DNA of 64,000 nucleotides from Herbidospora daliensis (GTDB lineage Bacteria; Actinomycetota; Actinomycetes; Streptosporangiales; Streptosporangiaceae), in contig NZ_BBXF01000007.1 of the NCBI RefSeq assembly GCF_001570585.1, positions 62,001-126,000 on the forward strand, written 5' to 3'. A program made the translations under genes and the position numbers. Shown here in pieces: positions 1 to 64,000 of this stretch. Within the stretch, counting starts at the first letter, position 1. Each line of letters begins with the position of its first letter. A model generated the notes under the pieces. The model did not search any database. It saw only the letters and a list, made by a program, of their open reading frames with translations, and was not told where the DNA came from.

Positions 1-292
1 CAAGGCGAGGGCCCTCCCGGCGGTAGACCTCCAGGACCGCTTCGACCACGTGGGGCGGCAGGTGCTCCTTGAGGTCGACGGCGGCGTCGCGGTAGCCCGC
101 CCGCGCGCCCTCGACCTGGGCGCGCACGGTGTGGCCGGCCATGCGGGCCAGCGCCAGCGGATGGCGGCGCAGCACCCCGTAGGCGCGGTAGTCGGGCGGC
201 ACCGCGTCGAGCAGCCAGTTGACGGCCGACGTCTGCCAGTCGGGGCTGCCCGGCGGGCGTACTTCGGGTGGCCATCCCGGTGGAACGTACAC
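1..292 (-). CDS. Conserved hypothetical protein, N-terminal part only
   Basis: A GTG start at 292-290 opens a reading frame of 97 codons that runs off the window edge. The protein begins VYVPPGWPPEVRPPGSPDW and continues with Trp/Pro/Leu-rich, actinobacterial-style sequence and a helical stretch containing ALARMAGHTVRAQ. Codon use is strongly GC3-biased, and the opposite strand carries only a weak shadow frame. The gene is divergent from the flavoprotein at 314, with 21 bp between the starts. I recognise no catalytic motif and assign no function; it resembles conserved unknowns of actinomycetes. Confidence 0.7.
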   Translation of the reverse strand, partial: MYVPPGWPPEVRPPGSPDWQTSAVNWLLDAVPPDYRAYGVLRRHPLALARMAGHTVRAQVEGARAGYRDAAVDLKEHLPPHVVEAVLEVYRREGPRL

Positions 293-313
293 GTGTTCGA
301 TATTATCGAAGGC

Positions 314-1468
314 ATGAAGATCGGGGTGGTCGGCGCCGGCATCCTCGGGCTCGCGGTGGCGCGTGAGCTGACCTCCCGGGGCGCCGAGGTGACCGTGCTC
401 GAGAAGGAAGACCGCGTCGCCGCCCACCAGACCGGGCACAACAGCGGGGTCGTGCACGCCGGGATCTACTACCGGCCGGGGTCGCTCAAGGCGCGGTTGT
501 GCCGCGAGGGGGTCGGGCTGCTGCGCGACTACTGCCGGGAGCACCGGCTGCCCTACGACGAGATCGGCAAGCTCGTGATCGCCTCGACGAGGGCCGAGCG
601 GGCGGGGCTGCGGGAGATCGCGGCCAGGGCGCGGGCGAACGGCGTACCGGACATCACCGAGCTCGACGCCCTCGGCCTGCGCGAGATCGAACCCCATGCG
701 GTCGGCGTCGGCGCCGTTCATTCGCCCCGGACCGCCGTCGCGGACTTTCCCGCCGTCGCCCGGCATCTCGCCGCATCTTTGGATGTACGGCTCTCGCACC
801 CCGTCCCGGCCATCCACGAGTCGGCCACGGGTGTGGCGGCGGGCGGCCTGCGCTTCGACCGCCTGGTGGTCTGCGCGGGCCTGGGCACCGACGCCCTGGC
901 GGGCCGGGGAGAGGTGCGCATCGTGCCGTTCCGCGGCGAGTACTTCCGGCTGACCGATCAAGCGAAAGACCTGGTCAAGGGCCTGATCTATCCCGTGCCC
1001 GACCCGCGTTACCCCTTCCTCGGCGTCCACCTCACCAGGCGGGTCGACGGCGAGGTGCTGGTCGGACCCAACGCGATCATGGCCCTGGCGCTCGAAGGCT
1101 ACTCGTGGCGCGACGTGCGGTTCGGCGAGCTGGCCCGCATCCTCGCCTGGCCCGGCACCCGCAAGATGGCCCGCCGCCACTGGCTGACCGGCCTGCGCGA
1201 GCTCAACGGCTCGCTGCGGCCCTCGGCCTTCCTCCAGGCGGCCCGCCGCTACGTGCCCGAGCTCTCGCCGGGCGACCTGGTCAGGGCGGGCAGCGGGGTG
1301 CGGGCCCAGGCGGTCGGCCGCGACGGCGCGCTGATCGACGACTTCGCGATCGACCGCCACGGCCGGGTCCTGATCGTGCGCAACGCGCCCTCTCCGGCGG
1401 CCACGTCGAGCTTCGCCATCGCCCGGCATGTGGCTGATTTGACGGCAACCTTAAGCGATTCTTCATAA
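314..1468 (+). CDS. lhgO: L-2-hydroxyglutarate oxidase-like FAD-dependent oxidoreductase
   Basis: A 384-residue DAO-superfamily flavoprotein, expected to oxidise L-2-hydroxyglutarate to 2-oxoglutarate at the inner face of the membrane. The N-terminus MKIGVVGAGILGLAVAREL is the Rossmann GxGxxG FAD motif (residues 4-18). It is followed by HNSGVVHAGIYYRPGSLKA, which is characteristic of the LhgO/YgaF group. GSGVRAQAV near the C-terminus is the usual second FAD-contact region. The ATG at 314 is chosen because it sits just before the Rossmann strand; the frame is open upstream to 50, but that part overlaps the divergent gene and has no family similarity. No clear Shine-Dalgarno sequence is present, so the message may be leaderless. 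Other DAO-family dehydrogenases are possible. Confidence 0.85.
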   Translation: MKIGVVGAGILGLAVARELTSRGAEVTVLEKEDRVAAHQTGHNSGVVHAGIYYRPGSLKARLCREGVGLLRDYCREHRLPYDEIGKLVIASTRAERAGLREIAARARANGVPDITELDALGLREIEPHAVGVGAVHSPRTAVADFPAVARHLAASLDVRLSHPVPAIHESATGVAAGGLRFDRLVVCAGLGTDALAGRGEVRIVPFRGEYFRLTDQAKDLVKGLIYPVPDPRYPFLGVHLTRRVDGEVLVGPNAIMALALEGYSWRDVRFGELARILAWPGTRKMARRHWLTGLRELNGSLRPSAFLQAARRYVPELSPGDLVRAGSGVRAQAVGRDGALIDDFAIDRHGRVLIVRNAPSPAATSSFAIARHVADLTATLSDSS

Positions 1469-1501
1469 AGTGCTCAGGTACGCCCCCCATCGTCCGAGAA
1501 G

Positions 1502-2206
1502 ATGCTCATGGTGACTCCCGAAGCCCGACTGCTGATCGTCGAAGACGAGCCGAACATCCTCGAACTGCTGGCCGCGAGCCTGCGGTACGCCGGCTTCGAC
1601 GTCAGCACCGCGTCCAGCGGCACCGAGGGAGTCGCCGCGGCCACCCGTCACCGGCCCGACCTGATCGTGCTCGACGTGATGCTGCCCGACATGGACGGCT
1701 TCGACGTCGTCCGCCGGTTGCGCGGCGGCGGCACCTTCACCCCCGTCGTCTTCCTGACCGCCCGCGACGCCACCGAAGACAAGATCCGGGGCCTGACGCT
1801 GGGCGGCGACGACTACGTCACCAAGCCGTTCTCCCTCGAAGAGGTCATCGCCCGCATCCGGGCCGTGCTGCGCCGCACCGCCGGCGACCCGACCGCCCCG
1901 CCGCCCCGGCTGACCTTCGCCGACATCGAGCTCGACGAGGAGTCCCACGAGGTCTGGCGGTCGGGCCACCCGGTGCCGCTGTCGCCGACCGAGTTCAAGC
2001 TGCTGCGCTACTTCATGGCCAACGCCGGGCGGGTGCTGTCGAAGGCGCAGATCCTCGACCACGTGTGGGACTACGACTTCCGGGGCGACGCCGGGATCGT
2101 CGAGTCCTACGTGTCGGTGCTCCGGCGCAAGATCGACAGCCGGTCGGCGCCGAGGTTGATCCACACCCTCCGTGGTGTCGGCTACGTGATGCGAACCTCG
2201 GCCTGA
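1502..2206 (+). CDS. OmpR/PhoB-family response regulator (first copy)
   Basis: A 234-residue DNA-binding response regulator. The receiver domain has the acidic pocket EDE near residue 15, the phosphoacceptor in LIVLDVMLPDMDG (Asp58) and the conserved Lys in YVTKPF (about 108). The C-terminal winged helix contains PTEFKLLRYF and ends RRKIDSRSAPRLIHTLRGVGYV. It resembles the MprA/TcrA-type regulators common in actinomycetes. Several starts (ATG 1502, ATG 1508, GTG 1511) are possible. The histidine kinase starts 4 bp after the stop, so the two are one transcription unit. A paralogous pair lies at 8613-10813, on the far side of the efflux genes, which suggests related control of export. Confidence 0.93.
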   Translation: MLMVTPEARLLIVEDEPNILELLAASLRYAGFDVSTASSGTEGVAAATRHRPDLIVLDVMLPDMDGFDVVRRLRGGGTFTPVVFLTARDATEDKIRGLTLGGDDYVTKPFSLEEVIARIRAVLRRTAGDPTAPPPRLTFADIELDEESHEVWRSGHPVPLSPTEFKLLRYFMANAGRVLSKAQILDHVWDYDFRGDAGIVESYVSVLRRKIDSRSAPRLIHTLRGVGYVMRTSA

Positions 2207-2210
2207 CGAC

Positions 2211-3602
2211 ATGAGCCGGGTCTCGCTGCGCACCAAGCTGATCGCGGCGATGCTCGCCCTGGTCGCCTGGACGCTGCTCGTCATCGGCGCGGCCAGCGTC
2301 TCCCTGTTACGCAGTTATCTGATCGACCGCGTCGACGAGCAGGTGGCCAAGCTCAGCGTCCAGACGCTCGCCCGGCTCGCGCACAGCGGCGACCTGACCT
2401 ACTCGATGCAGCGGCTGCCGCCCGAGGGCCTGGTGCAGGTCGTCGAGGCCGACGGCTCGATCGGACCGACGGCGGCGGGCGACTCGGTGTCCGGCGGCCC
2501 GAGCCCGGCCGACCTGCCGCCTCCCGGCGAGATCGCGACCCGGTCGTCCGACGGCGTGTCGTGGCGGGTCAAGACGGTGCCGCTGGCGAGCGGCCGGACC
2601 CTGGTGACGGCCATCGCGCTCGGCGGGGTCACCCAGATCACCAGCCGGCTCGGCCTGATCGTCATCCTGGGCGGCGCGGTGGTGCTCGCGCTGGCGGGCG
2701 CGATCGGGATCCTGCTGGTCAGGCGCAGCCTGCGGCCTCTTGCCGAGATCGAGCGCACGGCCGGGTCGATCGCCGCCGGCAACATGAGCAGCCGCATCCC
2801 CGACCGCGACCCGCGCACCGAGGTCGGCCGCCTCGCCCACTCGCTGAACGGCATGCTCGCCCAGATCGAGAAGGCCTTCGACGACCGGTCGCGCTCCGAG
2901 GCGGCGGCGCGGGAGTCGGAGGAGCGCATGCGCCGCTTCGTCGCCGACGCCTCCCACGAACTCCGCACTCCGCTGACCTCCATCCGCGGGTACGCCGAAT
3001 TCCACCGCCAGGCCCCGCAGACCGACGTGACGCGGCTGATGCGGCGCATCGAGAGCGAGGCCGAACGGATGAGTCTGCTGGTCGAGGACCTGCTGCTGCT
3101 CGCGCGCCTCGACCAGCAGCGCCCCCTCGCGTCGAAGCCGGTCGACCTGCTGGCCATCGCGGGCGACGCCGTCCAGGACGCGCGGATCCTGTCGCCCGGC
3201 CGGTCGATCTCCCTCGCCGTCGAGGGCACGACCGCGCCGATCGTGTCGGGCGACGAGGTGCGCCTGCGGCAGGTCGTCGGCAACCTGATGTCGAACGCGC
3301 TGGCCCACACGCCCGACGGGGTGCCGGTGATGGTGACCGTCGGCGCGGGCGGCACCGAGGCGTTCGTCGAGGTCGCCGACAAGGGGCCCGGGATGACGTC
3401 TGACGAGGCGGAGCGGGTCTTCGAACGGTTCTACCGCGCCGACCCGGCCCGGACCCACGACGAGTCGTCGGGCGCCGGGCTGGGTTTGTCGATCGTGTCG
3501 TCGCTGGTCAAAGCCCATGGGGGGACGGTGACCGTGACGACGTCGCCGGGGGCGGGTGCGGCGTTCCGGGTGGTGTTGCGCCTCGAACCCGAGCAGGACT
3601 AG
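2211..3602 (+). CDS. HAMP-domain sensor histidine kinase (first copy)
   Basis: A 463-residue membrane kinase, partner of the regulator just upstream. A transmembrane helix at about 11-31 and a second at about 145-168 enclose an extracytoplasmic sensor region. A HAMP domain (about 170-222) and a coiled segment lead to the HisKA box FVADASHELRTPLTS (His249). The HATPase domain shows the N box NLMSNALAHTP, G1 DKGPGM and G2 GAGLGLS. Its stop codon overlaps the stop of the convergent adaptor gene: the palindrome CTAG supplies both TAGs. It is close in plan to the second kinase at 9296-10813. The signal is unknown. Confidence 0.93.
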   Translation: MSRVSLRTKLIAAMLALVAWTLLVIGAASVSLLRSYLIDRVDEQVAKLSVQTLARLAHSGDLTYSMQRLPPEGLVQVVEADGSIGPTAAGDSVSGGPSPADLPPPGEIATRSSDGVSWRVKTVPLASGRTLVTAIALGGVTQITSRLGLIVILGGAVVLALAGAIGILLVRRSLRPLAEIERTAGSIAAGNMSSRIPDRDPRTEVGRLAHSLNGMLAQIEKAFDDRSRSEAAARESEERMRRFVADASHELRTPLTSIRGYAEFHRQAPQTDVTRLMRRIESEAERMSLLVEDLLLLARLDQQRPLASKPVDLLAIAGDAVQDARILSPGRSISLAVEGTTAPIVSGDEVRLRQVVGNLMSNALAHTPDGVPVMVTVGAGGTEAFVEVADKGPGMTSDEAERVFERFYRADPARTHDESSGAGLGLSIVSSLVKAHGGTVTVTTSPGAGAAFRVVLRLEPEQD

Positions 3603-4915
3603 AGGCCAGGGAAGGCGCCGTCGGGGAAGCCGCCGTTGAGGGCCGAGGCTCCCGGGAGCTCGACCTTCTCGCCTTCGGCCAGGCCGCCGGTGATCTCCAC
3701 CGTGGTGTCGCTGCGCACGCCCGTGGTGACCTTGCGCCTGGTGCCGCCCGACAGGGTGACCGTGTCGTCGCTGACGGCCCTGGCCGGGACGTAGACGACG
3801 TCCGGGGACCGGCCCGTGACGACCTGGACGGTGGCGGTCTGGCCCAGGAGGAGGCCGGCGGGCTGGTCGTCGAAGGAGATGGTGACGCCGTATCGGACCA
3901 GGCGGTCGGTCGTGGTGGCCATCGGGTCGATGTGGGAGACGGTGCCCTGGTAGGCGCCCTCGGCCAGGGTGATGACGGCCCGCTGGCCGGTTTTCAGGGT
4001 GCCGATGTCCGACTGGGTGAACAGGGCCTTGACCTGGAGGTCGGTCAGGTCGCCGAGGCTGACGAAGGCCCCTTCGGTGTAGGGGTCGCCCGCGACGCCG
4101 TTGACCTGGAGCACTGTTCCGGCCGCCGGGGCCTTGATGACGACGCCCTTCAGGGCGTCTTTGGCGGCGGTCAGCTCGTTCTCGGCCTTGGTGACGGCCG
4201 CTTCGGCTTCGGCCTCGGTCATCTGCGGGCCACCGGCCTGCTGCCGGGTTCCGCCGCCCTGGGGCCGCTGTTGCTGCTGGGGCTGTTGCGTCTGGTCGCA
4301 CGGCTGTTCTTGCGGCCGCGGGGTCGGAGACGGCGTCGGAGACGGGGACGGGGACGGGGACGGCTCGATCGTGGGGTCGAGGTGGACTTCAGGCTTTCCC
4401 TGATCCCACGGCCTGGGGGCCTTGGTGAACGACACCGCCGCAGCTCGGACGCCCGTGGAGGGCGATGGTGAGGTGGAGGGCGATGGTGAGGGTTGTGGGC
4501 AGCTCGCCTGAGGTTGGGGACTCGGGGGTCCGGAGGGGCCGCCTGAGGAGCCTGAGCCGTCGAGTTCGTCGAGTTGTTCCTCCGCCGCGTCGAGGTTCGC
4601 CTTGGCCGCCTCGTAGTCCTCGCGGGCGATCGTGTCGTCGACGCGCGCCAGCAGGTCGCCCTTGCGGACTCGGTCGCCGATCTTGACGTACACCTTCTCG
4701 ACTGTTCCGGCCGTCGAGAAGGCCAGGTCGTGGATGCCGTCGTCGACGGTGTTCCCGGCGGCGGAGGCGACCGAGGTCACGTCGCCGCGGGCGGCGGCGA
4801 CGAGTTCCACGTCAGGGAGGGCCGGCGGGTCCTCCGAGAGCAGGATCACGCCGGTGGTCGCCAGGGCGACGGCGGCCAGGGCGAGGCCGCCGGCGCGGAG
4901 CCGGGTAGGAGTCAT
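3599..4915 (-). CDS. HlyD/MacA-type efflux adaptor with long low-complexity insertion
   Basis: A 438-residue periplasmic-adaptor-type protein that would bridge an export pump and the cell envelope. An N-terminal membrane anchor (LALAAVALATTGVILL) is followed by a biotinyl-lipoyl half (VEKVYVKIGDRVRKGDLLARV) and a helical hairpin starting DYEAAKANLDAAEEQLDEL. The returning helix (TEAEAEAAVTKAENELTAAK), second lipoyl half and beta-barrel follow. About 120 residues rich in Ser, Pro and Gln are inserted between the two hairpin helices (roughly 115-235), which is unusual. It is divergent from the second adaptor at 5035; no pump gene lies downstream on its own strand, so it may serve the MacB-type transporter nearby. 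Confidence 0.85.
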   Translation of the reverse strand: MTPTRLRAGGLALAAVALATTGVILLSEDPPALPDVELVAAARGDVTSVASAAGNTVDDGIHDLAFSTAGTVEKVYVKIGDRVRKGDLLARVDDTIAREDYEAAKANLDAAEEQLDELDGSGSSGGPSGPPSPQPQASCPQPSPSPSTSPSPSTGVRAAAVSFTKAPRPWDQGKPEVHLDPTIEPSPSPSPSPTPSPTPRPQEQPCDQTQQPQQQQRPQGGGTRQQAGGPQMTEAEAEAAVTKAENELTAAKDALKGVVIKAPAAGTVLQVNGVAGDPYTEGAFVSLGDLTDLQVKALFTQSDIGTLKTGQRAVITLAEGAYQGTVSHIDPMATTTDRLVRYGVTISFDDQPAGLLLGQTATVQVVTGRSPDVVYVPARAVSDDTVTLSGGTRRKVTTGVRSDTTVEITGGLAEGEKVELPGASALNGGFPDGAFPGL

Positions 4916-5034
4916 GGCTCGTCATCCTGGTGACCGCGCGTCATGTTCCGCTGAGCCGAAACTGCGAGTTGCCTGTGGACCCTTGACAGGAAACGTTCAG
5001 GGGCGGCGGAGGGCGCTCCAAACCTGGACCGGCA
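4916..5034. promoter_or_regulatory. Divergent promoter region between two adaptor genes
   Basis: A 119-bp spacer that must drive the leftward adaptor and the rightward adaptor-ABC operon. A consensus -35 hexamer TTGACA is visible at about 4984-4989 reading right, but I see no convincing -10 element at standard spacing. The two neighbouring regulators are the obvious candidate binders; no clear direct-repeat operator was recognised. Confidence 0.35.
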
Positions 5035-6084
5035 GTGTCCATCCCTGTGAAGTTGTCGACGAAGCGCAGAGCGCTGATCGTGAACGCCTCGCTGGGGGTG
5101 CTGCTGCTCGGCGGGGCCGGAGCGGCCTGGGCGTCCCTCGGGGGCGGGGGCGAGCCGGCGGCGTCGGGGAACGTGCTGACCACCAGGGTCACCCGCGGGA
5201 CCGTCGAGTCGGCCGTGACCGCCTCGGGGGCCGTGGAGAGCTCCCGGGCCCGTTCGTTGAATTTCGCCACCCAGGGCACCGTCGCGTCCATCTCCGTCGA
5301 ACCCGGCGAGAAGGTCAAGAAGGGCCAGGTGCTGGCCCGGCTCGACGACGCGAGCGCCCGCGAAGGCGTGGACGCCGCCAAGGCGAGCCTCGACGCCGCC
5401 GAGGACGGCGACACCGGCTCCGCCGCGAGCCACGCGCAGTACGTCACCGCCAGGAACGCCTACCAGGCCGCCAAGCGCACCCTCGCCGGCACCGTCCTCA
5501 AGGCCCCGTTCGCCGGGACCGTCACGGCGGTCGGCGGCACGGTCGGCGGGCCCTCGCAGGTTCAGGAGGGCGGCTTCGTCGACGTCGCCGACCCCGGCAG
5601 GCTCCAGATCGTCGGGAACTTCACCGAGTCCGACGTGACCAGGCTGAAGGTCGGCCTGGCGGCCCAGATCACCTTCGACGCCATCCCGGGCGTGACCGCC
5701 ACGGGCGAGGTCGCGCTCATCGGGGCGCAGCCCCAGACGGAGGACAACGTGGTGTCCTATGCGGCCACGATCGCGCTGACCGACATCCCCGACCAGGTCA
5801 GGCTCGGGCAGACGGCGTCGGTCAGCGTCGTCGTCGACCGGGCCGACGACGTGCTGACCCTGCCGTCGGCGGTGATCACCACGGCCGGCGGGCGCAGCAC
5901 GGTGACCGTGCTGGAGAACGGGCGGCAGACCGTGAAGGTCGTCGAGACCGGGGTGAAGGGCACGACGGGCACCGAGATCGTCTCGGGTCTCCAGGAGGGC
6001 GAGCAGGTGGTGCGGCCGGTCGTCGCGCCGACCGGTCAGACCGGCGGGTTCCTCCGCGGCGGCGGGTTCGGTGGGCGGCCGTGA
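5035..6084 (+). CDS. MacA/HlyD-type efflux adaptor subunit
   Basis: A 349-residue membrane-fusion-type adaptor. The N-terminus is basic and then hydrophobic (RRALIVNASLGVLLLGGAGAAWA), giving a membrane anchor. Lipoyl halves are seen as QGTVASISVEPGEKVKKGQ and TVLKAPFAGTVTAVGG, joined by a much shorter hairpin than in the adaptor at 3599. The beta-barrel includes IVGNFTESDVTRLKVG. The C-terminal tail is glycine-rich. A GTG start at 5035 is used here; a second in-frame GTG at 5047 (MKLSTKRRAL) is equally plausible. The stop overlaps the start of the ATPase gene (GTGA), giving the MacA-MacB-type order adaptor, ATPase, permease. Confidence 0.88.
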   Translation: MSIPVKLSTKRRALIVNASLGVLLLGGAGAAWASLGGGGEPAASGNVLTTRVTRGTVESAVTASGAVESSRARSLNFATQGTVASISVEPGEKVKKGQVLARLDDASAREGVDAAKASLDAAEDGDTGSAASHAQYVTARNAYQAAKRTLAGTVLKAPFAGTVTAVGGTVGGPSQVQEGGFVDVADPGRLQIVGNFTESDVTRLKVGLAAQITFDAIPGVTATGEVALIGAQPQTEDNVVSYAATIALTDIPDQVRLGQTASVSVVVDRADDVLTLPSAVITTAGGRSTVTVLENGRQTVKVVETGVKGTTGTEIVSGLQEGEQVVRPVVAPTGQTGGFLRGGGFGGRP

Positions 6085-6809
6085 GCCTGGTGCTGGACGT
6101 ACGGGACGCCACGAAGGTCTACGGCGCGGGCGAGACGGCGGTGCACGCCCTGCGCGGGGTGTCGCTCCAGGTCGAGCCCGGCGACTACGTGGCGATCATG
6201 GGGGCCTCCGGCTCCGGCAAGTCGACCCTGATGAACATCATCGGCTGCCTCGACGTGCCGACGGCCGGGGAGTTCCACCTCGACGGCGTCGACGTCGGCG
6301 CGCTCGACGACCGGCGGCAGGCGGTGGTGCGCAACCGCAAGATCGGGTTCGTCTTCCAGTCGTTCAACCTGATCCCGCGCATGACCGCGCTGATGAACGT
6401 CGAGCTGCCGCTCGCCTACGGCGGCGTCAAGCCGGCCGAACGCCGCCGCCGGGCGCTGGCCGCGCTCGACCTGGTGGGCCTGGCCGACCGGGTCGGCCAC
6501 CAGCCGAACGAGCTCAGCGGCGGCCAGCAGCAGCGGGTCGCCATCGCCCGCGCGCTGGTCACCTCGCCGACCCTGCTGCTGGCCGACGAGCCGACCGGCG
6601 CGCTCGACAGCACCTCCACCTTGGACGTGCTGGGCATCTTCGACCGCCTGTCGGCAGCCGGCCGCACGATCGTCGTCATCACCCACGAGGCCGACGTCGC
6701 CGAACACGCCAAGCGGGTGGTCCGGCTGCGGGACGGCCGCGTGATCGAGGACACCCGGCTCGCCCCCGTCGACGGGCTGCCGCCCCGGCTCAAGGAGGTG
6801 ACCGCGTGA
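6081..6809 (+). CDS. MacB-type ABC transporter ATP-binding protein
   Basis: A 242-residue LolD/MacB-class nucleotide-binding subunit. Walker A is GASGSGKST (41-49). The Q-loop is FVFQSFNLIPRMTA, with the family-typical NLIPR. The signature LSGGQQQRVAIARAL lies near 145, followed by Walker B LLLADEPTGALDS and the H-loop ITHE. The GTG start at 6081 overlaps the adaptor stop, and the stop overlaps the permease GTG, so the three are translationally coupled. It should power the neighbouring permease in export of a peptide, lipid or drug; the substrate cannot be read from the sequence. Confidence 0.93.
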   Translation: MSLVLDVRDATKVYGAGETAVHALRGVSLQVEPGDYVAIMGASGSGKSTLMNIIGCLDVPTAGEFHLDGVDVGALDDRRQAVVRNRKIGFVFQSFNLIPRMTALMNVELPLAYGGVKPAERRRRALAALDLVGLADRVGHQPNELSGGQQQRVAIARALVTSPTLLLADEPTGALDSTSTLDVLGIFDRLSAAGRTIVVITHEADVAEHAKRVVRLRDGRVIEDTRLAPVDGLPPRLKEVTA

Positions 6810-8062
6810 GCGCCGTGGAGATCGTCCGGTTCGCCGTCAGGGGGCTGGCGGCCAACAAGATGCGTTCCGCGCTCACCACGCTCGGCATCCTGATCGGGGT
6901 TGCCGCGGTGATCCTGCTGGTCGCGGTCGGCGAGGGCTCCTCGCGGTCGATCCAGCAGAACATCCAGCAACTCGGCGCGAACACGCTCACCGTCAGCTCC
7001 TCGACCGGTGGGGGCGGTGGCGGCGGGGGCTTCCGGATGGCCCGGCAGCAGCAGGACACCGGGCCGCGCACCCAGGCCAGGCCGCTGACCGTGGACGACG
7101 CCAGGGCGCTCGCCGACAGGGCCGCCGCGCCCCACGTGAGCTCGGTGTCGCCGGTCGTCTCGGCGAACGCGCAGGCGGCGTCGTACGACGGGGCGTCCCA
7201 CCCGATCCAGCAGGTGATCGGCACCTATCCGAGCTACTTCGAAGCCTCCAACAAGCCCGTCGCGCAGGGCACGTACTTCTTCAACGACGACGTGCTGGCC
7301 GCCCGCAAGGTCATCGTGATCGGGCAGACCGTGGCCGAGAACCTGTTCGGCGCGCTCGACCCGGTCGGCCGGCAGATCACCCTGACCGGGGTGCCGTTCA
7401 CCGTGGTCGGGGTGCTGAAGGAGGCCGGGTCGACCGGCGGGTTCCAGGACGCCGACGACGTCGCCATCGCGCCGCTCACCTCGGTGCAGCAGAGCCTCAC
7501 CGGGTTCGGGCCGCTCAACCAGATCCTCGTCAAGGCCGGGTCGGCCGGCGACGTGGCCGCCGCCCAGGCCGAGATCACCTCGGTGCTCGACCAGCGGCAC
7601 GGCGTCGGCGGCACGGTCGCGGCCGACTACCAGATCCTCAACCAGGCCACCCTCCAGGAGACCGTCAGCGCGGCGACCTCGACGTTCACGGTGCTGCTGG
7701 CGGCCGTCGCGGCGATCAGCCTGCTGGTCGGCGGTATCGGGATCACCAACATCATGCTGGTCACCGTCACCGAACGCACCCGCGAGATCGGCATCCGCAA
7801 GGCGATCGGCGCCCCGCGCGGCGCGATCCTCGGCCAGTTCCTCGTCGAGGCGACCCTGCTGAGCCTCATCGGCGGCCTGCTCGGGGTCGCCATCGCGGTG
7901 GCCGGGGCGCAGTTCACCATCGCCGGCATCACGCCCGTGGTCGTGCCGAGCTCGGTCGTGCTGGCGCTCGGCGTCTCGGTCGCCATCGGATTGTTCTTCG
8001 GCAGCTATCCCGCCAACCGCGCCGCCCGGCTGCGGCCGATCGAAGCCCTGCGCTTCGAGTAG
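6806..8062 (+). CDS. MacB-type ABC transporter permease
   Basis: A 418-residue FtsX/MacB-family permease. A transmembrane helix at the N-terminus (residues about 20-40, LTTLGILIGVAAVILLVAVG) precedes a large extracytoplasmic MacB_PCD domain containing a Gly-rich loop. Three C-terminal helices follow; the linker TERTREIGIRKAIGAPRG is the FtsX/MacB coupling signature. The end is RAARLRPIEALRFE, which is typical of the family. It starts at GTG 6806, overlapping the ATPase stop. Together with the ATPase and the adaptor at 5035 it forms a tripartite-like exporter of the kind gram-positives use for antimicrobial peptides or lipids. Confidence 0.93.
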   Translation: MSAVEIVRFAVRGLAANKMRSALTTLGILIGVAAVILLVAVGEGSSRSIQQNIQQLGANTLTVSSSTGGGGGGGGFRMARQQQDTGPRTQARPLTVDDARALADRAAAPHVSSVSPVVSANAQAASYDGASHPIQQVIGTYPSYFEASNKPVAQGTYFFNDDVLAARKVIVIGQTVAENLFGALDPVGRQITLTGVPFTVVGVLKEAGSTGGFQDADDVAIAPLTSVQQSLTGFGPLNQILVKAGSAGDVAAAQAEITSVLDQRHGVGGTVAADYQILNQATLQETVSAATSTFTVLLAAVAAISLLVGGIGITNIMLVTVTERTREIGIRKAIGAPRGAILGQFLVEATLLSLIGGLLGVAIAVAGAQFTIAGITPVVVPSSVVLALGVSVAIGLFFGSYPANRAARLRPIEALRFE

Positions 8063-8082
8063 CTTCGAGTTAAGGAGTCACG

Positions 8083-8616
8083 GTGCCCAGGCGCATGACC
8101 GCCGACGAACTGCTGGAGACCTCGCCGTTCCGCGGCGAGCTCACCGAGCGGCTGACCGCCCGCCCGCAGCGGGCGAAACTCCCCAGACTGACCCTGTTCC
8201 TGGCCGCCGGGGTGGTGCTGGTGGCCGGGATCCTCATCGGGATCCAGGCCCAGAAGACCTTCGGCGCGGCCGACGACCGGACGGCCATGATCGGCCAGCT
8301 GATGGCCGGACGAGGCGGTCAGTTCGGCGGCCAGGCCGGCGGTCAGGCCGGGGGCCAGCCGGCCCGGCAGGGCACGGTCGGTACCGTCAAGCTGGTCGAC
8401 GGCGACAAGGTCTACGTCGAGGGCTCCGACGGCACCACCACTGTCGTCACCACCAGTGACGACACCGAAGTACGAATCTCCGAAGAGGGCAAGCTGTCGG
8501 ACCTCAAGCCGGGCGCGTCGGTCGTCGTCCAGGGCGCGAGGGACGCCGACGGGAACGTGGCGGCCACCAGCGTGACCGAGGGCGGTGGCGTGCCGAGAAT
8601 GCGAGCGAACCAATGA
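8083..8616 (+). CDS. Membrane-anchored DUF5666-like protein
   Basis: A 177-residue protein. The cytoplasmic N-terminus (about 1-42) includes TADELLETSPFRGELTER. One transmembrane helix (LTLFLAAGVVLVAGILIGI) is followed by a GGQ-repeat linker (GGQFGGQAGGQAGGQ). A C-terminal beta-rich domain (GTVGTVKLVDGDKVYVEG to ASVVVQGARDADGNV) resembles DUF5666/OB-type modules. It lies 20 bp after the permease and overlaps the next regulator by 4 bp, so it belongs to the export operon, perhaps as an envelope accessory. The DUF assignment is from pattern only. Confidence 0.75.
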   Translation: MPRRMTADELLETSPFRGELTERLTARPQRAKLPRLTLFLAAGVVLVAGILIGIQAQKTFGAADDRTAMIGQLMAGRGGQFGGQAGGQAGGQPARQGTVGTVKLVDGDKVYVEGSDGTTTVVTTSDDTEVRISEEGKLSDLKPGASVVVQGARDADGNVAATSVTEGGGVPRMRANQ

Positions 8617-9299
8617 GTGAGGCCAGGCTCCTGATCGTCGACGACGAACCGAACATCCGGGAGCTGCTGTCGACCAGCCTCCGCTACGCCGGATTCGAGG
8701 TGATCACTGCCTCCGACGGCAGGGAGGCGGTCGAGGCCGCCGAACGGTTCCGGCCCGACCTGATGATCCTCGACGTCATGCTCCCCGACATGGACGGCAT
8801 CGCCGTCGCCACCCGCCTCCGCGCAGCCGGACGGCGGGTTCCCGTCGTCTTCCTGACGGCCCGCCAGTCACACGACGACAAGCTCGCCGGCCTGGCCCTC
8901 GGCGACGACTACGTCACCAAGCCCTTCTCCCTCGACGAGGTGCTGGCCCGCATCCGCGCCGTGCTGCGCCGCGCCGGGGCCGCCGACCCCGCGCCCGTCC
9001 GGCTGCGGGTGGCCGACCTGGAGATGGACGAGGACGCCCACCAGGTCTGGCGGTCGGGCCGCCCGGTCCGGTTGTCGCCGACGGAGTTCAAGCTGCTGCA
9101 CTACTTCATGGTCAACCAGGGCCGGGTGCTCTCGAAGGCGCAGATCCTCGACCACGTCTGGCGCTACGACTTCGGCGGCGACCGGAACGTGGTCGAGTCG
9201 TACGTGTCGTACCTGCGCAAGAAGATCGACACCCGGGACCCCAAACTGATCCACACCCTGCGCGGCGTCGGCTACGTGCTGCGCGCACCCCGCCGATGA
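8613..9299 (+). CDS. OmpR/PhoB-family response regulator (second copy)
   Basis: A 228-residue regulator paralogous to the one at 1502. The phosphoacceptor is in LMILDVMLPDMDG (Asp54), with Lys103 in YVTKPF and a winged helix with PTEFKLLHYF. The loop before the conserved DDYVTKPF reads LALGDDY, one residue shorter than LTLGGDDY in the first copy and the usual LxxGADDY. This is an in-frame one-codon loss inside the receiver domain that could affect the active site. It overlaps the upstream DUF5666-like gene and the downstream kinase by 4 bp each, placing this pair in the export operon. Confidence 0.92.
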   Translation: MSEARLLIVDDEPNIRELLSTSLRYAGFEVITASDGREAVEAAERFRPDLMILDVMLPDMDGIAVATRLRAAGRRVPVVFLTARQSHDDKLAGLALGDDYVTKPFSLDEVLARIRAVLRRAGAADPAPVRLRVADLEMDEDAHQVWRSGRPVRLSPTEFKLLHYFMVNQGRVLSKAQILDHVWRYDFGGDRNVVESYVSYLRKKIDTRDPKLIHTLRGVGYVLRAPRR

Positions 9300-10813
9300 G
9301 GCGGGTGCCGCTCTGGGCGCGGCTGGTGGCCGGGACCCTCCTCCTGGTCACCCTCGCGATCACGCTCACCGGCGTGTTCGCGGTCCGGCTGCTGCGCGGC
9401 TACCTGGTCGAGCGCATCGACCAGCAGCTCACCGCCGCTGGGCCGCCGCTGCGCGAGGTGACCCTGAAGCCGGCGCTGCCGCAGGTGCTCAAAGCCCGGC
9501 CGCAACGGCTGCCGGGCCTCTTCCACGTGCTCATCCTCGAAGCCGACGGCAAGGTCGCCGATCAGATCGCCACCTCGACCACGCCGGAGGAGCCCGCGCT
9601 GGCCGGCCTCGACCACACGAAGGTCGCCGCGCTCGGCGGGCGCCCCTTCACCGTCGGATCGGCCGGCCCGGCGGGCCCCGAATGGCGGGCCATGGCCGTG
9701 CCCACCAACGACGGGCGCACCCGCGTGGTGGCGGTCAGCCTGGGCGACATCGAGCACACGGTCTCCCGGCTGACCGTCATCGTGGCAGGGGTCGGCGCGG
9801 CCGTGCTGCTCGCCCTCGGCGTCGCCTGCTATTGGCTGGTACGTCGCAGCCTGCGTCCACTCGGGGAGATCGAGCACACCGCCGCCGCCATCGCCGGGGG
9901 CGACCTGTCGCAGCGGGTGCCCGAACAACCCCGCAGCACCGAGATGGGCCGGCTCGGCGGGGCGATCAACGGCATGCTGCACCAGATCGAGCTGGCCTTC
10001 CGCGACCGGGAGCAGTCGGAGACGGCCGCCCGCCGGTCGGCCGCCGAGGCACGCGGTTCGGAGGAGCGCATGCGCCGCTTCGTCGCCGACGCCTCCCACG
10101 AGCTGCGCACCCCGCTGACCTCCATCAGGGGCTTCGCCGAGCTCTACCGCCAGGAGGCCGACCCCGACACCGAGAAGCTGATGGGCCGCATCGAGGGAGA
10201 GGCGTCCCGCATGGGCGTCCTGGTCGACGACCTGCTCCTGCTGGCCCGCCTCGACCAGCAGCGCCCTCTCGAACGTGAACCGGTCGACGTGCTCAGCCTG
10301 GCCGCCGGGGAGGTCCTCGACGCCCGGCTCCTGGCTCCGGAGCGCGAGATCGATCTGGTACGTCTGGACGACTCCGACGACCCCCTGACGATCGTCGGCG
10401 ACGAGGCCCGGCTGCGGCAGGTCCTCGGCAACCTGGTGGGCAACGTGCTCAAGCACACCCCCGAGGGCACCGCCTTCACCGTCGCGGTCGGCGCTACGGG
10501 GACCGACGTCGTGATCGAGGTCGCCGACGAGGGCCCGGGGTTGCGCTGCCCCGAGCGGGTCTTCGAGCGCTTCTACCGCGACGACCCTTCCCGGACCCGA
10601 GGGGCCAGGAACGGCGGCGCCGGGCTGGGCTTGTCGATCGCGGCGGCCCTGGTCGAGGCGCACGGGGGGCGGATCTGCGCGGCCAACGGGAAACGAGGCG
10701 CGGTGTTCCGGGTGGAACTGCCGGTGGGGTCCCAGGCGGGGTCGCAGGCGGGGTCGCAGGGGGAGTCGCGGGCAGGGTTGCAGGCGGGGTTGCCAGCATC
10801 CTCACAGGAGTGA
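9296..10813 (+). CDS. HAMP-domain sensor histidine kinase (second copy)
   Basis: A 505-residue kinase, with the same plan as the one at 2211: helix, extracytoplasmic sensor, helix, HAMP, HisKA (FVADASHELRTPLTS, His268), and HATPase with NLVGNVLKHTP and GAGLGLS. G1 reads ADEGPGL. The C-terminus carries an extra tail of about 28 residues made of degenerate GSQA and GLQA units, encoded by a roughly 15-bp tandem repeat at about 10735-10797. The tail has no catalytic motif and may vary between strains. It is co-transcribed with the regulator at 8613. Confidence 0.92.
   Translation: MRRVPLWARLVAGTLLLVTLAITLTGVFAVRLLRGYLVERIDQQLTAAGPPLREVTLKPALPQVLKARPQRLPGLFHVLILEADGKVADQIATSTTPEEPALAGLDHTKVAALGGRPFTVGSAGPAGPEWRAMAVPTNDGRTRVVAVSLGDIEHTVSRLTVIVAGVGAAVLLALGVACYWLVRRSLRPLGEIEHTAAAIAGGDLSQRVPEQPRSTEMGRLGGAINGMLHQIELAFRDREQSETAARRSAAEARGSEERMRRFVADASHELRTPLTSIRGFAELYRQEADPDTEKLMGRIEGEASRMGVLVDDLLLLARLDQQRPLEREPVDVLSLAAGEVLDARLLAPEREIDLVRLDDSDDPLTIVGDEARLRQVLGNLVGNVLKHTPEGTAFTVAVGATGTDVVIEVADEGPGLRCPERVFERFYRDDPSRTRGARNGGAGLGLSIAAALVEAHGGRICAANGKRGAVFRVELPVGSQAGSQAGSQGESRAGLQAGLPASSQE
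10735..10797 (+). repeat. Tandem 15-bp-like repeat at kinase 3' end
   Basis: Successive units built on GGGTCGCAGGCG, with some diverging to GGGTTGCAGGCG, occupy the last codons of the second sensor kinase and encode GSQA/GLQA. The period is about 15 bp, and copies diverge towards the 3' end. This looks like slippage-driven growth of an unstructured tail. Confidence 0.6.
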
Positions 10814-10843
10814 CTCAACGGCCTCATATTCCGGGGCCCTTCG

Positions 10844-11344
10844 ATGGATCCCGTGCAGAAGACCGCCTTCGCCGCCCTGACCGCGGCCCTGCTCCTGACC
10901 CTGACCGCCTGCGACGGAGGAGAGACGACCGCGGCCCCCGCGCCGTCTTCGCCGGGCGGACCCGGCGACCGCACCGCCATGGCAAAGTGCCTCAAAGAGC
11001 ACGGGGTCGCCCTGCCCGAGGGCGGCTTCCGGACCAGGCCGTCGGGGGCGCCTAGCGATGGTGGCCGATGGGGCAACGGGGCCTCAAGTCGGCCTTCCGG
11101 GGAGCCGAGGGCGCGGCCTTCGGGTTTTCCGTCCATGGACGGGAAGATGCGGGAGGCTTTCGAAGCCTGTGGTGGTGGCGGCCGCCGGATGGATGATTCG
11201 GCCCTCAACGCCTTCCGTACCTGCATGAAGGACAACGGCGCCGAGGTGACCGGCTTCCGGGACGTGGACCGGGACGACCCGGCGATCAAGAAGGCGCTGG
11301 AGAAGTGCCGCCCCCTGATGCCGTCCGGGTCGCCTTTGCGGTGA
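10844..11344 (+). CDS. Small secreted lipoprotein
   Basis: A 166-residue protein. The N-terminus MDPVQKTAFAALTAALLLTLTAC is a lipoprotein signal with lipobox LTAC, so Cys23 would be acylated. The rest is low in hydrophobics and holds two similar segments: MAKCLKEHGVALPEGGF and FRTCMKDNGAEVTGF. Each has a Cys followed by a charged stretch and a short G-x-x-(L/V) turn, so the protein may be a tandem of the same small motif. It follows the export operon by 30 bp, so it may sense or bind the exported compound. I do not recognise a named family. Confidence 0.72.
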   Translation: MDPVQKTAFAALTAALLLTLTACDGGETTAAPAPSSPGGPGDRTAMAKCLKEHGVALPEGGFRTRPSGAPSDGGRWGNGASSRPSGEPRARPSGFPSMDGKMREAFEACGGGGRRMDDSALNAFRTCMKDNGAEVTGFRDVDRDDPAIKKALEKCRPLMPSGSPLR

Positions 11345-11395
11345 ATTGGCGCATCCGCCACGTTGCGCACGCTTCTTTGAGGGAAGTCGGACCAT

Positions 11396-13111
11396 ATGTC
11401 CGATGGGTTGGCGACCGCGCTGAAGAGCCTGCGTGCGCAGCTCGGCCGTGACCTGTTCCCGCTCGCCATCGGGAACGTCGAGGCCGACCGGCACGCCCAG
11501 AAGGAGCTGGCCGGGCAGCTCGACGACTACCTCATCCCGCGCCTGGCCGCCATCGACGCGCCCCTGCTGGCCGTCGTCGGCGGCTCCACCGGGGCCGGCA
11601 AGTCGACCCTGGTCAACTCCCTCGTCCAGGACGACGTCACCGCCCCGGGCGTGCTGCGCCCGACCACGCTGGCCCCGACCCTGGTGGCCTCCCCGGCCGA
11701 CGCGCCCTGGTTCACCTCCATGAACGTGCTGCCCGGACTGCCCCGATCGACCGGCGACGGCCAGCCCGGCACCCTCAAGATCGTCACGTCTCCGCAGGTC
11801 AAGCCGGGTCTGGCGCTGCTCGACGCACCCGACATCGACTCGGTGGTGACCGCCAACCGCGAGCTCGCCGCCCAGCTGCTGGCCGCCGCCGACCTGTGGT
11901 TGTTCGTCACCACCGCCAGCCGGTACGCCGACGAGGTCCCCTGGGGCTTCCTGCGCATCGCCAGCGAACGCAGCACCGCCATGGCCGTGATCCTCCAGCG
12001 GGTGCCCGAGGAGGCCCGCGTGCCGGTCGCAATGGACCTGCGCCGCCTGCTCCAGGAGAACGGCCTGTCGGGCACGCCCCTCTTCGAGGTGCCGGAGCTG
12101 CCGCTGCCGAGCGAACGCGCCCGGTTGCCCGAGACGGCGGTCAGGCCGATCAAGCAGTGGCTCGACGGCCTTTCCGCCGACCACGAGGCCCGCGCCGACG
12201 TCGTCCGCCGCACCCTGTCGGGCGCGCTCGACAGCCTGGCCGTGCGGGTCCCGGCGCTGGCCGAGGCGGCCGACCGGCAGTTGCTCGGCGCCAACGAACT
12301 GCGTGGCCTGGTCGAGAAGGGCTACGACGTCGGCATGGCCGACTTCGACGAGGCCATGCGCGACGGCACCCTATTGCGCGGCGAGGTGCTGAACCGCTGG
12401 CAGGACTTCGTCGGCACCGGCGACCTCATGCGCTCCCTGGAGACCCGGGTCGGCTGGTTGCGCGACAAGCTGGTGGCCGCCTTCACCGGGCGTCCCGCCC
12501 CGGACAAACGGCTCAGGGTGGCCCTGGAGAGCGGCGTCGAGTCGCTGATCAGGACCACCGCCGACGGGTCGGCCGAACGATCCGTGGACGCGTGGCTCTC
12601 CACTCCGCAGGGGCGTGACCTGCTGGAACGTACCGGAATCGAAACCGCGGGGAAACTCGGCCGGGTCTCGGCCGATCTGCCGCCGAAGGCCGCCAAGGCG
12701 GTGCGCGACTGGCAGGGCTACGTGCTCGACCTGGTCCGCGACGAGGGCGCCGACAAACGCAGCATGGCCAGGGCCGCCTCGTTCGGGGTGAACGGCCTGG
12801 GCCTGCTGATCATGCTGACGGTGTTCGCGTCCACGGGCGGCCTGACCGGCATCGAGATCGGCGTCGCGGGCGGCACCACGGTCCTGAGCCAGAAACTCCT
12901 GGAGGCGGTCTTCGGCGACCAGGCCGTCCGCCGCCTCACCGACGCCGCCCGCGCCAACCTCAGACAGCGGGTCAGGGACCTGTTCGACGACGAGGCCGGC
13001 CGCTTCTACGCCCTGCTCGCCGGCATGGAGACGACCGACACGCACGCCCTGCGGGCCGCCGCCGAGGCCGTCGAAAGCCGCAAGAGCGACATCCCGGGCG
13101 GTGCCGTGTGA
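11396..13111 (+). CDS. Dynamin-like membrane GTPase, first of pair
   Basis: A 571-residue P-loop GTPase. The G1 loop is GGSTGAGKST (62-71). A switch/G3-like strand is LALLDAPDIDSV (about 141). A long alpha-helical middle region precedes one strongly hydrophobic hairpin (about 462-495, FGVNGLGLLIMLTVFASTGG) and a helical tail. This plan resembles actinobacterial dynamin-like proteins that occur as gene pairs; DynA/DynB of Streptomyces help stabilise sporulation septa. Orthology to those is a guess. The downstream GTPase starts inside its last codon (GTGA), so the pair is coupled and probably heteromeric. Confidence 0.8.
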   Translation: MSDGLATALKSLRAQLGRDLFPLAIGNVEADRHAQKELAGQLDDYLIPRLAAIDAPLLAVVGGSTGAGKSTLVNSLVQDDVTAPGVLRPTTLAPTLVASPADAPWFTSMNVLPGLPRSTGDGQPGTLKIVTSPQVKPGLALLDAPDIDSVVTANRELAAQLLAAADLWLFVTTASRYADEVPWGFLRIASERSTAMAVILQRVPEEARVPVAMDLRRLLQENGLSGTPLFEVPELPLPSERARLPETAVRPIKQWLDGLSADHEARADVVRRTLSGALDSLAVRVPALAEAADRQLLGANELRGLVEKGYDVGMADFDEAMRDGTLLRGEVLNRWQDFVGTGDLMRSLETRVGWLRDKLVAAFTGRPAPDKRLRVALESGVESLIRTTADGSAERSVDAWLSTPQGRDLLERTGIETAGKLGRVSADLPPKAAKAVRDWQGYVLDLVRDEGADKRSMARAASFGVNGLGLLIMLTVFASTGGLTGIEIGVAGGTTVLSQKLLEAVFGDQAVRRLTDAARANLRQRVRDLFDDEAGRFYALLAGMETTDTHALRAAAEAVESRKSDIPGGAV

Positions 13112-14694
13112 AGCTCCTGCGGCGCCGTTCCCACATCTCCCTGGACGACCGCCTCAAGGCCCTCGGCGCCGCCGCCGACCTGGCCGACGGCAGGGTCGCC
13201 AGGGAACCCGTCGAGCACGCCCGCGCCGTCGTCGCGAGAGCCGGCGCCCGCGCGGGCCTCTCGGTCGACCACACAGCAGTCGCCCTGGCCGGGGCCACCG
13301 GCAGCGGCAAGTCGTCGTTGTTCAACGTGCTGGCCGGCGGCGACGTCGCCACGGTCGGGGTGACCCGCCCCACCACCTCCAAGGCCCAGGGCGCCCTCTG
13401 GTCGCCGGAAGGCTCGGGCCCGCTGCTCGACTGGCTCGACGTGCCCACCCGGCACGTCGTCCACTCCGACGACCTGCCCGGCCTGATCCTGCTCGACCTG
13501 CCCGACCACGACAGCATCGAGCTCTCCCACCGCCTGGAGGTCGACCGCCTGGTCGCCGTCGTCGACCAGCTCGTCTGGGTCATGGACCCCCAGAAGTACG
13601 CCGACGCCGCCATCCACGAGCGCTACCTGCGCCCCCTGGCCCGGCACGCCGACGTGACCCTGGTGGTGCTGAACCAGATCGACCGCCTGCCCCCGGAGGC
13701 CGTCCGCCGCTGCCTCGACGACCTACGCCGCCTGCTGGCCGAAGACGGCCTGCGCGACGTGCCGATCCTGCCCGTGTCGACGGTGACGGGAGAGGGCGTA
13801 CAAGAACTGAAGGACCTGCTCGCCGAACTGGTCGGCCGCCGCCACGCGTGGTCGGCCCGGCTGGAGGCCGACACGGCCGGAGCCGCCGACCACCTGATCG
13901 CCGCCTCCGGCGGCCTGCCGAAGTCAGACCCCCGCACCCCCGACCACGACGCCCTCGACGAGGCGCTGGCCGAAGCCGCCGGGGTGCCCCTGGTGGTCAG
14001 GGCCGTCGCCAAAGCCCACCGCCACCGCGCGGTGGCGGCGATGGGCTGGCCGGTCACCCGCTGGCTGCGCCGCTTCCGCCCCGACCCCCTGCGCCGCCTG
14101 CACCTCCAGCGCCCCACGACGGGCCGCACCTCCCTGCCCCAGGCGTCGGCCATCCAGACGTCCCAGATGGACGCGGCCGTCAGAGCCGTCGGCCTGGAAG
14201 CGGCGGAAGGCGTCCCGGAACCGTGGGCCGCCGCCATCCGCCGCTCGGCCCGCGAACACCACGACGGCCTCGCCGACGCCCTCGACCAGGCCGTGGGCCG
14301 CAGCGACCTCGGCATGGAACGCCGCCCGCTGTGGTGGCGCGCCGTGAACGCCCTCCAATGGTTGCTGTTCGTGACGCTGCTGGCCGGGCTGGGCTGGCTG
14401 GTGGTTCTGTACGTGCTCGGCTTCCTGCAACTGCCGAGCCTCTACACGCCGACGGCCGGAGACGTGCCGTGGCCGACGACGCTGCTGGTGGGGGCGGCGG
14501 TCATCGGGGTGGTGGTGGCCCTGCTGACACGGGGGCTGGCCTGGATCGGCAGCCGGAGGAAGGCGCGCAGATCGGCGAAGATCCTGCGGCAGAACGTCTC
14601 CGACGTGGCCGACCGGATGGTCATCGCCCCGATCGACCACGAACAGACCCGCTATACGACCTTCGTCGAACAGGCCACGACAGCGAGCAGCTAA
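13108..14694 (+). CDS. Dynamin-like/YfjP-type membrane GTPase, second of pair
   Basis: A 528-residue partner of the upstream GTPase. It shows G1 GATGSGKSS (62-70), threonines of G2 in TRPTTS, G3 LLDLPDHDS (about 129) and G4 LNQID (about 187), so it is a canonical GTPase. After a helical region, two transmembrane helices lie near 412-436 (LLFVTLLAGLGWLVVLYVLG) and 452-474. The C-terminus is basic and ends ATTASS. It starts at GTG 13108 overlapping the stop of the first GTPase. A role in membrane remodelling, for instance at septa, is inferred from family and pairing, not shown. Confidence 0.8.
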   Translation: MKLLRRRSHISLDDRLKALGAAADLADGRVAREPVEHARAVVARAGARAGLSVDHTAVALAGATGSGKSSLFNVLAGGDVATVGVTRPTTSKAQGALWSPEGSGPLLDWLDVPTRHVVHSDDLPGLILLDLPDHDSIELSHRLEVDRLVAVVDQLVWVMDPQKYADAAIHERYLRPLARHADVTLVVLNQIDRLPPEAVRRCLDDLRRLLAEDGLRDVPILPVSTVTGEGVQELKDLLAELVGRRHAWSARLEADTAGAADHLIAASGGLPKSDPRTPDHDALDEALAEAAGVPLVVRAVAKAHRHRAVAAMGWPVTRWLRRFRPDPLRRLHLQRPTTGRTSLPQASAIQTSQMDAAVRAVGLEAAEGVPEPWAAAIRRSAREHHDGLADALDQAVGRSDLGMERRPLWWRAVNALQWLLFVTLLAGLGWLVVLYVLGFLQLPSLYTPTAGDVPWPTTLLVGAAVIGVVVALLTRGLAWIGSRRKARRSAKILRQNVSDVADRMVIAPIDHEQTRYTTFVEQATTASS

Positions 14695-14742
14695 TTCTGG
14701 CGAACTTAGCAGTTAATTAGCTGCTAATCTGAACAGAATTAG
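14691..14742. promoter_or_regulatory. Nested inverted repeats before fic (putative operator)
   Basis: An inner repeat TTAGCAG (14706-14712) and CTGCTAA (14721-14727), with 8-nt spacer TTAATTAG, sits inside an outer repeat CTAATTCTG (14691-14699) and CAGAATTAG (14734-14742). A further TTAGCAGC half-site runs on from the outer right arm (14739-14746). The segment is far more A+T-rich than its surroundings and lies directly before the ribosome site GGAGG (14755-14759) and GTG at 14764. It fits an autoregulatory operator; the Fic protein ends in a winged-helix-like region that could bind it. Confidence 0.7.
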
Positions 14743-14763
14743 CAGCTGGCGGTCGGAGGTCCG

Positions 14764-16098
14764 GTGCGCATTCCCCAACCGCCCCCGCCGCTGTCGCCCA
14801 TCCTGGCCTCCCTCCAGGGCGATCGTCTCGTCGAGGTGATGCGCCACGGCATGTCGATCGCCGGCGAGCGATACCTGCCCTGGGACGAGTTCCGCTGGCG
14901 TCCGGTCCCCGAAGGGCTCACCCTCGACGAATGGTGGGCGGCCACGAAGATCGCCCGCTCGGTGGTCCGGCGGCGGTTGCCGTTGCGGTTCCAGGACGAC
15001 GTCCCCTTCGCCTACGCCCTGCCCGACGAGGTGCTGCGCGGCATCGAGAACGTGGCCAAGCAGACCAGCGGCCGCATCGGGGTGCCCGAACCCGTCACCC
15101 ACGACGCGCCGACCCGCGACCAGTACGTCGTCAACTCGCTCATCGAAGAGGCCATCACCTCCTCCCAGCTCGAAGGCGCCTCGACGACCTACCAGGTCGC
15201 CAAACACATGCTGCGAAGCGGCCGCAACCCCCGCACCCGCGACGAACTGATGATCCTCAACAACTATCTGGCCATGCGCCGGGTGGGCGAACTGAGAGGC
15301 GAGCGCCTGACACCGGCGCTGATCGCCGAGATCCACCGCATCGTCACCGAGGGCACCCTCGACGACCCCGCCACGGCGGGCCGGGTGCAACTGCCCGGCG
15401 AAGAACGGGTCGTCGTGGTGGACGTGGAGGGCAACGTCCTGCACACCCCGCCGCCGGCGGAGCAGTTGCCGGAGCGGATGGAGGCGCTCTGCGCCTTCGC
15501 CAACGGCGAGAGCGGCACCTCCTACGTGCCGCCGGTCGTGCGCGCCATCGTGGTCCACTTCATGTTGTCCTTCGACCACCCGTTCGTCGACGGCAACGGC
15601 CGCACCGCCCGCGTGCTCTTCTACTGGTCGATGCTGAACCAGGACTACTGGCTGACCGAGTTCCTCTCGATCTCCCGCCTGATCAAGCAGAAACAGGCCC
15701 AATACGGCCGCAGCTTCCTGCACTGCGAACAGGACGAGGGCGACCTCACCTACTTCATCGCCGCCCAACTCGCCATCATCAGCCAGGCCATCACCGACCT
15801 GCACGAATACCTCGATCGCAAGGTCGGCCAGACCCGCAATCTCCAGCGGGCCGTGCCGGCGCTCGCCGGTCACCTCAACCACCGCCAGATCGCGCTCCTC
15901 CAGAACGCGATCAAGAAGTCCGACGCCCGCTACACCGTCCGGTCGCACTCACGCAGCCACAACATCACCGTGCAGACCGCACGCACCGACCTGCAGGCCC
16001 TGGAGACCCGGGGCCTGCTGAACAGGGTGCCCGAAGGCCGGGGCTTCGCCTGGTTGCCGGTCGGCGACCTGCGGAAGGTCCTCGGCCTCGGGAGCTAG
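14764..16098 (+). CDS. Fic-domain protein (putative AMP transferase) with C-terminal winged helix
   Basis: A 444-residue protein. The Fic motif HPFVDGNGRTAR starts at His272 and has all catalytic and phosphate-binding residues. An inhibitory-helix motif SSQLEG with Glu137 lies upstream of the Fic core, the arrangement of class II autoinhibited Fic enzymes. The N-terminal segment (about 1-100) is a Fic_N-like region, and the C-terminal 90 residues (HRQIALLQNAIKKSDARYTV to RTDLQALETRGLLNRV) look like a DNA-binding winged helix. Such proteins are often solitary and autoregulated. The GTG start is supported by GGAGG 4 nt upstream. The stop shares a CTAG with the convergent SPFH gene. Confidence 0.9.
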   Translation: MRIPQPPPPLSPILASLQGDRLVEVMRHGMSIAGERYLPWDEFRWRPVPEGLTLDEWWAATKIARSVVRRRLPLRFQDDVPFAYALPDEVLRGIENVAKQTSGRIGVPEPVTHDAPTRDQYVVNSLIEEAITSSQLEGASTTYQVAKHMLRSGRNPRTRDELMILNNYLAMRRVGELRGERLTPALIAEIHRIVTEGTLDDPATAGRVQLPGEERVVVVDVEGNVLHTPPPAEQLPERMEALCAFANGESGTSYVPPVVRAIVVHFMLSFDHPFVDGNGRTARVLFYWSMLNQDYWLTEFLSISRLIKQKQAQYGRSFLHCEQDEGDLTYFIAAQLAIISQAITDLHEYLDRKVGQTRNLQRAVPALAGHLNHRQIALLQNAIKKSDARYTVRSHSRSHNITVQTARTDLQALETRGLLNRVPEGRGFAWLPVGDLRKVLGLGS

Positions 16099-17171
16099 GC
16101 CCGGTCGCGAGACCGGTTGAGGTCGCCCAGCGGGTCGGGCACCGCCTGGCCGCGCTCGATCGACCTCGGCAGCGAATCGGCCTCCGCCTCCGCCTTGGCC
16201 TCGGCGGCCGCCGCCTCCGCCTCGCGGACCGCCTCGGAACCGGCCGGGCGGTCGCGGTCGGGCTGTTCCCGGGTCGCCGCCGACTGCGGCAGCGCCTCGG
16301 TGAACGCCTTCGACACGCCCTGGAGCGCCGACGTCACCTCCGACGGGATCACCCAGAACGTGTTCCCGGGGCCCGACGCGAGCTGCGGCAACATCTGGAG
16401 GTACTGGTAGGCGAGCAGCTTCGGGTCGGGGTCGTTGCGGTGGACGGCCTGGAACACCTCGTCGATCGCCTGCGACTGGCCCTCGGCCTTCAGGATCTGG
16501 CTGGTGCGCTCGCCCTCGGCGCGCAGGATCGCCGACTGCTTCTCGCCCTCGGCCGTGAGGATCTGCGACTGCCGCAGGCCCTCGGCCGTCAGGATCGCCG
16601 CGCGCTTGTCGCGTTCGGCGCGCATCTGCTTCTCCATCGCCTCCTTGATGGTCTTGGGAGGGTCGATGGCCTTGATCTCCACCCGGTTGACCCGGATGCC
16701 CCACTTGCCGGTCGCCTCGTCGAGCACGCCCCGCAGCTGGCTGTTGATCGTGTCTCGGCTGGTCAGCGTCTTCTCCAGGTCCATGCCGCCGACCACGTTG
16801 CGCAGCGTCGTCACGGTCAGCTGCTCGACGCCCTGGATGAAGTTCGCTATCTCGTACGCCGCCGCGCGCGGGTCGGTCACCTGGAAGTACAGGACCGTGT
16901 CGATGTCGACGACCAGGTTGTCCTCGGTGATCACCGGCTGGGGCTTGAAGCTGACGACCTGTTCCCGCAGGTCTATCAGCGGGCGCACCCGGTCGATGTA
17001 CGGGATCACGAAGTTCAGGCCGGGATCGAGGGTGCGGCTGTAACGGCCCAGGCGCTCGACGTTGGCGGCGCGCGCCTGAGGGACGATCCGCACCGTACGG
17101 AAGACGGTGACGACCGCGAACATCGCGACCAGGATCAGGATGACGAGCAGCGCGACTTCCATTGGTGTCAC
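16095..17171 (-). CDS. SPFH/Band 7 (stomatin-like) membrane protein
   Basis: A 358-residue protein of the QmcA/HflK-like group. One N-terminal helix (VALLVILILVAMFAVVTVF) leads to the Band 7 domain with RLGRYSRTLDPGLNFVIPYIDRV and IGIRVNRVEIKAI-like strands. A long Ala/Glu/Arg coiled coil (about 180-235) and a C-terminal charged tail follow. SPFH proteins of this class normally pair with NfeD and organise membrane domains. Here NfeD lies upstream on the same strand but is separated by an opposite-strand TnpB-type gene. The GTG at 17171 is preceded by a GAAGGA ribosome site; ATG at 17162 is an alternative. Confidence 0.9.
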   Translation of the reverse strand: MTPMEVALLVILILVAMFAVVTVFRTVRIVPQARAANVERLGRYSRTLDPGLNFVIPYIDRVRPLIDLREQVVSFKPQPVITEDNLVVDIDTVLYFQVTDPRAAAYEIANFIQGVEQLTVTTLRNVVGGMDLEKTLTSRDTINSQLRGVLDEATGKWGIRVNRVEIKAIDPPKTIKEAMEKQMRAERDKRAAILTAEGLRQSQILTAEGEKQSAILRAEGERTSQILKAEGQSQAIDEVFQAVHRNDPDPKLLAYQYLQMLPQLASGPGNTFWVIPSEVTSALQGVSKAFTEALPQSAATREQPDRDRPAGSEAVREAEAAAAEAKAEAEADSLPRSIERGQAVPDPLGDLNRSRDRA

Positions 17172-17245
17172 CAGATTCCTTCTATGGCGGGGCGGGAGCG
17201 CGGAACCACCCCTGTCTTCCGGCGGATTTGCGTAATCTTCTGGCC

Positions 17246-18088
17246 GTGTCCCGCTATCGGCTTACTCCGACGCCTACCCAGGAGGCGGCGTTGCTGGAGC
17301 ACTGCGGGCACGCACGATATGTATGGAATCTCGCCGTCGAGCAGCATTCGTACTGGAAGCCCGGCCGGGAAAGCGCTCCCGGATTCGCCGAGCAGTGCCG
17401 GCAGCTCACTGAGGCGCGGGCCGAGAACGCCTGGTTGAGGGCGGGTTCCGTGGTCGTCCAGCAGCAGGCGCTCAAAGACTTCGCGCAGGCCATGGCGAAC
17501 GTGTACAGAGGAACGCATAGGCGGCCGAAATGGCGTCGGCGAGGTCGGGACGAAGGATTTCGGATCGTCGCCGTGCAAGGCGATGACATCCGCCGGCTCT
17601 CTCGGAACGTCGGCGAAGTCAAAGTTCCCAAGGTCGGCTGGGTGCGATTCCGGGTCGAGAAGACCAGCACCGGCCTCGCTCGCCGCTTCGACGTGATCGC
17701 CGTCGAAGACCTGAAGATCGCCGGCATGACCCGGGCGGGGTCCGCGAGGAACGTCCGGCAGAAGGCCGGCCTCAACCGGGGGATCTTGGCCGCCGGCTGG
17801 GGTCGGCTGGTCGAACGGCTGGAGCACAAGGCGCCCGGCCGGGTCGTCAGGGTCAGCCCCGCGTTCACGTCGCAGACCTGTAACGCCTGCACGCACGTCG
17901 CCCGGGAGAGTCGCGAGAGCCAAGCTCTCTTCCGCTGCGTCGCCTGCGGGCACCAGGACGACGCCGATGTCAACACGGCCAGGAACATTCGAGATCTCGC
18001 CGCGGGGCACGCGGTGAACGCGCGTGGAGGCGACCGGGGCACCGGGCCGATGAAGCGCGAACCTCAACTTGTCCTCCTCTCCGCGTGA
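17246..18088 (+). pseudogene. tnpB: TnpB/IS605 OrfB-type protein with RuvC-I region deleted
   Basis: A 280-residue open frame, against about 380-420 for intact TnpB. The N-terminal part (SRYRLTPTPTQEAALLEHCG, RYVWNLAVEQ) and the wedge region up to KVPKVGWVRFR are normal. The sequence then jumps to EKTSTGLARRFDVIAVEDL, which normally follows the RuvC-I strand and long helices. The first catalytic Asp is therefore missing, while the RuvC-II Glu154, the zinc ribbon (Cys212, Cys215, Cys231, Cys234) and RuvC-III Asp241 remain. The reading frame is kept across the deletion. The nuclease should be inactive. The GTG start at 17246 matches the family. No tnpA is nearby. The gene sits opposite to, and between, nfeD and the SPFH gene. 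Confidence 0.82.
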
Positions 18089-18141
18089 GACGACGTCAGA
18101 CGAGTTGGAATCCCTTCCCTGCCGGGAGCGGAGGATGTCAA
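17246..18141 (+). mobile_element. Degenerate IS605/IS1341-type element (tnpB only)
   Basis: The element consists of the damaged tnpB and a right end. The 3' flank at 18107-18141 reads GGAATCCC, then a short stem TCCC/GGGA (18116-18127), then GGAGGATGTCAA. This resembles right ends of actinobacterial IS200/IS605 elements, where the guide-RNA scaffold would also end. The TCA at 18138-18140 is also the reverse complement of the nfeD stop, so the element abuts the last codon of nfeD. The left end is not clear and lies somewhere in 17172-17245. No target duplication is expected for this family. Confidence 0.6.
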
Positions 18142-18569
18142 TCCCGTGGATAGACGAGCGCGGTGGCGCCCTCGATCTCGAACACGTCGACGGTGGCGCC
18201 CACCGGGATGACGAGGGTCTCGTCATAGGCGCGGGCCGACCACTCCTCGCCGCCGATCTTGACCCGGCCGCCTCGGCCGGTGACCTCGTGGGTCACGTAG
18301 GCCGGTTTGCCCACCAGGGCCGAGACGCCGAACTTCTGGGCGGGGGCCTGCTTCAGGTGGCGCATCGCCAGGGGGCGCAGGCCGAGGAGGCCGCCGCCGG
18401 ACGCCAGGACGAACACGAGCAGTTGCAGGCCGGGCGGCAGCCCTATGGCGGCCACGCCCGCCGTCAGCAGGGCCGCGACCGAGATGATGCCCATGGCGGC
18501 GGTGAGCGTGAAGAGCTCGGCGACTCCCAGCGCCGCCGCCAGGATCAGCCACACGATCCACGAGTCCAT
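18138..18569 (-). CDS. NfeD-like membrane protein
   Basis: A 143-residue short NfeD. Helices at about 5-65 (IVWLILAAALGVAELFTLTAAMGIISVAALLTAGVAAI region and LQLLVFVLASGGGLLGL) are followed by a C-terminal OB-fold (VSALVGKPAYVTHEV to VGATVDVFEIEGATALVYP). It normally partners an SPFH protein, here the one at 16095. The two are now separated by the tnpB element, whose right end coincides with the nfeD stop codon. The C-terminus is complete. A palindrome CCCTAT-CT-ATAGGG lies 7 bp upstream of the start. Confidence 0.88.
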   Translation of the reverse strand: MDSWIVWLILAAALGVAELFTLTAAMGIISVAALLTAGVAAIGLPPGLQLLVFVLASGGGLLGLRPLAMRHLKQAPAQKFGVSALVGKPAYVTHEVTGRGGRVKIGGEEWSARAYDETLVIPVGATVDVFEIEGATALVYPRD

Positions 18570-18576
18570 TGCACCG

Positions 18577-18590
18577 CCCTATCTATAGGG
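18577..18590. promoter_or_regulatory. Palindrome before nfeD
   Basis: CCCTAT and ATAGGG separated by two bases, located in the short leader between the nfeD start (18569) and an A+T-rich TTCTTAATATCAA tract that may contain the promoter. It could be an operator or a small leader hairpin; no binding protein can be named. Confidence 0.4.
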
Positions 18591-18613
18591 GGTTCTTAAT
18601 ATCAACCTACCCG

Positions 18614-19723
18614 TCAGGAAGCGAGAGCGCTGCCCGCCTTCCATGCGTTCCAGGCGAGTTGCCAGAATCCCCACCCGTTGGCCGGTTCGAGTGGTCTGTC
18701 CGTTCCGACGATGACCACCGGGTCGCCCCGCAGGGAGTTGTCGAAGAACCACTTGGCCTGGTCGGGGCGGGCGTTGACGCAGCCGTGGCTGACGTTCAGG
18801 CGGCCCTGGGCCCAGGTGTTGTCCTTGGCGTGGACGTACTCGCCGCTGTTGGAGATGCGGACGGCGTGGTCGATCATCAGGTCGTAGTATTCGGGGTCGC
18901 CCGGTTTGCGGCGCGGGGAGACCATGCGGACCTTCTCCTTCTTCTCCATGGTCAGGTGGACGCCGCTGGTCGTGGTGTATTCCCTGGTGGTGGCCATGCC
19001 GGCGCTGATGGCCAGCTCCTGGGCGAGCAGGCCGTCGCGGTGCACGGTCATGCGGTGGTTGGCCGTGTCGACGTAACTGGTCATGCTGCGGCCGACGACG
19101 AAGGTGGCCGTGGGGTCGGTGGTGCCGTACACGCCCGGAGCGAAGCGCAGACCCGTGAGGTGGGCGGTGAAGCGGACGCGGGTGCCGGGTTGCCAGTAGT
19201 AGCGGGGGCGCCAGACGGCCTGGGTGTCGGAGAACCAGTGCCAGCCGCCTTCGACGGGGCGGTCGGGCACGACCTCGAAGGCGCGCTCGACGACCGCGCG
19301 GTCGGGGACGGGCACCTTGAACTCGACCACGATCGGCATGCCGACGCCCACGGTCTCGCCGGGTTCCGGGTCGACCTTGGGGGGCGTGGCGGGGGTGGCG
19401 GTGAGGGTGCGGAATCGGCCGCTGACGCGGCGGTCGGTGGTGACGGCGGTGACGAGGTGGTCGGTGCCGGGGCGCAGCGACCACGAGGAGCGCCATTCCT
19501 TGCGGTCGCGGCTGTATCTGCCCGGGACGGGCAGGCCGGCCGCGGTCACGGTGACCGACCTGAGGGTGCCGCCGAGGGCCCTGATCGTCAGGCCCCGGTC
19601 GGGGACCGCCCGCTTCTCGCCCAGGGCGGGGGAGATCGCGACGCCGACGGGTGTCAGGGCGGTCACGGGGGAGCAGGCGACGAGCATGGTCAGGGCCGTG
19701 AACAGGCAGAAGAAGCGCGGCAC
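18614..19723 (-). CDS. L,D-transpeptidase (lipoprotein, Ig-like plus YkuD domains)
   Basis: A 369-residue peptidoglycan cross-linking enzyme making 3-3 links. The N-terminus MPRFFCLFTALTMLVAC is a lipoprotein signal with lipobox. Two immunoglobulin-like domains (about 60-230) include PKVDPEPGETVGVGMPIVVEF, the LdtMt2-type domain that follows. The YkuD domain ends with the catalytic signature SHGCVNARP (His313, Cys315). It acts outside the membrane. A GTG start is used. It lies 10 bp after fahA on the same strand, but a palindrome at 19732-19749 separates them, so it is probably a separate unit. Confidence 0.93.
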   Translation of the reverse strand: MPRFFCLFTALTMLVACSPVTALTPVGVAISPALGEKRAVPDRGLTIRALGGTLRSVTVTAAGLPVPGRYSRDRKEWRSSWSLRPGTDHLVTAVTTDRRVSGRFRTLTATPATPPKVDPEPGETVGVGMPIVVEFKVPVPDRAVVERAFEVVPDRPVEGGWHWFSDTQAVWRPRYYWQPGTRVRFTAHLTGLRFAPGVYGTTDPTATFVVGRSMTSYVDTANHRMTVHRDGLLAQELAISAGMATTREYTTTSGVHLTMEKKEKVRMVSPRRKPGDPEYYDLMIDHAVRISNSGEYVHAKDNTWAQGRLNVSHGCVNARPDQAKWFFDNSLRGDPVVIVGTDRPLEPANGWGFWQLAWNAWKAGSALAS

Positions 19724-19731
19724 CGCGCCAA

Positions 19732-19749
19732 CGCTACCGAACGGTAGCG
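19732..19749. terminator. Palindromic hairpin between fahA and the transpeptidase gene
   Basis: CGCTACCG-AA-CGGTAGCG, a perfect 8-bp stem that overlaps the fahA stop codon. On the leftward transcript it could end or attenuate fahA transcription, or it could be an operator for the transpeptidase gene that starts 9 bp further on. There is no U-run. Confidence 0.45.
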
Positions 19750-20831
19750 GGCAGGATACGCCCGGTTACCTCCCCGAGGGACAGCCCTGACGGGGTCGTG
19801 GCGGTGATGGTGACCGTGTCGCCGTCTTCGAGGAACGACTGGCCGCTCTTCATGGGCCGGGCGCCGTTCCAGGTGAGCTCGATGAACGACCCGGGGGCGT
19901 CCGCGCCCGAGACGGTGCCGCTGGCGTAGAGGTCGCCGGTGCGCAGCGACGCGCCGTTGACGGTCATGTGGGCGAGCATCTGGTCGGGGGTCCAGTACAT
20001 GTCGCGGTAGGGCGGGGTGGAGACGACCTCGTCGTTCAGCCGCACCTCCAGGGCGAGGTCGAGGCCCCATTCGGCGTTGCGCCGCAGGTAGTCGAGCGGC
20101 GCCGGATCCTGTTCGCGGCCGCCGACGCGGGCGTGCTCGAGGGCGTCGAGCGGGGTCACCCAGGCCGAGATCGAGGTGGCGAACGACTTGCCGAGGAAGG
20201 GGCCGAGGGGGACGTACTCCCAGGCCTGGATGTCGCGGGCGCTCCAGTCGTTGACCAGCACGACCCCGAAGACGTGTTCCTCGAACGCGCCGGCCGGCTG
20301 GCACAACTGGGTGCCGGCGCCGACGACGAAGCCCACTTCGGCCTCGATGTCGAGCTTGGCCGAGGGGCCGAACGAGGGCCGCTGGCCGCAGGGGCGGCGG
20401 ATCTCGGTGCCCGAGACGACGACCGTGCCGGCCCGCCCGTGGTAGCCGACGGGCAGGTGCCGCCAGTTGGGCTTCAGCGGCTCCTCGTCGGGGCGGAACA
20501 TGCGGCCGAGGTTGGAGGCGTGTTCGAGGGAGGCGTAGAAGTCGACGTAGTCGGCGACGTCGACGGGGAGGTGGAGCCGTACCCGGTCGAGGGGGATGAG
20601 GTGCTCGTCGCCGCGGTCGTCGGCGAGCAGGTCCTGGACGCGGCCCCGGGTGGCCCGCCACGCGCCGCGCCCGCGGGCCATGAACGGGTTGAGGGTCGGC
20701 TCCCGGAACACGTCGTCGCCGAGCAGGGGCGCCAGGTCGACGACCTGGTCGCCCAGCCGCACCCCGACGCGGGGAGGGCCGCCGTCGACGGAGAACACGC
20801 CATAGGGGAGGTTGTCGAGCCCGAAACTCAC
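19734..20831 (-). CDS. fahA: Fumarylacetoacetase
   Basis: A 365-residue FAH-family hydrolase that splits fumarylacetoacetate into fumarate and acetoacetate, the last step of tyrosine breakdown. The N-terminal SH3-like domain begins MSFGLDNLPYGVFS. The catalytic FAH fold has YVDFYASLEHASNLGRMFRP, LPVGYHGRAGTVVVSGTEI and VVLVNDWSARDIQAWEYVPLG, with the metal ligands of the family. It is shorter than the roughly 420-residue eukaryotic enzymes, as is usual in actinomycetes. Its ATG overlaps the stop of the preceding unknown gene (ATGA), tying it to the homogentisate operon. Confidence 0.95.
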   Translation of the reverse strand: MSFGLDNLPYGVFSVDGGPPRVGVRLGDQVVDLAPLLGDDVFREPTLNPFMARGRGAWRATRGRVQDLLADDRGDEHLIPLDRVRLHLPVDVADYVDFYASLEHASNLGRMFRPDEEPLKPNWRHLPVGYHGRAGTVVVSGTEIRRPCGQRPSFGPSAKLDIEAEVGFVVGAGTQLCQPAGAFEEHVFGVVLVNDWSARDIQAWEYVPLGPFLGKSFATSISAWVTPLDALEHARVGGREQDPAPLDYLRRNAEWGLDLALEVRLNDEVVSTPPYRDMYWTPDQMLAHMTVNGASLRTGDLYASGTVSGADAPGSFIELTWNGARPMKSGQSFLEDGDTVTITATTPSGLSLGEVTGRILPATVR

Positions 20832-21574
20832 GCGTCTTCTCCGATCAGGCCGAGTTCCCGCAGGTCCTTGAGGGGTTGGGAGGTGCTGCAGGAGCCGTAG
20901 GAGACGAAGGTCTCCCGGGTCTTGAGAGCTTCTCCGTCCGGTACGGCCACCGCCAGACGCGCCAGCCGATCCGCGTCGGCCGAGGCCAGAATCGGCAGCG
21001 GGTCACCCCCGTGGAGGGCGGCGTGGGTGGCGAGCAGCAGGTTGAGGAACCCGTGCCGCCACACGCCCAGCGTGGGGTCGTAGTGCCGGACGGCGTGGTG
21101 CAGCCCGGCGGTCGCCTTGAACGGGATGCCGTGCCGGGTGCAGAACGTGATGAACCGGGCGACCTCCTCGGGAGAGGGAAACGCCTCCCGGGTCAGCCCG
21201 CCGCACCTGATCTTGAACCCGGCCCCGGTCGAGGGGTGCGGATGCGCGACGGCGTCGAGCCCGTCGAGCTCGTCGGCGGTCACCTCGACGAACAACCGGG
21301 CGTCGCTCCGGGGCACCGGCTTGCCGAGCCGCACCTCGATGAGATCGACGTCGGGGAGGGCGACCAGCGGGTCGTCCACGATCACCCCGATCTTCGCGGG
21401 CCGGGGCGCGGTGATCTCGTGGAGGCGGCTGGCCAGGCACAGGAAGCGGTGGCTGAGCACCCGGCTGCCGGCCGCCCGGTCGCTCTCGTGGCGGGCCAGC
21501 GCCTCGGCCATCGGCAACGAGGTCGGCGGGAACAGGCCCGCGTCGTCGACGAGGGCCGCCAGCAGCGGGCTCAC
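20828..21574 (-). CDS. Conserved unknown protein in homogentisate operon
   Basis: A 248-residue protein, coupled at both ends: its GTG overlaps the hmgA stop and its stop overlaps the fahA start. It begins SPLLAALVDDAGLFPPTSLP and contains recurring family blocks GFKIRCGGLTREAFPS, PFKATAGLHHAVRHYD and WRHGFLNLLLATHAA. Alternating strands and helices (IGVIVDDP, LIEVRLG, LFVEVTADEL) suggest a TIM-barrel-like fold. There is no signal peptide. Its position between homogentisate dioxygenase and fumarylacetoacetase is where maleylacetoacetate isomerase would be expected, and no such gene is seen; a replacement isomerase is a guess only. Confidence 0.85.
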   Translation of the reverse strand: MSPLLAALVDDAGLFPPTSLPMAEALARHESDRAAGSRVLSHRFLCLASRLHEITAPRPAKIGVIVDDPLVALPDVDLIEVRLGKPVPRSDARLFVEVTADELDGLDAVAHPHPSTGAGFKIRCGGLTREAFPSPEEVARFITFCTRHGIPFKATAGLHHAVRHYDPTLGVWRHGFLNLLLATHAALHGGDPLPILASADADRLARLAVAVPDGEALKTRETFVSYGSCSTSQPLKDLRELGLIGEDA

Positions 21575-22728
21575 CGGGCCCAGGTCCAGGCGTAGTCGCC
21601 GTCTTCGCAGGCCAGCGCGCCGGGACCGAGGTCGAGCGGCCGGAACGTGTCGACCATCACGGCCAGCTCGGAGGTCTGGGTCGCCCCCGAGGCGATGACC
21701 GCCTCGACCGCGCCCGGCTGCGGCCCGTGGGTGAACCCGGCCGGGTGCAGCGACACCGACCCGACGTCGATGCCCGAACCGGCCCGCGCCGAGTAGTCGC
21801 CGCCGACGTAGAACATGAACTCGTCGGAGTCGACGTTGTGGTGGTTGTACGGGATCGGCACGGCCTCGGGGTGGAAGTCGAGCGGCCGGGGGCAGAACGA
21901 GCAGATCACGAAGCCCGGCCCCTCGAACGTCTGGTGGACGGGCGGCGGCGCGTGGGTCTTCTTCACCACGGGCTCGAAGTCGTCGATGTTGAAGACGTAC
22001 GGGTAGAGGCACCCGTCCCAGCCGACCACGTCGAACGGGTGGTTGCGGTAGGTGAGCCGGGTGAGGCCGCCGCGGGTGCGGACCAGGACCGGCACGTCCT
22101 CCCCTTCGACGATCAGGGGCTCGCTCGGGGCGCGCAGGTCGCGTTCGGAGTAGGGGGCGTGCTCCAGGAACTGGCCGAACTGCGAGAGGTAGCGCTTGGG
22201 CGGCCGGATGTGGCCCGACGCCTCGATCGTGAGGGCCTCGACGGGGCCCGAGGGCACCCAGCGGTGGATGGTGCCGGTCGGGATGACGACGTAGTCGCCC
22301 GCGCCGACGTCGAGCGCGCCGTAGGCCGACTCGAACCGGGCCCGCCCCGACTTGACGTAGACGCACTCGTCGCCCATGGAGTTGCGGTAGAGCTCGCTGG
22401 GCCGGTCGGTGGCGGCGTAGCCGAGGCGTACGTCGCCGTTGCCCGCCAGCAGCCGCCGCCCGGAGACGAGGTCGCCTTCGGGGCCGAGGTCCTGCGTGCG
22501 GAAGTGGCGCGGCGACAGCGGCAGGTTGGGTTCGAGGGGGCGGTGGCCGTTCTGCACGGCCTCGGCCTTGGTGATGGCCGTGGGGGCGTAGCGGTGGTAG
22601 AGCAGCGAGGCGTCGGAGGAGAAGCCCTCCTCGCCCATCAGCTCTTCGGCGTAGAGCCCGCCGTCCGGACGGCGGAACTGGACGTGACGTTTCCGGGGAA
22701 CCTCTCCCACGGTGCGATAGTGCGGCAT
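21571..22728 (-). CDS. hmgA: Homogentisate 1,2-dioxygenase
   Basis: A 385-residue cupin-fold iron dioxygenase opening the homogentisate ring to maleylacetoacetate. Recognisable blocks are MPHYRTVGEVPRKRHVQFR at the N-terminus, GDECVYVKSGRARFESAYG, PTGTIHRWVPSG, YNHHNVDSDEFMFYVGGDY and HPAGFTHGPQPG, which carry His ligands of the active site. The ATG at 22728 is chosen because GGGAGG stands 6 nt upstream and the family motif starts there; the frame is open a further 13 codons. It lies 38 bp downstream of an IclR-type regulator on the same strand and is coupled to the next gene. Confidence 0.95.
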   Translation of the reverse strand: MPHYRTVGEVPRKRHVQFRRPDGGLYAEELMGEEGFSSDASLLYHRYAPTAITKAEAVQNGHRPLEPNLPLSPRHFRTQDLGPEGDLVSGRRLLAGNGDVRLGYAATDRPSELYRNSMGDECVYVKSGRARFESAYGALDVGAGDYVVIPTGTIHRWVPSGPVEALTIEASGHIRPPKRYLSQFGQFLEHAPYSERDLRAPSEPLIVEGEDVPVLVRTRGGLTRLTYRNHPFDVVGWDGCLYPYVFNIDDFEPVVKKTHAPPPVHQTFEGPGFVICSFCPRPLDFHPEAVPIPYNHHNVDSDEFMFYVGGDYSARAGSGIDVGSVSLHPAGFTHGPQPGAVEAVIASGATQTSELAVMVDTFRPLDLGPGALACEDGDYAWTWAR

Positions 22729-22766
22729 CGTCGCCTCCCTGTACGCATACCGGACGCTGACGTCCA

Positions 22767-23402
22767 CTATACGTCAAGCGCCTCCCCGAGCTCCTTGGCG
22801 GCCTCCGACACGAGCGGCCCGGCGACCGAGACGTCGAGATCGCCGAACGAGATGATCCCGACCGACGCCTCCAGCCACCCGAGCCCCGTGATCGGCGCGG
22901 CCACCCCGCGGGCTCCCTCCTGAAGCTGCCCCTCGGTGGCCTGAATACGCGGCTTGCCCTCCCGCGCCGACAGGATGGCCAGCCCGGCGGCCCCCTTCGA
23001 CAGCGGATGCCGGGATCCTGCCCGGTAGGCGACGTGCAGATTCGTCCACGACGGCTCGACCACCGCGATGGCCAGCCCCTCGCCGCCCTCGGCCACGGTC
23101 AGATGGGCGGTCGCCCCCGACGCCTCCGCCAGCCGCCGCAGCGCCGGCACGGCCGTCGCCATCAGCAGCGGCTGGACCGCCTGCGCCAGCTTGACCACCC
23201 CGAACCCGAGCAGCACCCGCCCGGCGGCGTCGCGCCGTGCGAACCCCTCGTTCTGCAACGAGGCGACCAGCCGGTAGACGACGGGCCGGCTGACGCCCAG
23301 CGCGGCGGCCAGCTCCGTCGGCGTCATCCCGGTGGGGGTCTCCGCGAGGAGACGCAGCAGTCTCAGCCCGCGCTCAAGGGTCTGTGCCGACTCAACAGCC
23401 AT
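22767..23402 (-). CDS. IclR-family transcriptional regulator
   Basis: A 211-residue regulator. The N-terminal winged helix starts AQTLERGLRLLRLLAETPTG and has the recognition helix in GVSRPVVYRLVASLQNEGF. The C-terminal effector domain is shorter than usual for IclR (whole proteins are about 250 residues), lacking much of the last third. It is first in the leftward series iclR-hmgA-unknown-fahA and divergent from a flavoprotein with 18 bp between starts, so it probably controls homogentisate catabolism in response to a pathway intermediate. That role follows from position. Confidence 0.9.
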   Translation of the reverse strand: MAVESAQTLERGLRLLRLLAETPTGMTPTELAAALGVSRPVVYRLVASLQNEGFARRDAAGRVLLGFGVVKLAQAVQPLLMATAVPALRRLAEASGATAHLTVAEGGEGLAIAVVEPSWTNLHVAYRAGSRHPLSKGAAGLAILSAREGKPRIQATEGQLQEGARGVAAPITGLGWLEASVGIISFGDLDVSVAGPLVSEAAKELGEALDV

Positions 23403-23420
23403 GGGGACGATTATGAAACG

Positions 23421-24518
23421 GTGCAGAACGTGATTGTGGTGGGCGCGGGGATCTGGGGTGCGTCGCTGGCCCTCCGGCTGGCGGAGTCGGGCCGCCGGGT
23501 GACCCTCATCGAGCGCCTCGACGGAGACGACCCCCGCCGGGCCAGCGCGGGGGAGACCCGCCTGGTGCGCTCGGCCCACGGGACCTCGGAGTTCTATTCG
23601 ACGATGGCCTGGGAGTCGACCCGCGCGTGGCTGGCCCTCAACGAGCGGGCAGGCGAGCAGATCTTCCTGCCGCAGGGCCTCATGTGGTTCGGCCGCGAGG
23701 CCGACGGCTGGGAACTGCGCAGCGCCGAGGTCCTGAAGTCGCTCGGCATCCCCTGTACGCTGCTCGACCCCGCCGAGGCGGCGAGGTTCTACCCCGAGAT
23801 GCGCCACGACGACCTGGCCACGGTCCTCTACGAACCGGAGGCGGGCGTGGTCCGGGCCCGGCGCGCCACCGAGGTGACGACGGCCCTGGCCGTGGACGCC
23901 GGGGTGACCCTGGTCAGGGGAACCGCCCGTCCCGCCGGGCGCGGGGTCGTCGTCGACGGCGAGCGCATGAGCGCCGACCGGGTCGTCTGGGCGTGCGGGG
24001 CCTGGTTGCCCGGCCTGTTCGAGGGCCTGCCGATCACGGTCACCCGCCAGGACACCACCCACTTCGCCGCCGACTGGACCGGCGTGCCCGCGTTCTGCGA
24101 CTACAGCGCCTCCGCCTACGGCCATGGCGACGTCGGCGGCCACGGCATGAAGATCACCAGCGACGTCGAGGGGGAGCCCGGCTTCGACCCGGAGACGCCG
24201 CGCGGCGAGATCCTGGCCGAGAGCGAGCGGCGGGCCCGCGACTACCTGGCCCGTCGTTTCCCGTCGCTGGCCGGGGTCCCGCTGGGCCTCACCCAGGTCT
24301 GCCAGTACGCCGGCACCCCCGACGCCGAGTGGGTCATCGCCGAGATGGAGGAGGGCGTGTGGGTGCTCGGCGGCGACAGCGGCCACGGCTTCAAGCACGC
24401 GCCGGTCCTGGCGTCGTACCTGGCCTCGATCCTGGACGGGGAGACGGCCGTCGACCCGAGGTTCGGCCTCCACCCGAGGGAAAGCGCCCGCGGCCTGCGG
24501 ACCAGCGGCGAGACATGA
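23421..24518 (+). CDS. FAD-dependent amine/sarcosine-oxidase-like oxidoreductase
   Basis: A 365-residue DAO-family flavoprotein. The N-terminal Rossmann motif VIVVGAGIWGASLALRLAE is followed by SAGETRLVRSAHG, which matches the covalent-flavin region of monomeric sarcosine oxidase and N-methyltryptophan oxidase in position. The C-terminal FAD contact is WVLGGDSGHGFKHAP. The start is GTG 23421, since no in-frame ATG precedes the Rossmann strand. It is divergent from iclR and may share its control. The substrate is probably a secondary amine or amino acid but cannot be fixed. Confidence 0.87.
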   Translation: MQNVIVVGAGIWGASLALRLAESGRRVTLIERLDGDDPRRASAGETRLVRSAHGTSEFYSTMAWESTRAWLALNERAGEQIFLPQGLMWFGREADGWELRSAEVLKSLGIPCTLLDPAEAARFYPEMRHDDLATVLYEPEAGVVRARRATEVTTALAVDAGVTLVRGTARPAGRGVVVDGERMSADRVVWACGAWLPGLFEGLPITVTRQDTTHFAADWTGVPAFCDYSASAYGHGDVGGHGMKITSDVEGEPGFDPETPRGEILAESERRARDYLARRFPSLAGVPLGLTQVCQYAGTPDAEWVIAEMEEGVWVLGGDSGHGFKHAPVLASYLASILDGETAVDPRFGLHPRESARGLRTSGET

Positions 24519-24531
24519 TCTACTGCCCGGC

Positions 24532-24870
24532 ATGGCGGATTTCGGGACGAGCGAGGAGATCACCGTCGAAGGAGACACGGTCGGGCGGACGGCCTCGTTG
24601 CTCGGCAAGCTCGTCGTGGCCCTGCTGTCGGCGGCGGTCCTGACCGCGTCGGCGGCTCCCGTCGCGCCCGTGATCTCGCCCGGCATGGAGGGCGCCACCC
24701 CCATGGAGGCCCCGGAGGTCGACCTGGTCTGCGAGGGCGGCTGCCCGACCGGCGACGGAGGCGAACTGGGCGACGGGACGTCGCCGTTCCCCGAGGGCTA
24801 CCGGGAGGAAGACCAGGAGTGCGCCGGCGCGGGCTGCGCGGTCGCCCCCGAGGCCCCGGTCGACAAGTAG
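24532..24870 (+). CDS. Small secreted or membrane protein, unknown
   Basis: A 112-residue frame with one hydrophobic segment (GKLVVALLSAAVLTASAAPVA, about 26-46) ending in an Ala-x-Ala-like site. An acidic, Gly/Pro-rich tail follows with four cysteines (VCEGGC and CAGAGC). The paired cysteines suggest disulphides outside the cell. There is no strong ribosome site and no family I recognise. It is kept as a likely gene because codon bias is good and the segment is otherwise empty. Confidence 0.5.
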   Translation: MADFGTSEEITVEGDTVGRTASLLGKLVVALLSAAVLTASAAPVAPVISPGMEGATPMEAPEVDLVCEGGCPTGDGGELGDGTSPFPEGYREEDQECAGAGCAVAPEAPVDK

Positions 24871-24881
24871 GAGATTTCCTA
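24868..24881. promoter_or_regulatory. Palindromic operator candidate before arsR-type gene
   Basis: TAGGA-GATT-TCCTA is followed by TACGTATAGT, which supplies a possible -10 element. The palindrome lies 15 bp before the ATG at 24897, the expected position for an autoregulated ArsR-family repressor. Confidence 0.55.
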
Positions 24882-24896
24882 CGTATAGTGCCTGAC

Positions 24897-25235
24897 ATGC
24901 ACATCTTGTCAGGCGAGGAACGGGTGTTCGGCGCGTTGGCCAGCCCCGTCCGCAGGGAGGTGCTCCGGCTGCTGCGCGACGCGGGCCCGCAGCCGGTCAC
25001 CGATCTGGCCGCCCATTTCGACATGGCCCGCCCGAGCTTCTCCGAACACCTGCGCGTGCTCCGCGAGGCTGGTCTGGTCAGCGAGTCCCGCGCCGGCCGG
25101 CAGCGGCTCTACCGCCTGGAGGGCGCGGCCCTCTACGAGGTCCAGGAATGGCTCAACCCGTTCGAACGCTTCTGGCGCGACCGGCTCACCGCCATCGGCG
25201 ACGTCCTCGACTCCCTGGAAGGTGACGAGCCGTGA
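24897..25235 (+). CDS. ArsR-family transcriptional regulator
   Basis: A 112-residue winged-helix repressor. RVFGALASPVRREVLRLL and FDMARPSFSEHLRVLREAGLV with SRAGRQRLYRLE define the helix-turn-helix and wing. No metal-binding ELCVCDL-type motif is present; it belongs to the group that pairs with SRPBCC proteins rather than the metal sensors. Its stop overlaps the start of the SRPBCC gene by 4 bp. Confidence 0.93.
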   Translation: MHILSGEERVFGALASPVRREVLRLLRDAGPQPVTDLAAHFDMARPSFSEHLRVLREAGLVSESRAGRQRLYRLEGAALYEVQEWLNPFERFWRDRLTAIGDVLDSLEGDEP

Positions 25236-25681
25236 GCGACGACGATCTGACCACGATCAGGGTCGACCAGTTCCTGGCGCATCCGCCCGCGAAGGTGTGG
25301 CGGGTGCTCACCGAGCCCGACCTCATCGCCAAATGGCTGATGCCCGGCGACTTCCGGCTGGAGGTCGGCCACCGCTACACCATGGAGACCCGCGCCATCC
25401 CGGCCACCGGCTTCTCGGGGCGGGTGCAGGCCGAGGTGCTGGCCTTCGAACCCCTGAGCATGCTGCGCATCGGCTGGGACGACGCCGCCGCGCCCGGGAA
25501 GGCCGGCTGGACCATCACCTGGACGCTGGTCCCCGAAGGCGGGGGCACCCGCCTCTTCCTCACCCACGAGGGCTTCGACCCCGACGACCCGATGCAGATG
25601 CAGGCCCGCACCATCATGGGCGGCGGCTGGCGCGGCATGGTGACCCGCCGCCTCGGCGAGCTCCTCGCCGAGCAGGCGTGA
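25232..25681 (+). CDS. SRPBCC/AHSA1-domain protein
   Basis: A 149-residue START/Bet v1-like protein (AHSA1, formerly activator of Hsp90 ATPase). It starts with DQFLAHPPAKVWRVLTEPDLIAKWL and contains WTITWTLVPEGGGTRLFLTHEGF, both standard blocks; the C-terminal helix is GGGWRGMVTRRLGELL. It offers a hydrophobic cavity for a small ligand. Arrangement behind an ArsR regulator is very common. A terminator-like hairpin follows immediately. Confidence 0.92.
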   Translation: MSDDDLTTIRVDQFLAHPPAKVWRVLTEPDLIAKWLMPGDFRLEVGHRYTMETRAIPATGFSGRVQAEVLAFEPLSMLRIGWDDAAAPGKAGWTITWTLVPEGGGTRLFLTHEGFDPDDPMQMQARTIMGGGWRGMVTRRLGELLAEQA

Positions 25682-25685
25682 AAAA

Positions 25686-25715
25686 GCCGGGGTGAACGAT
25701 CGCCCGCACCCCGGC
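25686..25715 (+). terminator. Rho-independent-like hairpin
   Basis: GCCGGGGTG (25686-25694) pairs with CACCCCGGC (25707-25715) around a 12-nt loop, directly after the SRPBCC stop. An A-tract precedes the stem, so it could also end the leftward EF-hand transcript, where it would be followed by U residues. Confidence 0.65.
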
Positions 25716-25735
25716 CGAGTCGTCGCTCTGCGCGC

Positions 25736-25942
25736 CTAGCGGGAGGACTCCAGCCAGGCGCCGAACTCCGACAGGTTGATGAGGCCGTCGCCGTCGCCGT
25801 CGACCTTGGCGATCACCGCGGCGGCGCCCGCCTCACCGAGGGGCTGGCCGAGCAGATCCGCCAGGCGGGTCAGCTCCTCGGCCGAGATGAGGCCGTCGCC
25901 ATCGGCGTCGACGAGGGCGAAGGTGGGAGCGTACTCGCTCAT
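25736..25942 (-). CDS. EF-hand calcium-binding protein
   Basis: A 68-residue calerythrin-like protein with two EF-hand loops, DADGDGLISAEE and DGDGDGLINLSE. Both have full sets of Asp/Glu ligands, connected by helices LTRLADLLGQPLG and AGAAAVIAKV. No signal peptide is seen, so it acts in the cytoplasm, perhaps as a calcium buffer or sensor. It is a single-gene unit divergent from the kdpE-like gene. Confidence 0.93.
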   Translation of the reverse strand: MSEYAPTFALVDADGDGLISAEELTRLADLLGQPLGEAGAAAVIAKVDGDGDGLINLSEFGAWLESSR

Positions 25943-26015
25943 GATTTCCTCCTCAGATACGCGATCAGCACCCTAGCGGGATATCTCTGCCCAAGAGCGG
26001 CGTAGCCTCGCATTC

Positions 26016-26684
26016 ATGACGCGGATCCTCGTTGTCGACGATGAGCCCCAGCTGCTGCGCGCGCTGCGGATCAACCTGGCGGCCCGCGAGTACGACGTGG
26101 CCGTGGCGGCCGACGGCGCCGCCGCGCTGCGCCTGGCCGCCGACTGGCACCCCGACCTGGTCGTGCTGGACCTCGGCCTGCCCGACCTCGACGGCGTCGA
26201 GGTCATCCACGGCCTGCGCGGCTGGACGAAGGTGCCGATCATCGTGCTGTCGGGCCGGTCGGGCAGCCTCGACAAGGTCGGCGCCCTCGACGCGGGCGCC
26301 GACGACTACGTGACCAAGCCCTTCGGCATCGACGAACTGCTGGCCCGCATCCGCGCGGTCACCCGCCGCAGCGCCTCGGCCGGGGCCGAACCCGTGACCG
26401 TGAAGATCGGCGACCACGTGGTCGACCTGTCCGACAAGACCATCTCGGGCGGGGTGCGCCTGACGCCCACCGAGTGGCACCTCCTGGAGATCCTGGTCCG
26501 CAACCCCGGCAAGCTGATCAGCCAGCGCCAGCTGCTGACCGAGGTCTGGGGCCCTGCCTACCTCAAGGAGACCCACTACCTGCGCCAGTACTTCGCCCAG
26601 CTCCGCCGCAAGCTGGAGTCGGACCCGGCCCACCCGGTCCACCTGGTCACGGAACCCGGGATGGGTTACCGCTTCCAGCCGTAG
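26016..26684 (+). CDS. kdpE: KdpE-like response regulator, no adjacent kinase
   Basis: A 222-residue OmpR-class regulator. The receiver carries VDDEPQLLRALRINL and LVVLDLGLPDLDGVEV with the phosphoacceptor Asp near 52. YVTKPFGIDELLARIRA follows. The DNA-binding end RQYFAQLRRKLESDP and TEPGMGYRF matches KdpE of the potassium-uptake KdpDE system closely. No KdpD kinase and no kdpABC genes are within the window, so this is an orphan or a distant part of the system. It is convergent with the SGNH hydrolase gene across two hairpins. Confidence 0.85.
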   Translation: MTRILVVDDEPQLLRALRINLAAREYDVAVAADGAAALRLAADWHPDLVVLDLGLPDLDGVEVIHGLRGWTKVPIIVLSGRSGSLDKVGALDAGADDYVTKPFGIDELLARIRAVTRRSASAGAEPVTVKIGDHVVDLSDKTISGGVRLTPTEWHLLEILVRNPGKLISQRQLLTEVWGPAYLKETHYLRQYFAQLRRKLESDPAHPVHLVTEPGMGYRFQP

Positions 26685-26739
26685 CCCTTCCGGAAGGGCA
26701 AAGCCCGGCCGCGCCCAGGGGGTTGGCGCGACCGGGCTT
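26684..26739. terminator. Two hairpins between convergent genes
   Basis: A perfect 16-bp palindrome, GCCCTTCC and GGAAGGGC (26684-26699), starts in the kdpE-like stop codon. A second stem, AAGCCCGG (26701-26708) with CCGGGCTT (26732-26739), encloses a GC-rich loop. Together they should stop transcription from both sides. Confidence 0.75.
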
Positions 26740-26784
26740 CGATTACCTCGCGGGTGCCGTTCCCGGGGCGGGCCCGCGAGGGGG

Positions 26785-27861
26785 TCAGCCTGCCGTGCAG
26801 GTGGGCACGGGGGCGGTGTTGGCGCCGTTCCAGGAGCCCAGGAAGCCGAAGGTGGTGGTGGCGCCCGCGGCCAGGTTGCCGTTGTAGCCGGCGTTGCGGA
26901 CCGTCACCTGGCTTCCCGACTGGGTGTGGGAGCCGCTCCAGAGCTGGGTGATCTGCTGGCCGTTGGCGAAGGTCCACCGGACCGTCCACGCGGTGATCGC
27001 CGCGCTGCCCGCCTTGACGGTGACCTCGCCCTGGAAGCCGCCGCCCCACTGGCCGCCCGCCGTGTAGGTCGCGGTGCAGCCCCCGGGCGTCGGAGAAGGT
27101 GAGGGCGAGGGTGAGGGCGTGGGGGTCGGTGACGGGGTGGGGGTCGGCGTGGGGGACGGGGTCGTGCCGTTGATGGCGGCGGTCAGGGCCGGGTACCAGG
27201 CGTTGGCCATCTTCTGGTCGCCCGAGGCGTTCGGGTGGACGCCGTCGTAGGTGTCGGAGGCGGTGCTGAAGCCCGTCCACTGGTCGACGACCACGATCGG
27301 GGACTGGGCCGTGGTGCGGGCGGCGGCCCAGGCGGGGATCGCGGCGTTCAGGTCGATCGTGCGCTGGGCGCAGGCGCCGCAGGTCGACGGGTTCATCGGG
27401 ATGATCTTGGCGACCAGGATCTTCATCGCGGGGTTCTTGGCCCGCATCTGGGTGACCAGGGTCGAGTAGGCGTCGAGGATCTGCTGGGTCGAGCGGTTGC
27501 TCCAGACGTCGTTGGTGCCGAAGTGCATGAGCACGATGTCGGGGCTGGTCGCGTTGAGCCAGCCGACGAGCTGGTTCTGCGCCGCCACGTTGGTCACCAG
27601 GTAGCCGCCGTGGCCCTCGTTGTCGCCGTCGTAACTGAAGCCGCACCCCTGCGGGCCGAGTGTGCCGACCATGTCGACCGACGTGTAGCCCGTCTGCTGG
27701 AGGCGCTGCCACAGCAGGGCCCGCCAGCAGCCGGGCGAGCCGGTGATCGAGTCGCCCAGGGGCATGATCCGCACCGTGGCCGCCTCGGCGGGCCGCGTGA
27801 CGAAGAACGCGGCGAGTAGCACCAGAGTCGCCACCAGGGCGCTCATCTTCGACGTCTTCAC
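26785..27861 (-). CDS. Secreted SGNH-hydrolase esterase with CBM2
   Basis: A 358-residue extracellular enzyme. A signal peptide ending ARPAEA-like (residues 1-28) leads to an SGNH/GDSL domain: block I MPLGDSITG (Ser38), block III FGTND, block V DGVHP (Asp206, His209). A Ser/Thr-Pro linker (about 233-260) joins a C-terminal family 2 carbohydrate-binding module (CTATYTAGGQWGGGFQGEV to SWNGANTAPVPTC) with its two terminal cysteines. It resembles CE3-type acetylxylan esterases and would remove acetyl groups from plant polysaccharides while bound to cellulose or xylan. Confidence 0.92.
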   Translation of the reverse strand: MKTSKMSALVATLVLLAAFFVTRPAEAATVRIMPLGDSITGSPGCWRALLWQRLQQTGYTSVDMVGTLGPQGCGFSYDGDNEGHGGYLVTNVAAQNQLVGWLNATSPDIVLMHFGTNDVWSNRSTQQILDAYSTLVTQMRAKNPAMKILVAKIIPMNPSTCGACAQRTIDLNAAIPAWAAARTTAQSPIVVVDQWTGFSTASDTYDGVHPNASGDQKMANAWYPALTAAINGTTPSPTPTPTPSPTPTPSPSPSPSPTPGGCTATYTAGGQWGGGFQGEVTVKAGSAAITAWTVRWTFANGQQITQLWSGSHTQSGSQVTVRNAGYNGNLAAGATTTFGFLGSWNGANTAPVPTCTAG

Positions 27862-27912
27862 GGGCGGATGGTAAGAAGTCGAATCGGTCAGCTCCTAGAA
27901 ACTTCTTCTGAC

Positions 27913-27924
27913 TCAGAGCTCTGA
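27913..27924. promoter_or_regulatory. Palindrome upstream of the CBM2 esterase gene
   Basis: TCAGAGCTCTGA is a perfect 12-bp palindrome about 50 bp before the esterase start, with an accompanying inverted repeat AAGAAGT (27873-27879) and ACTTCTT (27901-27907) nearer the gene. LacI-type cellulase regulators use palindromes of this size, although the known CebR/CelR boxes have a different core, so this is only a candidate operator. Confidence 0.4.
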
Positions 27925-27946
27925 CCTGGGATGACGCATGTACGTT

Positions 27947-28906
27947 TCAGATCAGGGCGGTCAGCTCGGCCACGGAGAGCGAGCCGGGCGGGCGCGCCTC
28001 GCGGGCGGCCCGGTTGGCCTCGCGCTGGAGCGCGGCGTTGACCGGGGTCGCGACCCCGTGGACGCGGCCGAGCAGCACGATCTCGCCGTTGAGGTAGTCG
28101 GCCTCGATCGTGCCGCTGCCCTTGGCGAGGCTCTGCCACGACGAGCCGCCGGGCCGGGGCACCCCTTCGATCTCGCCGTGCTCGACCAGCTGCCCGCGCC
28201 GGGCGTGTTCCTCGTCGGGGGTGGTCACGTCGACCCCGGCGGCGGTGAGCGCCGCGACGCCCTCCTCGCGGGCCCGCCGGGCCAGGTCGAGCCCGGCGGG
28301 GTCGGGGCCGGTCAGGGCCTCGACGGCGTTGCCGAGGTTGCCGAGGAGCTTGCCGTACTTCCAGCGCATGATCGCGGGGTCGGCCCAGGAGGCGAAGCCG
28401 CTGCGGTCGAGGTCGGCGGCGATCGTCTCGGACAGTTTGTCCACACCCTGTGGATAACGTCCGACGGGCAACATGCCGGACTTGGGGGTGCCGTAGGCGA
28501 CGATCGTGCCGGGCTCCAGGTGCAGGGCGGGCATCCAGACCAGCATCCCGTAGACGTCGGCGAACAGCCGCAGGGCGAGGCGCTCGTTCTCGACGGCGTT
28601 CTGCGCGCAGACCACCGGCAGGCCGTCGGCGTGCGGGGCCCACGCCCCCAAGGCCGCGGCGGTGTCCTGGGTCTTGGTCGCGACGACCAGCACGTCGCCC
28701 TCGCGCAACTCCAGGTCGGCCGGGCCGCCCACGGCCGGGATCCGAAGTGTTTCCGTTCCGTTGGGAGTGACGAAACGCAGCCCGGTTGAGCGGAGCGCGG
28801 CCAGATGAGACCCTCGGGCGGACAATACGACGTCGTGGCCGGACTGGTGGAGACGGGCGCCGATGGTGCCCCCGATGCCGCCGGCCCCGATGATGATGTA
28901 ACGCAT
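27947..28906 (-). CDS. Ketopantoate reductase (PanE/ApbA) family protein
   Basis: A 319-residue 2-dehydropantoate 2-reductase-like enzyme. MRYIIIGAGGIGGTIGARL is the NADPH-binding Rossmann motif, GDVLVVATKTQDTAAAL the next conserved strand, and KYGKLLGNLGNAVEAL the family catalytic helix with Lys and Asn. The start at 28906 is chosen because it directly precedes the Rossmann strand. The family includes many oxidoreductases not involved in pantothenate, and no pan genes are nearby, so the substrate is open. Confidence 0.87.
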   Translation of the reverse strand: MRYIIIGAGGIGGTIGARLHQSGHDVVLSARGSHLAALRSTGLRFVTPNGTETLRIPAVGGPADLELREGDVLVVATKTQDTAAALGAWAPHADGLPVVCAQNAVENERLALRLFADVYGMLVWMPALHLEPGTIVAYGTPKSGMLPVGRYPQGVDKLSETIAADLDRSGFASWADPAIMRWKYGKLLGNLGNAVEALTGPDPAGLDLARRAREEGVAALTAAGVDVTTPDEEHARRGQLVEHGEIEGVPRPGGSSWQSLAKGSGTIEADYLNGEIVLLGRVHGVATPVNAALQREANRAAREARPPGSLSVAELTALI

Positions 28907-29039
28907 ACGCCCGATTCTGCCCGGCTTTACAGTCACGGAGAGTTCTGTCACCGTGACCGTGGAACGTTGACTTCGGCGGATTTCGGGTCACCCAATATGC
29001 TGCCCAAACGAAACCGCGGCCCTCAAGGAAGGAAGGCTC

Positions 29040-29132
29040 ATGTACAAGGAGTTCGCGATCGAGGTCGTCGTCTGGCTGATCCCGGTCGTCATCCTGCTGG
29101 GCCTCGCCTGGCTGGTCACCGCGACCGCCTAG
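29040..29132 (+). CDS. 30-residue single-pass membrane peptide
   Basis: ATG at 29040 is preceded by the strong ribosome site AAGGAAGGAAGG, and a stop follows after 30 codons. The peptide begins MYKEFAIEVVVW and continues as one hydrophobic helix with a Pro (LIPVVILLGLAWLVTATA). The site strength, position and good hydrophobic profile indicate a translated gene too short for ordinary gene callers. It ends 4 bp before the convergent GH5-like gene and starts about 130 bp from the divergent panE-like gene. The function is unknown; such peptides often attach to membrane complexes. Confidence 0.65.
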   Translation: MYKEFAIEVVVWLIPVVILLGLAWLVTATA

Positions 29133-29136
29133 GTCC

Positions 29137-31344
29137 CTAACGCAACTCCAGCGCGAAGTCGCCCGCCGGGCAGCCCGAGAGCCGCCAGCCGCCGGGCACC
29201 TGCCGGAAGGCCACGCTGGAGATCCCCGAGGTCGTCACCGCCGGGCGGGTCGGGCCCGGCGCCCAGACGTCGAGGTCGCACCGCCCGGTCCCCTTGGTTC
29301 CGGTCAGCCGCAGGTGGCGACGCTCCGGATCCGACCACAACGAGGCGAGCCGCCCCGGCACCGCCCTCGGGTAGGCCCTGCTCACCGCGTTGCTCACGGA
29401 GCGTGACGGTCCCCTTTCCCTACCGGTGAGGCAGTCGACGGTCACCAGGTTCCCGGCGGTGGCCGGGTCGGCGCCGGCGAGGTGCGGATCGCCGCAGGCC
29501 TGCTTCCAGACCCAGAAGGCCCCGCCGATCATGGCGCTGTCCTCGGCTTTCGCGTACGCCGCCAGCCGCCCCCCGCCCCAGGCGCTGGTCCACAGGGGGG
29601 TGCCGTAGCGGTCGGCCATCCGGGCCGAGAGGGCGACCGCGCGGGCCGGGTCGATCGGCAGGTCGGCGGGCTTGACGGCCAGCACCAGCCGGGGGTCGGC
29701 GGCGAAGCCGGGCCAGGGCGCCCACAGCGGGCCCGGCTCGAAGAAGATCAGGTGCCGGTGGCCGCCCGCCGCGCGTTCGGCCTCCCTGATGGCGGCGACG
29801 GCGCGGGCGTAGAAGCGGCCGAGCGCGGCCGAGGAGGTCAGCGGCGGGGTCTCGCCGAGGCCGGGGCTGTTCATCAGGTCGAACCCGGCGACGGCGGTCG
29901 AGTCGGCGAACTCGCCGGCCAGCCGTCCCCAGGTCGCCACCAGCCGGGTCTGCACGCCGCCCCGGTCGGCGTAGAAGTCGCCGAAGGCCCGGTTGACCAC
30001 CGGGGCCAGCTCCTTGACCAGGAACTGGCAGCGTTTGCTGCCGTCGAACGGGGTGGCCCAGCCGGGCGCGCCGTCCCAGCCGATCATCGGGGTGGTGCCG
30101 GTCGGGCAGGTGGAGCCCATCGGGGCCACCACGCCCCGGCCCCACGCGTCTTGGTGCAGGTCGATGACGGTGACCATGTCGTTGGCGGCGGCCTGGTCGA
30201 CGGCCCGGCGGATGCGGGCGACGTAGCCGGCGTCGAGGGCGCCGGGGGTGGGTTCGAGCAGCGACCACGAGACGGCCAGCCGGACCACCGAGAAGCCCAT
30301 CGCGGCCATCTGGCGGAAGTCGTCGTCGGTGAGGGGGCGCACGGTCTCCTTGGTCGAGTCGCCGCTCCAGTAGTCGACGAGCTGGTTCACCCCCACCCCG
30401 CGTAACAGCACCTGGCGGCCCTGACCGTCGGTGATGGCCCGGTCGGGCAGCGCGGAGGCCTCGGGCGCGAGCGTGATCGCCAGGGCCAGGACGGGCACGG
30501 CCGCCTTCTTCCTCCCGGGCAGCAGGATCGTGGCCGTGGCGGCGAACAGGCCGATCACCGCGCCGTAGGAGGCCCCCACGGCCATCCTGATGAGCAGGGC
30601 GAACAGCGGCCAGGCGTCGCCGGAGAGGGCGTCGGCGGGTCCGTACGCGAGAAGTGCCGTGACACTCTGGGCGAAGCCCAGGAAGAGCCCGCCGCAGAGG
30701 CACGCGAGCCAGCACCCGACGAACCGGCCGGGCCCCGCGACCAGCCGCGCCGAGGCGAGGTGGACGGCGGCCAGGAACACCCCGAGGCCGATCAGCCCGC
30801 CGACGACCCCGGCCCCGGCGGTCGGCGCGAAGAACCACCAGCCGCCCCCGAAGGCGTAGCCGACGGGGGAGTGCGTCCACCACCCGGGCCCGAGCACGAT
30901 CAGCCCGCCGACCCCCGCGAACGCGGCCATGACCGTGAACTCCGGCACCGGCCGTCCCCAGGCCCGCTTGGTGCGGCGTGTCACGATCCAAGCAGGGATC
31001 GCGGCAGGCCAGCAGAGAACGCCCAGGTAGACCCCGGTGAAGCCGGCGGACCAGGCGGTCGTGAACGGTCCTTCGCCCAGCGGAACGGTCCCGAGGAAGC
31101 GCCCGGTGACGGCGGCCAGCACCAGCACGCCCCAGGCGGTCAGGAAGCCCCGCCGCAGCAGGTAGCAGCCGCCGAAGAAGGCGGTCACGGTCAGCACCGC
31201 CTCGGCGCGGCCGGGGGCGAGCAGGCCCGTCGGATCGGCGAGGTCCAAGGTCAGCAGCAACCCGGCGAGCACGGCGGACCCGGCGCCGGCGGCGCGGAGG
31301 GCGGTGGGGTCCACGGCGGCGAGACGGGGCACCCCGTGATCCAA
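29137..31344 (-). CDS. Polytopic membrane protein with GH5-like domain lacking catalytic glutamates
   Basis: A 735-residue fusion. The first 310 residues hold about nine or ten transmembrane helices. From about 315 the protein is a GH5 (endoglycoceramidase-like) barrel: GQGRQVLLRGVGVNQLVDYW, MGFSVVRLAVSWSLLEP and VIDLHQDAWGR are classical blocks. The acid/base motif usually NEP reads NSP here (Ser493). The nucleophile motif usually TEFG/SEWG reads TSAWG (Ala588). Both catalytic Glu are therefore replaced, so it is probably a carbohydrate- or lipid-binding pseudoenzyme at the cell surface. There is no frameshift, so it is under selection as a protein. Confidence 0.85.
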   Translation of the reverse strand: MDHGVPRLAAVDPTALRAAGAGSAVLAGLLLTLDLADPTGLLAPGRAEAVLTVTAFFGGCYLLRRGFLTAWGVLVLAAVTGRFLGTVPLGEGPFTTAWSAGFTGVYLGVLCWPAAIPAWIVTRRTKRAWGRPVPEFTVMAAFAGVGGLIVLGPGWWTHSPVGYAFGGGWWFFAPTAGAGVVGGLIGLGVFLAAVHLASARLVAGPGRFVGCWLACLCGGLFLGFAQSVTALLAYGPADALSGDAWPLFALLIRMAVGASYGAVIGLFAATATILLPGRKKAAVPVLALAITLAPEASALPDRAITDGQGRQVLLRGVGVNQLVDYWSGDSTKETVRPLTDDDFRQMAAMGFSVVRLAVSWSLLEPTPGALDAGYVARIRRAVDQAAANDMVTVIDLHQDAWGRGVVAPMGSTCPTGTTPMIGWDGAPGWATPFDGSKRCQFLVKELAPVVNRAFGDFYADRGGVQTRLVATWGRLAGEFADSTAVAGFDLMNSPGLGETPPLTSSAALGRFYARAVAAIREAERAAGGHRHLIFFEPGPLWAPWPGFAADPRLVLAVKPADLPIDPARAVALSARMADRYGTPLWTSAWGGGRLAAYAKAEDSAMIGGAFWVWKQACGDPHLAGADPATAGNLVTVDCLTGRERGPSRSVSNAVSRAYPRAVPGRLASLWSDPERRHLRLTGTKGTGRCDLDVWAPGPTRPAVTTSGISSVAFRQVPGGWRLSGCPAGDFALELR

Positions 31345-31721
31345 CCAGCCCCACTGGCCTCCCGACTAGGGGTGTCCACCGCTGGTCAGATTGCGCATTT
31401 CACCGTAAAGCACAGCAAATTAGGACCGATCCCGGTATTTCGGTCAGGTGCCTACAAAAGTGTCACTCCACTGCAATCTTGATCATCATCATTTGATCAT
31501 GTGATACTGCGCCGGTGGTGCCGAAGTTACGGCAAAACATCACAGGTGCGACATACAGCTAGTGAAGTGAAAAATCGGGAGGTAACCGGCATTCAACAGG
31601 CCGTCGAAACCGGTCGCCGTTCCTGGTCACGTACGCACGATCTCCTGGACCCTCCAAGCGCTCCTCCGCCATGGGCGCTGACTGTGCTGCGCAAATCCTT
31701 CACTGTGGGGAGCACCGAGAA
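31345..31721. promoter_or_regulatory. Gene-free regulatory region before the terpene cluster
   Basis: This 377-bp stretch is distinctly richer in A+T than its flanks. It holds two direct copies of TTGATCAT (31479-31486 and 31493-31500, 14 bp apart) that also form an inverted repeat GATCA/TGATC with 8-bp spacer. Short A-runs (AAAACATC, GTGAAAAAT) follow. A short open frame spans 31501-31821 but has poor codon bias and no similarity. I infer that the promoter and operator of the P450-terpene operon lie here. Confidence 0.6.
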
Positions 31722-33071
31722 ATGTCCGTCGAGACACCCGCGAGACCTGCCCGCCCCCCGCGCAACCTGCCGTTACGCCGGTTGCTGCCCATGGTCGTCA
31801 AAGCCCCCCTCGAAGGTCTGACCGACGTGGCCAGAGATGCCCGGGGGGAGATCGTCCGGCTGGACGTCGGCCCCTTCCGGCCCTACCTGCTGAGCCACCC
31901 CGACCACCTCCAGCACGCGCTGCGCGGCGACTGGACCAGCTTCCTGCGCAAGGGCATGTTCTGGAAGCCCGTCGAACGGCTGCTCGGCGACAGCGTCATC
32001 GGCGACGGGCCCGGCTGGGCGGCCAGCCGCAAGGTGCTCCAGCCGCTCTTCACCGCGCGCTACGTGGCCTCGCTGACCGACGACATGGCCGCCACGATCG
32101 ACCGGGGGCTCGACGAGCTCACCCCGGGCGTGCCGATCGACGCCATGGACGAGATGAACCGCATCGTCACCCGGGCGGTCGTCTCGGTGCTCTTCGGCGA
32201 CCGCATCTCCCCGAGTGAGGCGGAGGTCCTCGGGCCGGCGTACACGACCGCGAACACCGCGCTCGGCTTCCGGATCGCGCTGCCGTTCGTGCCCGACCGG
32301 GTGCCGCTGCCGGGCGACAAGAAGTTCATGGGTGCGCGCAGGACCATCGACGACGTGCTCTACCCGCTGATCCGCCAGGCCCGCAAGGAGCGCAGCGACG
32401 GGCCCGACATCATCTCGGCGCTCGTGCGCGCTCGCGACGACGAGGGTCGCGAGCTCACCGAGCGCAAGCTCCGCGACGACCTGGCCAGCATCTACGGCGC
32501 CGCCACCGAGACCGCCGCCGTCGCGCTGACCTGGTTGTGGCCGATCCTGCACGAGCACCCCGACGTGGCGGCCCGGCTCTACGCCGAGATCGACGAGGTC
32601 ACCGGCGACGGGCCGGTCGGCGCGGACACGCTGCCGAGGCTGCGCTACCTGGACATGGTGCTGCGCGAGACGATGCGCCTCTATCCGGCCGGCTGGGCCA
32701 TGCCGCGCCTGGTGACCAGAACCCACGAGGTCGGCGGGGTCACGCTCAGGGCCGGGTCGCAGGTGCTCATCAGCCCGTACATCACCCACCGCCTGGACGA
32801 GTTCTGGCCCGACCCGCTGACCTTCGACCCCACCCGGTTCGAGGGCGACCGCGACAAGCGGCACCGCTACTCCTACCTGCCGTTCGGGGCCGGGCCGCAC
32901 CTGTGCCTCGGGCAGCACCTGTTCTTCATCGAGGCGCCGCTGCTGATCGCCGGGCTGCTGAAGCGGTTCCGGCCGGAGCTGGTCACCGAGGCCCCGTTCC
33001 CGGTGCAGCCCGCCGGCACGCTGCGCAGCCGCAAGAAGATCGAGATGATCCTGCGCCCGGTGACCCCGTGA
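31722..33071 (+). CDS. Cytochrome P450 (terpene cluster)
   Basis: A 449-residue P450. The I-helix is SIYGAATETAAVALTW (oxygen-activation Thr), the K-helix is ETMRL (ExxR), and the heme loop is FGAGPHLCLGQ with Cys395 as thiolate ligand. The length and the I-helix Glu-Thr pair are bacterial. The ATG at 31722 is chosen since the preceding part of the frame has poor codon bias. The gene is the first of three that overlap one another by 4 bp, the others being a class I and a class II terpene synthase. It therefore probably oxidises the terpene product; the redox partner is not in the window. Confidence 0.93.
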   Translation: MSVETPARPARPPRNLPLRRLLPMVVKAPLEGLTDVARDARGEIVRLDVGPFRPYLLSHPDHLQHALRGDWTSFLRKGMFWKPVERLLGDSVIGDGPGWAASRKVLQPLFTARYVASLTDDMAATIDRGLDELTPGVPIDAMDEMNRIVTRAVVSVLFGDRISPSEAEVLGPAYTTANTALGFRIALPFVPDRVPLPGDKKFMGARRTIDDVLYPLIRQARKERSDGPDIISALVRARDDEGRELTERKLRDDLASIYGAATETAAVALTWLWPILHEHPDVAARLYAEIDEVTGDGPVGADTLPRLRYLDMVLRETMRLYPAGWAMPRLVTRTHEVGGVTLRAGSQVLISPYITHRLDEFWPDPLTFDPTRFEGDRDKRHRYSYLPFGAGPHLCLGQHLFFIEAPLLIAGLLKRFRPELVTEAPFPVQPAGTLRSRKKIEMILRPVTP

Positions 33072-33862
33072 TCGACGCCTACTCCGCCGGCCGGGCGAGC
33101 GGGCTGGCGGCGGGTTCCGCGCGCGATCTGACCGCCCGCGCCGCCGCGTACCCCGATCTGTTCCCGGCCCGGCCGTTCGACGCGACGCTCTTCACCGCCG
33201 TCTCGCTGGCCAACGCGTTCGGCTCGCCCGACGCGACGGTGGCCGAGCTCCGGGTGGCCAACCGGCTGTCCCTGTGGATCTTCGCGGTCGACTGGCTGAT
33301 CGACCACCGGGCGACGGAGCCCGGCGAGGTCGACGCGATCGTCGACGAGTGCCTGGGCGGCGGCGCCGCGAGCCCGCTGACCGCCTTCCTCGGCGAGATC
33401 CGCGAGGAGGTCGCCGACACCCGGGGGTTGTTCGAGGCCGAACTGGCCCGGATGCTGCACGCCATGCGCCGCGAGTTCGCCTGGAAGGCGGCCGGCGAAC
33501 GGCCGACGCTGGAGGTCTATCTCGGCAACGCGGCCAACTTCGGCTCGACCTTCGTCAACGTCGCCCACTGGACCAGGAACAACGTGGCCGACATCCCCGG
33601 CCTGCTGCCGGCCAGCGACGAGGTGCAGAAGGTGCTGCGGCTGCTGAACGACCTGGCCACCCACCACCGCGACGTCAGCTGGGGCGATTTGAACGCGCTG
33701 ATGCTCGGCCCCACGCCCGATGAGGTCCGCTCGCACATCACGCACCTGGTCGGCACCGCGCGCAAGCTCATCGGCGACGGCCCCCAGGCCGGTTACCTGG
33801 GCCGGCAGATCGGCTACAGCTCCGGCTTCTACGGCGTCGCCGACTACTGGGGGAACCGGTGA
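33068..33862 (+). CDS. Class I terpene synthase-like enzyme
   Basis: A 264-residue alpha-helical protein, short for a bacterial class I terpene synthase (usually about 310-350). The Asp-rich motif is DWLID (Asp75, Asp79), a variant of DDxxD with the second Asp replaced by Trp. The NSE triad reads NDLATHHRD (Asn194, Thr198, Asp202), with Asp for the usual final Glu. The start is GTG 33068, overlapping the P450 stop, and its own stop overlaps the class II cyclase start. It should ionise a prenyl or cyclised diphosphate made by its neighbour. The short N-terminus and variant motif make activity less certain. Confidence 0.8.
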   Translation: MIDAYSAGRASGLAAGSARDLTARAAAYPDLFPARPFDATLFTAVSLANAFGSPDATVAELRVANRLSLWIFAVDWLIDHRATEPGEVDAIVDECLGGGAASPLTAFLGEIREEVADTRGLFEAELARMLHAMRREFAWKAAGERPTLEVYLGNAANFGSTFVNVAHWTRNNVADIPGLLPASDEVQKVLRLLNDLATHHRDVSWGDLNALMLGPTPDEVRSHITHLVGTARKLIGDGPQAGYLGRQIGYSSGFYGVADYWGNR

Positions 33863-35355
33863 ACGCCGACGAACTCGTGCGCGACCTGATGTCGCGGCCG
33901 TGGGGCGACGTGTCGCCGTCGGTCTACGAGACCGGCCGCCTGGTCACCCTCGCGCCCTGGCTCGTCGGGCACGCCGAGCGGATCGAGTATCTGTGTGCCC
34001 GGCAGCGGCCCGACGGCGGCTGGGGCGCGCCCGACGGCTACGACCTGGTGCCCACCCTGTCGGCGACCGAGGCCCTGCTGTCCGCCGTCGACCGGGGTGA
34101 TCCGGCGCCGCGCCGAGGCGATCCGAAGGCCGCCGCGCGGCGCGGGCTGGCCGCGCTGGCCCGGCTGCTGGGCGGCGAACCGTGGCGGCCGCTGCCCGAT
34201 ATGCCGGCGATCGAGCTCATCGTGCCGCACCTGATCGGCCTGATCAACGTACGTCTCGGTGATCCGGGCCTGCCGATCCCGCCCGGCATGAGCACGGCTC
34301 CGCTCGGCCGAATTCGCGGCTGGTTGAAATCGGGTGCGCAAGTTCCAGAGAAATTGCTTCATGCTCTGGAAATAGCGGGAGATTCCGCGACTTTTGCGCA
34401 AACGGGCGTTACTTCTATTGGTACGGTCGGAGCCTCCCCGGCCGCCACCGCGGCCTACCTCGGAGACCGGGGACTCATGGACGCCGGCAACCCGGCCCGC
34501 CTGCACCTGGAGGCGGTCGCCCGGCGGTTCGGCGGGCCGGTCCCCGTGGGCCTGCCGATCACCGTCTTCGAACGTGGCTGGGTGCTGAGCACGCTGGTCA
34601 GAGCCGGTGTGCCGGTCGATCCCCCGGCCGAGATGCTGGCCGATCTGGTGGCCGCGATAGGCCCCTCGGGCAGCCCGGCCGGCCCCGGCCTGCCGCCCGA
34701 CTGCGACACCACCTCGGTGGCCCTCTACGCCCTTGGGCTGTTCGGGATCCCGTACGACCCCGAGTGCCTGCTGGCCTACGAACTCGACACCCACTTCTGC
34801 ACGTGGCAGGGCGAAGAAGGGGCCTCCATCAGCACGAACGCCCATGTGCTCGACGCGCTGGGCCGCCATTTAAAGCTGGCGCCGGAGGCCCGCCGCTACC
34901 GCCCCCGCGTGGAGAAGGCCGCCGCGTGGCTCATGGCGAAACAGCTGCCCGACGGCTCGTGGCGCGACCGCTGGCACGCCAGCCCCCTCTACGCCACCGC
35001 CTGCGCCGCCCTGGCGCTGCGCGAGTATGGCGGCCCGGCCGCGGAAGAGAGCGTGGACAGGGCGCTGACCTGGACACTCGCCAACCAGCGGGACGACGGA
35101 TCGTGGGGCAGGTGGACCGGCACCCCGGAGGAGACCGCCTACGCGTTGCAGATCTTACTGCTCATCGGAGGGCTCCGGCACCGCGAGGCGGTGGCCCGCG
35201 GACACGCCTTTCTGACCGATGACGACGACGTCTCGGAATGGCCGCCGCTGTGGCACGACAAGGACCTGTACCTGCCCGTTTCCATCGTCAGAGCGGCCAT
35301 GATCGCGGCGCGTCATCTTACGCAACAGAATGCAGCGACCTATCTTCAGATATGA
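33859..35355 (+). CDS. Class II terpene cyclase (beta-gamma fold, DxDTT motif)
   Basis: A 498-residue alpha-barrel cyclase. The general acid motif is DCDTT (Asp281, Asp283), a DxDT(T) variant of DxDD; from memory, bacterial class II sesquiterpene (drimenyl diphosphate) cyclases show the same pattern. QW-like repeats QRPDGGWG (about 50-56), KQLPDGSW and NQRDDGSWG are present. The enzyme would protonate a prenyl diphosphate (FPP or GGPP) and leave the diphosphate for the class I partner encoded just upstream. GTG start at 33859. Between about 34310 and 34435 codon use becomes A+T-rich (TTT, AAA, ATA), unlike the rest. Confidence 0.88.
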   Translation: MNADELVRDLMSRPWGDVSPSVYETGRLVTLAPWLVGHAERIEYLCARQRPDGGWGAPDGYDLVPTLSATEALLSAVDRGDPAPRRGDPKAAARRGLAALARLLGGEPWRPLPDMPAIELIVPHLIGLINVRLGDPGLPIPPGMSTAPLGRIRGWLKSGAQVPEKLLHALEIAGDSATFAQTGVTSIGTVGASPAATAAYLGDRGLMDAGNPARLHLEAVARRFGGPVPVGLPITVFERGWVLSTLVRAGVPVDPPAEMLADLVAAIGPSGSPAGPGLPPDCDTTSVALYALGLFGIPYDPECLLAYELDTHFCTWQGEEGASISTNAHVLDALGRHLKLAPEARRYRPRVEKAAAWLMAKQLPDGSWRDRWHASPLYATACAALALREYGGPAAEESVDRALTWTLANQRDDGSWGRWTGTPEETAYALQILLLIGGLRHREAVARGHAFLTDDDDVSEWPPLWHDKDLYLPVSIVRAAMIAARHLTQQNAATYLQI

Positions 35356-35406
35356 GTACATAAAGGGACACGTGTTGAGTGTGTTTCCCGGCATTGCTAA
35401 GGTTCC

Positions 35407-35433
35407 CCGGGGCGCCTGCGGCTTGCGCCCCGG
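35407..35433 (+). terminator. Hairpin after the terpene cluster
   Basis: CCGGGGCGC (35407-35415) pairs with GCGCCCCGG (35425-35433) around a 9-nt loop in the 129-bp gap between the class II cyclase and the conservon. It may end the terpene transcript, but no U-run follows, so partial read-through into the conservon is possible. Confidence 0.6.
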
Positions 35434-35484
35434 AAATCCCCGCTAAGCGGTGACGAGTTAGTAATCGCCGGGAAACGTCCCAGG

Positions 35485-37746
35485 GTGGTTGATATGCGCT
35501 TCCGCAATTCCCGAGTGCGCACCAAGGTGGTGGCACTGCTGCTGTCCCTCGCGGCCCTTTGGGGGTTCGCGGCTTGGGTCACGCTCCGGGAAGGCGTCAA
35601 CCTCCTGTTCGTGAACACCTTCGACCAGGGTGTCGCGCAACCCAGTGACGCGCTCGTGCTGGCCCTCCAGGACGAACGGCGCGCGTCGGTCGTCCAGCTC
35701 GCCGGCCGCCGCCCGCTGGCCGCCATGTCTGGTCTGCGGGTCAAGACCGACCAGACCAGGACCCATTTCGAGAGCCTCGCCAAGGGCGACGACGTCAGGT
35801 TCGCCTCCAGCCCCGACACCGTCAAGCGCCTCGACGAGCTGTTCGGCCTGCTGTCGGGGTTGACCGACATCCGCAAGGCGGTCGACCAGGGCCGGATCAA
35901 CCGCGACCAGGCCGCCGACGGCTACACCAAGGTGCTCGACGCCATCTTCCGCACGTATTTCTCCGTCGCGACCCTCGACGACGACGAAATCGCGAAGGAT
36001 GCTCGCACTTACATCAGTCTTCAGCGCGCACGTGAAGTTCTTTCGCAAGAGGACGCGCTGCTCGCGGGCGCCATCGCGGCCGGCCGATTCGGCGCGGCCG
36101 AACACGCGAAATTCGTCCAGATCGTCGGAGCCCAGCGATTCCACACGGCCGAGCAGGTCAGCGAATTGCGGCCGACCGACCGGGCCTACTTCGACACGCT
36201 GCTGGAGAGCGACGCGTTCACCCGCCTCCGCCAGACCGAGAACGCGGTGATGGAGCGCGGCCGGACCCTGGAGGCGCCGCCCGTCACCGCCGACCAGTGG
36301 CAGCAGACCACCTCGGTCGCCCTCGGCCGGATGATGGACGAGGTCCTCGCGGGCGGCGACCGGGTCGTCGAGCGGGCCACGCCGGTCGCGCTGGGCGTCA
36401 TCATCCGCCTCGTGCTGGCCGGCGGCCTCGGCCTGGTGGCGGTCGTCGCGTCGGTCATCCTGTCGATCACCACCGCCCGGCGGCTGGTCGCCCAGCTGGA
36501 GAAGCTCCGCGACGCCGCCCACCAGCTCGCCGACGAGCGGCTGCCCGGCGTCGTCGAACGGCTCGCCCACGGCGAGAAGGTGGACGTCGCCAAGGAGGCG
36601 CCGCCCCTGGAGTTCGGCGGCGACGTCATCGGCCAGGTGGGCCAGGCGTTCAACGCCGTGCAGGAGACCGCGATCCGGACCGCCGTCGAGGAGGCCGAGC
36701 TCCGGCAGTCGATCCGCGACATCCTGCTCAGCCTGGCCCGCCGCACCCAGTCGCTCGTGCACCGCCAGCTCACCCTGCTCGACGTCATGGAGCGCCGCGA
36801 GACCGACGCCGACGAGCTCAGGGACCTGTTCCGGGTCGACCACCTCGCCACCCGCATGCGCCGCAACGCCGAGAACCTCATCGTCCTGTCGGGCGCGAGC
36901 CCGGCCCGCGCCTGGCGGCGCGCGGTCCCGATGGTCGACGTGGTGCGCGGCGCGCTCGCCGAGGTCGAGGACTACACCCGGGTGACGATCATGCCGATGG
37001 GCCAGGTCGACCTGACCGGACGGGCCGTCGGCGACGTCATCCACCTGCTCGCCGAGGTGATCGAGAACGCGGTGTCGTTCTCGCCGCCCTACACGGTCGT
37101 GCAGGTCGGCGGCCACCAGGTCGCCAGCGGCTACGCCATCGAGATCGAGGACCGGGGTCTGGGCATGACCCAGGAGGACCTCGACGAGGCCAACGCCCGC
37201 ATCCTGAACCCGCCGGAGTTCAACCTGTCGAGCACCGCCCGGCTCGGCCTCTACGTCGTCAGCCGCCTGGCCGAACGCCACGGCATCCGCGTCTCCCTCA
37301 AGAGCTCCCCCTACGGCGGCACGACCGCCGTCGTACTGCTGCCGAGTGAGCTGGTCATCGACGACCGGCCCGCCGACATCCCCCCGGCCGAGCAGCTGCC
37401 CGAGGCCCTTCCGAGACTGGCCGAGGTCACGATGCTCGCCGCGCCCGTGGCGCAGCTCACCCAGCGCCGCCCAGAGCCCGAGCAGGACACCCCTGTCGCT
37501 CCGCGCGTCCCGGAGGCCACCGTGACCGAGTTCACCCCGTCTGGTCTGCCCTTCCGTGTTCCCCAGGCGAGCATCGCCCCGTCGCTGCGCGACGCGGTCG
37601 ACGACCTCGCCGAACCGGAGGACGAGGACGACGAACGGTCACCCGAAGAGATCCAGCGCATCATGGGCTCGTTCCAGTCGGGCACCCGGCGGGGCCGGTC
37701 CGATGCGGCCCGCAAACTCCAACAGAACGAAGGGGACGATCGGTGA
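35485..37746 (+). CDS. cvnA: Conservon sensor kinase with nitrate/nitrite-sensing-type domain
   Basis: A 753-residue membrane kinase-like protein. A transmembrane helix at about 13-33 precedes an extracytoplasmic NIT-type helical domain (about 55-300). A second helix (about 308-332, VIIRLVLAGGLGLVAVVASVI), a HAMP-like linker, the phosphoacceptor-like helix FRVDHLATRMRRNAENL and an HATPase with EVIENAVSFSPP and EDRGLGM follow. The C-terminal 130 residues are Pro-rich. It heads the conservon and overlaps cvnB by 4 bp. Start either GTG 35485 or ATG 35494. A patch at about 35985-36165 has lower G+C. Confidence 0.92.
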   Translation: MVDMRFRNSRVRTKVVALLLSLAALWGFAAWVTLREGVNLLFVNTFDQGVAQPSDALVLALQDERRASVVQLAGRRPLAAMSGLRVKTDQTRTHFESLAKGDDVRFASSPDTVKRLDELFGLLSGLTDIRKAVDQGRINRDQAADGYTKVLDAIFRTYFSVATLDDDEIAKDARTYISLQRAREVLSQEDALLAGAIAAGRFGAAEHAKFVQIVGAQRFHTAEQVSELRPTDRAYFDTLLESDAFTRLRQTENAVMERGRTLEAPPVTADQWQQTTSVALGRMMDEVLAGGDRVVERATPVALGVIIRLVLAGGLGLVAVVASVILSITTARRLVAQLEKLRDAAHQLADERLPGVVERLAHGEKVDVAKEAPPLEFGGDVIGQVGQAFNAVQETAIRTAVEEAELRQSIRDILLSLARRTQSLVHRQLTLLDVMERRETDADELRDLFRVDHLATRMRRNAENLIVLSGASPARAWRRAVPMVDVVRGALAEVEDYTRVTIMPMGQVDLTGRAVGDVIHLLAEVIENAVSFSPPYTVVQVGGHQVASGYAIEIEDRGLGMTQEDLDEANARILNPPEFNLSSTARLGLYVVSRLAERHGIRVSLKSSPYGGTTAVVLLPSELVIDDRPADIPPAEQLPEALPRLAEVTMLAAPVAQLTQRRPEPEQDTPVAPRVPEATVTEFTPSGLPFRVPQASIAPSLRDAVDDLAEPEDEDDERSPEEIQRIMGSFQSGTRRGRSDAARKLQQNEGDDR

Positions 37747-38156
37747 CCGCCGCCGACCTCGCCTGGCTCCTCGACGACCTGGTCAGCAACGTCCGGGAGG
37801 TGCGGCACGGCATCGTGCTCTCCTCCGACGGGCTGCTGCTCGCGAGCTCACGGGACCTGGAGATATCCAGCGCCGAGCACCTGTCGGCGGTGGCCGCCGG
37901 AGTGCAGTCGCTGGCCCGGGGCGTGAGCGAACGTTTCGAGGGCGGAGCCGTCCGGCAGACCATCATCGAGATGCGGTCGGCCTACCTGGTGGTCACCGTC
38001 GCCGGCCACGGCGCCTGCCTGGCCGTGCTCTGCGAGGAGGACGCCGACGTCGGCCTCGTCGCCTACGAGATGGCGATGCTCGTCGTCCGCGTCGGGCAGT
38101 ATCTGACGTCTCCCGCACGGTCGGTGTCGTCTTCTACGGGCAGGAGCGACCCGTGA
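37743..38156 (+). CDS. cvnB: Conservon roadblock/LC7-domain protein
   Basis: A 137-residue Roadblock/LC7 protein: DLAWLLDDLVSNVREVRHGIVLSSDG and ARGVSERFEGGAVRQTIIEM are hallmark blocks. It acts as a regulator of the conservon GTPase, probably forming a dimer at the membrane. ATG/GTG start inside the cvnA stop (GTGA), and its stop overlaps the cvnC start. Confidence 0.95.
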   Translation: MTAADLAWLLDDLVSNVREVRHGIVLSSDGLLLASSRDLEISSAEHLSAVAAGVQSLARGVSERFEGGAVRQTIIEMRSAYLVVTVAGHGACLAVLCEEDADVGLVAYEMAMLVVRVGQYLTSPARSVSSSTGRSDP

Positions 38157-38512
38157 ACCCAGACGAGCAGCTGTACGACGAGCAGGTCGTCCGTCCCTAC
38201 GTCATCTCGCGCGGCCGGACCGAGGCCCGCGCCAACCTCGACCTGATCTCCCTGGCGGTCGCCATCAGGCAGCCGACCGGGCTGGAGGTCGGGCTCGACC
38301 CCGAGCACCTGGCGATCGTGCGGCTGTGCCGCCGGCCGCTGTCGGTGGCCGAGATCGCCGCCGCCCTCGACCTGCCCGCGGGCACGGTCAGGGTGCTGCT
38401 CGGCGATTTGCTCGACTCGGGCTTCGTGGCGGTCCAGGACCCGCAGCCCGAGGTGGACGTACTCGACGAGCGAATGTATAGGGCGGTGCTCGATGGCCTC
38501 CGTGCCCTCTGA
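38153..38512 (+). CDS. cvnC: Conservon DUF742 protein
   Basis: A 119-residue DUF742 protein with a winged-helix-like end (SVAEIAAALDLPAGTVRVLLGDLLDSGFVAV). YVISRGRTEARANLDLISLAVA is the family N-terminal block. It begins with GTG 38153 overlapping the cvnB stop and overlaps the cvnD start by 20 bp, the usual tight conservon arrangement. Confidence 0.95.
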   Translation: MNPDEQLYDEQVVRPYVISRGRTEARANLDLISLAVAIRQPTGLEVGLDPEHLAIVRLCRRPLSVAEIAAALDLPAGTVRVLLGDLLDSGFVAVQDPQPEVDVLDERMYRAVLDGLRAL

Positions 38513-39077
38513 CAAGCCACGGATGCCCACCCCCGTGAAGCTGCTCATCGCGGGCGGCTTCGGGGTGGGCAAGACCACCATGGTCGGCGCGGTCTCCGAG
38601 ATCAAGCCGCTGCGCACCGAAGAGGTGCTGACCGACCGCAGCGTCGGCGTCGACGACCTGTCGGGCGTCGAGCGGAAGACCACCACCACGGTGGCGATGG
38701 ACTTCGGCCGGATCAGCGTCGGCGACGACTACGTGCTCTACCTGTTCGGCACCCCCGGCCAGGAGCGGTTCTGGTTCGTCTGGGACGAACTGGCCAGGGG
38801 CGCCCTGGGCGCCGTCGTGCTCGCCGACACCCGCCGGCTGTCCGACTGCTTCCCGTCGGTCGACTACTTCGAGCGGCGCGGCACCCCGTTCGTGGTCGCG
38901 GTCAACTGCTTCGAGGGCGCCCCGGTCTACGACCTGGCCGAGGTGAAGCTGGCGCTCAGCCTGCCGCCGGACATCCCCGTGCTGCTGTGCGACGCCCGCC
39001 GCCGCGCCTCCGGCAAGGAGGTGCTGATCACCCTCGTCCAGCACGCCTACAGCAGGCGGCCGGTCGCCAAGGTCTGA
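38493..39077 (+). CDS. cvnD: Conservon small GTPase
   Basis: A 194-residue ATP/GTP-binding protein. The P-loop is GGFGVGKTT, followed by a switch region with RKTTTTVAMDFGRI and G3 GTPGQERF as in eukaryotic-like Ras/Rab/Arf GTPases. The G4 position reads VNCF rather than NKxD. It completes the cvnABCD complex, a membrane-linked switch thought to control differentiation and secondary metabolism. It is convergent with and overlaps menD by about 31 bp. Confidence 0.95.
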   Translation: MASVPSDKPRMPTPVKLLIAGGFGVGKTTMVGAVSEIKPLRTEEVLTDRSVGVDDLSGVERKTTTTVAMDFGRISVGDDYVLYLFGTPGQERFWFVWDELARGALGAVVLADTRRLSDCFPSVDYFERRGTPFVVAVNCFEGAPVYDLAEVKLALSLPPDIPVLLCDARRRASGKEVLITLVQHAYSRRPVAKV

Positions 39078-40696
39078 GACACCGCCTCCTGGATGCGCCG
39101 CCGGACGGCCGCCTGTTCGTCGCGTTCGGTGACCACCTCGACCACCCACAGGCCGGTGCTGGGCTGCATCTCGTTCACGCCGTTGACGCGCGCGTACGGG
39201 ATCTGCGCCATCGCGGCGACGTCGCGGGCGCTGACGCCGTGGGGCGTGCCGAAGAGGCGCTCGAACTCCGGCCGCCCGGCCGGTTCGAGGGTCGAGAAGA
39301 TGCCGCCGCCGTCGTTGTTGACGACCACGATCGTCAGGTCGGGCCGGGGCTCCATCGGGCCCATGACCAGGCCGTTCTGGTCGTGGATGAGCGACAGGTC
39401 GCCGATCAGGGCATAAGAGGGGCCGTCGTGGGCCAGCGCCGCGCCGATCGCCGACGACACCAGGCCGTCGATGCCGGACGCCCCCCGGTTGGCCAGGATC
39501 CGCACGCCGTCGCGCGGCCGCATCGCCAGGTCGAGGTCGCGGATCGGCATGCTCGACCCGGCGAACAACAACGCGTCCGACGGCAGCGCCGCGACCAGGT
39601 CGCGGGCCAGCCTCGGCTCGCTCACCGGAGTGGCGTCGAGCAGCAGGTCGATCGCGTCGCGGGCGCGTTTCTCGGCCTCGTGCCAGGTGGCCGTCCACTC
39701 GGTCGGGCCGGTCGACTCGCCCGCGCGCACCGACGGGACGACCGCCATCGCGGTGCGGGTCGGGTCGGGATGGCGGGCGGCGCGGGAGACCACGACGTGG
39801 CGTTCGGCCGACCGGACGTAGGCCAGCGCCGCGCGTGACAACCCCACCCGGCCGGAGGTGACGACCAGGCCGGGCCGGAACACCCGGGCGAACGCCGGGT
39901 CGCCGAGCAGGCTGCGGTAGGTCGAGACGGCCGCCGGGCCGCTGCGGTGGCCGCTGGTGGGCTCGGCCAGGATCGGCCAGCCGGTGGCCTCGGCCAGGCC
40001 CTCCCAGTCGTCGTCTTCGGCCCCGTCGCCGAGCACGATGACCCCGCGCTCCTCGGCCGGCAGCTCGAAGGGGTCGGCCGCGATCGAGGGCGGCGTCATC
40101 GACGTCCAGGGACGGCGGTCGGCGCGGCCCTCCAGCAGCTTGTCGGCGTCGCCCGACGGGATCAGCGGGTCGCGGAAGGCCAGGTTGAGGTGGACCGGGC
40201 CCGGGTCGGGATGGAGCATCGCCGACCACGCCCGGTCGACGGTGGTCCGCCAGTAGGGCATCTGGCCCGGTTCGGCCGCGCCCATCTCGCAGAACCAGCG
40301 CACGTGGCCGCCGTAGAGCTTGATCTGGTCGATCGTCTGGTTGGCCCCGGTCGCCCGCAGCTCCGGCGGCCGGTCGGCCGTCAGCAGCAGCAGCGGGACG
40401 CCCGATTCGGCGGCCTCGACCACGGCGGGCAGGTAGTTGGCGGCGGCGGTGCCGGACGTACACACGAGAGCGACCGGGCGGCCCGAGCGCCGGGCCAGGC
40501 CCAGCGCCAGGAACGCCGCCGAACGTTCGTCGACCCGGACGTGCAGCCGCACGTGCTCGTTGTTGTGGAAGGCCAGCGCGAGCGCCGTGGAGCGCGAGCC
40601 GGGGGAGACGACGACCTCGGCCAGCCCGCAGCGGGCCAGTTCGTCGACGACCACCCCGGCCAGCGCGGTAGAGCCGTTCCCGCTCAGAAGTGCCAT
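39047..40696 (-). CDS. menD: SEPHCHC synthase (MenD)
   Basis: A 549-residue ThDP enzyme joining isochorismate and 2-oxoglutarate in menaquinone synthesis. The N-terminal block VSPGSRSTALALAFH, LVCTSGTAAANYLPAVVEA and LTADRPPELRATGANQTIDQ are signature motifs. The ThDP/Mg site is GDLSLIHDQNGL (GDx with later NNDGGGIFS). The start at 40696 overlaps the end of menB by 13 bp, so it is the last gene of the leftward men operon. Its 3' end overlaps the convergent conservon GTPase gene. Confidence 0.95.
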   Translation of the reverse strand: MALLSGNGSTALAGVVVDELARCGLAEVVVSPGSRSTALALAFHNNEHVRLHVRVDERSAAFLALGLARRSGRPVALVCTSGTAAANYLPAVVEAAESGVPLLLLTADRPPELRATGANQTIDQIKLYGGHVRWFCEMGAAEPGQMPYWRTTVDRAWSAMLHPDPGPVHLNLAFRDPLIPSGDADKLLEGRADRRPWTSMTPPSIAADPFELPAEERGVIVLGDGAEDDDWEGLAEATGWPILAEPTSGHRSGPAAVSTYRSLLGDPAFARVFRPGLVVTSGRVGLSRAALAYVRSAERHVVVSRAARHPDPTRTAMAVVPSVRAGESTGPTEWTATWHEAEKRARDAIDLLLDATPVSEPRLARDLVAALPSDALLFAGSSMPIRDLDLAMRPRDGVRILANRGASGIDGLVSSAIGAALAHDGPSYALIGDLSLIHDQNGLVMGPMEPRPDLTIVVVNNDGGGIFSTLEPAGRPEFERLFGTPHGVSARDVAAMAQIPYARVNGVNEMQPSTGLWVVEVVTERDEQAAVRRRIQEAVSQTLATGRLL

Positions 40697-41562
40697 GGGA
40701 ACGGGCTCCAATCGGGTGAACGTTTCTCCAGGAACGAGTCGCGGCCCTCGGCCGCCTCGTCGGTCATGTACGCCAGCCGCGTCGCCTCCCCGGCGAACAC
40801 CTGCTGGCCGACCAGGCCGTCGTCGATGAGGTTGAACGAGTACTTCAGCATGCGCTGCGCCGTCGGGCTCTTGGCGTTGATCTTGCGGGCCCATTCGAGG
40901 GCGACGACCTCGAGCTCCTCGTGGGGCACCACCGCGTTGACCATGCCCATCCGGTGGGCGGCCTCGGCGTCGTAGGTGTCGCCCAGGAAGAAGATCTCGC
41001 GGGCGAACTTCTGGCCCACCTGGCGGGCCAGGTAGGCGCTGCCGAAGCCGCCGTCGAAGCTGGCGACGTCGGCGTCGGTCTGCTTGAACCTGGCGTGCTC
41101 GCGGCTGGCGAGGGTCAGGTCGGCCACGACGTGGAGGCTGTGGCCGCCGCCCGCCGCCCAGCCGGGCACCACGCAGATGACGATCTTGCCCATGAAGCGG
41201 ATCTGCCGCTGCACCTCCAGGATGTGGAGGCGGCCGGTGGCCGGGGTGCCGTCGGCGTACTGGTAGCCGTCTTTGCCCCGGATGCGCTGGTCGCCGCCGG
41301 AGCAGAAGGCCCAGCCGCCGTCGCGCGGCGAGGGCCCGTTGCCGGTCAGCAGCACACACCCGACGTCGACCTGCTGCCGGGCGTGGTCGAACGCCTGGAA
41401 CAGCTCGTCGACCGTCTGCGGGCGGAACGCGTTGCGCACCTCGGGACGGTTGAAGGCGATCCGAACCGTGCCCTGGTCAACCGCGCGGTGGTAGGTGATG
41501 TCGGCGAAGTCGAAGCCCTCGACGGGGCGCCACGCCTTCTCGTCGAACAGTTCAGAAACCAT
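40684..41562 (-). CDS. menB: 1,4-dihydroxy-2-naphthoyl-CoA synthase (MenB)
   Basis: A 292-residue crotonase-family enzyme that closes the naphthalene ring of menaquinone. ITYHRAVDQGTVRIAFNRPEVRNAFRPQTVDEL, FCSGGDQRIRGKDGYQYADG, CVVPGWAAGGGHSLHVVADLT and the C-terminal SPDWSPFPWHF (MenB-typical tail) are present. Asp in FKQTDADVASFDGGFGSAY is the catalytic region. It is 6 bp downstream of menF. Confidence 0.97.
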   Translation of the reverse strand: MVSELFDEKAWRPVEGFDFADITYHRAVDQGTVRIAFNRPEVRNAFRPQTVDELFQAFDHARQQVDVGCVLLTGNGPSPRDGGWAFCSGGDQRIRGKDGYQYADGTPATGRLHILEVQRQIRFMGKIVICVVPGWAAGGGHSLHVVADLTLASREHARFKQTDADVASFDGGFGSAYLARQVGQKFAREIFFLGDTYDAEAAHRMGMVNAVVPHEELEVVALEWARKINAKSPTAQRMLKYSFNLIDDGLVGQQVFAGEATRLAYMTDEAAEGRDSFLEKRSPDWSPFPWHF

Positions 41563-41568
41563 GCTGTC

Positions 41569-42753
41569 TCACTTTACGCAAGTGGGGTCGGCGAACAGAT
41601 CCCGGATGGCGCCGAGCTTCGCCTCGGTCTCGTGCCACTCCGACGTCGGGTTCGAGTCGCCGACGATGCCGCATCCGGCGAACAGCCGCAGGTCGGGGCC
41701 CTTCACCTCGGCGCACCGCAACGCGATGCACCATTCGCCGTCGCCGCGCGCGTCCTGCCAGCCGACCGGGCCGGCGTAGCGTCCCCGGTCGAGGTTCTCC
41801 AGTTCGCGCAGCAGCGACAGGGCCTCCCGGAACGGGGTGCCGCAGACGGCGGCCGTCGGGTGGAGCCGCGAGGCGAGGGTGAGCGCGTCGACGTTGTGGC
41901 TGAGCGTGCCGCTGATGCGGGTCGCCAGGTGGGTGACGTTGGCCAGCTGCAGTTCGTGCGGTTCGTGGACGTCGAGCTGCGAGCAGTGGGCCCGCAGCAC
42001 GTCCTCGGCGGAGTCGGCGGCCAGTTCGTGCTCGACCGCGGTCTTCTCGGTGCCGAGGCCGATCGCGCCGCCGGGCCAGTCGGTGCCGGCCAGCACCAGC
42101 GACTTCACCATGCGCCCGAACCGGCCGGTCAGCAGCTCGGGCGAGGCGCCGACGAGGCCGTCGACGGCGAACGTCCAGCAGCCGGGGAACCGGTCGTGCA
42201 GCCGCGAGACCGCCATGCGCGGGTCGAACGGCCCGCCGAGCAGCCCCCGCACGTCTCTGGCCAGCACGACCTTGTGCAGCCGCCCGGCCCTGATGTCCTC
42301 CACCGCCCGGGAGACCTGCTTGTGGAAACGTTCCTCGGCGTCGGGCTCGGCCAGCCACCGCACGTTCGGCAGCGGGTCCGGGACCGTTCCAGTGGGATGG
42401 CAGGGGTCGCCCACGGTCGTCATCCAGGACGCGCCGTCGCGCCGGGCGATCAGCACCTGCGGGATGACGAACACCGACCGTCCGGGCCCGTGGTCGAAGG
42501 TGAAGCTGCCGAACGCGACCGGCCCGGAACCGGGCAGGCCCACGCGGTCGTCGACGTTGCGCCTGGCCAGCCACTGCCGGAACCAGCGGCGGGCGTGCTC
42601 GAACCGGCCGGGCCCGCTCACCTCGAACCGGGCCGCGATCCCCCATCCGGCCATGCCCTCGTCGCCGTGCAGCCAGAGCAGGCTGTCGGCGAACGGCGCG
42701 GCGTCGATGAGCGGTCCGGGGTCCGGGATCGGGACCGTCCGCACCAGCTCCAT
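41569..42753 (-). CDS. menF: Isochorismate synthase (MenF/EntC family)
   Basis: A 394-residue chorismate-utilising enzyme. The C-terminal chorismate-binding fold includes KVVLARDV, GASPELLTGRFG, LAGTDWPGG, LHPTAAVCGTPFREAL and GPVGWQDARGDGEWCIALR, with Mg-binding Glu in the last helices. It channels chorismate to isochorismate for menD. Its ATG overlaps the methyltransferase stop by 1 nt (TGATG), so that gene and menF are coupled. Confidence 0.93.
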   Translation of the reverse strand: MELVRTVPIPDPGPLIDAAPFADSLLWLHGDEGMAGWGIAARFEVSGPGRFEHARRWFRQWLARRNVDDRVGLPGSGPVAFGSFTFDHGPGRSVFVIPQVLIARRDGASWMTTVGDPCHPTGTVPDPLPNVRWLAEPDAEERFHKQVSRAVEDIRAGRLHKVVLARDVRGLLGGPFDPRMAVSRLHDRFPGCWTFAVDGLVGASPELLTGRFGRMVKSLVLAGTDWPGGAIGLGTEKTAVEHELAADSAEDVLRAHCSQLDVHEPHELQLANVTHLATRISGTLSHNVDALTLASRLHPTAAVCGTPFREALSLLRELENLDRGRYAGPVGWQDARGDGEWCIALRCAEVKGPDLRLFAGCGIVGDSNPTSEWHETEAKLGAIRDLFADPTCVK

Positions 42754-43556
42754 CAGGTCTCCTCTGGCCGGCGCGCCAGCACCGAGTGGACGGTGAAGGA
42801 CACCGCGCGGAACCCCGGGTCGGCCATGACGCCGCGCACCTCGTCGAGCTGGTCCTTCGTCAGGCCGGTGGCCAGGAAGTGGTCCTCCAGGTGGAAGCTG
42901 TTGCTGGTGAGCAGCTCCAGGCCGGGCGACTTCGGCCCCCACACCTCGACGTGGCACCACGGGTCGATCTGGGTGAACCCGGCCCCGGCGATCTCCTGCG
43001 CGGCCGAGCGGCCCCACGTCGGGTCGCTGCCGACGCCGACCAGCACCGAGGCCATGGCGCGCAGGAACGTCTCGTAGAGCTCCCGGGAACCGTGGTCGGG
43101 GGCCAGCAGGGCGGGCCAGTGGGTGACGTCGATCTCGTCGATCTGCAACCACCCGCCGGGCCGCAGCGCCTCGCGCAGCCGCGCCAGCACCGCCGCCCGC
43201 TCGGGCAGGTGGCTCAGCACCAGCCGGGCGTGGACGAGGTCGAACGCGGCCGGCGGCAGCGGGTCGTGCACGATGTCGTGCCGGGTGACGGTCAGCCTCT
43301 CGTAGGCCGGGATGAGGCCCGGCTTGATGTCGGTGGCGAACACGTGGCCGCGGGGCGCGACCCGGTCGGCCAGCCACCGCGCGACGCTGCCGCCGCCCGC
43401 TCCGATCTCCAGGCAGTTCCAGCCGTTGCCGACGCCCGTCTGGGCGAGCCGGCCGAAGGTCAGCGGGTCGAGCAGGTCGGCCAGGCAGCGGTGCTGGTCG
43501 GCCGAATGGTCTCCGTCGTTGTCGAAGACGTACTGATGCGCGAGCGCATGCGTCAC
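42753..43556 (-). CDS. Class I SAM-dependent methyltransferase coupled to men genes
   Basis: A 267-residue methyltransferase. Motif I is CLEIGAGGGSVARWLADRV, motif II is FATDIK with HDIVHDPLPPAAFDLVHARLVLSHL, and LREALRPGGWLQIDEID is the usual post-II strand. It is not of the UbiE/MenG type. GTG 43556 is preferred over the open upstream frame because the fold begins soon after. It leads the men operon and is coupled to menF, so a role in quinone modification is possible, but it could equally be an unrelated passenger. Confidence 0.85.
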   Translation of the reverse strand: MTHALAHQYVFDNDGDHSADQHRCLADLLDPLTFGRLAQTGVGNGWNCLEIGAGGGSVARWLADRVAPRGHVFATDIKPGLIPAYERLTVTRHDIVHDPLPPAAFDLVHARLVLSHLPERAAVLARLREALRPGGWLQIDEIDVTHWPALLAPDHGSRELYETFLRAMASVLVGVGSDPTWGRSAAQEIAGAGFTQIDPWCHVEVWGPKSPGLELLTSNSFHLEDHFLATGLTKDQLDEVRGVMADPGFRAVSFTVHSVLARRPEET

Positions 43557-43634
43557 TGGATTTCCCCCCCGGGAAAGACGAACAGTCCGGTTCCGCATGC
43601 TAGGGCGTGATTACATCAGGACATCGGCAGACAC

Positions 43635-44765
43635 TCAGAGTGATGCGCCCTTCCGGAACACGGCGGCGGTCTCGCGCAGGGCGGTGTGATCGGTCGTGGG
43701 GTCGCCGCGCACCGCGAGCAGGTCGGCGTCGAAGCCCGGCGCGATCCGTCCCTTCCGGTCGTCGACCCGGCACACCTTGGCCGCGTCGGAGGTGAACGCG
43801 CGCAGGATCCGCACCGGCGACATGCCGGCCGTGGTCAGCATCTCCCCGCCGTGGGTGAGGATCCCGTGGGGCTTGGGCGGGCCGATGCCCGCGTCGCTGC
43901 CGCCGACGATGGTGACGCCCGAGGCGTACAGCAGGCGCAGGCTGTGGCCCAGTTTCGGGAGCAGCGCGGCGATCCTCGGCGGCGGGACCATCCCCGGCCG
44001 GACGCCGACGGTCAGCGAGGCGGCGACGCCGTTCGCGGCCATGGCCGCCATGGTCTCCGGGTCGGGCACGACGTCGTCGGCGGTCAGGAAGGTGACGTGC
44101 TCGACCGAGTCGAACCCGGCGGCGACCGCCGCCGCGATGCCGGGCCCGCCGTGGGCGTGCCCGGCGATCGGTAAGCCGTGGCGGTGCGCCTCGTCGGCGG
44201 CCGCGTCGATCTCGGCCTGGGTGAACTGGTTGACGTGGGAGCGGGTGCCGGGGGTCATCTCGCCGCCCGTGATCATCATCTTGATCGCGTGCGCGCCCTT
44301 CGCGGCCCGTTCGCGGACGGCCGCCCGCACGCCCTCGACCCCCTCGGCCTCGCCGCCGAGCCACCAGCAGTGCCCCTTCACCGAGGTGATCGGGGCGCCG
44401 GCGCTGAGGATCTCCGGCCCGTCGGGCATGTCTCCGGCCAGCCGGAGGGCCAGGTAGCCGCGGTCGCCCAGGTCGCGGACCGTGGTGACCCCGGCGGCCA
44501 GCTGCTGCCGGGCGTGGGCGCGCATCCGGTCGTACAGGCCCTCGCGGTCGAGCGCGGTCACGGGGTCGGGGGAGGCGTCGAAGGCGAGGTGGACGTGGGT
44601 GTCGACGAGACCGGGCAGCAGGGTGACGTCGCCCAGGTCGCGGACGTCGCCGTGCTCCGGCGCGTCGTCGAGCAGCTCGACGACCTTCCCGCCGGAGACG
44701 ACGACGGCCCGCTTGGCGGTCAGCTCTCTGCCGTCGAAGACGCGCCGTGCGCGAATGATGAGCAT
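43635..44765 (-). CDS. Metal-dependent amidohydrolase
   Basis: A 376-residue TIM-barrel hydrolase of the prolidase-like amidohydrolase group. The beta-sandwich start MLIIRARRVFDGRELTAKRAVVV leads to the metal site LLPGLVDTHVHLAFDAS (HxH). GAHAIKMMITGGEM carries the bridging Lys, GHAHGGPGIAAAVAAGFDSVEHV further His ligands, and VGGSDAGIGPP the final Asp. The substrate may be an N-acyl amino acid, dipeptide or lactone. It is a monocistronic-looking leftward gene. Confidence 0.92.
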   Translation of the reverse strand: MLIIRARRVFDGRELTAKRAVVVSGGKVVELLDDAPEHGDVRDLGDVTLLPGLVDTHVHLAFDASPDPVTALDREGLYDRMRAHARQQLAAGVTTVRDLGDRGYLALRLAGDMPDGPEILSAGAPITSVKGHCWWLGGEAEGVEGVRAAVRERAAKGAHAIKMMITGGEMTPGTRSHVNQFTQAEIDAAADEAHRHGLPIAGHAHGGPGIAAAVAAGFDSVEHVTFLTADDVVPDPETMAAMAANGVAASLTVGVRPGMVPPPRIAALLPKLGHSLRLLYASGVTIVGGSDAGIGPPKPHGILTHGGEMLTTAGMSPVRILRAFTSDAAKVCRVDDRKGRIAPGFDADLLAVRGDPTTDHTALRETAAVFRKGASL

Positions 44766-44810
44766 GGCCCGAATATCCGCCTGTTTCCGGGCTTTGGCAT
44801 GAGTATGGGG

Positions 44811-45080
44811 CTACTCAGTGATGGGAATCCGCAACGAGACCGAGCCGCGCAGGTCGAGCCAGGCGTCCTTCGGCCCGCGCACGAGGGTCAGCACGACCTC
44901 CTCGCACCCCGGGCAGCGGGCGACCAGACCGGGCTCGGGCCCGTAGACGCGCAGCTCGGCCAGGGTGCCCCGGCGGCCGCAGCCCGCGCAGGTGCCCACC
45001 GCCGTGGTGACGTCGAGGGTGAAGATCTCGCTCAGCGGCCCGGCGAGGGCGTTGCCGTCCTGGTAGTCCAGCTGGTCCAT
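44811..45080 (-). CDS. Small zinc-ribbon protein (DUF6510-like)
   Basis: An 89-residue protein with CAGCGRRGTL and CPGCEEVVLTLVRG, a four-cysteine ribbon. GLVARCPGC and IPITE at the C-terminus match small proteins found beside sulfite-oxidase-like enzymes in actinomycetes. It is third in the leftward trio with the reductase and the molybdoenzyme, 2 bp after the reductase stop. A metal-binding accessory role is inferred. Confidence 0.85.
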   Translation of the reverse strand: MDQLDYQDGNALAGPLSEIFTLDVTTAVGTCAGCGRRGTLAELRVYGPEPGLVARCPGCEEVVLTLVRGPKDAWLDLRGSVSLRIPITE

Positions 45081-45082
45081 GG

Positions 45083-45805
45083 TCAGCCTCCGGTGGGTCC
45101 GAAACGCTCGGTCTTGATCTTGGCCGGGTCGTGGCCCAGTTCGATCAGCAGGTCGGCCGTGGCCTCGACGAAGCCCGTCGGCCCGCAGACGAAGACGTCG
45201 GGGGCGGTGTCCGGCGGCCAGCCGTAGGCGACCAGGTCGGCCGCCCTGATCCGCCCGGCGGCGCGGCCCGCGTCGGGCGGGGCGGTCCGGGTGTAGAGGT
45301 AGGCGACCTCGATCCCGGCCGTCACCTTCTCCAGCTCGCGGGCGTAGAACAGCTGGCCGGGGTCGCGCAGCGAGTAGAGCAGCCGGAACGGCGTGTCGGA
45401 CTTCCCGCGGGAGCGGATCATCGCCATCAGCGGCACGATGCCCGACCCGCCGCCGATCAGCAGCACCGGCGGGGAGGAGTGGGGACGCCACACGAACCAG
45501 CCGCCGACCGGGCCGCGCAGCTCGATCTGGTCGCCCACCTCCAGCACCTCGGTCAGGTAGGGCGACACCTCGCCGTCGCCGACCAGCTGGACGGTGAGCT
45601 CGACGCGCTCGCCGTCGTCGCCGTTGGCGACCGAGTAGCTGCGCTGGGCGCTGTAGCCGTCGCCGGCGGTGAGCTTCACGTCGACGTGCTGGCCGGGGAG
45701 GTGGCCGGGCCACCCGGGCACGTCGAAGACCAGCGTCCGGGCCGTCGGGGTCTCCTGGCGGATCTCGGTGAGCGTGGCCACCCGCCAGGCGAGTCGCCTA
45801 ATCAC
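45083..45805 (-). CDS. Ferredoxin/flavodoxin-reductase-like oxidoreductase
   Basis: A 240-residue FNR-family flavoprotein without a [2Fe-2S] domain. The FAD-binding RSYSVAN with LPGQHVDVKL and the NAD(P)-binding LLIGGGSGIVPLMAMIR and VFVCGPTGFVEATADLL are clear. The GTG at 45805 overlaps the stop of the molybdoenzyme gene. It would pass electrons between NAD(P)H and the sulfite-oxidase-like protein. Confidence 0.92.
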   Translation of the reverse strand: MIRRLAWRVATLTEIRQETPTARTLVFDVPGWPGHLPGQHVDVKLTAGDGYSAQRSYSVANGDDGERVELTVQLVGDGEVSPYLTEVLEVGDQIELRGPVGGWFVWRPHSSPPVLLIGGGSGIVPLMAMIRSRGKSDTPFRLLYSLRDPGQLFYARELEKVTAGIEVAYLYTRTAPPDAGRAAGRIRAADLVAYGWPPDTAPDVFVCGPTGFVEATADLLIELGHDPAKIKTERFGPTGG

Positions 45806-46397
45806 CCTGGTAGCGCTGCTCGCGCCACGGGTCGCCGTAGTTGTGGTAGCCAGCCGTCTCCCAGAAGCCCGGCCAGTCTTCGTTGAGCAGCCGGATCCCC
45901 TTGATCCACTTGGCCGACTTCCACAGGTAGAGGTGGGGCACCAGCAGCCGGGCCGGGCCGCCGTGGGCCGGGGCCAGTTCCTCGCCGTCGTACTCGTGGA
46001 CGATCCAGGCCTTGCCGTCGAGCAGGTCCTCAAGCGGCAGGTTGGTCGTGTAGCCGCCGTAGCTGTAGGCCAGGGCGTACTCGGCGGCCGATTCGACGTC
46101 CTCCATCAGGACGTCGAGGCTGACGCCCTTCCAGCCGGTGCCGAACTTCGACCACTTGGTCACGCAGTGCAGGTCGACGGTCGGGGTCTCCTGCGGCAGG
46201 GCCTGGAACTCCTGCCACGACCAGCGGTGGACCTCGCCCTCGGCGGTGTCGATGGAGAACTCCCACCGGTCGAGCGGGACCCGGGGGGTGGGCCCGGCCG
46301 ACAGGACCGGGAAGTCGTGGACCAGGTACTGGCCCGGCGGGAGGTTCTCGTCGTGGTCTCTCGGGCGGCCCTGGAAAGCGCGCGAAATGATCCCCAT
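45798..46397 (-). CDS. Sulfite-oxidase-like molybdopterin oxidoreductase
   Basis: A 199-residue SUOX-fold protein (Oxidored_molyb). The molybdenum-ligand cysteine is in VDLHCVTKWSKFGTGW (Cys78), and RLLVPHLYLWKSAKWIKGI is the conserved C-terminal block. No signal peptide or heme/dimerisation domain is present, so it is a cytoplasmic catalytic-core enzyme. The start at 46397 is chosen at the fold boundary; the frame is open 15 codons upstream into the next gene's spacer. It leads the trio with reductase and zinc-ribbon protein. Confidence 0.92.
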   Translation of the reverse strand: MGIISRAFQGRPRDHDENLPPGQYLVHDFPVLSAGPTPRVPLDRWEFSIDTAEGEVHRWSWQEFQALPQETPTVDLHCVTKWSKFGTGWKGVSLDVLMEDVESAAEYALAYSYGGYTTNLPLEDLLDGKAWIVHEYDGEELAPAHGGPARLLVPHLYLWKSAKWIKGIRLLNEDWPGFWETAGYHNYGDPWREQRYQGD

Positions 46398-46407
46398 AAC
46401 TGGCGTC

Positions 46408-47208
46408 CTACCCCTTTTGCAGGAGGTTGTTGAGCTCACCATAGGGGAGGCCCCCGGCGATCGAGTCGTACGTGCCCCCGGCCAGCAGCTCCTCGGTCGC
46501 GGCCTTGGCCACGGCGTAGGCGGCCGCGGCGACCGACGAGCCCAGGCTGACGCGGGCCACCCCGGCCTCGGCGAACACGCCGATCGGCGGCGCGCCCGGC
46601 CCGAGCAGCATGTTCACCGGCGCGTCGATCTCCTTGACGAGCTGGGCGGCCAGCTGAGGGTCGCGCACGCCCGGGACGAAGATGCCGGTCGCACCCGCCT
46701 CCAGGTAGGCCGACGCCCGCCGCAGCGTGTCGGCCAGGTCGTCGCCGCCCCGGAGGTAGGTGTCGATGCGGGCGTTGATGTAGAGCGGGACCCCGAAGTC
46801 GTCGGCGGCCCGCCGGGCGGCGGCCAGCCGGGCGGCCGTGTCGCCGGGGTCGCGGGCGCCGTCTTCGATGTTGACGCCCACGGCGCCCGCTTCGAGGATC
46901 CTGGTGACCGTCACGGCGACCTCGTCGGGCGTGGCGCCGAAGCCGCCCTCGATGTCGGCGGTGACCGGCACCCCGACCGCGCCGGCGACCCGCCTGACGG
47001 CCTCGGCGGCGCGGTCGCGGCCGAGGTTGTCGCCGTCGGGCACGCCCAGGCTCCAGGCCACGCCCGCGCTGGTGGTGGCGACCGCCTTGGCCCCCGCCGC
47101 CTCGGTCAGCAGGGCGCTGGCCACGTCCCAGGCGTTGGGCAGCAGCAGCGGGTCGCCGGGCACGTGCAGCGACCGGAAGAGACGGGCTTTCTCGGTGAGA
47201 GACGACAT
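46408..47208 (-). CDS. PEP mutase/isocitrate lyase-family enzyme
   Basis: A 266-residue TIM-barrel protein. LLLPNAWDVASALLTEAAGAKAVATTSAG, VPVTADIEGGFG and VGVNIEDGARDP are the metal- and substrate-binding blocks of the PEP-mutase/oxaloacetate-decarboxylase group. RIDTYLRGGDD follows. No phosphonate genes are nearby, so C-C lyase or decarboxylase activity is more likely than phosphonate synthesis. Confidence 0.9.
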   Translation of the reverse strand: MSSLTEKARLFRSLHVPGDPLLLPNAWDVASALLTEAAGAKAVATTSAGVAWSLGVPDGDNLGRDRAAEAVRRVAGAVGVPVTADIEGGFGATPDEVAVTVTRILEAGAVGVNIEDGARDPGDTAARLAAARRAADDFGVPLYINARIDTYLRGGDDLADTLRRASAYLEAGATGIFVPGVRDPQLAAQLVKEIDAPVNMLLGPGAPPIGVFAEAGVARVSLGSSVAAAAYAVAKAATEELLAGGTYDSIAGGLPYGELNNLLQKG

Positions 47209-47221
47209 AAGGGTCAGTAGA

Positions 47222-48136
47222 TCAGGTTCCGAGCATCTCTTGTGAGACGTACCAGAGCCGCATCGCGAGCTCCGGGTCGACGGCGTAGGGCGCGTAGCCG
47301 CGCCTCGGGCCGGTGCCCGGGTAGGGCTCGGCCTCGTTGCAGTCTTCGAAGTAGCGGCCGGTGACGCCGTCGAGCAGCGGCGAGGTCGCCACCAGCACGC
47401 TGGTCGCCGCGCCCTGCGGGATGGTCTTGCCCTCCGGGCGGCCGGTGTTGTCCATGAGGGACTGGAAGCCCTCCTTGGTGAAGTAACGCTGGATGCCGGT
47501 GGGGATCACCCCGGGCATCACCGCGTTCACCATGATCCCGTCGCCCGCCCAGCGCCCGGCCGCGCCGACCGCGAACAGCGCGTTGGCGGTCTTCGACTGG
47601 CCGTACGCCTCCATCGGGTCGTACTCGCGGCGCAGGTAGTGGATGTCGTCGAAGACGACCGGCGACCGCAGGTTCGCCACCGAGCTGAGCACCACCACGC
47701 GCGCGCCCGGCCGCATGGCCAGCGCCTCGTGCAGGCCCGTGACCAGCGTGAAGTGACCGAGGTGGTTGGTGGCGAACTGCAGCTCCCAGCCCTCGGGCGT
47801 GCGGGTCAGCGGGGGCGCCGACACGCCCGCGTTGGCGACCAGGATGTCGAGCGGACCGGCCCACCCGGCGACGAAGTCGCGGACCGAGGTCTGGTCGGTG
47901 AGGTCCAGGTGCGCGATGGCGACCTTGCCGCCGATCTCCTCGGCGGCCCGGATGCCGGCGTCGACGTCGCGGACCGCGAGCATGACCTCGGCGCCGGCGT
48001 CGGCCAGCACCCGCGCCGTCTCCAGGCCGATGCCGGAGTTGGCGCCGGTGACGATGGCGCGCTTGCCGCCCAGGTCGATGCCTTCGATGACCTCACTCGC
48101 CGTGGAATCAGCCCCAAAAGGCGTTTTAACGGTCAT
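47222..48136 (-). CDS. Short-chain dehydrogenase/reductase
   Basis: A 304-residue classical-type SDR. TGANSGIGLETAR binds NAD(P), ILVANAG follows beta4, VVVLSSVAN carries the catalytic Ser, and the YxxxK motif reads YGQSK. The C-terminal extension (RYFEDCNEAEPY) is typical of the large retinol-dehydrogenase-like group in actinomycetes. It lies 13 bp upstream of the PEP-mutase-family gene and may be co-transcribed with it. Confidence 0.92.
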   Translation of the reverse strand: MTVKTPFGADSTASEVIEGIDLGGKRAIVTGANSGIGLETARVLADAGAEVMLAVRDVDAGIRAAEEIGGKVAIAHLDLTDQTSVRDFVAGWAGPLDILVANAGVSAPPLTRTPEGWELQFATNHLGHFTLVTGLHEALAMRPGARVVVLSSVANLRSPVVFDDIHYLRREYDPMEAYGQSKTANALFAVGAAGRWAGDGIMVNAVMPGVIPTGIQRYFTKEGFQSLMDNTGRPEGKTIPQGAATSVLVATSPLLDGVTGRYFEDCNEAEPYPGTGPRRGYAPYAVDPELAMRLWYVSQEMLGT

Positions 48137-48172
48137 AACTCCGAAACTAGCGAGCTCGCCGTCAACGTCGGG

Positions 48173-48550
48173 TCAAGGCATCGGCACGGCCACCGGTTCC
48201 CGCTGCCCCTCCCAGGTCAGCCAGATCACCGACGGGTGCCGGGCCGCCGGGCGCAGCAGGAACTGCCAGCTCGACCCCGGCCCGATCGCCACCTGCGCGG
48301 GCAGGTCGCCGAGGCCCGGACCGGCCTTGCGCCAGTCGGCCGTCACGGACATGGCGCGGTCGGTGCCGGTGTTGGTCAGCCAGCAGAGCGACTGGGTGCC
48401 GCGCACCCGCGCGATGCGCCACGCCACCGGGGGCGGGCCCGGTACGTCGAGGGTGCGCCGGTTCACCCAGAGGCCGACCATGCTCAGGCCCAGCCCGCCG
48501 ACCCCGACGGCCGCGCCGAGGGCGAGGTCTCCGCTCGTCAATGCGTTCAC
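48173..48550 (-). CDS. Small membrane protein, unknown
   Basis: A 125-residue protein with one N-terminal helix (LALGAAVGVGGLGLSMVGLWV). A beta-rich domain follows (SLCWLTNTGTDRAMSVTADWRKA, IGPGSSWQFLLRPA, SVIWLTWEGQREPVAVPM) with an Ig-like/CARDB-type strand pattern. No named family is recognised. The frame is complete with good codon bias. Confidence 0.65.
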   Translation of the reverse strand: MNALTSGDLALGAAVGVGGLGLSMVGLWVNRRTLDVPGPPPVAWRIARVRGTQSLCWLTNTGTDRAMSVTADWRKAGPGLGDLPAQVAIGPGSSWQFLLRPAARHPSVIWLTWEGQREPVAVPMP

Positions 48551-48705
48551 ACGGCCGACATTAGGAAGGCGCGGGAGGGCGGGCCGGGCGAGTGGCGAGA
48601 CCCTTACCGCTACCTGGCCTTATGTAGATGGCACAGAACGGCTGTTTCATCGCAGAAAGCTCATCATTTAACCTAGGGGCAAAGTAGGAATCGAAGGGAG
48701 ATGCC

Positions 48706-49602
48706 GTGCGGTCACTGATCTTGCTCGGGCTCGTCGGGTTCGCCGCCCAACTCGTCGACGGCAGCCTCGGCATGGCGTACGGCGTCACCTCGACGACCCT
48801 GTTGCTGGCCGTCGGCGTCAACGCCGCCGCCGCGTCGGCGACGGTGCACCTGGCGGAGATCGGCACCACCCTCGCCTCGGGGGTGGCGCACTGGCGCTTC
48901 AACAACATCGACTGGAAGGTCGTCGCGAAGATCGGCATCCCGGGCGCCGTCGGCGCGTTCGCGGGCGCGACCTTCCTGTCGAACCTCTCGACCGAGTCGG
49001 CCGCGCCGATCATGTCGCTGATCCTGCTGACGCTCGGCCTCTACATCCTGATCCGCTTCACCGCGTTCGGGCTGCCGAAGAAGAACCTGGGCAAGCCCAT
49101 GCGCAAGCGCTTCCTCGCGCCGCTCGGCCTGCTCGCCGGGTTCGTCGACGCGACCGGGGGCGGCGGCTGGGGCCCGGTCGGCACCCCGGCGATCCTGGCC
49201 AGCGGCCGGATGGAGCCGCGCAAGGTCATCGGCTCGATCGACGCCAGCGAGTTCCTGGTGGCCGTCGCCGCCTCGCTCGGCTTCCTGTTCGGCATCGGCT
49301 CGGAGAACATCGACTTCGCCTGGGTCGGCGTGCTGCTGCTCGGCGGCGTCATCGCCGCGCCGATCGCCGCCTTCATCGTGCGCTACGTCGCGCCGCGCAT
49401 CCTCGGCTCCGCCGTCGGCGGCCTGATCATCCTCACCAACGTGCGCACTCTCCTGCGCAGCGACTGGATCGCCGCCTCGGGCGCGGTTCAGACGGTCGTG
49501 TACGTCGTCCTCGCGCTCGTCTGGGCGGGAGCGATCGTCTACTCGGTCGGCGAACACCGCAAGACCAAGGCCGCCGAGGCCGAACTGACCCCGGCGGCCT
49601 AG
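48706..49602 (+). CDS. TauE/SafE-family sulfite/sulfonate exporter
   Basis: A 298-residue permease with about eight helices and no signal peptide. QLVDGSLGMAYGVTSTTLLLAVGVN (first TauE block), FAGATFLSNLS and GGGWGPVGTPAILA (second block) are the family signature. It exports small sulfur-containing anions. It starts with GTG behind a GAAGGGAG ribosome site. The sulfite-oxidase-like gene at 45798 is on the other strand and not in the same unit, so any functional link is only suggestive. Confidence 0.9.
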   Translation: MRSLILLGLVGFAAQLVDGSLGMAYGVTSTTLLLAVGVNAAAASATVHLAEIGTTLASGVAHWRFNNIDWKVVAKIGIPGAVGAFAGATFLSNLSTESAAPIMSLILLTLGLYILIRFTAFGLPKKNLGKPMRKRFLAPLGLLAGFVDATGGGGWGPVGTPAILASGRMEPRKVIGSIDASEFLVAVAASLGFLFGIGSENIDFAWVGVLLLGGVIAAPIAAFIVRYVAPRILGSAVGGLIILTNVRTLLRSDWIAASGAVQTVVYVVLALVWAGAIVYSVGEHRKTKAAEAELTPAA

Positions 49603-49605
49603 CGC

Positions 49606-50994
49606 CTAGGCGGTCACCCTCCGCACCACGCGGTCGACCACCAGCATCACCACCATCGTCAGCCCGGCCAGCGGGAACAGCAGGCCCAGCACGGCGAGCA
49701 GGGCCACCACGCCCCACGTGGTGCGCCCGCTCGCCGGGCGGCGGGGGGCGCCGACCGAGCCCTTCGGACGTCGCTTCCACCACATCCACACGCCGGTCAC
49801 GATCAGCCCGATCAGGGCCAGGCACGCCGCGAGCATCACCAGCAGGTTCACGATGCCGTAGCGGCGGCCCTCGTGGATCGCGATGCCCAGCTCGACGGCC
49901 TTGGCCATCACGCCGTACTCCTGCCAGCCGTAGTCAGTGAGGATCTTGCCGCTGTACTGGTCGACGTGCAGGGTCTGGCCGGCCGACGGGTCGCGGTGGT
50001 GGTCGGTGACGACCGTGTAGACGCCGGTCGGCTCACTGGGCAGCAGCATCTTCAGGTCACACTGGCCGGGCGGGCAGTCGCGGATCGCCGGGCGGGCCGC
50101 CGCCAGCGCCGCCTCCAGGGCGATGGCGCCCGGCTGGAGCACCCCGCCGCCACCGCCGTGGTGCGGCTCCGACTCCGGTACGGGCAGGTTCTCGGCCGCC
50201 CACGGCACCTTCGCGTCGGGGTGGTGCGACAGGTCGCCGCTGAGCGTGGAGGTCGAGGTCACCTCGGGGTAGCCGGAGTCGAAGTACGCCTGGGCCTTGT
50301 TCACGTAGTCGCCCCAGAAGCCCGACCAGGGCAGGCCCGAGAGCACCAGGAACACGATCGCCACGCCCGCGCCGACGCCGGTCCACATGTGCAGGCGGCG
50401 CAGCGAACCGCGGGTCCGCTTCTTGGGGGCGACGCGTCTCCTGGTCGTCCACCACATGTAGGTGCCGGTCGCGATCAGGATCAGCGACCAGCACGCGGAC
50501 GTCTCCACGATCCGGTCGCCGACGACCCCGGCCATCAGCTCGCCGTGGATCTTGCGGACCGCCGCCATGAACGTGCCGGCGTCGTCGACCACGCCGAGGA
50601 CCGTGCCGTCGCCCGGGTTCACGTAGACGGAGATCCCGTCGGCGAACGGGCCCGGGTCGGCGCCCTGGAAGATGATCCGGGTCGACCGGTCGGGGCCCGA
50701 GGGCGGGATCACCGCCCTGATGCCGACGCCCGGCTTGACGGCCTGGGCCGCGGCGACCTGGTCGGCGAGCGGCACCGGGTCGGCGACGGCGGCCACCTCC
50801 CGCACGTCGCGCTGCGACCACGCCTCGAAGGGCTGCTTGAACAGGTAGACCGCGCCGGTCACGGCCATCACGAACAGGATCGGGGCGACGAACACCCCGG
50901 CGTAGAAGTGCCATCGCCACAGCAGGCGGTAGTTGTGGGTTGACGCTCTGGGGTCGCTTTCGGGCGTCGTCGGACGCACGTCGGTCGTGGTCAT
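49606..50994 (-). CDS. PepSY-domain membrane protein
   Basis: A 462-residue PepSY-associated TM protein. The helix block NYRLLWRWHFYAGVFVAPILFVMAVTGAVYLF is followed by extracytoplasmic PepSY regions, more helices (SLILIATGTYMWWTTRRR, GVGAGVAIVFLVLSGLPW) and a C-terminal pair (YGIVNLLVMLAACLALIGLI). A His/Gly segment HHGGGGG lies in the loop. These proteins are often found with iron or metal redox functions. It is convergent with the TauE gene. Confidence 0.9.
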   Translation of the reverse strand: MTTTDVRPTTPESDPRASTHNYRLLWRWHFYAGVFVAPILFVMAVTGAVYLFKQPFEAWSQRDVREVAAVADPVPLADQVAAAQAVKPGVGIRAVIPPSGPDRSTRIIFQGADPGPFADGISVYVNPGDGTVLGVVDDAGTFMAAVRKIHGELMAGVVGDRIVETSACWSLILIATGTYMWWTTRRRVAPKKRTRGSLRRLHMWTGVGAGVAIVFLVLSGLPWSGFWGDYVNKAQAYFDSGYPEVTSTSTLSGDLSHHPDAKVPWAAENLPVPESEPHHGGGGGVLQPGAIALEAALAAARPAIRDCPPGQCDLKMLLPSEPTGVYTVVTDHHRDPSAGQTLHVDQYSGKILTDYGWQEYGVMAKAVELGIAIHEGRRYGIVNLLVMLAACLALIGLIVTGVWMWWKRRPKGSVGAPRRPASGRTTWGVVALLAVLGLLFPLAGLTMVVMLVVDRVVRRVTA

Positions 50995-51026
50995 GTTTCT
51001 TCTCCGGGGTGAGAGGTCGACGGGGT

Positions 51027-51566
51027 TCAGCGGGCGGGCTGAACCGGTGGACCTCTCCGCCGGACGACCGAGGCGAGCAGACGCCCGTCGGGCCGGGCCT
51101 CGGCCGCGCCGCGGAACACCGCGACCCCGACGGCCGGGATCCTGGGCCGCACCAGCACGAGCAGCCGGGCCACCAGCAGGTGCAGCAGCTCCGCGAGGGC
51201 GCTTTCGCCCCGCGACAACCAGGCCGCCGAGAGCACCGCGACCACGCCGTGGGCGACCGCCATGCCGAGCGTGGCCGCCGCGCCTCCGGTGTGGTGGTCG
51301 GCCGGCGGGGTCACCGCTCCCAGGGCGAACAGGTGGTGCATGCCGTACTGGAACGGGAAGCAGAACGCGAGCAGGACCGGGCCGGAGAGACGGCGACGGG
51401 CCAGCGCGAACGCGACGCACCCGGTCGCGAAGGCGGCCGCGCCGACGAGCGGGAGACGGACGGGGGAGCCGCCGGCGAGCAGGTGCATGGCCAGCGAGGC
51501 GAGCGCGCAGACGACGGCGAACAGCGCCGCGCGTGCGACGCGTAAGCCGGGCCCGCTGATGTCCAC
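51027..51566 (-). CDS. Membrane protein, unknown, upstream of PepSY gene
   Basis: A 179-residue protein. From the GTG at 51566 it reads VDISGPGLRVARAALFAVVCALASLAMHLL and contains about five hydrophobic helices, ending with basic RRRGPPVQPAR. HLFALGAVTPPADHHTGGAAATLGMAVAHGVVAVL holds several His within helices. It lies 32 bp upstream of the PepSY gene on the same strand. No family can be named with confidence. Confidence 0.7.
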   Translation of the reverse strand: MDISGPGLRVARAALFAVVCALASLAMHLLAGGSPVRLPLVGAAAFATGCVAFALARRRLSGPVLLAFCFPFQYGMHHLFALGAVTPPADHHTGGAAATLGMAVAHGVVAVLSAAWLSRGESALAELLHLLVARLLVLVRPRIPAVGVAVFRGAAEARPDGRLLASVVRRRGPPVQPAR

Positions 51567-51803
51567 GACCGCAATGCTCCCAGGAACGATCAGAGAGGCA
51601 AGGGCCCAAGCGAGACGCGGACGGCCGGAGGCCGGCTGTGGCTCGCGCTCTGAATCTGCCGAAAGGAAACGCTCATGACCGGAGATACGCGACAGACACC
51701 CCGGCCGTTCTATTACCGGCACATCCGCCGATTGGTGATCGTTGACCGAACACGAACGGTTGCGCTCCGTAGTTATACGAGGTCACACTCTTAGCGTGAA
51801 TGC

Positions 51804-54800
51804 GTGATCTTCGCATCAAGGTCGCTAGTGCGGCCTTTTTCCGTCGCCACTTTGGCGCTTTTCATAGCAGGGACGGCCGGTTCGACCGTCGCCCTCGCAG
51901 AGCCGGGGGACAAGAGCCCCTCCGGCGTCCGGTCGCAGGTCAGCCGTGCGACCGTTTCGGCCAAGCCCGTCAAGCCGGGCAAGTCGGCCAAGGCCGTGAA
52001 AGCGGTGAAGAAGGCTAAACCGGTCAAACTCAACCGGTACCAGCAGAAGGTCGCCGACCGGCTCCGCAAGGAGACCCGCGTCCACCAGGTCCGCAAGAGC
52101 CTGCAGCCCGCCTCGCTGCTGCTCAATGAAACCTTCACCGGCGCGACCATCGCCGACTCCGGTTTCGTGCCGCTCGGCACGGTCTGCCTCACCGGCGCGA
52201 CCGTCACCCCGCCCCCCGGCGTCTCCGCCACCGGGCCGTGCAACCAGGCGACGCAGCAGACCCCGCCGGTGCCCACACCCGGCGTGATCCCCGGTTACCT
52301 GCAGCTGACCGACAACGCCAACTACCGGGTCGGCGGCATCGTCTACAACCGGGCGCTGTCCAACAACAACGGCCTCGTCGTCGAGTTCGACCAGTTCCAG
52401 TACGGCGGCAACGGCGCCGACGGCATCGGCTTCTTCCTCGTCGACGGCGAGACCGAGCTGATGGACGACGGCGCCGACGGCGGATCGCTCGGATACGCCC
52501 AGCGCAACCTGACCCCCGGCGTCGACGGCGGTTACCTCGGCGTCGGCTTCGACGCCTACGGCAACTTCGCCAACGACGGCGAGAACCGCGGCAATGAGTG
52601 CCCGGCGGACCAGAGGTCGCCGATCGCGACCACGATCCAGGTCACCGACACCGTCACCGTGCGCGGTCCCGGCCAGGGCCTGATCGACTACTGCTGGATC
52701 GCCACCACGATGGCGCCCGACCCCAGCAAGCCGTCCGGCTTCGTCACCACCCTGCCCGGCAGCCTCCGCGACCCCGGCGCGAGCCCCGGCCCCGCGCTGC
52801 GCAGGGTCCGCATCACCCTCAGCTCCACCGAGCTGCTGCACGTCGACATCGACTTCAACGACGGCGCCGGCTACCAGCGGGTGCTGGAGAAGCAGCTCGC
52901 CGACGACGCCCCGAAGACGGTCAAGTTCGGCTTCAGCGCCTCCACCGGCGGCCTGATCGACACCCACCTGATCCGCAACCTGGTCGTCGGCTCGGTGACG
53001 CCGCTCCAGCTCCTGGACCTGGCGACGACCGTCCAGCAGCAGGACCAGCGGCCGCCGTCGGACCCGCACGTCGTGGGTGACGTCGTCCACTACGACTTCC
53101 TGGTGACCAACACCGGACCGAGCCCGCTCACCGGCGTCTCGGTGTCCGACCCGACCGCGACGAACATCGTCTGCCCGACCACCACGCTGGGCCCGGCGGG
53201 CACCGCGACGGCGTCGATGACCTGTACGGGTCAGCACACGATCACCACCGCGGACGCGACCGGTCACGACACCTTCACCACGACGGCGACCGCCAACGCG
53301 ACCTCGATCGGCGGGCCGATCAGCTCGAACCCGTCGTCGGCCACGGTCCCGATCAGGCAGCTCACGCCGATGCTGGACATCGCCGAGACCGTCACGCCCG
53401 ACCCGGCGAAGGTCGGCCAGAAGGTGACCTACACCATCACGGCCACCAACAACGGCGGCGTCGACCTGAACCCGGCCACGCTGAGCGACGACCTGTCGAA
53501 GGTGCTGGACAAGGCGACGTACAACAACGACCTGACCGCGACGGTCGGCACCGCCTCGATCAACGGCACCACGCTGAACTGGTCGGGCAACCTGCCGGTC
53601 CACGCGCAGACGAAGATCACCTTCTCGGTGACGACGCACCTCGACTCGGGCGGCCAGACGCTGACCGACGTCATCACCTCGACGACCGCCGGGGCCGACT
53701 GCGTCGTGACCCCGACGGATTTCTCGATCCAGCGCCGCGCCCACCGGGCCGCCCCGCTGCCCTGCGGGCAGTCGGTGCCGATCACGCCCGACCCGCAGTC
53801 GCTGACGCTGACCACCACGGTCACCAACCCGCGCCCGCCGACCAACCCGTTCAAGGCGGGTGACACCGTGGACTTCAGCTTCACCGTCACCCACGGCGGC
53901 ATCGGCACGGTCACCGGCGTCAAGATCAACGACCCGGACGTCACCAACGTCGTCTGCCCGAGCACCACGCTCGGCCCTGAGGGCACCCCGTCGGCGACGA
54001 TGACCTGCACCGGTTCGCACGTCATCCAGCCGAACGAGACGCTGACCGGCACCTTCACCACGAAGGCGACGGCCACCGGCACCTACAACGGCGCCACGGA
54101 GACCTCGAACCAGACGACGACCTCGGTTCCGGTCGCCGTCGAGACGCCGCACATGACGATCGCCGAGACCGTCTCGGCCAAGACGATCGACGTCGGCGGC
54201 ACGGTCACCTACACGATCACGGTGACCAACACCGGCAAGCTGGCCATCGCGCCGGCGAGCATCGCCGACAACCTGGCGAACGTGTTCGACAACGCCACGT
54301 ACAACAACGACCTCACCGCCACGCACGGCACGGCCGCGATCAACGGCAACACGCTGAACTGGTCGACGTCGAACCTGGCGCCGGGCGAGTCGGAGCAGAT
54401 CAAGTTCTCGGTGACGGCCGACCAGAGCGCGGGCGGCACCAACCTGACCGACTCGATCACCTCGCCGGTCTCCGGCGCGACCTGCGCCACCGGCCCGAGC
54501 ACCACGCTTCCGTGCACCAGCACGGTCGCGGTCGCCGCCGCGCCGCAGAAGCTGATCCTGACGGCCGCGGTCTCGAACCCGCGTCTGCCGGACAACCCGT
54601 TCAAGGTCGGCGACACGGTCAACTACACCTTCACGGTGACCCACCAGGGCATCGGGTCGGTGACCGGCGTCGCGATCTTCGACCAGAACGTCAGCCCGAT
54701 CACCTGCCCGCGCACCACGCTCGGCCCGCAGGGCACCGCGACGGCCACGATGACCTGCACCGCCTCGCACGTCATCACCGCCGAGGACGCCAGGGACGGC

Positions 54801-56528
54801 ACCTTCACCACCCTCGCCCAGGCGCAGGGCGTCGACGGCGGCTCGCCGATCGCGTCGAACCAGACCGAGACCTCGGTCCCGACCGTCGTCGTCCGGCCGA
54901 TCATGAACATCGCCGAGTCGGTCAGCACGACGTCGACGCACCCGGGCGCCGTGGTGACGTACACGATCCACGTGACCAACGCGGGTCTGCTCGACATCCC
55001 GGGCGCGCAGCTCGTCGACAACCTGTCGAACGTCTTCAACCACGCCAACTACAACAACGACCTCGCGGTCTCCTCCGGCGTGGCCGGCATCTCCAACGGC
55101 AACCTGACCTGGGTCGACTCGCTCGTCCCCGGTGAGACCGAGACCATCACCTTCTCGGTGACGGTCCGCCAGGACGCCGGCGGCGACACCATGCAGGACC
55201 ACGTCAGCTCGGCCACGCCGGGCGCGACCTGCACCACACCGTGCGGCCCGGTCGTCACGATCAACGCCGACCCGCAGGAGCTGCAGCTCACCACCACGGT
55301 GCTGAACCCGCGGACGCCCGACAACCCGTTCCAGGTCGGCGACACCGTCCAGTACCAGTTCACGCTGACCCACCAGGGCCTCGGCAACGTCACCGGGATC
55401 GTCATCGACGACCCCGACCTGTCGGACATCGTCTGCCCGAGCACCACGCTCGGCCCGCAGGGCACCCCGTCGGCGACGATGGTGTGCACCGCCTCGCACG
55501 TCATCACCGGCGAGGAGTCGAAGACCGGCACGTTCACCACCAACGTCCGGGCCTCCGGCACCGACGAGGAAGGCCCGCTGCTCTCGAACGAGACGCAGGC
55601 CACCGTCCCGGTCAGGATCCTGCTGCCCAAGGTGTCGGTCGCGCAGACCGCCACCCCGAACCCGGTCCGCGCCGGCCAGATCGTCACCATCACGGAGACC
55701 ATCACCAACCTCTCCGGGTACGCGCTCTCGCCGCTGCAGATCCACACCGCCCTGGCCGACGTGCTGAACAACGGCACGCTCGTCCCGGGTTCGGTCACCG
55801 CCTCGACCGGCACCGCCTCGATCACCGGCGCCACCCTCAACTGGGAGGGCTCGCTCGCGAACAACGCGAACGTCGTCATCACCTTCCGGATCAGGGCGAA
55901 CAGCAACGCCGGCGGCCGCAACCTGGTCGACGAGATCACCACCACCGTCGCCGACACGATCTGCCTGCCCGGCTCGAGCGCCGCGCCGTGCACCGTGACC
56001 GTCGGCGTCAGCCGCGCCTTCCCGCCGCGCCCGCCGCACCACCACTGCAAGTGGGGCTGGGACTGGAAGAAGAAGCACTGCCACTGGCCCCGGCCGCACA
56101 AGCCGGTGAAGCCGCTGCCGATCGAGCCGGTCGGCCACGAGGGCGAAGAGGAGCTCGACGAGGACGACGACGACCTCGACGAGGGCCGCAAGCACCACAA
56201 GGGCCGCCACCACCACAAGTGGCACGGCAAGCACCATCACCACAAGTGGCACCACAGGCACCACCACAAGTGGCACCACGGCCATCACCACCACGGCAAG
56301 TGGCACCACCGCCACCACCACCGCGGCTGGGCCCAATGGGGCTGGAAGAACCACCACAAGCCCCACAAGTTCGTGAAGTACGCCAAGAAGGTCAAGGTCA
56401 AGGCCGCCAAGAAGAGCTGGGCCTGCCGCACCATGACCGCCGAGGCGACGTGCGCCCCGATGGGCGACAGCACCAGCCAGTACGTCCCGGGCATGGGCAC
56501 CCTCGCGGTCGCCCGCCTCGCCCTCTGA
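51804..56528 (+). CDS. Giant secreted protein: lectin-like domain, eight DUF11-like modules, His/Trp-rich tail
   Basis: A 1574-residue secreted protein. A signal sequence (1-31, RPFSVATLALFIAGTAGSTVALA) and a basic stretch (KPGKSAKAVKAVKKAK) precede an L-type-lectin-like domain (about 110-395, FDQFQYGGNGADGIGFFLVDG). Then come eight beta-sandwich DUF11-like modules that alternate between two types, so four A-B pairs are arranged in tandem (period about 750-780 bp). A type has TTLGPxGT and CTxSHVIT; B type has YNNDLTATxGTAxI. The end has a Cys/Trp block, an acidic run (about 1446-1461), then long His-Lys-Trp repeats (about 1467-1525). There is no LPxTG or C-terminal helix. GTG is the only in-frame start. 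It should be displayed or released outside the cell. Confidence 0.85.
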   Translation: MIFASRSLVRPFSVATLALFIAGTAGSTVALAEPGDKSPSGVRSQVSRATVSAKPVKPGKSAKAVKAVKKAKPVKLNRYQQKVADRLRKETRVHQVRKSLQPASLLLNETFTGATIADSGFVPLGTVCLTGATVTPPPGVSATGPCNQATQQTPPVPTPGVIPGYLQLTDNANYRVGGIVYNRALSNNNGLVVEFDQFQYGGNGADGIGFFLVDGETELMDDGADGGSLGYAQRNLTPGVDGGYLGVGFDAYGNFANDGENRGNECPADQRSPIATTIQVTDTVTVRGPGQGLIDYCWIATTMAPDPSKPSGFVTTLPGSLRDPGASPGPALRRVRITLSSTELLHVDIDFNDGAGYQRVLEKQLADDAPKTVKFGFSASTGGLIDTHLIRNLVVGSVTPLQLLDLATTVQQQDQRPPSDPHVVGDVVHYDFLVTNTGPSPLTGVSVSDPTATNIVCPTTTLGPAGTATASMTCTGQHTITTADATGHDTFTTTATANATSIGGPISSNPSSATVPIRQLTPMLDIAETVTPDPAKVGQKVTYTITATNNGGVDLNPATLSDDLSKVLDKATYNNDLTATVGTASINGTTLNWSGNLPVHAQTKITFSVTTHLDSGGQTLTDVITSTTAGADCVVTPTDFSIQRRAHRAAPLPCGQSVPITPDPQSLTLTTTVTNPRPPTNPFKAGDTVDFSFTVTHGGIGTVTGVKINDPDVTNVVCPSTTLGPEGTPSATMTCTGSHVIQPNETLTGTFTTKATATGTYNGATETSNQTTTSVPVAVETPHMTIAETVSAKTIDVGGTVTYTITVTNTGKLAIAPASIADNLANVFDNATYNNDLTATHGTAAINGNTLNWSTSNLAPGESEQIKFSVTADQSAGGTNLTDSITSPVSGATCATGPSTTLPCTSTVAVAAAPQKLILTAAVSNPRLPDNPFKVGDTVNYTFTVTHQGIGSVTGVAIFDQNVSPITCPRTTLGPQGTATATMTCTASHVITAEDARDGTFTTLAQAQGVDGGSPIASNQTETSVPTVVVRPIMNIAESVSTTSTHPGAVVTYTIHVTNAGLLDIPGAQLVDNLSNVFNHANYNNDLAVSSGVAGISNGNLTWVDSLVPGETETITFSVTVRQDAGGDTMQDHVSSATPGATCTTPCGPVVTINADPQELQLTTTVLNPRTPDNPFQVGDTVQYQFTLTHQGLGNVTGIVIDDPDLSDIVCPSTTLGPQGTPSATMVCTASHVITGEESKTGTFTTNVRASGTDEEGPLLSNETQATVPVRILLPKVSVAQTATPNPVRAGQIVTITETITNLSGYALSPLQIHTALADVLNNGTLVPGSVTASTGTASITGATLNWEGSLANNANVVITFRIRANSNAGGRNLVDEITTTVADTICLPGSSAAPCTVTVGVSRAFPPRPPHHHCKWGWDWKKKHCHWPRPHKPVKPLPIEPVGHEGEEELDEDDDDLDEGRKHHKGRHHHKWHGKHHHHKWHHRHHHKWHHGHHHHGKWHHRHHHRGWAQWGWKNHHKPHKFVKYAKKVKVKAAKKSWACRTMTAEATCAPMGDSTSQYVPGMGTLAVARLAL

Positions 56529-56542
56529 CCGAATAGCGAAGG

Positions 56543-56574
56543 TCGCCCGCGTCCTCGGCCGAGGACGCGGGCGA
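56543..56574. terminator. Bidirectional hairpin terminator
   Basis: A perfect 16-bp inverted repeat, arms TCGCCCGCGTCCTCGG and CCGAGGACGCGGGCGA, with no loop bases. It lies between the giant-protein gene and the convergent NmrA-like gene. Confidence 0.85.
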
Positions 56575-56581
56575 TCCGCCG

Positions 56582-57373
56582 TCAGTCCGTGAAGGCCGCC
56601 GTGTTCTCGGCGACCCATTCGGCGAACGTGCGGGCCGGGTGGCCCGTGACCTCCTGCACCGTCGGCAGGACCGTGCGGCCCTGGATCGGGGGGTCGGTGC
56701 GGACCTGGAGCATGAAGGCGACGTCCTCCGCGCCGAAGCCCCACGACGTCCACAGCGCCACCATCTGGTCGGTCGTCAGCTCCTCGAAGCGGATCTCGCG
56801 GTCGAGGACCTTCGACAGGACCGCCACCTTCTCGGGGGCGGTCAGCGCCTCCGGGCCGGTGAGCCAGTACTCCCTGCCCTGGTGGCCGTCCTCCGTCAGG
56901 GCGCGGGCGGCGACGTCGGCGATGTCCGACTCGTGGATCATCGAGCTCGGCATGGTGGCGAAGCCGTCGCGGACGACGCCTTCCGCCTTGATCGAGTCGG
57001 CCCATTCCAGCACGTTCGACATGAATTCGACCGGGGCCAGGCAGGTCGGGCGCAGGCCCGCGGCGCGGAGGGCCTCCTCCAGCGGGTCGGTGGTGAGGGA
57101 GCCCTGGAGCAGGGTCACCCGGGTCAGGCCGCGGGCCGCCTCGGCGATGGCGGCCGGGTCGCCGGCGAAGGTGATGAGGTGGGCCGCCGTCACGCCGTCG
57201 AACAGGCCCGACGGGTCCGCCAGATCGCCCTTCACGACCTCTATCCCTTCGGGGAGGGCGGCCCTCCCGGGGTCGCGGGTGAGGGCCACGACCTCGTGGC
57301 CCTCCGCGAGGAGCCGGTTCACCAGGGGGCGGCCGACGTTGCCGGTGGCGCCCGTCACCAGGATGCGTGTCAT
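56582..57373 (-). CDS. NmrA-like NAD(P)-binding protein
   Basis: A 263-residue atypical SDR. The N-terminus MTRILVTGATGNVGRPLVNRLL is the GxxGxxG motif, and YWLTGPEALTAPEKVAVLSKVL and a C-terminal helical segment (HPARTFAEWVAENTAAF) are typical of the NmrA/quinone-oxidoreductase group. The catalytic YxxxK is absent, as is usual here. The role (sensor or reductase) is not known. Confidence 0.92.
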   Translation of the reverse strand: MTRILVTGATGNVGRPLVNRLLAEGHEVVALTRDPGRAALPEGIEVVKGDLADPSGLFDGVTAAHLITFAGDPAAIAEAARGLTRVTLLQGSLTTDPLEEALRAAGLRPTCLAPVEFMSNVLEWADSIKAEGVVRDGFATMPSSMIHESDIADVAARALTEDGHQGREYWLTGPEALTAPEKVAVLSKVLDREIRFEELTTDQMVALWTSWGFGAEDVAFMLQVRTDPPIQGRTVLPTVQEVTGHPARTFAEWVAENTAAFTD

Positions 57374-57412
57374 GCCGCCGACCCTAGGAACCCTTGCGGT
57401 CAGTTCGTGACC

Positions 57413-58303
57413 TCAGATCGACTCGGCCCGGCCCTTGCGCCAGTAGCCCATGAACGCCACCGCCTTGCGGTCGAGCCCGCGTTCGCCGACCAGGTGCCGC
57501 CGCAGCGTCTTGACCACCGCGGCCTCCCCGGCCAGCCACACCGAGCAGGCCGCCGGGGGCGTCTCGGGGATCTCCCACAGGATGTCCTCGTCGACGTCCA
57601 CGTCCTCGACCTGCGCGGGGGCGGCCGGCGGGATGAGCCGCGCCGCCGCGGCCCTGACCTCGTCGACCAGCAGCGCGCCGTGCGCCAGGCCGTTCCTGGG
57701 GAGCCAGGTGACCCGCATTCCGGGGGGCGCGGTCTCCTTCTGTACGTCCGCCGTCTCCGGCACCTCCAGCAGCGCCTCGCCGGTGGCGTTCGGGGGGAGC
57801 TGCTCCAGGATGCGGGTGATGGCCGGGACCGCCGTCTCGTCGCCCGCCAGCAGCAGGTTGCCGCCCTCGGCGGGCAGCTTGAACTCCAGCCCGCCGTAAG
57901 GGCCGCCGTGCCGGGAGTCGGGCCCCCACAGGGCGCAGCGGTCGTCCTCCTGGACGTCGGCGGCCCACCGCGCGGCCGGGCCGAGGTGGCCGTCGTCGGC
58001 GTGCAGCACGACGTCGACGTCGACCTCCGCGACCGAGGGGCGCACGGCGCGGACGGTGTAGGTCCTGATCGGGTTCTTCTGGTCGTTGGGCAGCGCGCAG
58101 TAGCGGGCGTACCAGTCGGGGCCGTCGGGGAACAGCAGCGTGCCGTATCCGGGGATCGGGACGACCAGCTTGATGCGCTGGTCGTAGCCGGGGTCGGCGA
58201 AGTGTTCCAGGTCGTCGCCGGTGAAGGTGACGCGCAGGAACGCCGGGCTCAGCCGCTCGACACGGCGCACCCGCACCTGGAAGACGTGCCACGGGTCGTG
58301 CAT
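57413..58303 (-). CDS. Siderophore-interacting protein (ferric-siderophore reductase)
   Basis: A 296-residue SIP-family FAD protein. RLSPAFLRVTFTGDDLEHFADPGYDQRIKL and RTYTVRAVRP bind FAD. LLLAGDETAVPAITRILEQLPP and CSVWLAGEAAVVKTLRRHL form the NAD(P)-binding half, and VAFMGYWRKGRAES is the C-terminal signature. It would reduce iron from imported siderophores. It is last in the leftward iron operon, 1 bp after the permease stop. Confidence 0.95.
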   Translation of the reverse strand: MHDPWHVFQVRVRRVERLSPAFLRVTFTGDDLEHFADPGYDQRIKLVVPIPGYGTLLFPDGPDWYARYCALPNDQKNPIRTYTVRAVRPSVAEVDVDVVLHADDGHLGPAARWAADVQEDDRCALWGPDSRHGGPYGGLEFKLPAEGGNLLLAGDETAVPAITRILEQLPPNATGEALLEVPETADVQKETAPPGMRVTWLPRNGLAHGALLVDEVRAAAARLIPPAAPAQVEDVDVDEDILWEIPETPPAACSVWLAGEAAVVKTLRRHLVGERGLDRKAVAFMGYWRKGRAESI

Positions 58304-58304
58304 G

Positions 58305-60389
58305 TCAGGACTCCTGTCCCGCTCGTGACCGCCACAGCAGCCAGACGAAATACGGTGTGCCGAGCATGGCGGTGACCAGTCCGGCGGGGATCTGGGCGGG
58401 GGCGATGACCGTCCGGCCCAGGGTGTCGGCGAGGCTGACCAGCAGCGCGCCCAGCAGGGCGGCGACCGGCAGCACCCGGGTGTGCCTGCCGCCCACGAGC
58501 GCGCGGGCGGCGTGCGGGGCGACGAGCCCGACGAAGCCGACCACGCCGATCGCCGAGACGGCGGTCGCGGTCAGCAGCACCGCGCCCGCCAGGGCGGTGA
58601 GGCGGGCCGGTTCGACCGGCACCCCCAGGATGCGCGGGGTGTGCTCGTCGAGCGAGAGCAGGTCGAGCTCCCGGCGCTGCGCGACCACGAGCGGCACCAC
58701 GATCGCCAGCGCGACCGCCACCGGCAGCAGCTGGAGCGGGACCCGGCCGTACGTCGACCCGGAGAGCCAGGTCAGCGCCATGGCGGTGTTCCACGGGTCG
58801 GTCTCCACGATGATCAGCACGGTCAGCGCCGTGCCGGCCGAGGCGACCGCGAAGCCCATCAGCACCAGCCGGTCGGAGCTCAGCCCGCCCTTCCACGCCA
58901 GGCCGTAGACCAGCGCGAACGACACCAGCGCGCCCAGCCCGGCGGCCCCGGTGACGGCCCAGAGCCCGGCCGCCGGGGCGAACGAGATGACCGAGATCGC
59001 GCCGACCCCCGCGCCCGAGGTGATGCCGAGCACGCTCGGCTCGGCCAGCGGGTTGCGGCAGACGGCCTGGATGATCGTGCCGGCCACCGCGAGCGCGGCC
59101 CCGGCGAGCACCGCCGCCAGCACCCGGGGATACCGCTGGTCGAGCACGAACGTGATGCCCATGCTGGTGCGGCCCTGGAACCACAACGCCACGTCGCCGG
59201 TCCGCAGGAAGGTGTCGCCGAGGAGCATGCCCAGCACGACGGCCCCGGCGAGCAGGACCGTGCCGCCGACCACGAAGGTGGTGAAGACGGCGCGGGACCG
59301 ATGGGCGGCGGCCCGGATGCCGGGCGGGCGGCGGGCCGGCCCGCCGTCGCGGTGCCGCCGGGCCAGGTAGACCATGACCGCCGCGCCGACCAGCGCCGTC
59401 ACGACGCCGGGCGGCACGTCGACCCCCGACTGGCCGCCGAACAGTGCCCGCAGCGACACGTCGGCGGCCAGCACCACCAGCACTCCGGCCAGGCCGGAGA
59501 GCGGGACCAGGGCCCGGTGGGCCAGCAGGCCGGGCAACCACCGCCCGGCCAGCCGGACGACCACCGGCGCGCACAACCCGACGAACCCGACCGGACCGGC
59601 GATCACCACGGCCGCCGTGGCCAGCAGCACGGCGAGCAGGGTGACCCCGAACCGCAGCCGGCGCACGTTGACGCCGAGCACGGTCGCGCCCTCGTCGCCG
59701 AGGCCGAGCACGTCGAGCCGGGGCCCGAGCACGATCCCGGCGGCCAGCGCGACGAGGATGACCGGCCCGACCTGCGTCACGACCGACAGGTCCTTCTGCG
59801 TCAGCGCGCCGGAACCCCAGGCGTACAGGCCGGTCGTCTCCTGCTGGAACAGGATCATCATCAGGTTCGTCAGGGCCGTGAAGGCCAGCGCCGCCGCCGA
59901 CCCGGCCAGGATCAGCCGGGTGGTGCCGCTGCGCCCGCCCGCCGACACGGCCATGACGAGCCCGGCCGCCGCGAGGCCGCCGAGGAAGGCCAGCCCGCCC
60001 GACGGCAGGGTCGGCAGGTTGACGCCCAGCGCCGCGGCGGCCACCACGGCGAGGTAGGCGCCGGAGGAGACCGCCAGGGTGTCGGGCGAGGCCAGCGGGT
60101 TGCGCGAGATCGACTGCAGCAGCGCCCCGGACGCGCCGAGCGCCAGCCCGACCGCGACCGCGGCCAGCAGGCGCGGCAACCGGGAGGCCAGCAGCACCCG
60201 CATGGCCTCGTCGCCGGTGTCGAGCAGGTCGAACAGGCCGACCGACGAGGTGCCCTGGGTGAGGTGCACCGCCGCGACCACGACGATCGCGGCGACGGCG
60301 ATCAGCACGACCCCCGCGACGCCCAGACGCCGGGGCCCGCGCGTGGGGGCCGCGACTTCCGGTGTCGCCGTCCGTTGATCGGGGCTCAA
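58305..60389 (-). CDS. Fused double iron-siderophore ABC permease (FecCD family)
   Basis: A 694-residue protein made of two FecCD/BtuC-type permease units in tandem, like FhuB. Each half carries the QxxxRNPLAxPxxLG signature (LLQSISRNPLASPDTLAV and IIQAVCRNPLAEPSVLGI) and the coupling-helix GVVGFVGL-type block. About 18-20 helices are expected. The TTG at 60389 overlaps the binding-protein stop (TTGA), a rare start chosen since no ATG or GTG precedes the first helix. Confidence 0.92.
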   Translation of the reverse strand: MSPDQRTATPEVAAPTRGPRRLGVAGVVLIAVAAIVVVAAVHLTQGTSSVGLFDLLDTGDEAMRVLLASRLPRLLAAVAVGLALGASGALLQSISRNPLASPDTLAVSSGAYLAVVAAAALGVNLPTLPSGGLAFLGGLAAAGLVMAVSAGGRSGTTRLILAGSAAALAFTALTNLMMILFQQETTGLYAWGSGALTQKDLSVVTQVGPVILVALAAGIVLGPRLDVLGLGDEGATVLGVNVRRLRFGVTLLAVLLATAAVVIAGPVGFVGLCAPVVVRLAGRWLPGLLAHRALVPLSGLAGVLVVLAADVSLRALFGGQSGVDVPPGVVTALVGAAVMVYLARRHRDGGPARRPPGIRAAAHRSRAVFTTFVVGGTVLLAGAVVLGMLLGDTFLRTGDVALWFQGRTSMGITFVLDQRYPRVLAAVLAGAALAVAGTIIQAVCRNPLAEPSVLGITSGAGVGAISVISFAPAAGLWAVTGAAGLGALVSFALVYGLAWKGGLSSDRLVLMGFAVASAGTALTVLIIVETDPWNTAMALTWLSGSTYGRVPLQLLPVAVALAIVVPLVVAQRRELDLLSLDEHTPRILGVPVEPARLTALAGAVLLTATAVSAIGVVGFVGLVAPHAARALVGGRHTRVLPVAALLGALLVSLADTLGRTVIAPAQIPAGLVTAMLGTPYFVWLLWRSRAGQES

Positions 60390-61372
60390 GCCGTGTAGGC
60401 CTTCACGAGCGCGTCGGCGTACTGGCTCACGGAGAGCGGGCCGCCGAACGTCCAGATGCCGTTGGGGAGCTTGGTGACCTGGCCGCTCTTCACGAAGGGC
60501 AGGGAGGTCCAGATCGCGTTGTTCTTGAGGTCGTCGGCGAAGACGTCGAGGCCGTCGCTGGCGTTGTAGAAGAAGCGGATCTTCTCGTCCTTGAGCGGGC
60601 TCAGGCCCTCGACGTCGGTGGTGCCCAGGCCCCAGTCGGGGTCGACCTCGCCGGTCCAGGCGTTGCGCAGGCCGATGGCCTCGGCGGTCTCGGCGACCAG
60701 CGCGCCCTTGCCGAACATGCGGATCGACACGCTGCCGCCCTCCGACCAGCCGTCGGCCATCGCGAACGCGCTGCCGGCGTGCCCGGCGGCCTCGATGGCC
60801 GACTTCGCGGTCGCGAACTTGGCGTCCATGTCGGCGAGCAGCTTGTCGGCCTCGGCCTGCTTGCCGACGGCGGTCGCGATCATCTTCAGGTCGGCGCGCA
60901 TGCGGCCGAGGTTGTCGGTGGCCGAGGAGCCCTTGGGCACCAGCACCGGGACGAACTTCTCCAGCTGCGCGACCAGCGGGCTGTTGGCCGCGGCCTCCAT
61001 CACGATCAGGTCGGGCTGCAGGGCCACGATCGAGTCGACGCTCGGCTCGCCCCGGGTGCCGACGTCCTTGACCGACGGGTCGAGCGGCGCGGCGGTGACC
61101 CAGGTGGCGTATCCCTTGACGTCGGCCGCGCCGACCGGCATCACGCCGAGGCCGACGAGCATCTCGATCTCGCCCCACTCCAGGCCGACCACCCGGGTGG
61201 CGGGCTTGGCCAGCTTGACCTCGCGGCCGAGGCCGTCGGTGACGGTGATCGCCTGGGCCTGGGCCTGAGTCTCGGCGGCGGCGGGGGCGGGGGCTGCGGC
61301 GGGCTCGGTCGTCCCGCACGCGCCCAATCCCAGGACGGCGGCGATGAGGAGCGCGGTGCGCAGGGGCTTCAT
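60386..61372 (-). CDS. Iron-siderophore-binding lipoprotein
   Basis: A 328-residue FecB/FepB-family solute-binding protein. The signal MKPLRTALLIAAVLGLGAC ends in a lipobox (LGAC), followed by an Ala/Pro/Gln linker. The ligand domain starts ITVTDGLGREVKLAKPATRVVGLEWGEIEMLVGLG and includes VALQPDLIVM. It captures ferric siderophores outside the membrane and delivers them to the fused permease. It overlaps the permease start by 4 bp and follows the ATPase by 12 bp. Confidence 0.95.
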   Translation of the reverse strand: MKPLRTALLIAAVLGLGACGTTEPAAAPAPAAAETQAQAQAITVTDGLGREVKLAKPATRVVGLEWGEIEMLVGLGVMPVGAADVKGYATWVTAAPLDPSVKDVGTRGEPSVDSIVALQPDLIVMEAAANSPLVAQLEKFVPVLVPKGSSATDNLGRMRADLKMIATAVGKQAEADKLLADMDAKFATAKSAIEAAGHAGSAFAMADGWSEGGSVSIRMFGKGALVAETAEAIGLRNAWTGEVDPDWGLGTTDVEGLSPLKDEKIRFFYNASDGLDVFADDLKNNAIWTSLPFVKSGQVTKLPNGIWTFGGPLSVSQYADALVKAYTA

Positions 61373-61384
61373 TGAACGTCTTCC

Positions 61385-62188
61385 TTAACTGGTGCTTCTC
61401 GAATGACGGCCGACCGGACGGGTCCGGATCGTCGCGCCGTCGTGGGTCACTTCGACCCGGATGCCGTAGGCCTCGGTCAGCAGGGCCTCGGTGAGGACCT
61501 CGGCGGGGGAGCCGACGGCCTTGATGCGGCCGCCGTGCAGCAGCACGACCTCGTCGGCGAGGGCGGCGGCCTGGTCGAGGTCGTGCAGCACGACCCCGAT
61601 GGCGACGTCGTGGTGGTCGGCCAGGTCACGGACCAGGTCGAGCAGTTCGACCTGGTAACGCAGGTCGAGGAAGGTGGTGGGCTCGTCCAGCAGCAGCACG
61701 CCGGTCTCCTGCGCCAGGCAGGTGGCCAGCCAGACCCGCTGGAGTTCGCCGCCGGACAGCTCGTCGGCGGGGCGGTCGGCCATCGCGGTCGTCCCGGTCA
61801 GGTCCATGGCCCGCGCCACCGCCGCCGCGCCCTCGGCGTCGCCGGCCCGCCAGCGGCCCCGGTGGGGATGGCGGCCGTACGCCACCACGTCCCGCACCAG
61901 CACGCCCGAAGGCGTCGGCCGTGACTGGGAGAGCAGGGTGACCTTCCTGGCGAACTCGCGGGGGGCGAGGTCGAAGGCCGAGGTGTCGTCGCCGAGCCGT
62001 ACAGAACCGGAAACGGGCTCGTGGAGCCGGGCCAGCGCGCGCAGCAGGGTCGACTTGCCGCTGCCGTTGGGGCCGACGAGCGCGGTCACCCGGCCGGGGC
62101 GCAGCTCGATCCCGGCGTCGTGGACGACGGGGGCGCCTTGGTAAGCGAGGGACAGGCCGGAGCCGCGCAACGCGAGAGTTTCGGTCAC
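61385..62188 (-). CDS. Iron-siderophore ABC transporter ATP-binding protein
   Basis: A 267-residue FecE/FepC-type ATPase. Walker A is GPNGSGKST, the Q-loop LLSQSR, the signature LSGGELQRVWLATCLAQ, Walker B VLLLDEPTTFLDL and the H-loop VLHD. It is the first gene of the leftward iron operon, starting at GTG 62188 only 6 bp from an iron box, so its transcript is short-leadered. Confidence 0.95.
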   Translation of the reverse strand: MTETLALRGSGLSLAYQGAPVVHDAGIELRPGRVTALVGPNGSGKSTLLRALARLHEPVSGSVRLGDDTSAFDLAPREFARKVTLLSQSRPTPSGVLVRDVVAYGRHPHRGRWRAGDAEGAAAVARAMDLTGTTAMADRPADELSGGELQRVWLATCLAQETGVLLLDEPTTFLDLRYQVELLDLVRDLADHHDVAIGVVLHDLDQAAALADEVVLLHGGRIKAVGSPAEVLTEALLTEAYGIRVEVTHDGATIRTRPVGRHSRSTS

Positions 62189-62194
62189 GTGGAC

Positions 62195-62213
62195 TTAGGT
62201 TAGGCTAACCTTC
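62195..62213. promoter_or_regulatory. DmdR/IdeR-type iron box
   Basis: TTAGGTTAGGCTAACCTTC matches the actinobacterial iron-box consensus (TTAGGTTAGGCTAACCTAA) except at the last two positions. It lies next to the start of the ATPase gene, the expected repressor site for an iron-starvation operon. I infer control by a DtxR-family regulator. Confidence 0.9.
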
Positions 62214-62282
62214 GCCAACCTTCAATATCGGGTAAAAAGGACACCCCCGTTAGAACCCCACCCCTGGTGGCAGACTCCGGCC

Positions 62283-62666
62283 ATGGAGCGCCACGAGTCC
62301 GACGGATTCCTGATCATCCCGTTCGCCTCCGCCGAGGCGTTCGAAGACTGGCTGGAGAAGAACCACGCCCACGAGCCCGGCCTGTGGCTGAAGTTCGCGA
62401 AGAAGGGGCGCGGGATTGCGACGATCACCTTCGAGGAGGCCCTGGAGAGCTCGTCGTGCTACGGCTGGGTCGACTCGAAGATGTACCGCTACGACGACGA
62501 CTACTACATCCTCCGCTACCAGCCGAGGAAGAAGACCTCCAAGTGGTCGCCGCGCAACAGCGACCTGGCCCAGCGGCTCATCGACGAGGGCCGGATGCGC
62601 CCCGCCGGGCAGGCCCAGGTCGACCAGGCCAAGGCCGACGGCCGCTGGTCGGGCACCAAGGTCTGA
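62283..62666 (+). CDS. YdeI-family protein, short form
   Basis: A 127-residue protein of the YdeI/bacteriocin-protection (OmdA-like) group. ESDGFLIIPFASAEAFEDWLEKNHAHEPGLWLKFAKKG, CYGWVDSKM and RLIDEGRMRPAGQAQVDQAKADGRW are family blocks. Full-length members are about 190 residues; this one stops soon after DGRW, so the C-terminal part is absent. The first half is intact and codon use is normal. The function of the family is not well established. Confidence 0.85.
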   Translation: MERHESDGFLIIPFASAEAFEDWLEKNHAHEPGLWLKFAKKGRGIATITFEEALESSSCYGWVDSKMYRYDDDYYILRYQPRKKTSKWSPRNSDLAQRLIDEGRMRPAGQAQVDQAKADGRWSGTKV

Positions 62667-62669
62667 TCG

Positions 62670-63245
62670 TCAGCGGATCGCGGTGAGCACGCAGTCGCCG
62701 CAGATGCCGCCCACCCGGTAGTGCAGGCAGCACGACCGGCGGATCCCCCGCCGGTCGAGCGTGCCGGTCAGCGGGCCCTCGTCCAGGTATTCGCGCTGGA
62801 GCGCCTCGGCCCGCGCCGCGTGCCCGGGGCGGGCCCGGGAGAACGCGCCCACCGCGCCCGTCAGCGCCGCGGCCGCGTTGCCGTAGAGGACCTTGGGCGA
62901 CACCCACGGCAGCGCCGCCACCAGCGGTTCGAGGGCGAACCTCGGCCCCTCGCGCAGCTCGGGCACCCGCACCCCGTCGTCGTCCCAGCGGGCGTCGGCC
63001 AGGTCGATCGAGATGCCGTGGGCGGCCCGCAGGGCGACGTACGGAGACCACAATCGCGCCAGCGCCCCCTGGAACAGGATGGACGCCGCCGCCCTGCGGT
63101 CGAGGGTGAGCAGCCGTTTGGCCGTGGCGTCGATGACCGCGCCGTCGGCCAGCCGCTCGGCGAGCGGGACCCCGCCGCCGACGCCGAGCGCGAAGAACGC
63201 GTTCACCCCGGCCACGTCGGCGACGGCGGCCTCGATGGTCGTCAT
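62670..63245 (-). CDS. FhuF-like (2Fe-2S) ferric reductase
   Basis: A 191-residue protein. The C-terminal cysteine pattern CC-x8-C-x2-C (Cys172, 173, 182, 185; CCLHYRVGGICGDC) is that of FhuF-type ferric-siderophore reductases. The N-terminal region contains ILFQGALARLWSPYVALRAAHG. It probably reduces siderophore-bound iron in the cytoplasm. It lies about 480 bp from the iron operon across the short YdeI gene, with no iron box visible in front of it. Confidence 0.9.
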   Translation of the reverse strand: MTTIEAAVADVAGVNAFFALGVGGGVPLAERLADGAVIDATAKRLLTLDRRAAASILFQGALARLWSPYVALRAAHGISIDLADARWDDDGVRVPELREGPRFALEPLVAALPWVSPKVLYGNAAAALTGAVGAFSRARPGHAARAEALQREYLDEGPLTGTLDRRGIRRSCCLHYRVGGICGDCVLTAIR

Positions 63246-63260
63246 TCCGCCGATTATCGA

Positions 63261-63662
63261 TCAGATGTAGGCGACCGTGCAGGGAACTCCGTTGAGCGTG
63301 ATGCCGGTCGGGTTCGTGTAGGTGCCGGTGAACGTCGCCACGAAGCCGATGGCCGCCGAGGTGGTGCCCGGGGCGATCGACGTGGCCCAGATCGGGTTGG
63401 CCGCCTGGAGGCTCGGGGGAGTCTGGGTCCACGTGGCCGACCAGCCGGAGCTCATCGTCTCGTTCCCGGCGAAGACGATCTGCAGCAGCCAGGGGGAGAA
63501 GGTGGACGTGCCGGTGTTCTCGATGGTGATGGACGAGACGAAGCCGCCGGTCCAGACGGTGGCGTCGTAGGTGACGTCGCAGGAGTACGACATCGCGTGG
63601 GCGGGAGCGGAGGTGCCGAGCACGAGTGCGGCGGCGACGGCGAGGGCGGTCAGGATCCTCAT
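63261..63662 (-). CDS. Small secreted CBM2-like protein
   Basis: A 133-residue protein with a signal peptide (MRILTALAVAAALVLGTSAPAHA). A single carbohydrate-binding-module-2-like beta-sandwich follows (CDVTYDATVWTGGFVSSITIENTGTSTFSPWLL, GWSATWTQTPPSLQAANPIW) with terminal cysteines. No catalytic domain is attached. It may bind chitin or cellulose, or be a surface protein. ATG 63662 is chosen as the start of the signal peptide. Confidence 0.88.
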   Translation of the reverse strand: MRILTALAVAAALVLGTSAPAHAMSYSCDVTYDATVWTGGFVSSITIENTGTSTFSPWLLQIVFAGNETMSSGWSATWTQTPPSLQAANPIWATSIAPGTTSAAIGFVATFTGTYTNPTGITLNGVPCTVAYI

Positions 63663-63719
63663 GGCCGGATGGTCTGTTGCGGACCGTTCCCGGTCAACGA
63701 AACCGCACGTCACCGCAGC

Positions 63720-63998
63720 TCAGCGCGATGAATCTTTCACGTGCCAGGGCCGGTCGGCCTGGGTCGGCGTGGCCGTGCCGACCACCCGCACGGCGTAGAC
63801 GTGCTCGCCGACCACGCCGAGGTAGTCGTGGCCGGTCAGGTGGCACCAGGCCGGGAGGTCGATGGGCGCGGCCGGGTCGGTCGCGCGAAGGTGGACGACC
63901 GCCCCGGGGTCGAGCGTCTCGACGAGCCGGCGCAGCTCGATCAGGAGCAGCACGCAACGACGGTCGCCGCCGTCGAGCACCACCGGTTCGTTGGCCAT
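63720..63998 (-). CDS. TusA-like sulfurtransferase-fold protein
   Basis: A 92-residue protein. VVLDGGDRRCVLLLIELRRLVETLDPG and VHLRATDPAAPIDLPAWCHLTGHDYLG match the TusA/SirA fold. The sulfur-carrying Cys (Cys15) is kept, but the CPxP motif reads CVLL, so classical TusA chemistry may be altered. The start lies 2 bp before the window end, so an upstream partner is not visible. Confidence 0.75.
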   Translation of the reverse strand: MANEPVVLDGGDRRCVLLLIELRRLVETLDPGAVVHLRATDPAAPIDLPAWCHLTGHDYLGVVGEHVYAVRVVGTATPTQADRPWHVKDSSR

Positions 63999-64000
63999 GG

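Follow-up and report, generated by a model that had tools for sequence, protein, structure and literature searches.

Gene content of the locus

Within the window (the whole stretch of 64,000 nucleotides of Herbidospora daliensis DNA that was analysed), positions 31722-35355 hold three plus-strand open frames, neighbours sharing 4 bp (Table 1). A preliminary description, made from the letters alone, had proposed these three overlapping genes as a P450, a class I and a class II terpene enzyme with labdane-type logic, and on both the arrangement and the assignment it was right (PF00067 match of the P450; phmmer matches of the other two proteins to Sat1646 and PtmT2). The frames do not reflect chance, because the class I and class II proteins match solved structures (7e4n and 5bp8, respectively) with the E values given in Table 1. 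Downstream of the operon, and absent from the preliminary description, lies a conservon: CvnA, CvnB, CvnC and CvnD, identified by Pfam matches, are contiguous and in that order (35485-39077). Order and domains are those of the S. coelicolor conservons; in the window, however, a three-gene diterpene operon lies upstream, and CvnA keeps the NIT domain, which is missing from CvnA proteins reported with CvnE or CvnF partners. For cvnA, an alternative start (ATG at 35494) is possible. A polyprenyl synthase or GGPP synthase gave no match on the window's contig, and four matches elsewhere in the genome.

Table 1. Genes and promoter-like elements of the seven-gene locus.
Feature	Position	Strand	Evidence
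Cytochrome P450, terpenoid-oxidising type, 449 aa	31722..33071	+	PF00067 E 2.4e-64
Predicted class I diterpene synthase, Sat1646 type, 264 aa, GTG start	33068..33862	+	phmmer 7e4n E 6e-52
Predicted class II diterpene cyclase, copalyl-diphosphate-synthase type, 498 aa, GTG start	33859..35355	+	phmmer 5bp8 E 7e-115
CvnA, membrane kinase-like with NIT sensor domain	35485..37746	+	PF08376 NIT E 7e-41, HATPase_c E 3e-13
CvnB, roadblock/LC7 protein	37743..38156	+	PF03259 E 1e-22
CvnC, DUF742 protein, start uncertain	38120..38512	+	PF05331 E 1e-33
CvnD, small GTPase, P-loop GGFGVGKTT (read in translation)	38493..39077	+	PF03029 E 7e-33
Promoter-like element, diterpene operon	31479..31508	+	TTGATC 31479-31484, 18 bp, GATACT 31503-31508
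Second promoter-like element, gap before cvnA	35375..35403	+	TTGAGT 35375-35380, 17 bp, TAAGGT 35398-35403

The three enzymes and their likely product

Judged by its sequence, the 264-aa protein belongs with Sat1646, a crystallised enzyme, among the class I diterpene synthases. The motifs noted earlier, DWLID (D75-D79) and NDLATHHRD (from N194), are present, and in the alignment VDWLID and NDLATHHRD pair with EDWQVD (87-92) and NDLASYERD (223-231) of Sat1646. In the Sat1646-Mg crystal the metal is bound by D88, D92, N223, D224, S227, R230 and D231 (described in passages of PMC9814573); these places and that of the sensor R220 are filled in the window by D, D, N, D, T, R, D and R, all acceptable, and they are nearly invariant among 88 distinct class I sequences. 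A phosphatase-like role, which the preliminary description had left open along with the rest of the class I chemistry, is disfavoured and need not be invoked, because the protein retains the Mg-binding places of an enzyme that cyclises CPP. Nor are the motifs "non-canonical", as had been thought: DWxxD and DxDTT follow family norms, DxxxD being found in 87 of the 88 class I sequences (window included; the remaining one ends in E, and W stands second in 80) and DxD(T/S)(T/S) in 83 of 83 class II sequences. The protein had also been called unusually short, and it does stand at the short end, yet inside the family range (262-316 aa, median 290, 103 loci), and its AlphaFold model is complete and all-helical (pLDDT 94.3, pTM 0.92). 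Motif alignment, the phmmer match to 7e4n and this model agree with the class I helical fold. Viral integrases were set aside as relatives, their PDB matches reaching E 0.4-2 only, as expected by chance. The Streptomyces isopimara-8,15-diene synthase Stt4548 (7e4m) has the class I fold and the CPP substrate in common (phmmer E 3e-13), but differs in its motifs (DDCAD and NDVASHRRE) and is far more distant from the window protein than is Sat1646.

The catalytic Tyr183-Tyr288 dyad, which in Sat1646 sets the 8,15-diene, is represented in the window by Phe at 183 and Tyr at 288; Ile further replaces Val84 and Phe replaces Thr85. Sat1646 Y183F mutants yield isopimara-8(14),15-diene (passages of PMC9814573), and because Phe sits at the same place in the window, a delta-8(14),15-diene is suggested. 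The enzyme is therefore related to Sat1646 but probably no 8,15-diene synthase. Among 134 distinct class I sequences the Tyr183 place holds L in 52, F in 44, C in 11 and Y in 10, and since the pocket is so variable the class I products probably differ between genera.

The class II protein resembles copalyl diphosphate synthases: in phmmer searches it scored 388 bits to 5bp8 (PtmT2, an ent-CPP synthase) versus 36-37 bits to the cyclases 7xqz (which we take to be a drimenyl-PP-synthase entry) and 8zg0. DCDTT occupies residues 281-285, as described before, with the central Asp kept and Thr in the fourth place. DxDD was absent from all 83 distinct family sequences longer than 440 aa, in which DxD(T/S)(T/S) is the rule. 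PtmT2, Tpn2 (7xkx) and Rv3377c (6vpt) have the class II fold, the central Asp and the DxxxxE motif in common with the window protein (here D114-E119; its Glu is replaced by Asp in 22 of the 83). PtmT2 and Tpn2, however, carry DxDD, unlike the window, whereas Rv3377c has the same DCDTT, is 34.5% identical and shows Ala at the labdane Asp place. That place, PtmT2 D502 or Tpn2 G485, corresponds to Asp467 of the window (Asp in 77, Gly in 5 of 83), and the residue there selects labdane over clerodane in Tpn2 (passages of PMC9814783). Tyr471 stands at the Tpn2 Y489 place. Tpn2 Lys383, a proposed diphosphate contact, is matched by Arg371, as it is by Arg in 83 of 83 sequences; the residue is also basic, and the difference carries little weight.

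Among solved structures the P450 is closest to 3dbg/3el3, presumably the albaflavenone P450, and to 7wzl (E about 3e-48). In Salinispora, the sat/terp1 cluster (Sat1646, Sat1645/SaCPS and CYP1051A1), as far as its published accounts describe it, leads to isopimara-8,15-dien-19-ol, and P450, class I and class II genes stand together in the window too. At the Salinispora-like locus L164 (class I protein 98% identical to Sat1646, class II motif DADTT) all seven genes recur in unchanged order, the conservon again being downstream; in the sat/terp1 text of the PMC9814573 Results and portions of PMC10301674 this conservon is not mentioned. Window and L164 proteins are 44.3% (class I), 52.6% (class II) and 46.6% (P450) identical; the class II identity to PtmT2 is 49.7%, and these class II values do not separate normal from ent CPP. 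Residue 183 argues for a double bond other than that of isopimara-8,15-dien-19-ol. The bicyclic drimane or labdane product envisaged at first is thus upheld for its labdane-type logic only: a drimane is unlikely from the class II scores, and a tricyclic pimarane skeleton is expected instead. The product, once held to be unpredictable, can be predicted in part.

Conservation of the linkage, the CvnA tree and upstream elements

All seven genes keep this order in 90 of 100 loci of Streptosporangiales (the listed class I matches with E 8e-53 or better, which lean to closer relatives), in 35 of 42 named loci (a set overlapping the other counted loci) and in 17 of 20 loci of Micromonosporaceae; L214-L225, picked for special reasons, stand outside these sets. 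Gene presence was counted by tblastn, as the simple gene caller under-calls TPS1, TPS2 and CvnC. The class I gene occurs in 205 of 345 genomes of the order and in 174 of 354 of Micromonosporaceae. Flanking genes vary, the commonest family, a polyprenyl-synthase-like gene, accompanying 34 of 123 loci and a NuoN-like gene 13 (both identities read from sequence). The linkage survives rearrangement (L169 is divergent, L120/L221 have two modules) as well as gene loss or exchange (L170 and the L123 type lack the class II gene; in L214 the class I gene is swapped). An exception is L167, in which the enzymes are present but about 9.5 kb around them hold no conservon. Distances correlate at 0.76 between TPS2 and CvnA versus 0.70 between CvnA and CvnD (122 loci, a comparison made with no neutral control gene). 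Among the papers listed by our searches of the open-access literature, no report of a link between a diterpene operon and a conservon was found.

In the CvnA tree all 102 proteins from class-I-bearing loci fall on one side, joined by two of the 35 others, one of which (L214) adjoins a class II gene and a P450. Support is only 0.235 at the node uniting all linked CvnA, but 0.81 for a group of 98+1 and 0.999 for one of 68+1. Inside the linked clade or close to it there are also terpene-free conservons (L186/L215, L216, L217). Because CvnA is cut to a short C-terminal piece in L048/L049 and in the second modules of L120/L221, the sensor kinase appears dispensable in some lineages. The NIT domain was present in 17 of 17 scanned CvnA proteins. 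Columns setting the terpene-linked group apart number 12 of 167 in the two membrane spans and HAMP, 1 of 228 in NIT and 7 of 122 in DHp; a NIT pocket signature of the group was rejected on the single NIT column. The DHp rate nearly equals that of membrane spans and HAMP, which speaks against a special meaning of the latter columns.

Upstream of the diterpene operon, the element at 31479-31508 may be read as a -35/-10 pair; it includes the 16-mer TTGATCATGTGATACT (31493-31508). Across 85 distinct upstream regions this 16-mer occurs exactly in 15, with at least 14/16 matches in 36 and at least 13/16 in 41, and of 39 additional Streptosporangiales loci 24 reach at least 13/16, while in shuffled controls the top score was 12, in 1 of 425. 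Micromonosporaceae gave 8-10/16 in 14 named upstream regions and at most 12 in 20 more loci; outside those 14, 30 of 71 upstream regions also scored at most 12/16. In nine of ten genomes the exact 16-mer occurs once, at the diterpene operon, and in the tenth it has two mismatches. A genome-wide regulon was dismissed: in the ten genomes exact sites lie at the operon only, and two-mismatch sites elsewhere number 4 versus 3 for the reversed-pattern control. In the gap between TPS2 and cvnA, the element at 35375-35403 may likewise represent a promoter; of 79 distinct gaps, 26 contain TTGCTAAGGT and 18 contain TTGCTAGGGT, and after one crude block shuffle any 10-mer had at most two occurrences.

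Possible control of the diterpenoid pathway by the conservon

We consider it probable that the seven-gene block is one functional unit, an oxidised pimarane-type diterpenoid pathway controlled by the conservon. The class II cyclase would convert GGPP, supplied in trans, to a labdane diphosphate, most likely normal CPP, ent being indistinguishable by identity; the class I enzyme would ionise it with Mg and close the third ring, giving an isopimaradiene-type olefin, most likely the delta-8(14),15-diene; and the P450, presumably co-transcribed with both, would oxidise this olefin, most likely at the C-4 methyl. The product is thus likely a pimarane-type diterpenoid oxidised on that methyl. The conservon may read an extracellular or membrane signal and act on the operon, so that the diterpenoid is made on cue only. 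Such control has a precedent in S. coelicolor, in which a lanthipeptide cluster next to the conservon was derepressed 7.0- to 41.8-fold once cvnA8 or cvnF8 had been deleted (passages of PMC13343842), and it offers a reason for the diterpenoid missing from Salinispora fermentations, in which it was not detected (as stated in portions of PMC9814573 and PMC10301674). Joint upkeep in many actinomycete genera suggests that switch and compound work together.

Operon and conservon might instead serve separate functions and be neighbours merely by descent. The common flanking genes (34 and 13 of 123 loci) do indicate that spread was vertical in part, the conservon has a promoter-like element of its own, and terpene-free conservons exist near the CvnA clade; yet flanking genes turn over while the seven-gene block does not, the linkage outlasts the rearrangements, losses and swaps described above, and elsewhere in the window's genome none of the nine other PF19086 matches comes closer than 40 kb to one of the seven other CvnA matches, so that we regard this account as unlikely. 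Somewhat less credible still is that the enzymes serve the switch as accessories, the P450 being a CvnE-like kinase partner and the cyclases making a ligand or cofactor, with signalling elsewhere in the cell as the output. Conservons are known to have P450 accessories (CvnE), which have been modelled on the ATPase domains of the kinase, but the CvnA proteins reported to have a P450 (CvnE) or GAF (CvnF) partner are devoid of NIT, overwhelmingly so for CvnE (passages of PMC13343842), whereas the CvnA of the window and all others scanned have NIT. Moreover, the P450 gene overlaps a cyclase gene, and its protein is nearest to a structure that we assume to be a terpenoid-oxidising one (3dbg/3el3). 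Very improbable is a drimane or other sesquiterpenoid route, in which the class II enzyme would act on FPP and the class I enzyme merely remove diphosphate: in the drimane cluster of S. clavuligerus, too, a P450 goes with a class II enzyme (passages of PMC11035983), but both the class II scores and the Mg-binding set of the class I protein disfavour it.

Across many genera, one conservon lineage keeps the same metabolic partner. In actinomycetes conservons are common, and what feeds into them is still largely unexplored (passages of PMC13343842), and the locus offers a concrete target, one operon with one upstream element and its own product as candidate ligand, as well as a way of activating a pathway of which the class I gene is present in about half of the genomes examined in two groups. 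The nearest precedent found is that of indole prenyltransferase clusters, in which a conservon consistently accompanies a biosynthetic cassette across actinomycetes; these differ in making prenylated indoles and in having the conservon upstream of the structural genes (passages of PMC3617294). More doubtful, though still ahead of the rival accounts, is a closed signalling circuit, in which an oxidised pimarane made by the operon would act as a hormone; CvnA, inherited together with the operon, would sense this molecule or a neighbour's version at the membrane and signal to the CvnD GTPase. A hydrophobic ligand entering from the membrane would fit, because the group-specific CvnA columns lie at membrane spans and HAMP and hardly in NIT, and a class I pocket tuned per genus would then amount to each genus having its own dialect. 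The norditerpenoids of Actinomadura we take to be pimarane-derived. They are listed in PMC10301674, portions of which also report pimaradiene-type compounds from Microbispora, Micromonospora and Verrucosispora that may be products of the window's enzyme family.

Enzymes of the diterpene operon

The three-gene cluster claimed in the preliminary description was recovered with its frames in place and its 4-bp overlaps intact, and Pfam and solved-structure searches identified a cytochrome P450, a class I terpene synthase (264 aa) and a class II cyclase (498 aa). Among solved structures the P450 comes closest to 3dbg/3el3 and 7wzl (E about 3e-48), 3dbg being, we take it, the albaflavenone P450 CYP170A1; the top NCBIfam models, pentalenene oxygenase and albaflavenone monooxygenase, score far under their cut-offs. 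L164, a Salinispora-like locus, has a P450 46.6% identical to that of the window, presumably CYP1051A1 of the isopimara-8,15-dien-19-ol cluster.

The class I protein is matched across its length (E 6e-52) by Sat1646 (PDB 7e4n), a crystallised enzyme that converts copalyl diphosphate to isopimara-8,15-diene (PMC9814573, in part). Among 88 distinct class I sequences the places of Sat1646 Asp88, Asn223, Asp224, Arg230 and the sensor Arg220 are invariant, place 92 is Asp in 87, the remaining one having Glu, place 227 is Ser or Thr in 87, and place 231 is Asp or Glu in all; because the residues at the Mg places are near-constant across this set, DWLID and NDLATHHRD are taken by homology as metal sites. 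The window enzyme retains Tyr288 and carries Phe at the place of Tyr183, the proposed base of Sat1646, whose Y183F mutants yield isopimara-8(14),15-diene (both in excerpts of PMC9814573). Seven of ten loci of a genus read as Microbispora agree with the window at each of the ten tabulated places; the other three have Cys at place 183. The available part of PMC10301674 names Microbispora hainanensis as the source of a 2-hydroxy-8(14),15-pimaradiene dioic acid, which agrees, at genus level, with the double bond predicted from the residues.

The class II protein is 52.6% identical to that of L164 and, over the printed sequence parts, 49.7% to PtmT2 (5bp8), 39.6% to Tpn2 (7xkx) and 34.5% to Rv3377c (6vpt). 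All 83 distinct class II sequences longer than 440 aa contain DxD(T/S)(T/S) and none contains DxDD. Asp467 aligns with a place that is Asp in PtmT2, Gly in Tpn2, and Asp in 77 and Gly in 5 of the 83; for Tpn2, Asp or Gly here decides between labdane and clerodane (PMC9814783, in part). A class II tree puts all 142 proteins from full loci in one group that excludes the three references (support 0.848). We infer GGPP as the substrate and CPP as the product; the enzymes are further members of an already known kind. Polyprenyl synthase matches were absent from the window's contig, and four lie elsewhere in the 8.5-Mb host genome.

Spread of the seven-gene block

Directly downstream of the operon lies a conservon, CvnA-B-C-D. 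The class I gene is matched (E 1e-8 or better) in 205 of 345 Streptosporangiales genomes and 29 of 70 genera, six same-genus relatives included, and, with Sat1646 as query, in 174 of 354 Micromonosporaceae genomes (11 of 44 genera). A class-wide sample of 394 genomes gave 19 matches at 1e-15, 18 from the window's family and one from Micromonosporaceae. The order P450-TPS1-TPS2-CvnA-B-C-D on one strand was found in 90 of 100 fetched loci of the order (four cut by contig ends, six partial), in 35 of 42 named loci, a set overlapping those 100 (three cut, four partial), and in 17 of 20 Micromonosporaceae loci, including L164. Across 123 neighbourhoods the P450 was called in 121, CvnA in 116, CvnD in 113 and CvnB in 108; the commonest flanking family reached 34.

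A polyprenyl-diphosphate-synthase-like gene adjoins the block in 34 of 123 loci (L046, L056 and others) and a NuoN-like gene in 13, recurrent neighbours that perhaps mark an old chromosomal site. The full block is also carried by Micromonospora gifhornensis (L109), which we take to be one species with Verrucosispora gifhornensis. This makes it a ready candidate for tying a known compound to the block: the latter is the reported source of the gifhornenolones, isopimaradiene derivatives (PMC10301674, in part).

Coordinates of features in the window and in variant loci
Sequence	Feature	Position	Strand	Remarks
Window	P450, class I and class II genes	31722-35355
Window	CvnA (NIT sensor, ATPase), CvnB (roadblock), CvnC (DUF742), CvnD (GTPase)	35485-39077		Pfam
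Window	GH5-type protein	29137-31344	-	735 aa; long hydrophobic N-terminal part; divergent from operon
Window	Second upstream element			TTGAGT-N17-TAAGGT; precedes cvnA
L123	P450-TPS1-CvnA variant	8520-14009
L214	Enzyme swap	7305-16851
L048	'Headless' CvnA	12111-12734		207-aa frame, before CvnB-C-D
L225 (genome G162)	Second class I copy	9524-11224

Variant loci and co-inheritance

The conservon is divergent in L169, and none was found within reach of the fetched locus L167. Four loci (L170, L123, L127, L128) lack the class II gene and retain at least CvnA. The variant of L123, without the class II gene or detectable CvnB-C-D, recurs in L127, L128 and L260; the frame after CvnA in L123 reads as an ECF-type sigma factor. 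In L120 (Thermomonospora echinospora) the class II gene stands in a divergent module that includes a second conservon. Both L120 and L221 are built of two modules placed back to back, one with the class II gene and a conservon, the other with the P450, the class I gene and a second conservon, and hold a further class I gene. L214 keeps the P450, class II gene and conservon, the class I gene being replaced by a divergent frame that reads as a canonical-looking terpene synthase, adjoined by a polyprenyl-synthase-like frame. In L048 and L049 no P450 was detected and CvnA is reduced to a tail, which in L048 comprises only the C-terminal motif SGLPVRVPQ ... RSPEEIHRIMDAYQLGTRRGRS and may be the part binding CvnB or CvnD; similar short pieces occur in L049, L120 and L221. 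Near the second class I copies of G162 and G143 (L266) only a CvnD-like GTPase was detected.

When 137 CvnA proteins were placed in a tree, all 102 from class-I-bearing loci fell on one side, joined by two of the 35 others, those of L186 and of L214 (which lies beside a class II gene and a P450). The uniting node had a support of 0.235, while a 98+1 group reached 0.81 and a 68+1 group 0.999. Across 122 loci the distance correlations were 0.76 (TPS2-CvnA), 0.70 (P450-CvnA and CvnA-CvnD) and 0.52 (TPS1-CvnA); these values are uncorrected for shared ancestry, which accounts for a part of them. CvnA was also used to search 20 genomes that lack a class I match: the best match was 61% in one (G020, the L214 case), 49-51% in three (G327, G010, G006), around which no terpene genes were seen, and 35-45% in the rest.

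Regulation and upstream elements

In being constantly joined to a NIT-type conservon, the diterpene genes represent a new form of conservon-linked biosynthesis; no earlier report was found in the open-access literature as far as its text was available. Our best reading is that the conservon would gate the operon. There are two precedents, each from part of its source: in S. coelicolor, loss of cvnA8 or cvnF8 derepresses the adjoining lanthipeptide cluster (PMC13343842, PMC8510531), and a conservon is always present in indole prenyltransferase clusters (PMC3617294). Excerpts of PMC9814573 and PMC10301674 state that Salinispora cultures gave no detected diterpenoid. The enzymes might instead be accessories of the switch, the P450 taking the CvnE role, which we consider improbable as a whole: CvnE overwhelmingly pairs with CvnA lacking NIT (PMC13343842, in part), whereas NIT was present in 17 of 17 CvnA scanned here.

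Among 85 distinct upstream regions, the element TTGATCATGTGATACT stands before the P450 gene exactly in 15 and with at least 13 of 16 positions in 41; the best score in 425 shuffled controls was 12, reached once. It scored at least 13 in 24 of 39 further loci of the order and never above 12 in 20 Micromonosporaceae loci. In nine of ten genomes the exact element occurs once, at the diterpene operon, where the tenth has two mismatches. Both this and the second element look like sigma-70-type promoters, and the first has a long stretch kept constant, which suggests that it may also include an operator. Among the 123 loci, the family of the GH5-type protein occurs only in the window's genus, L064 and L073.
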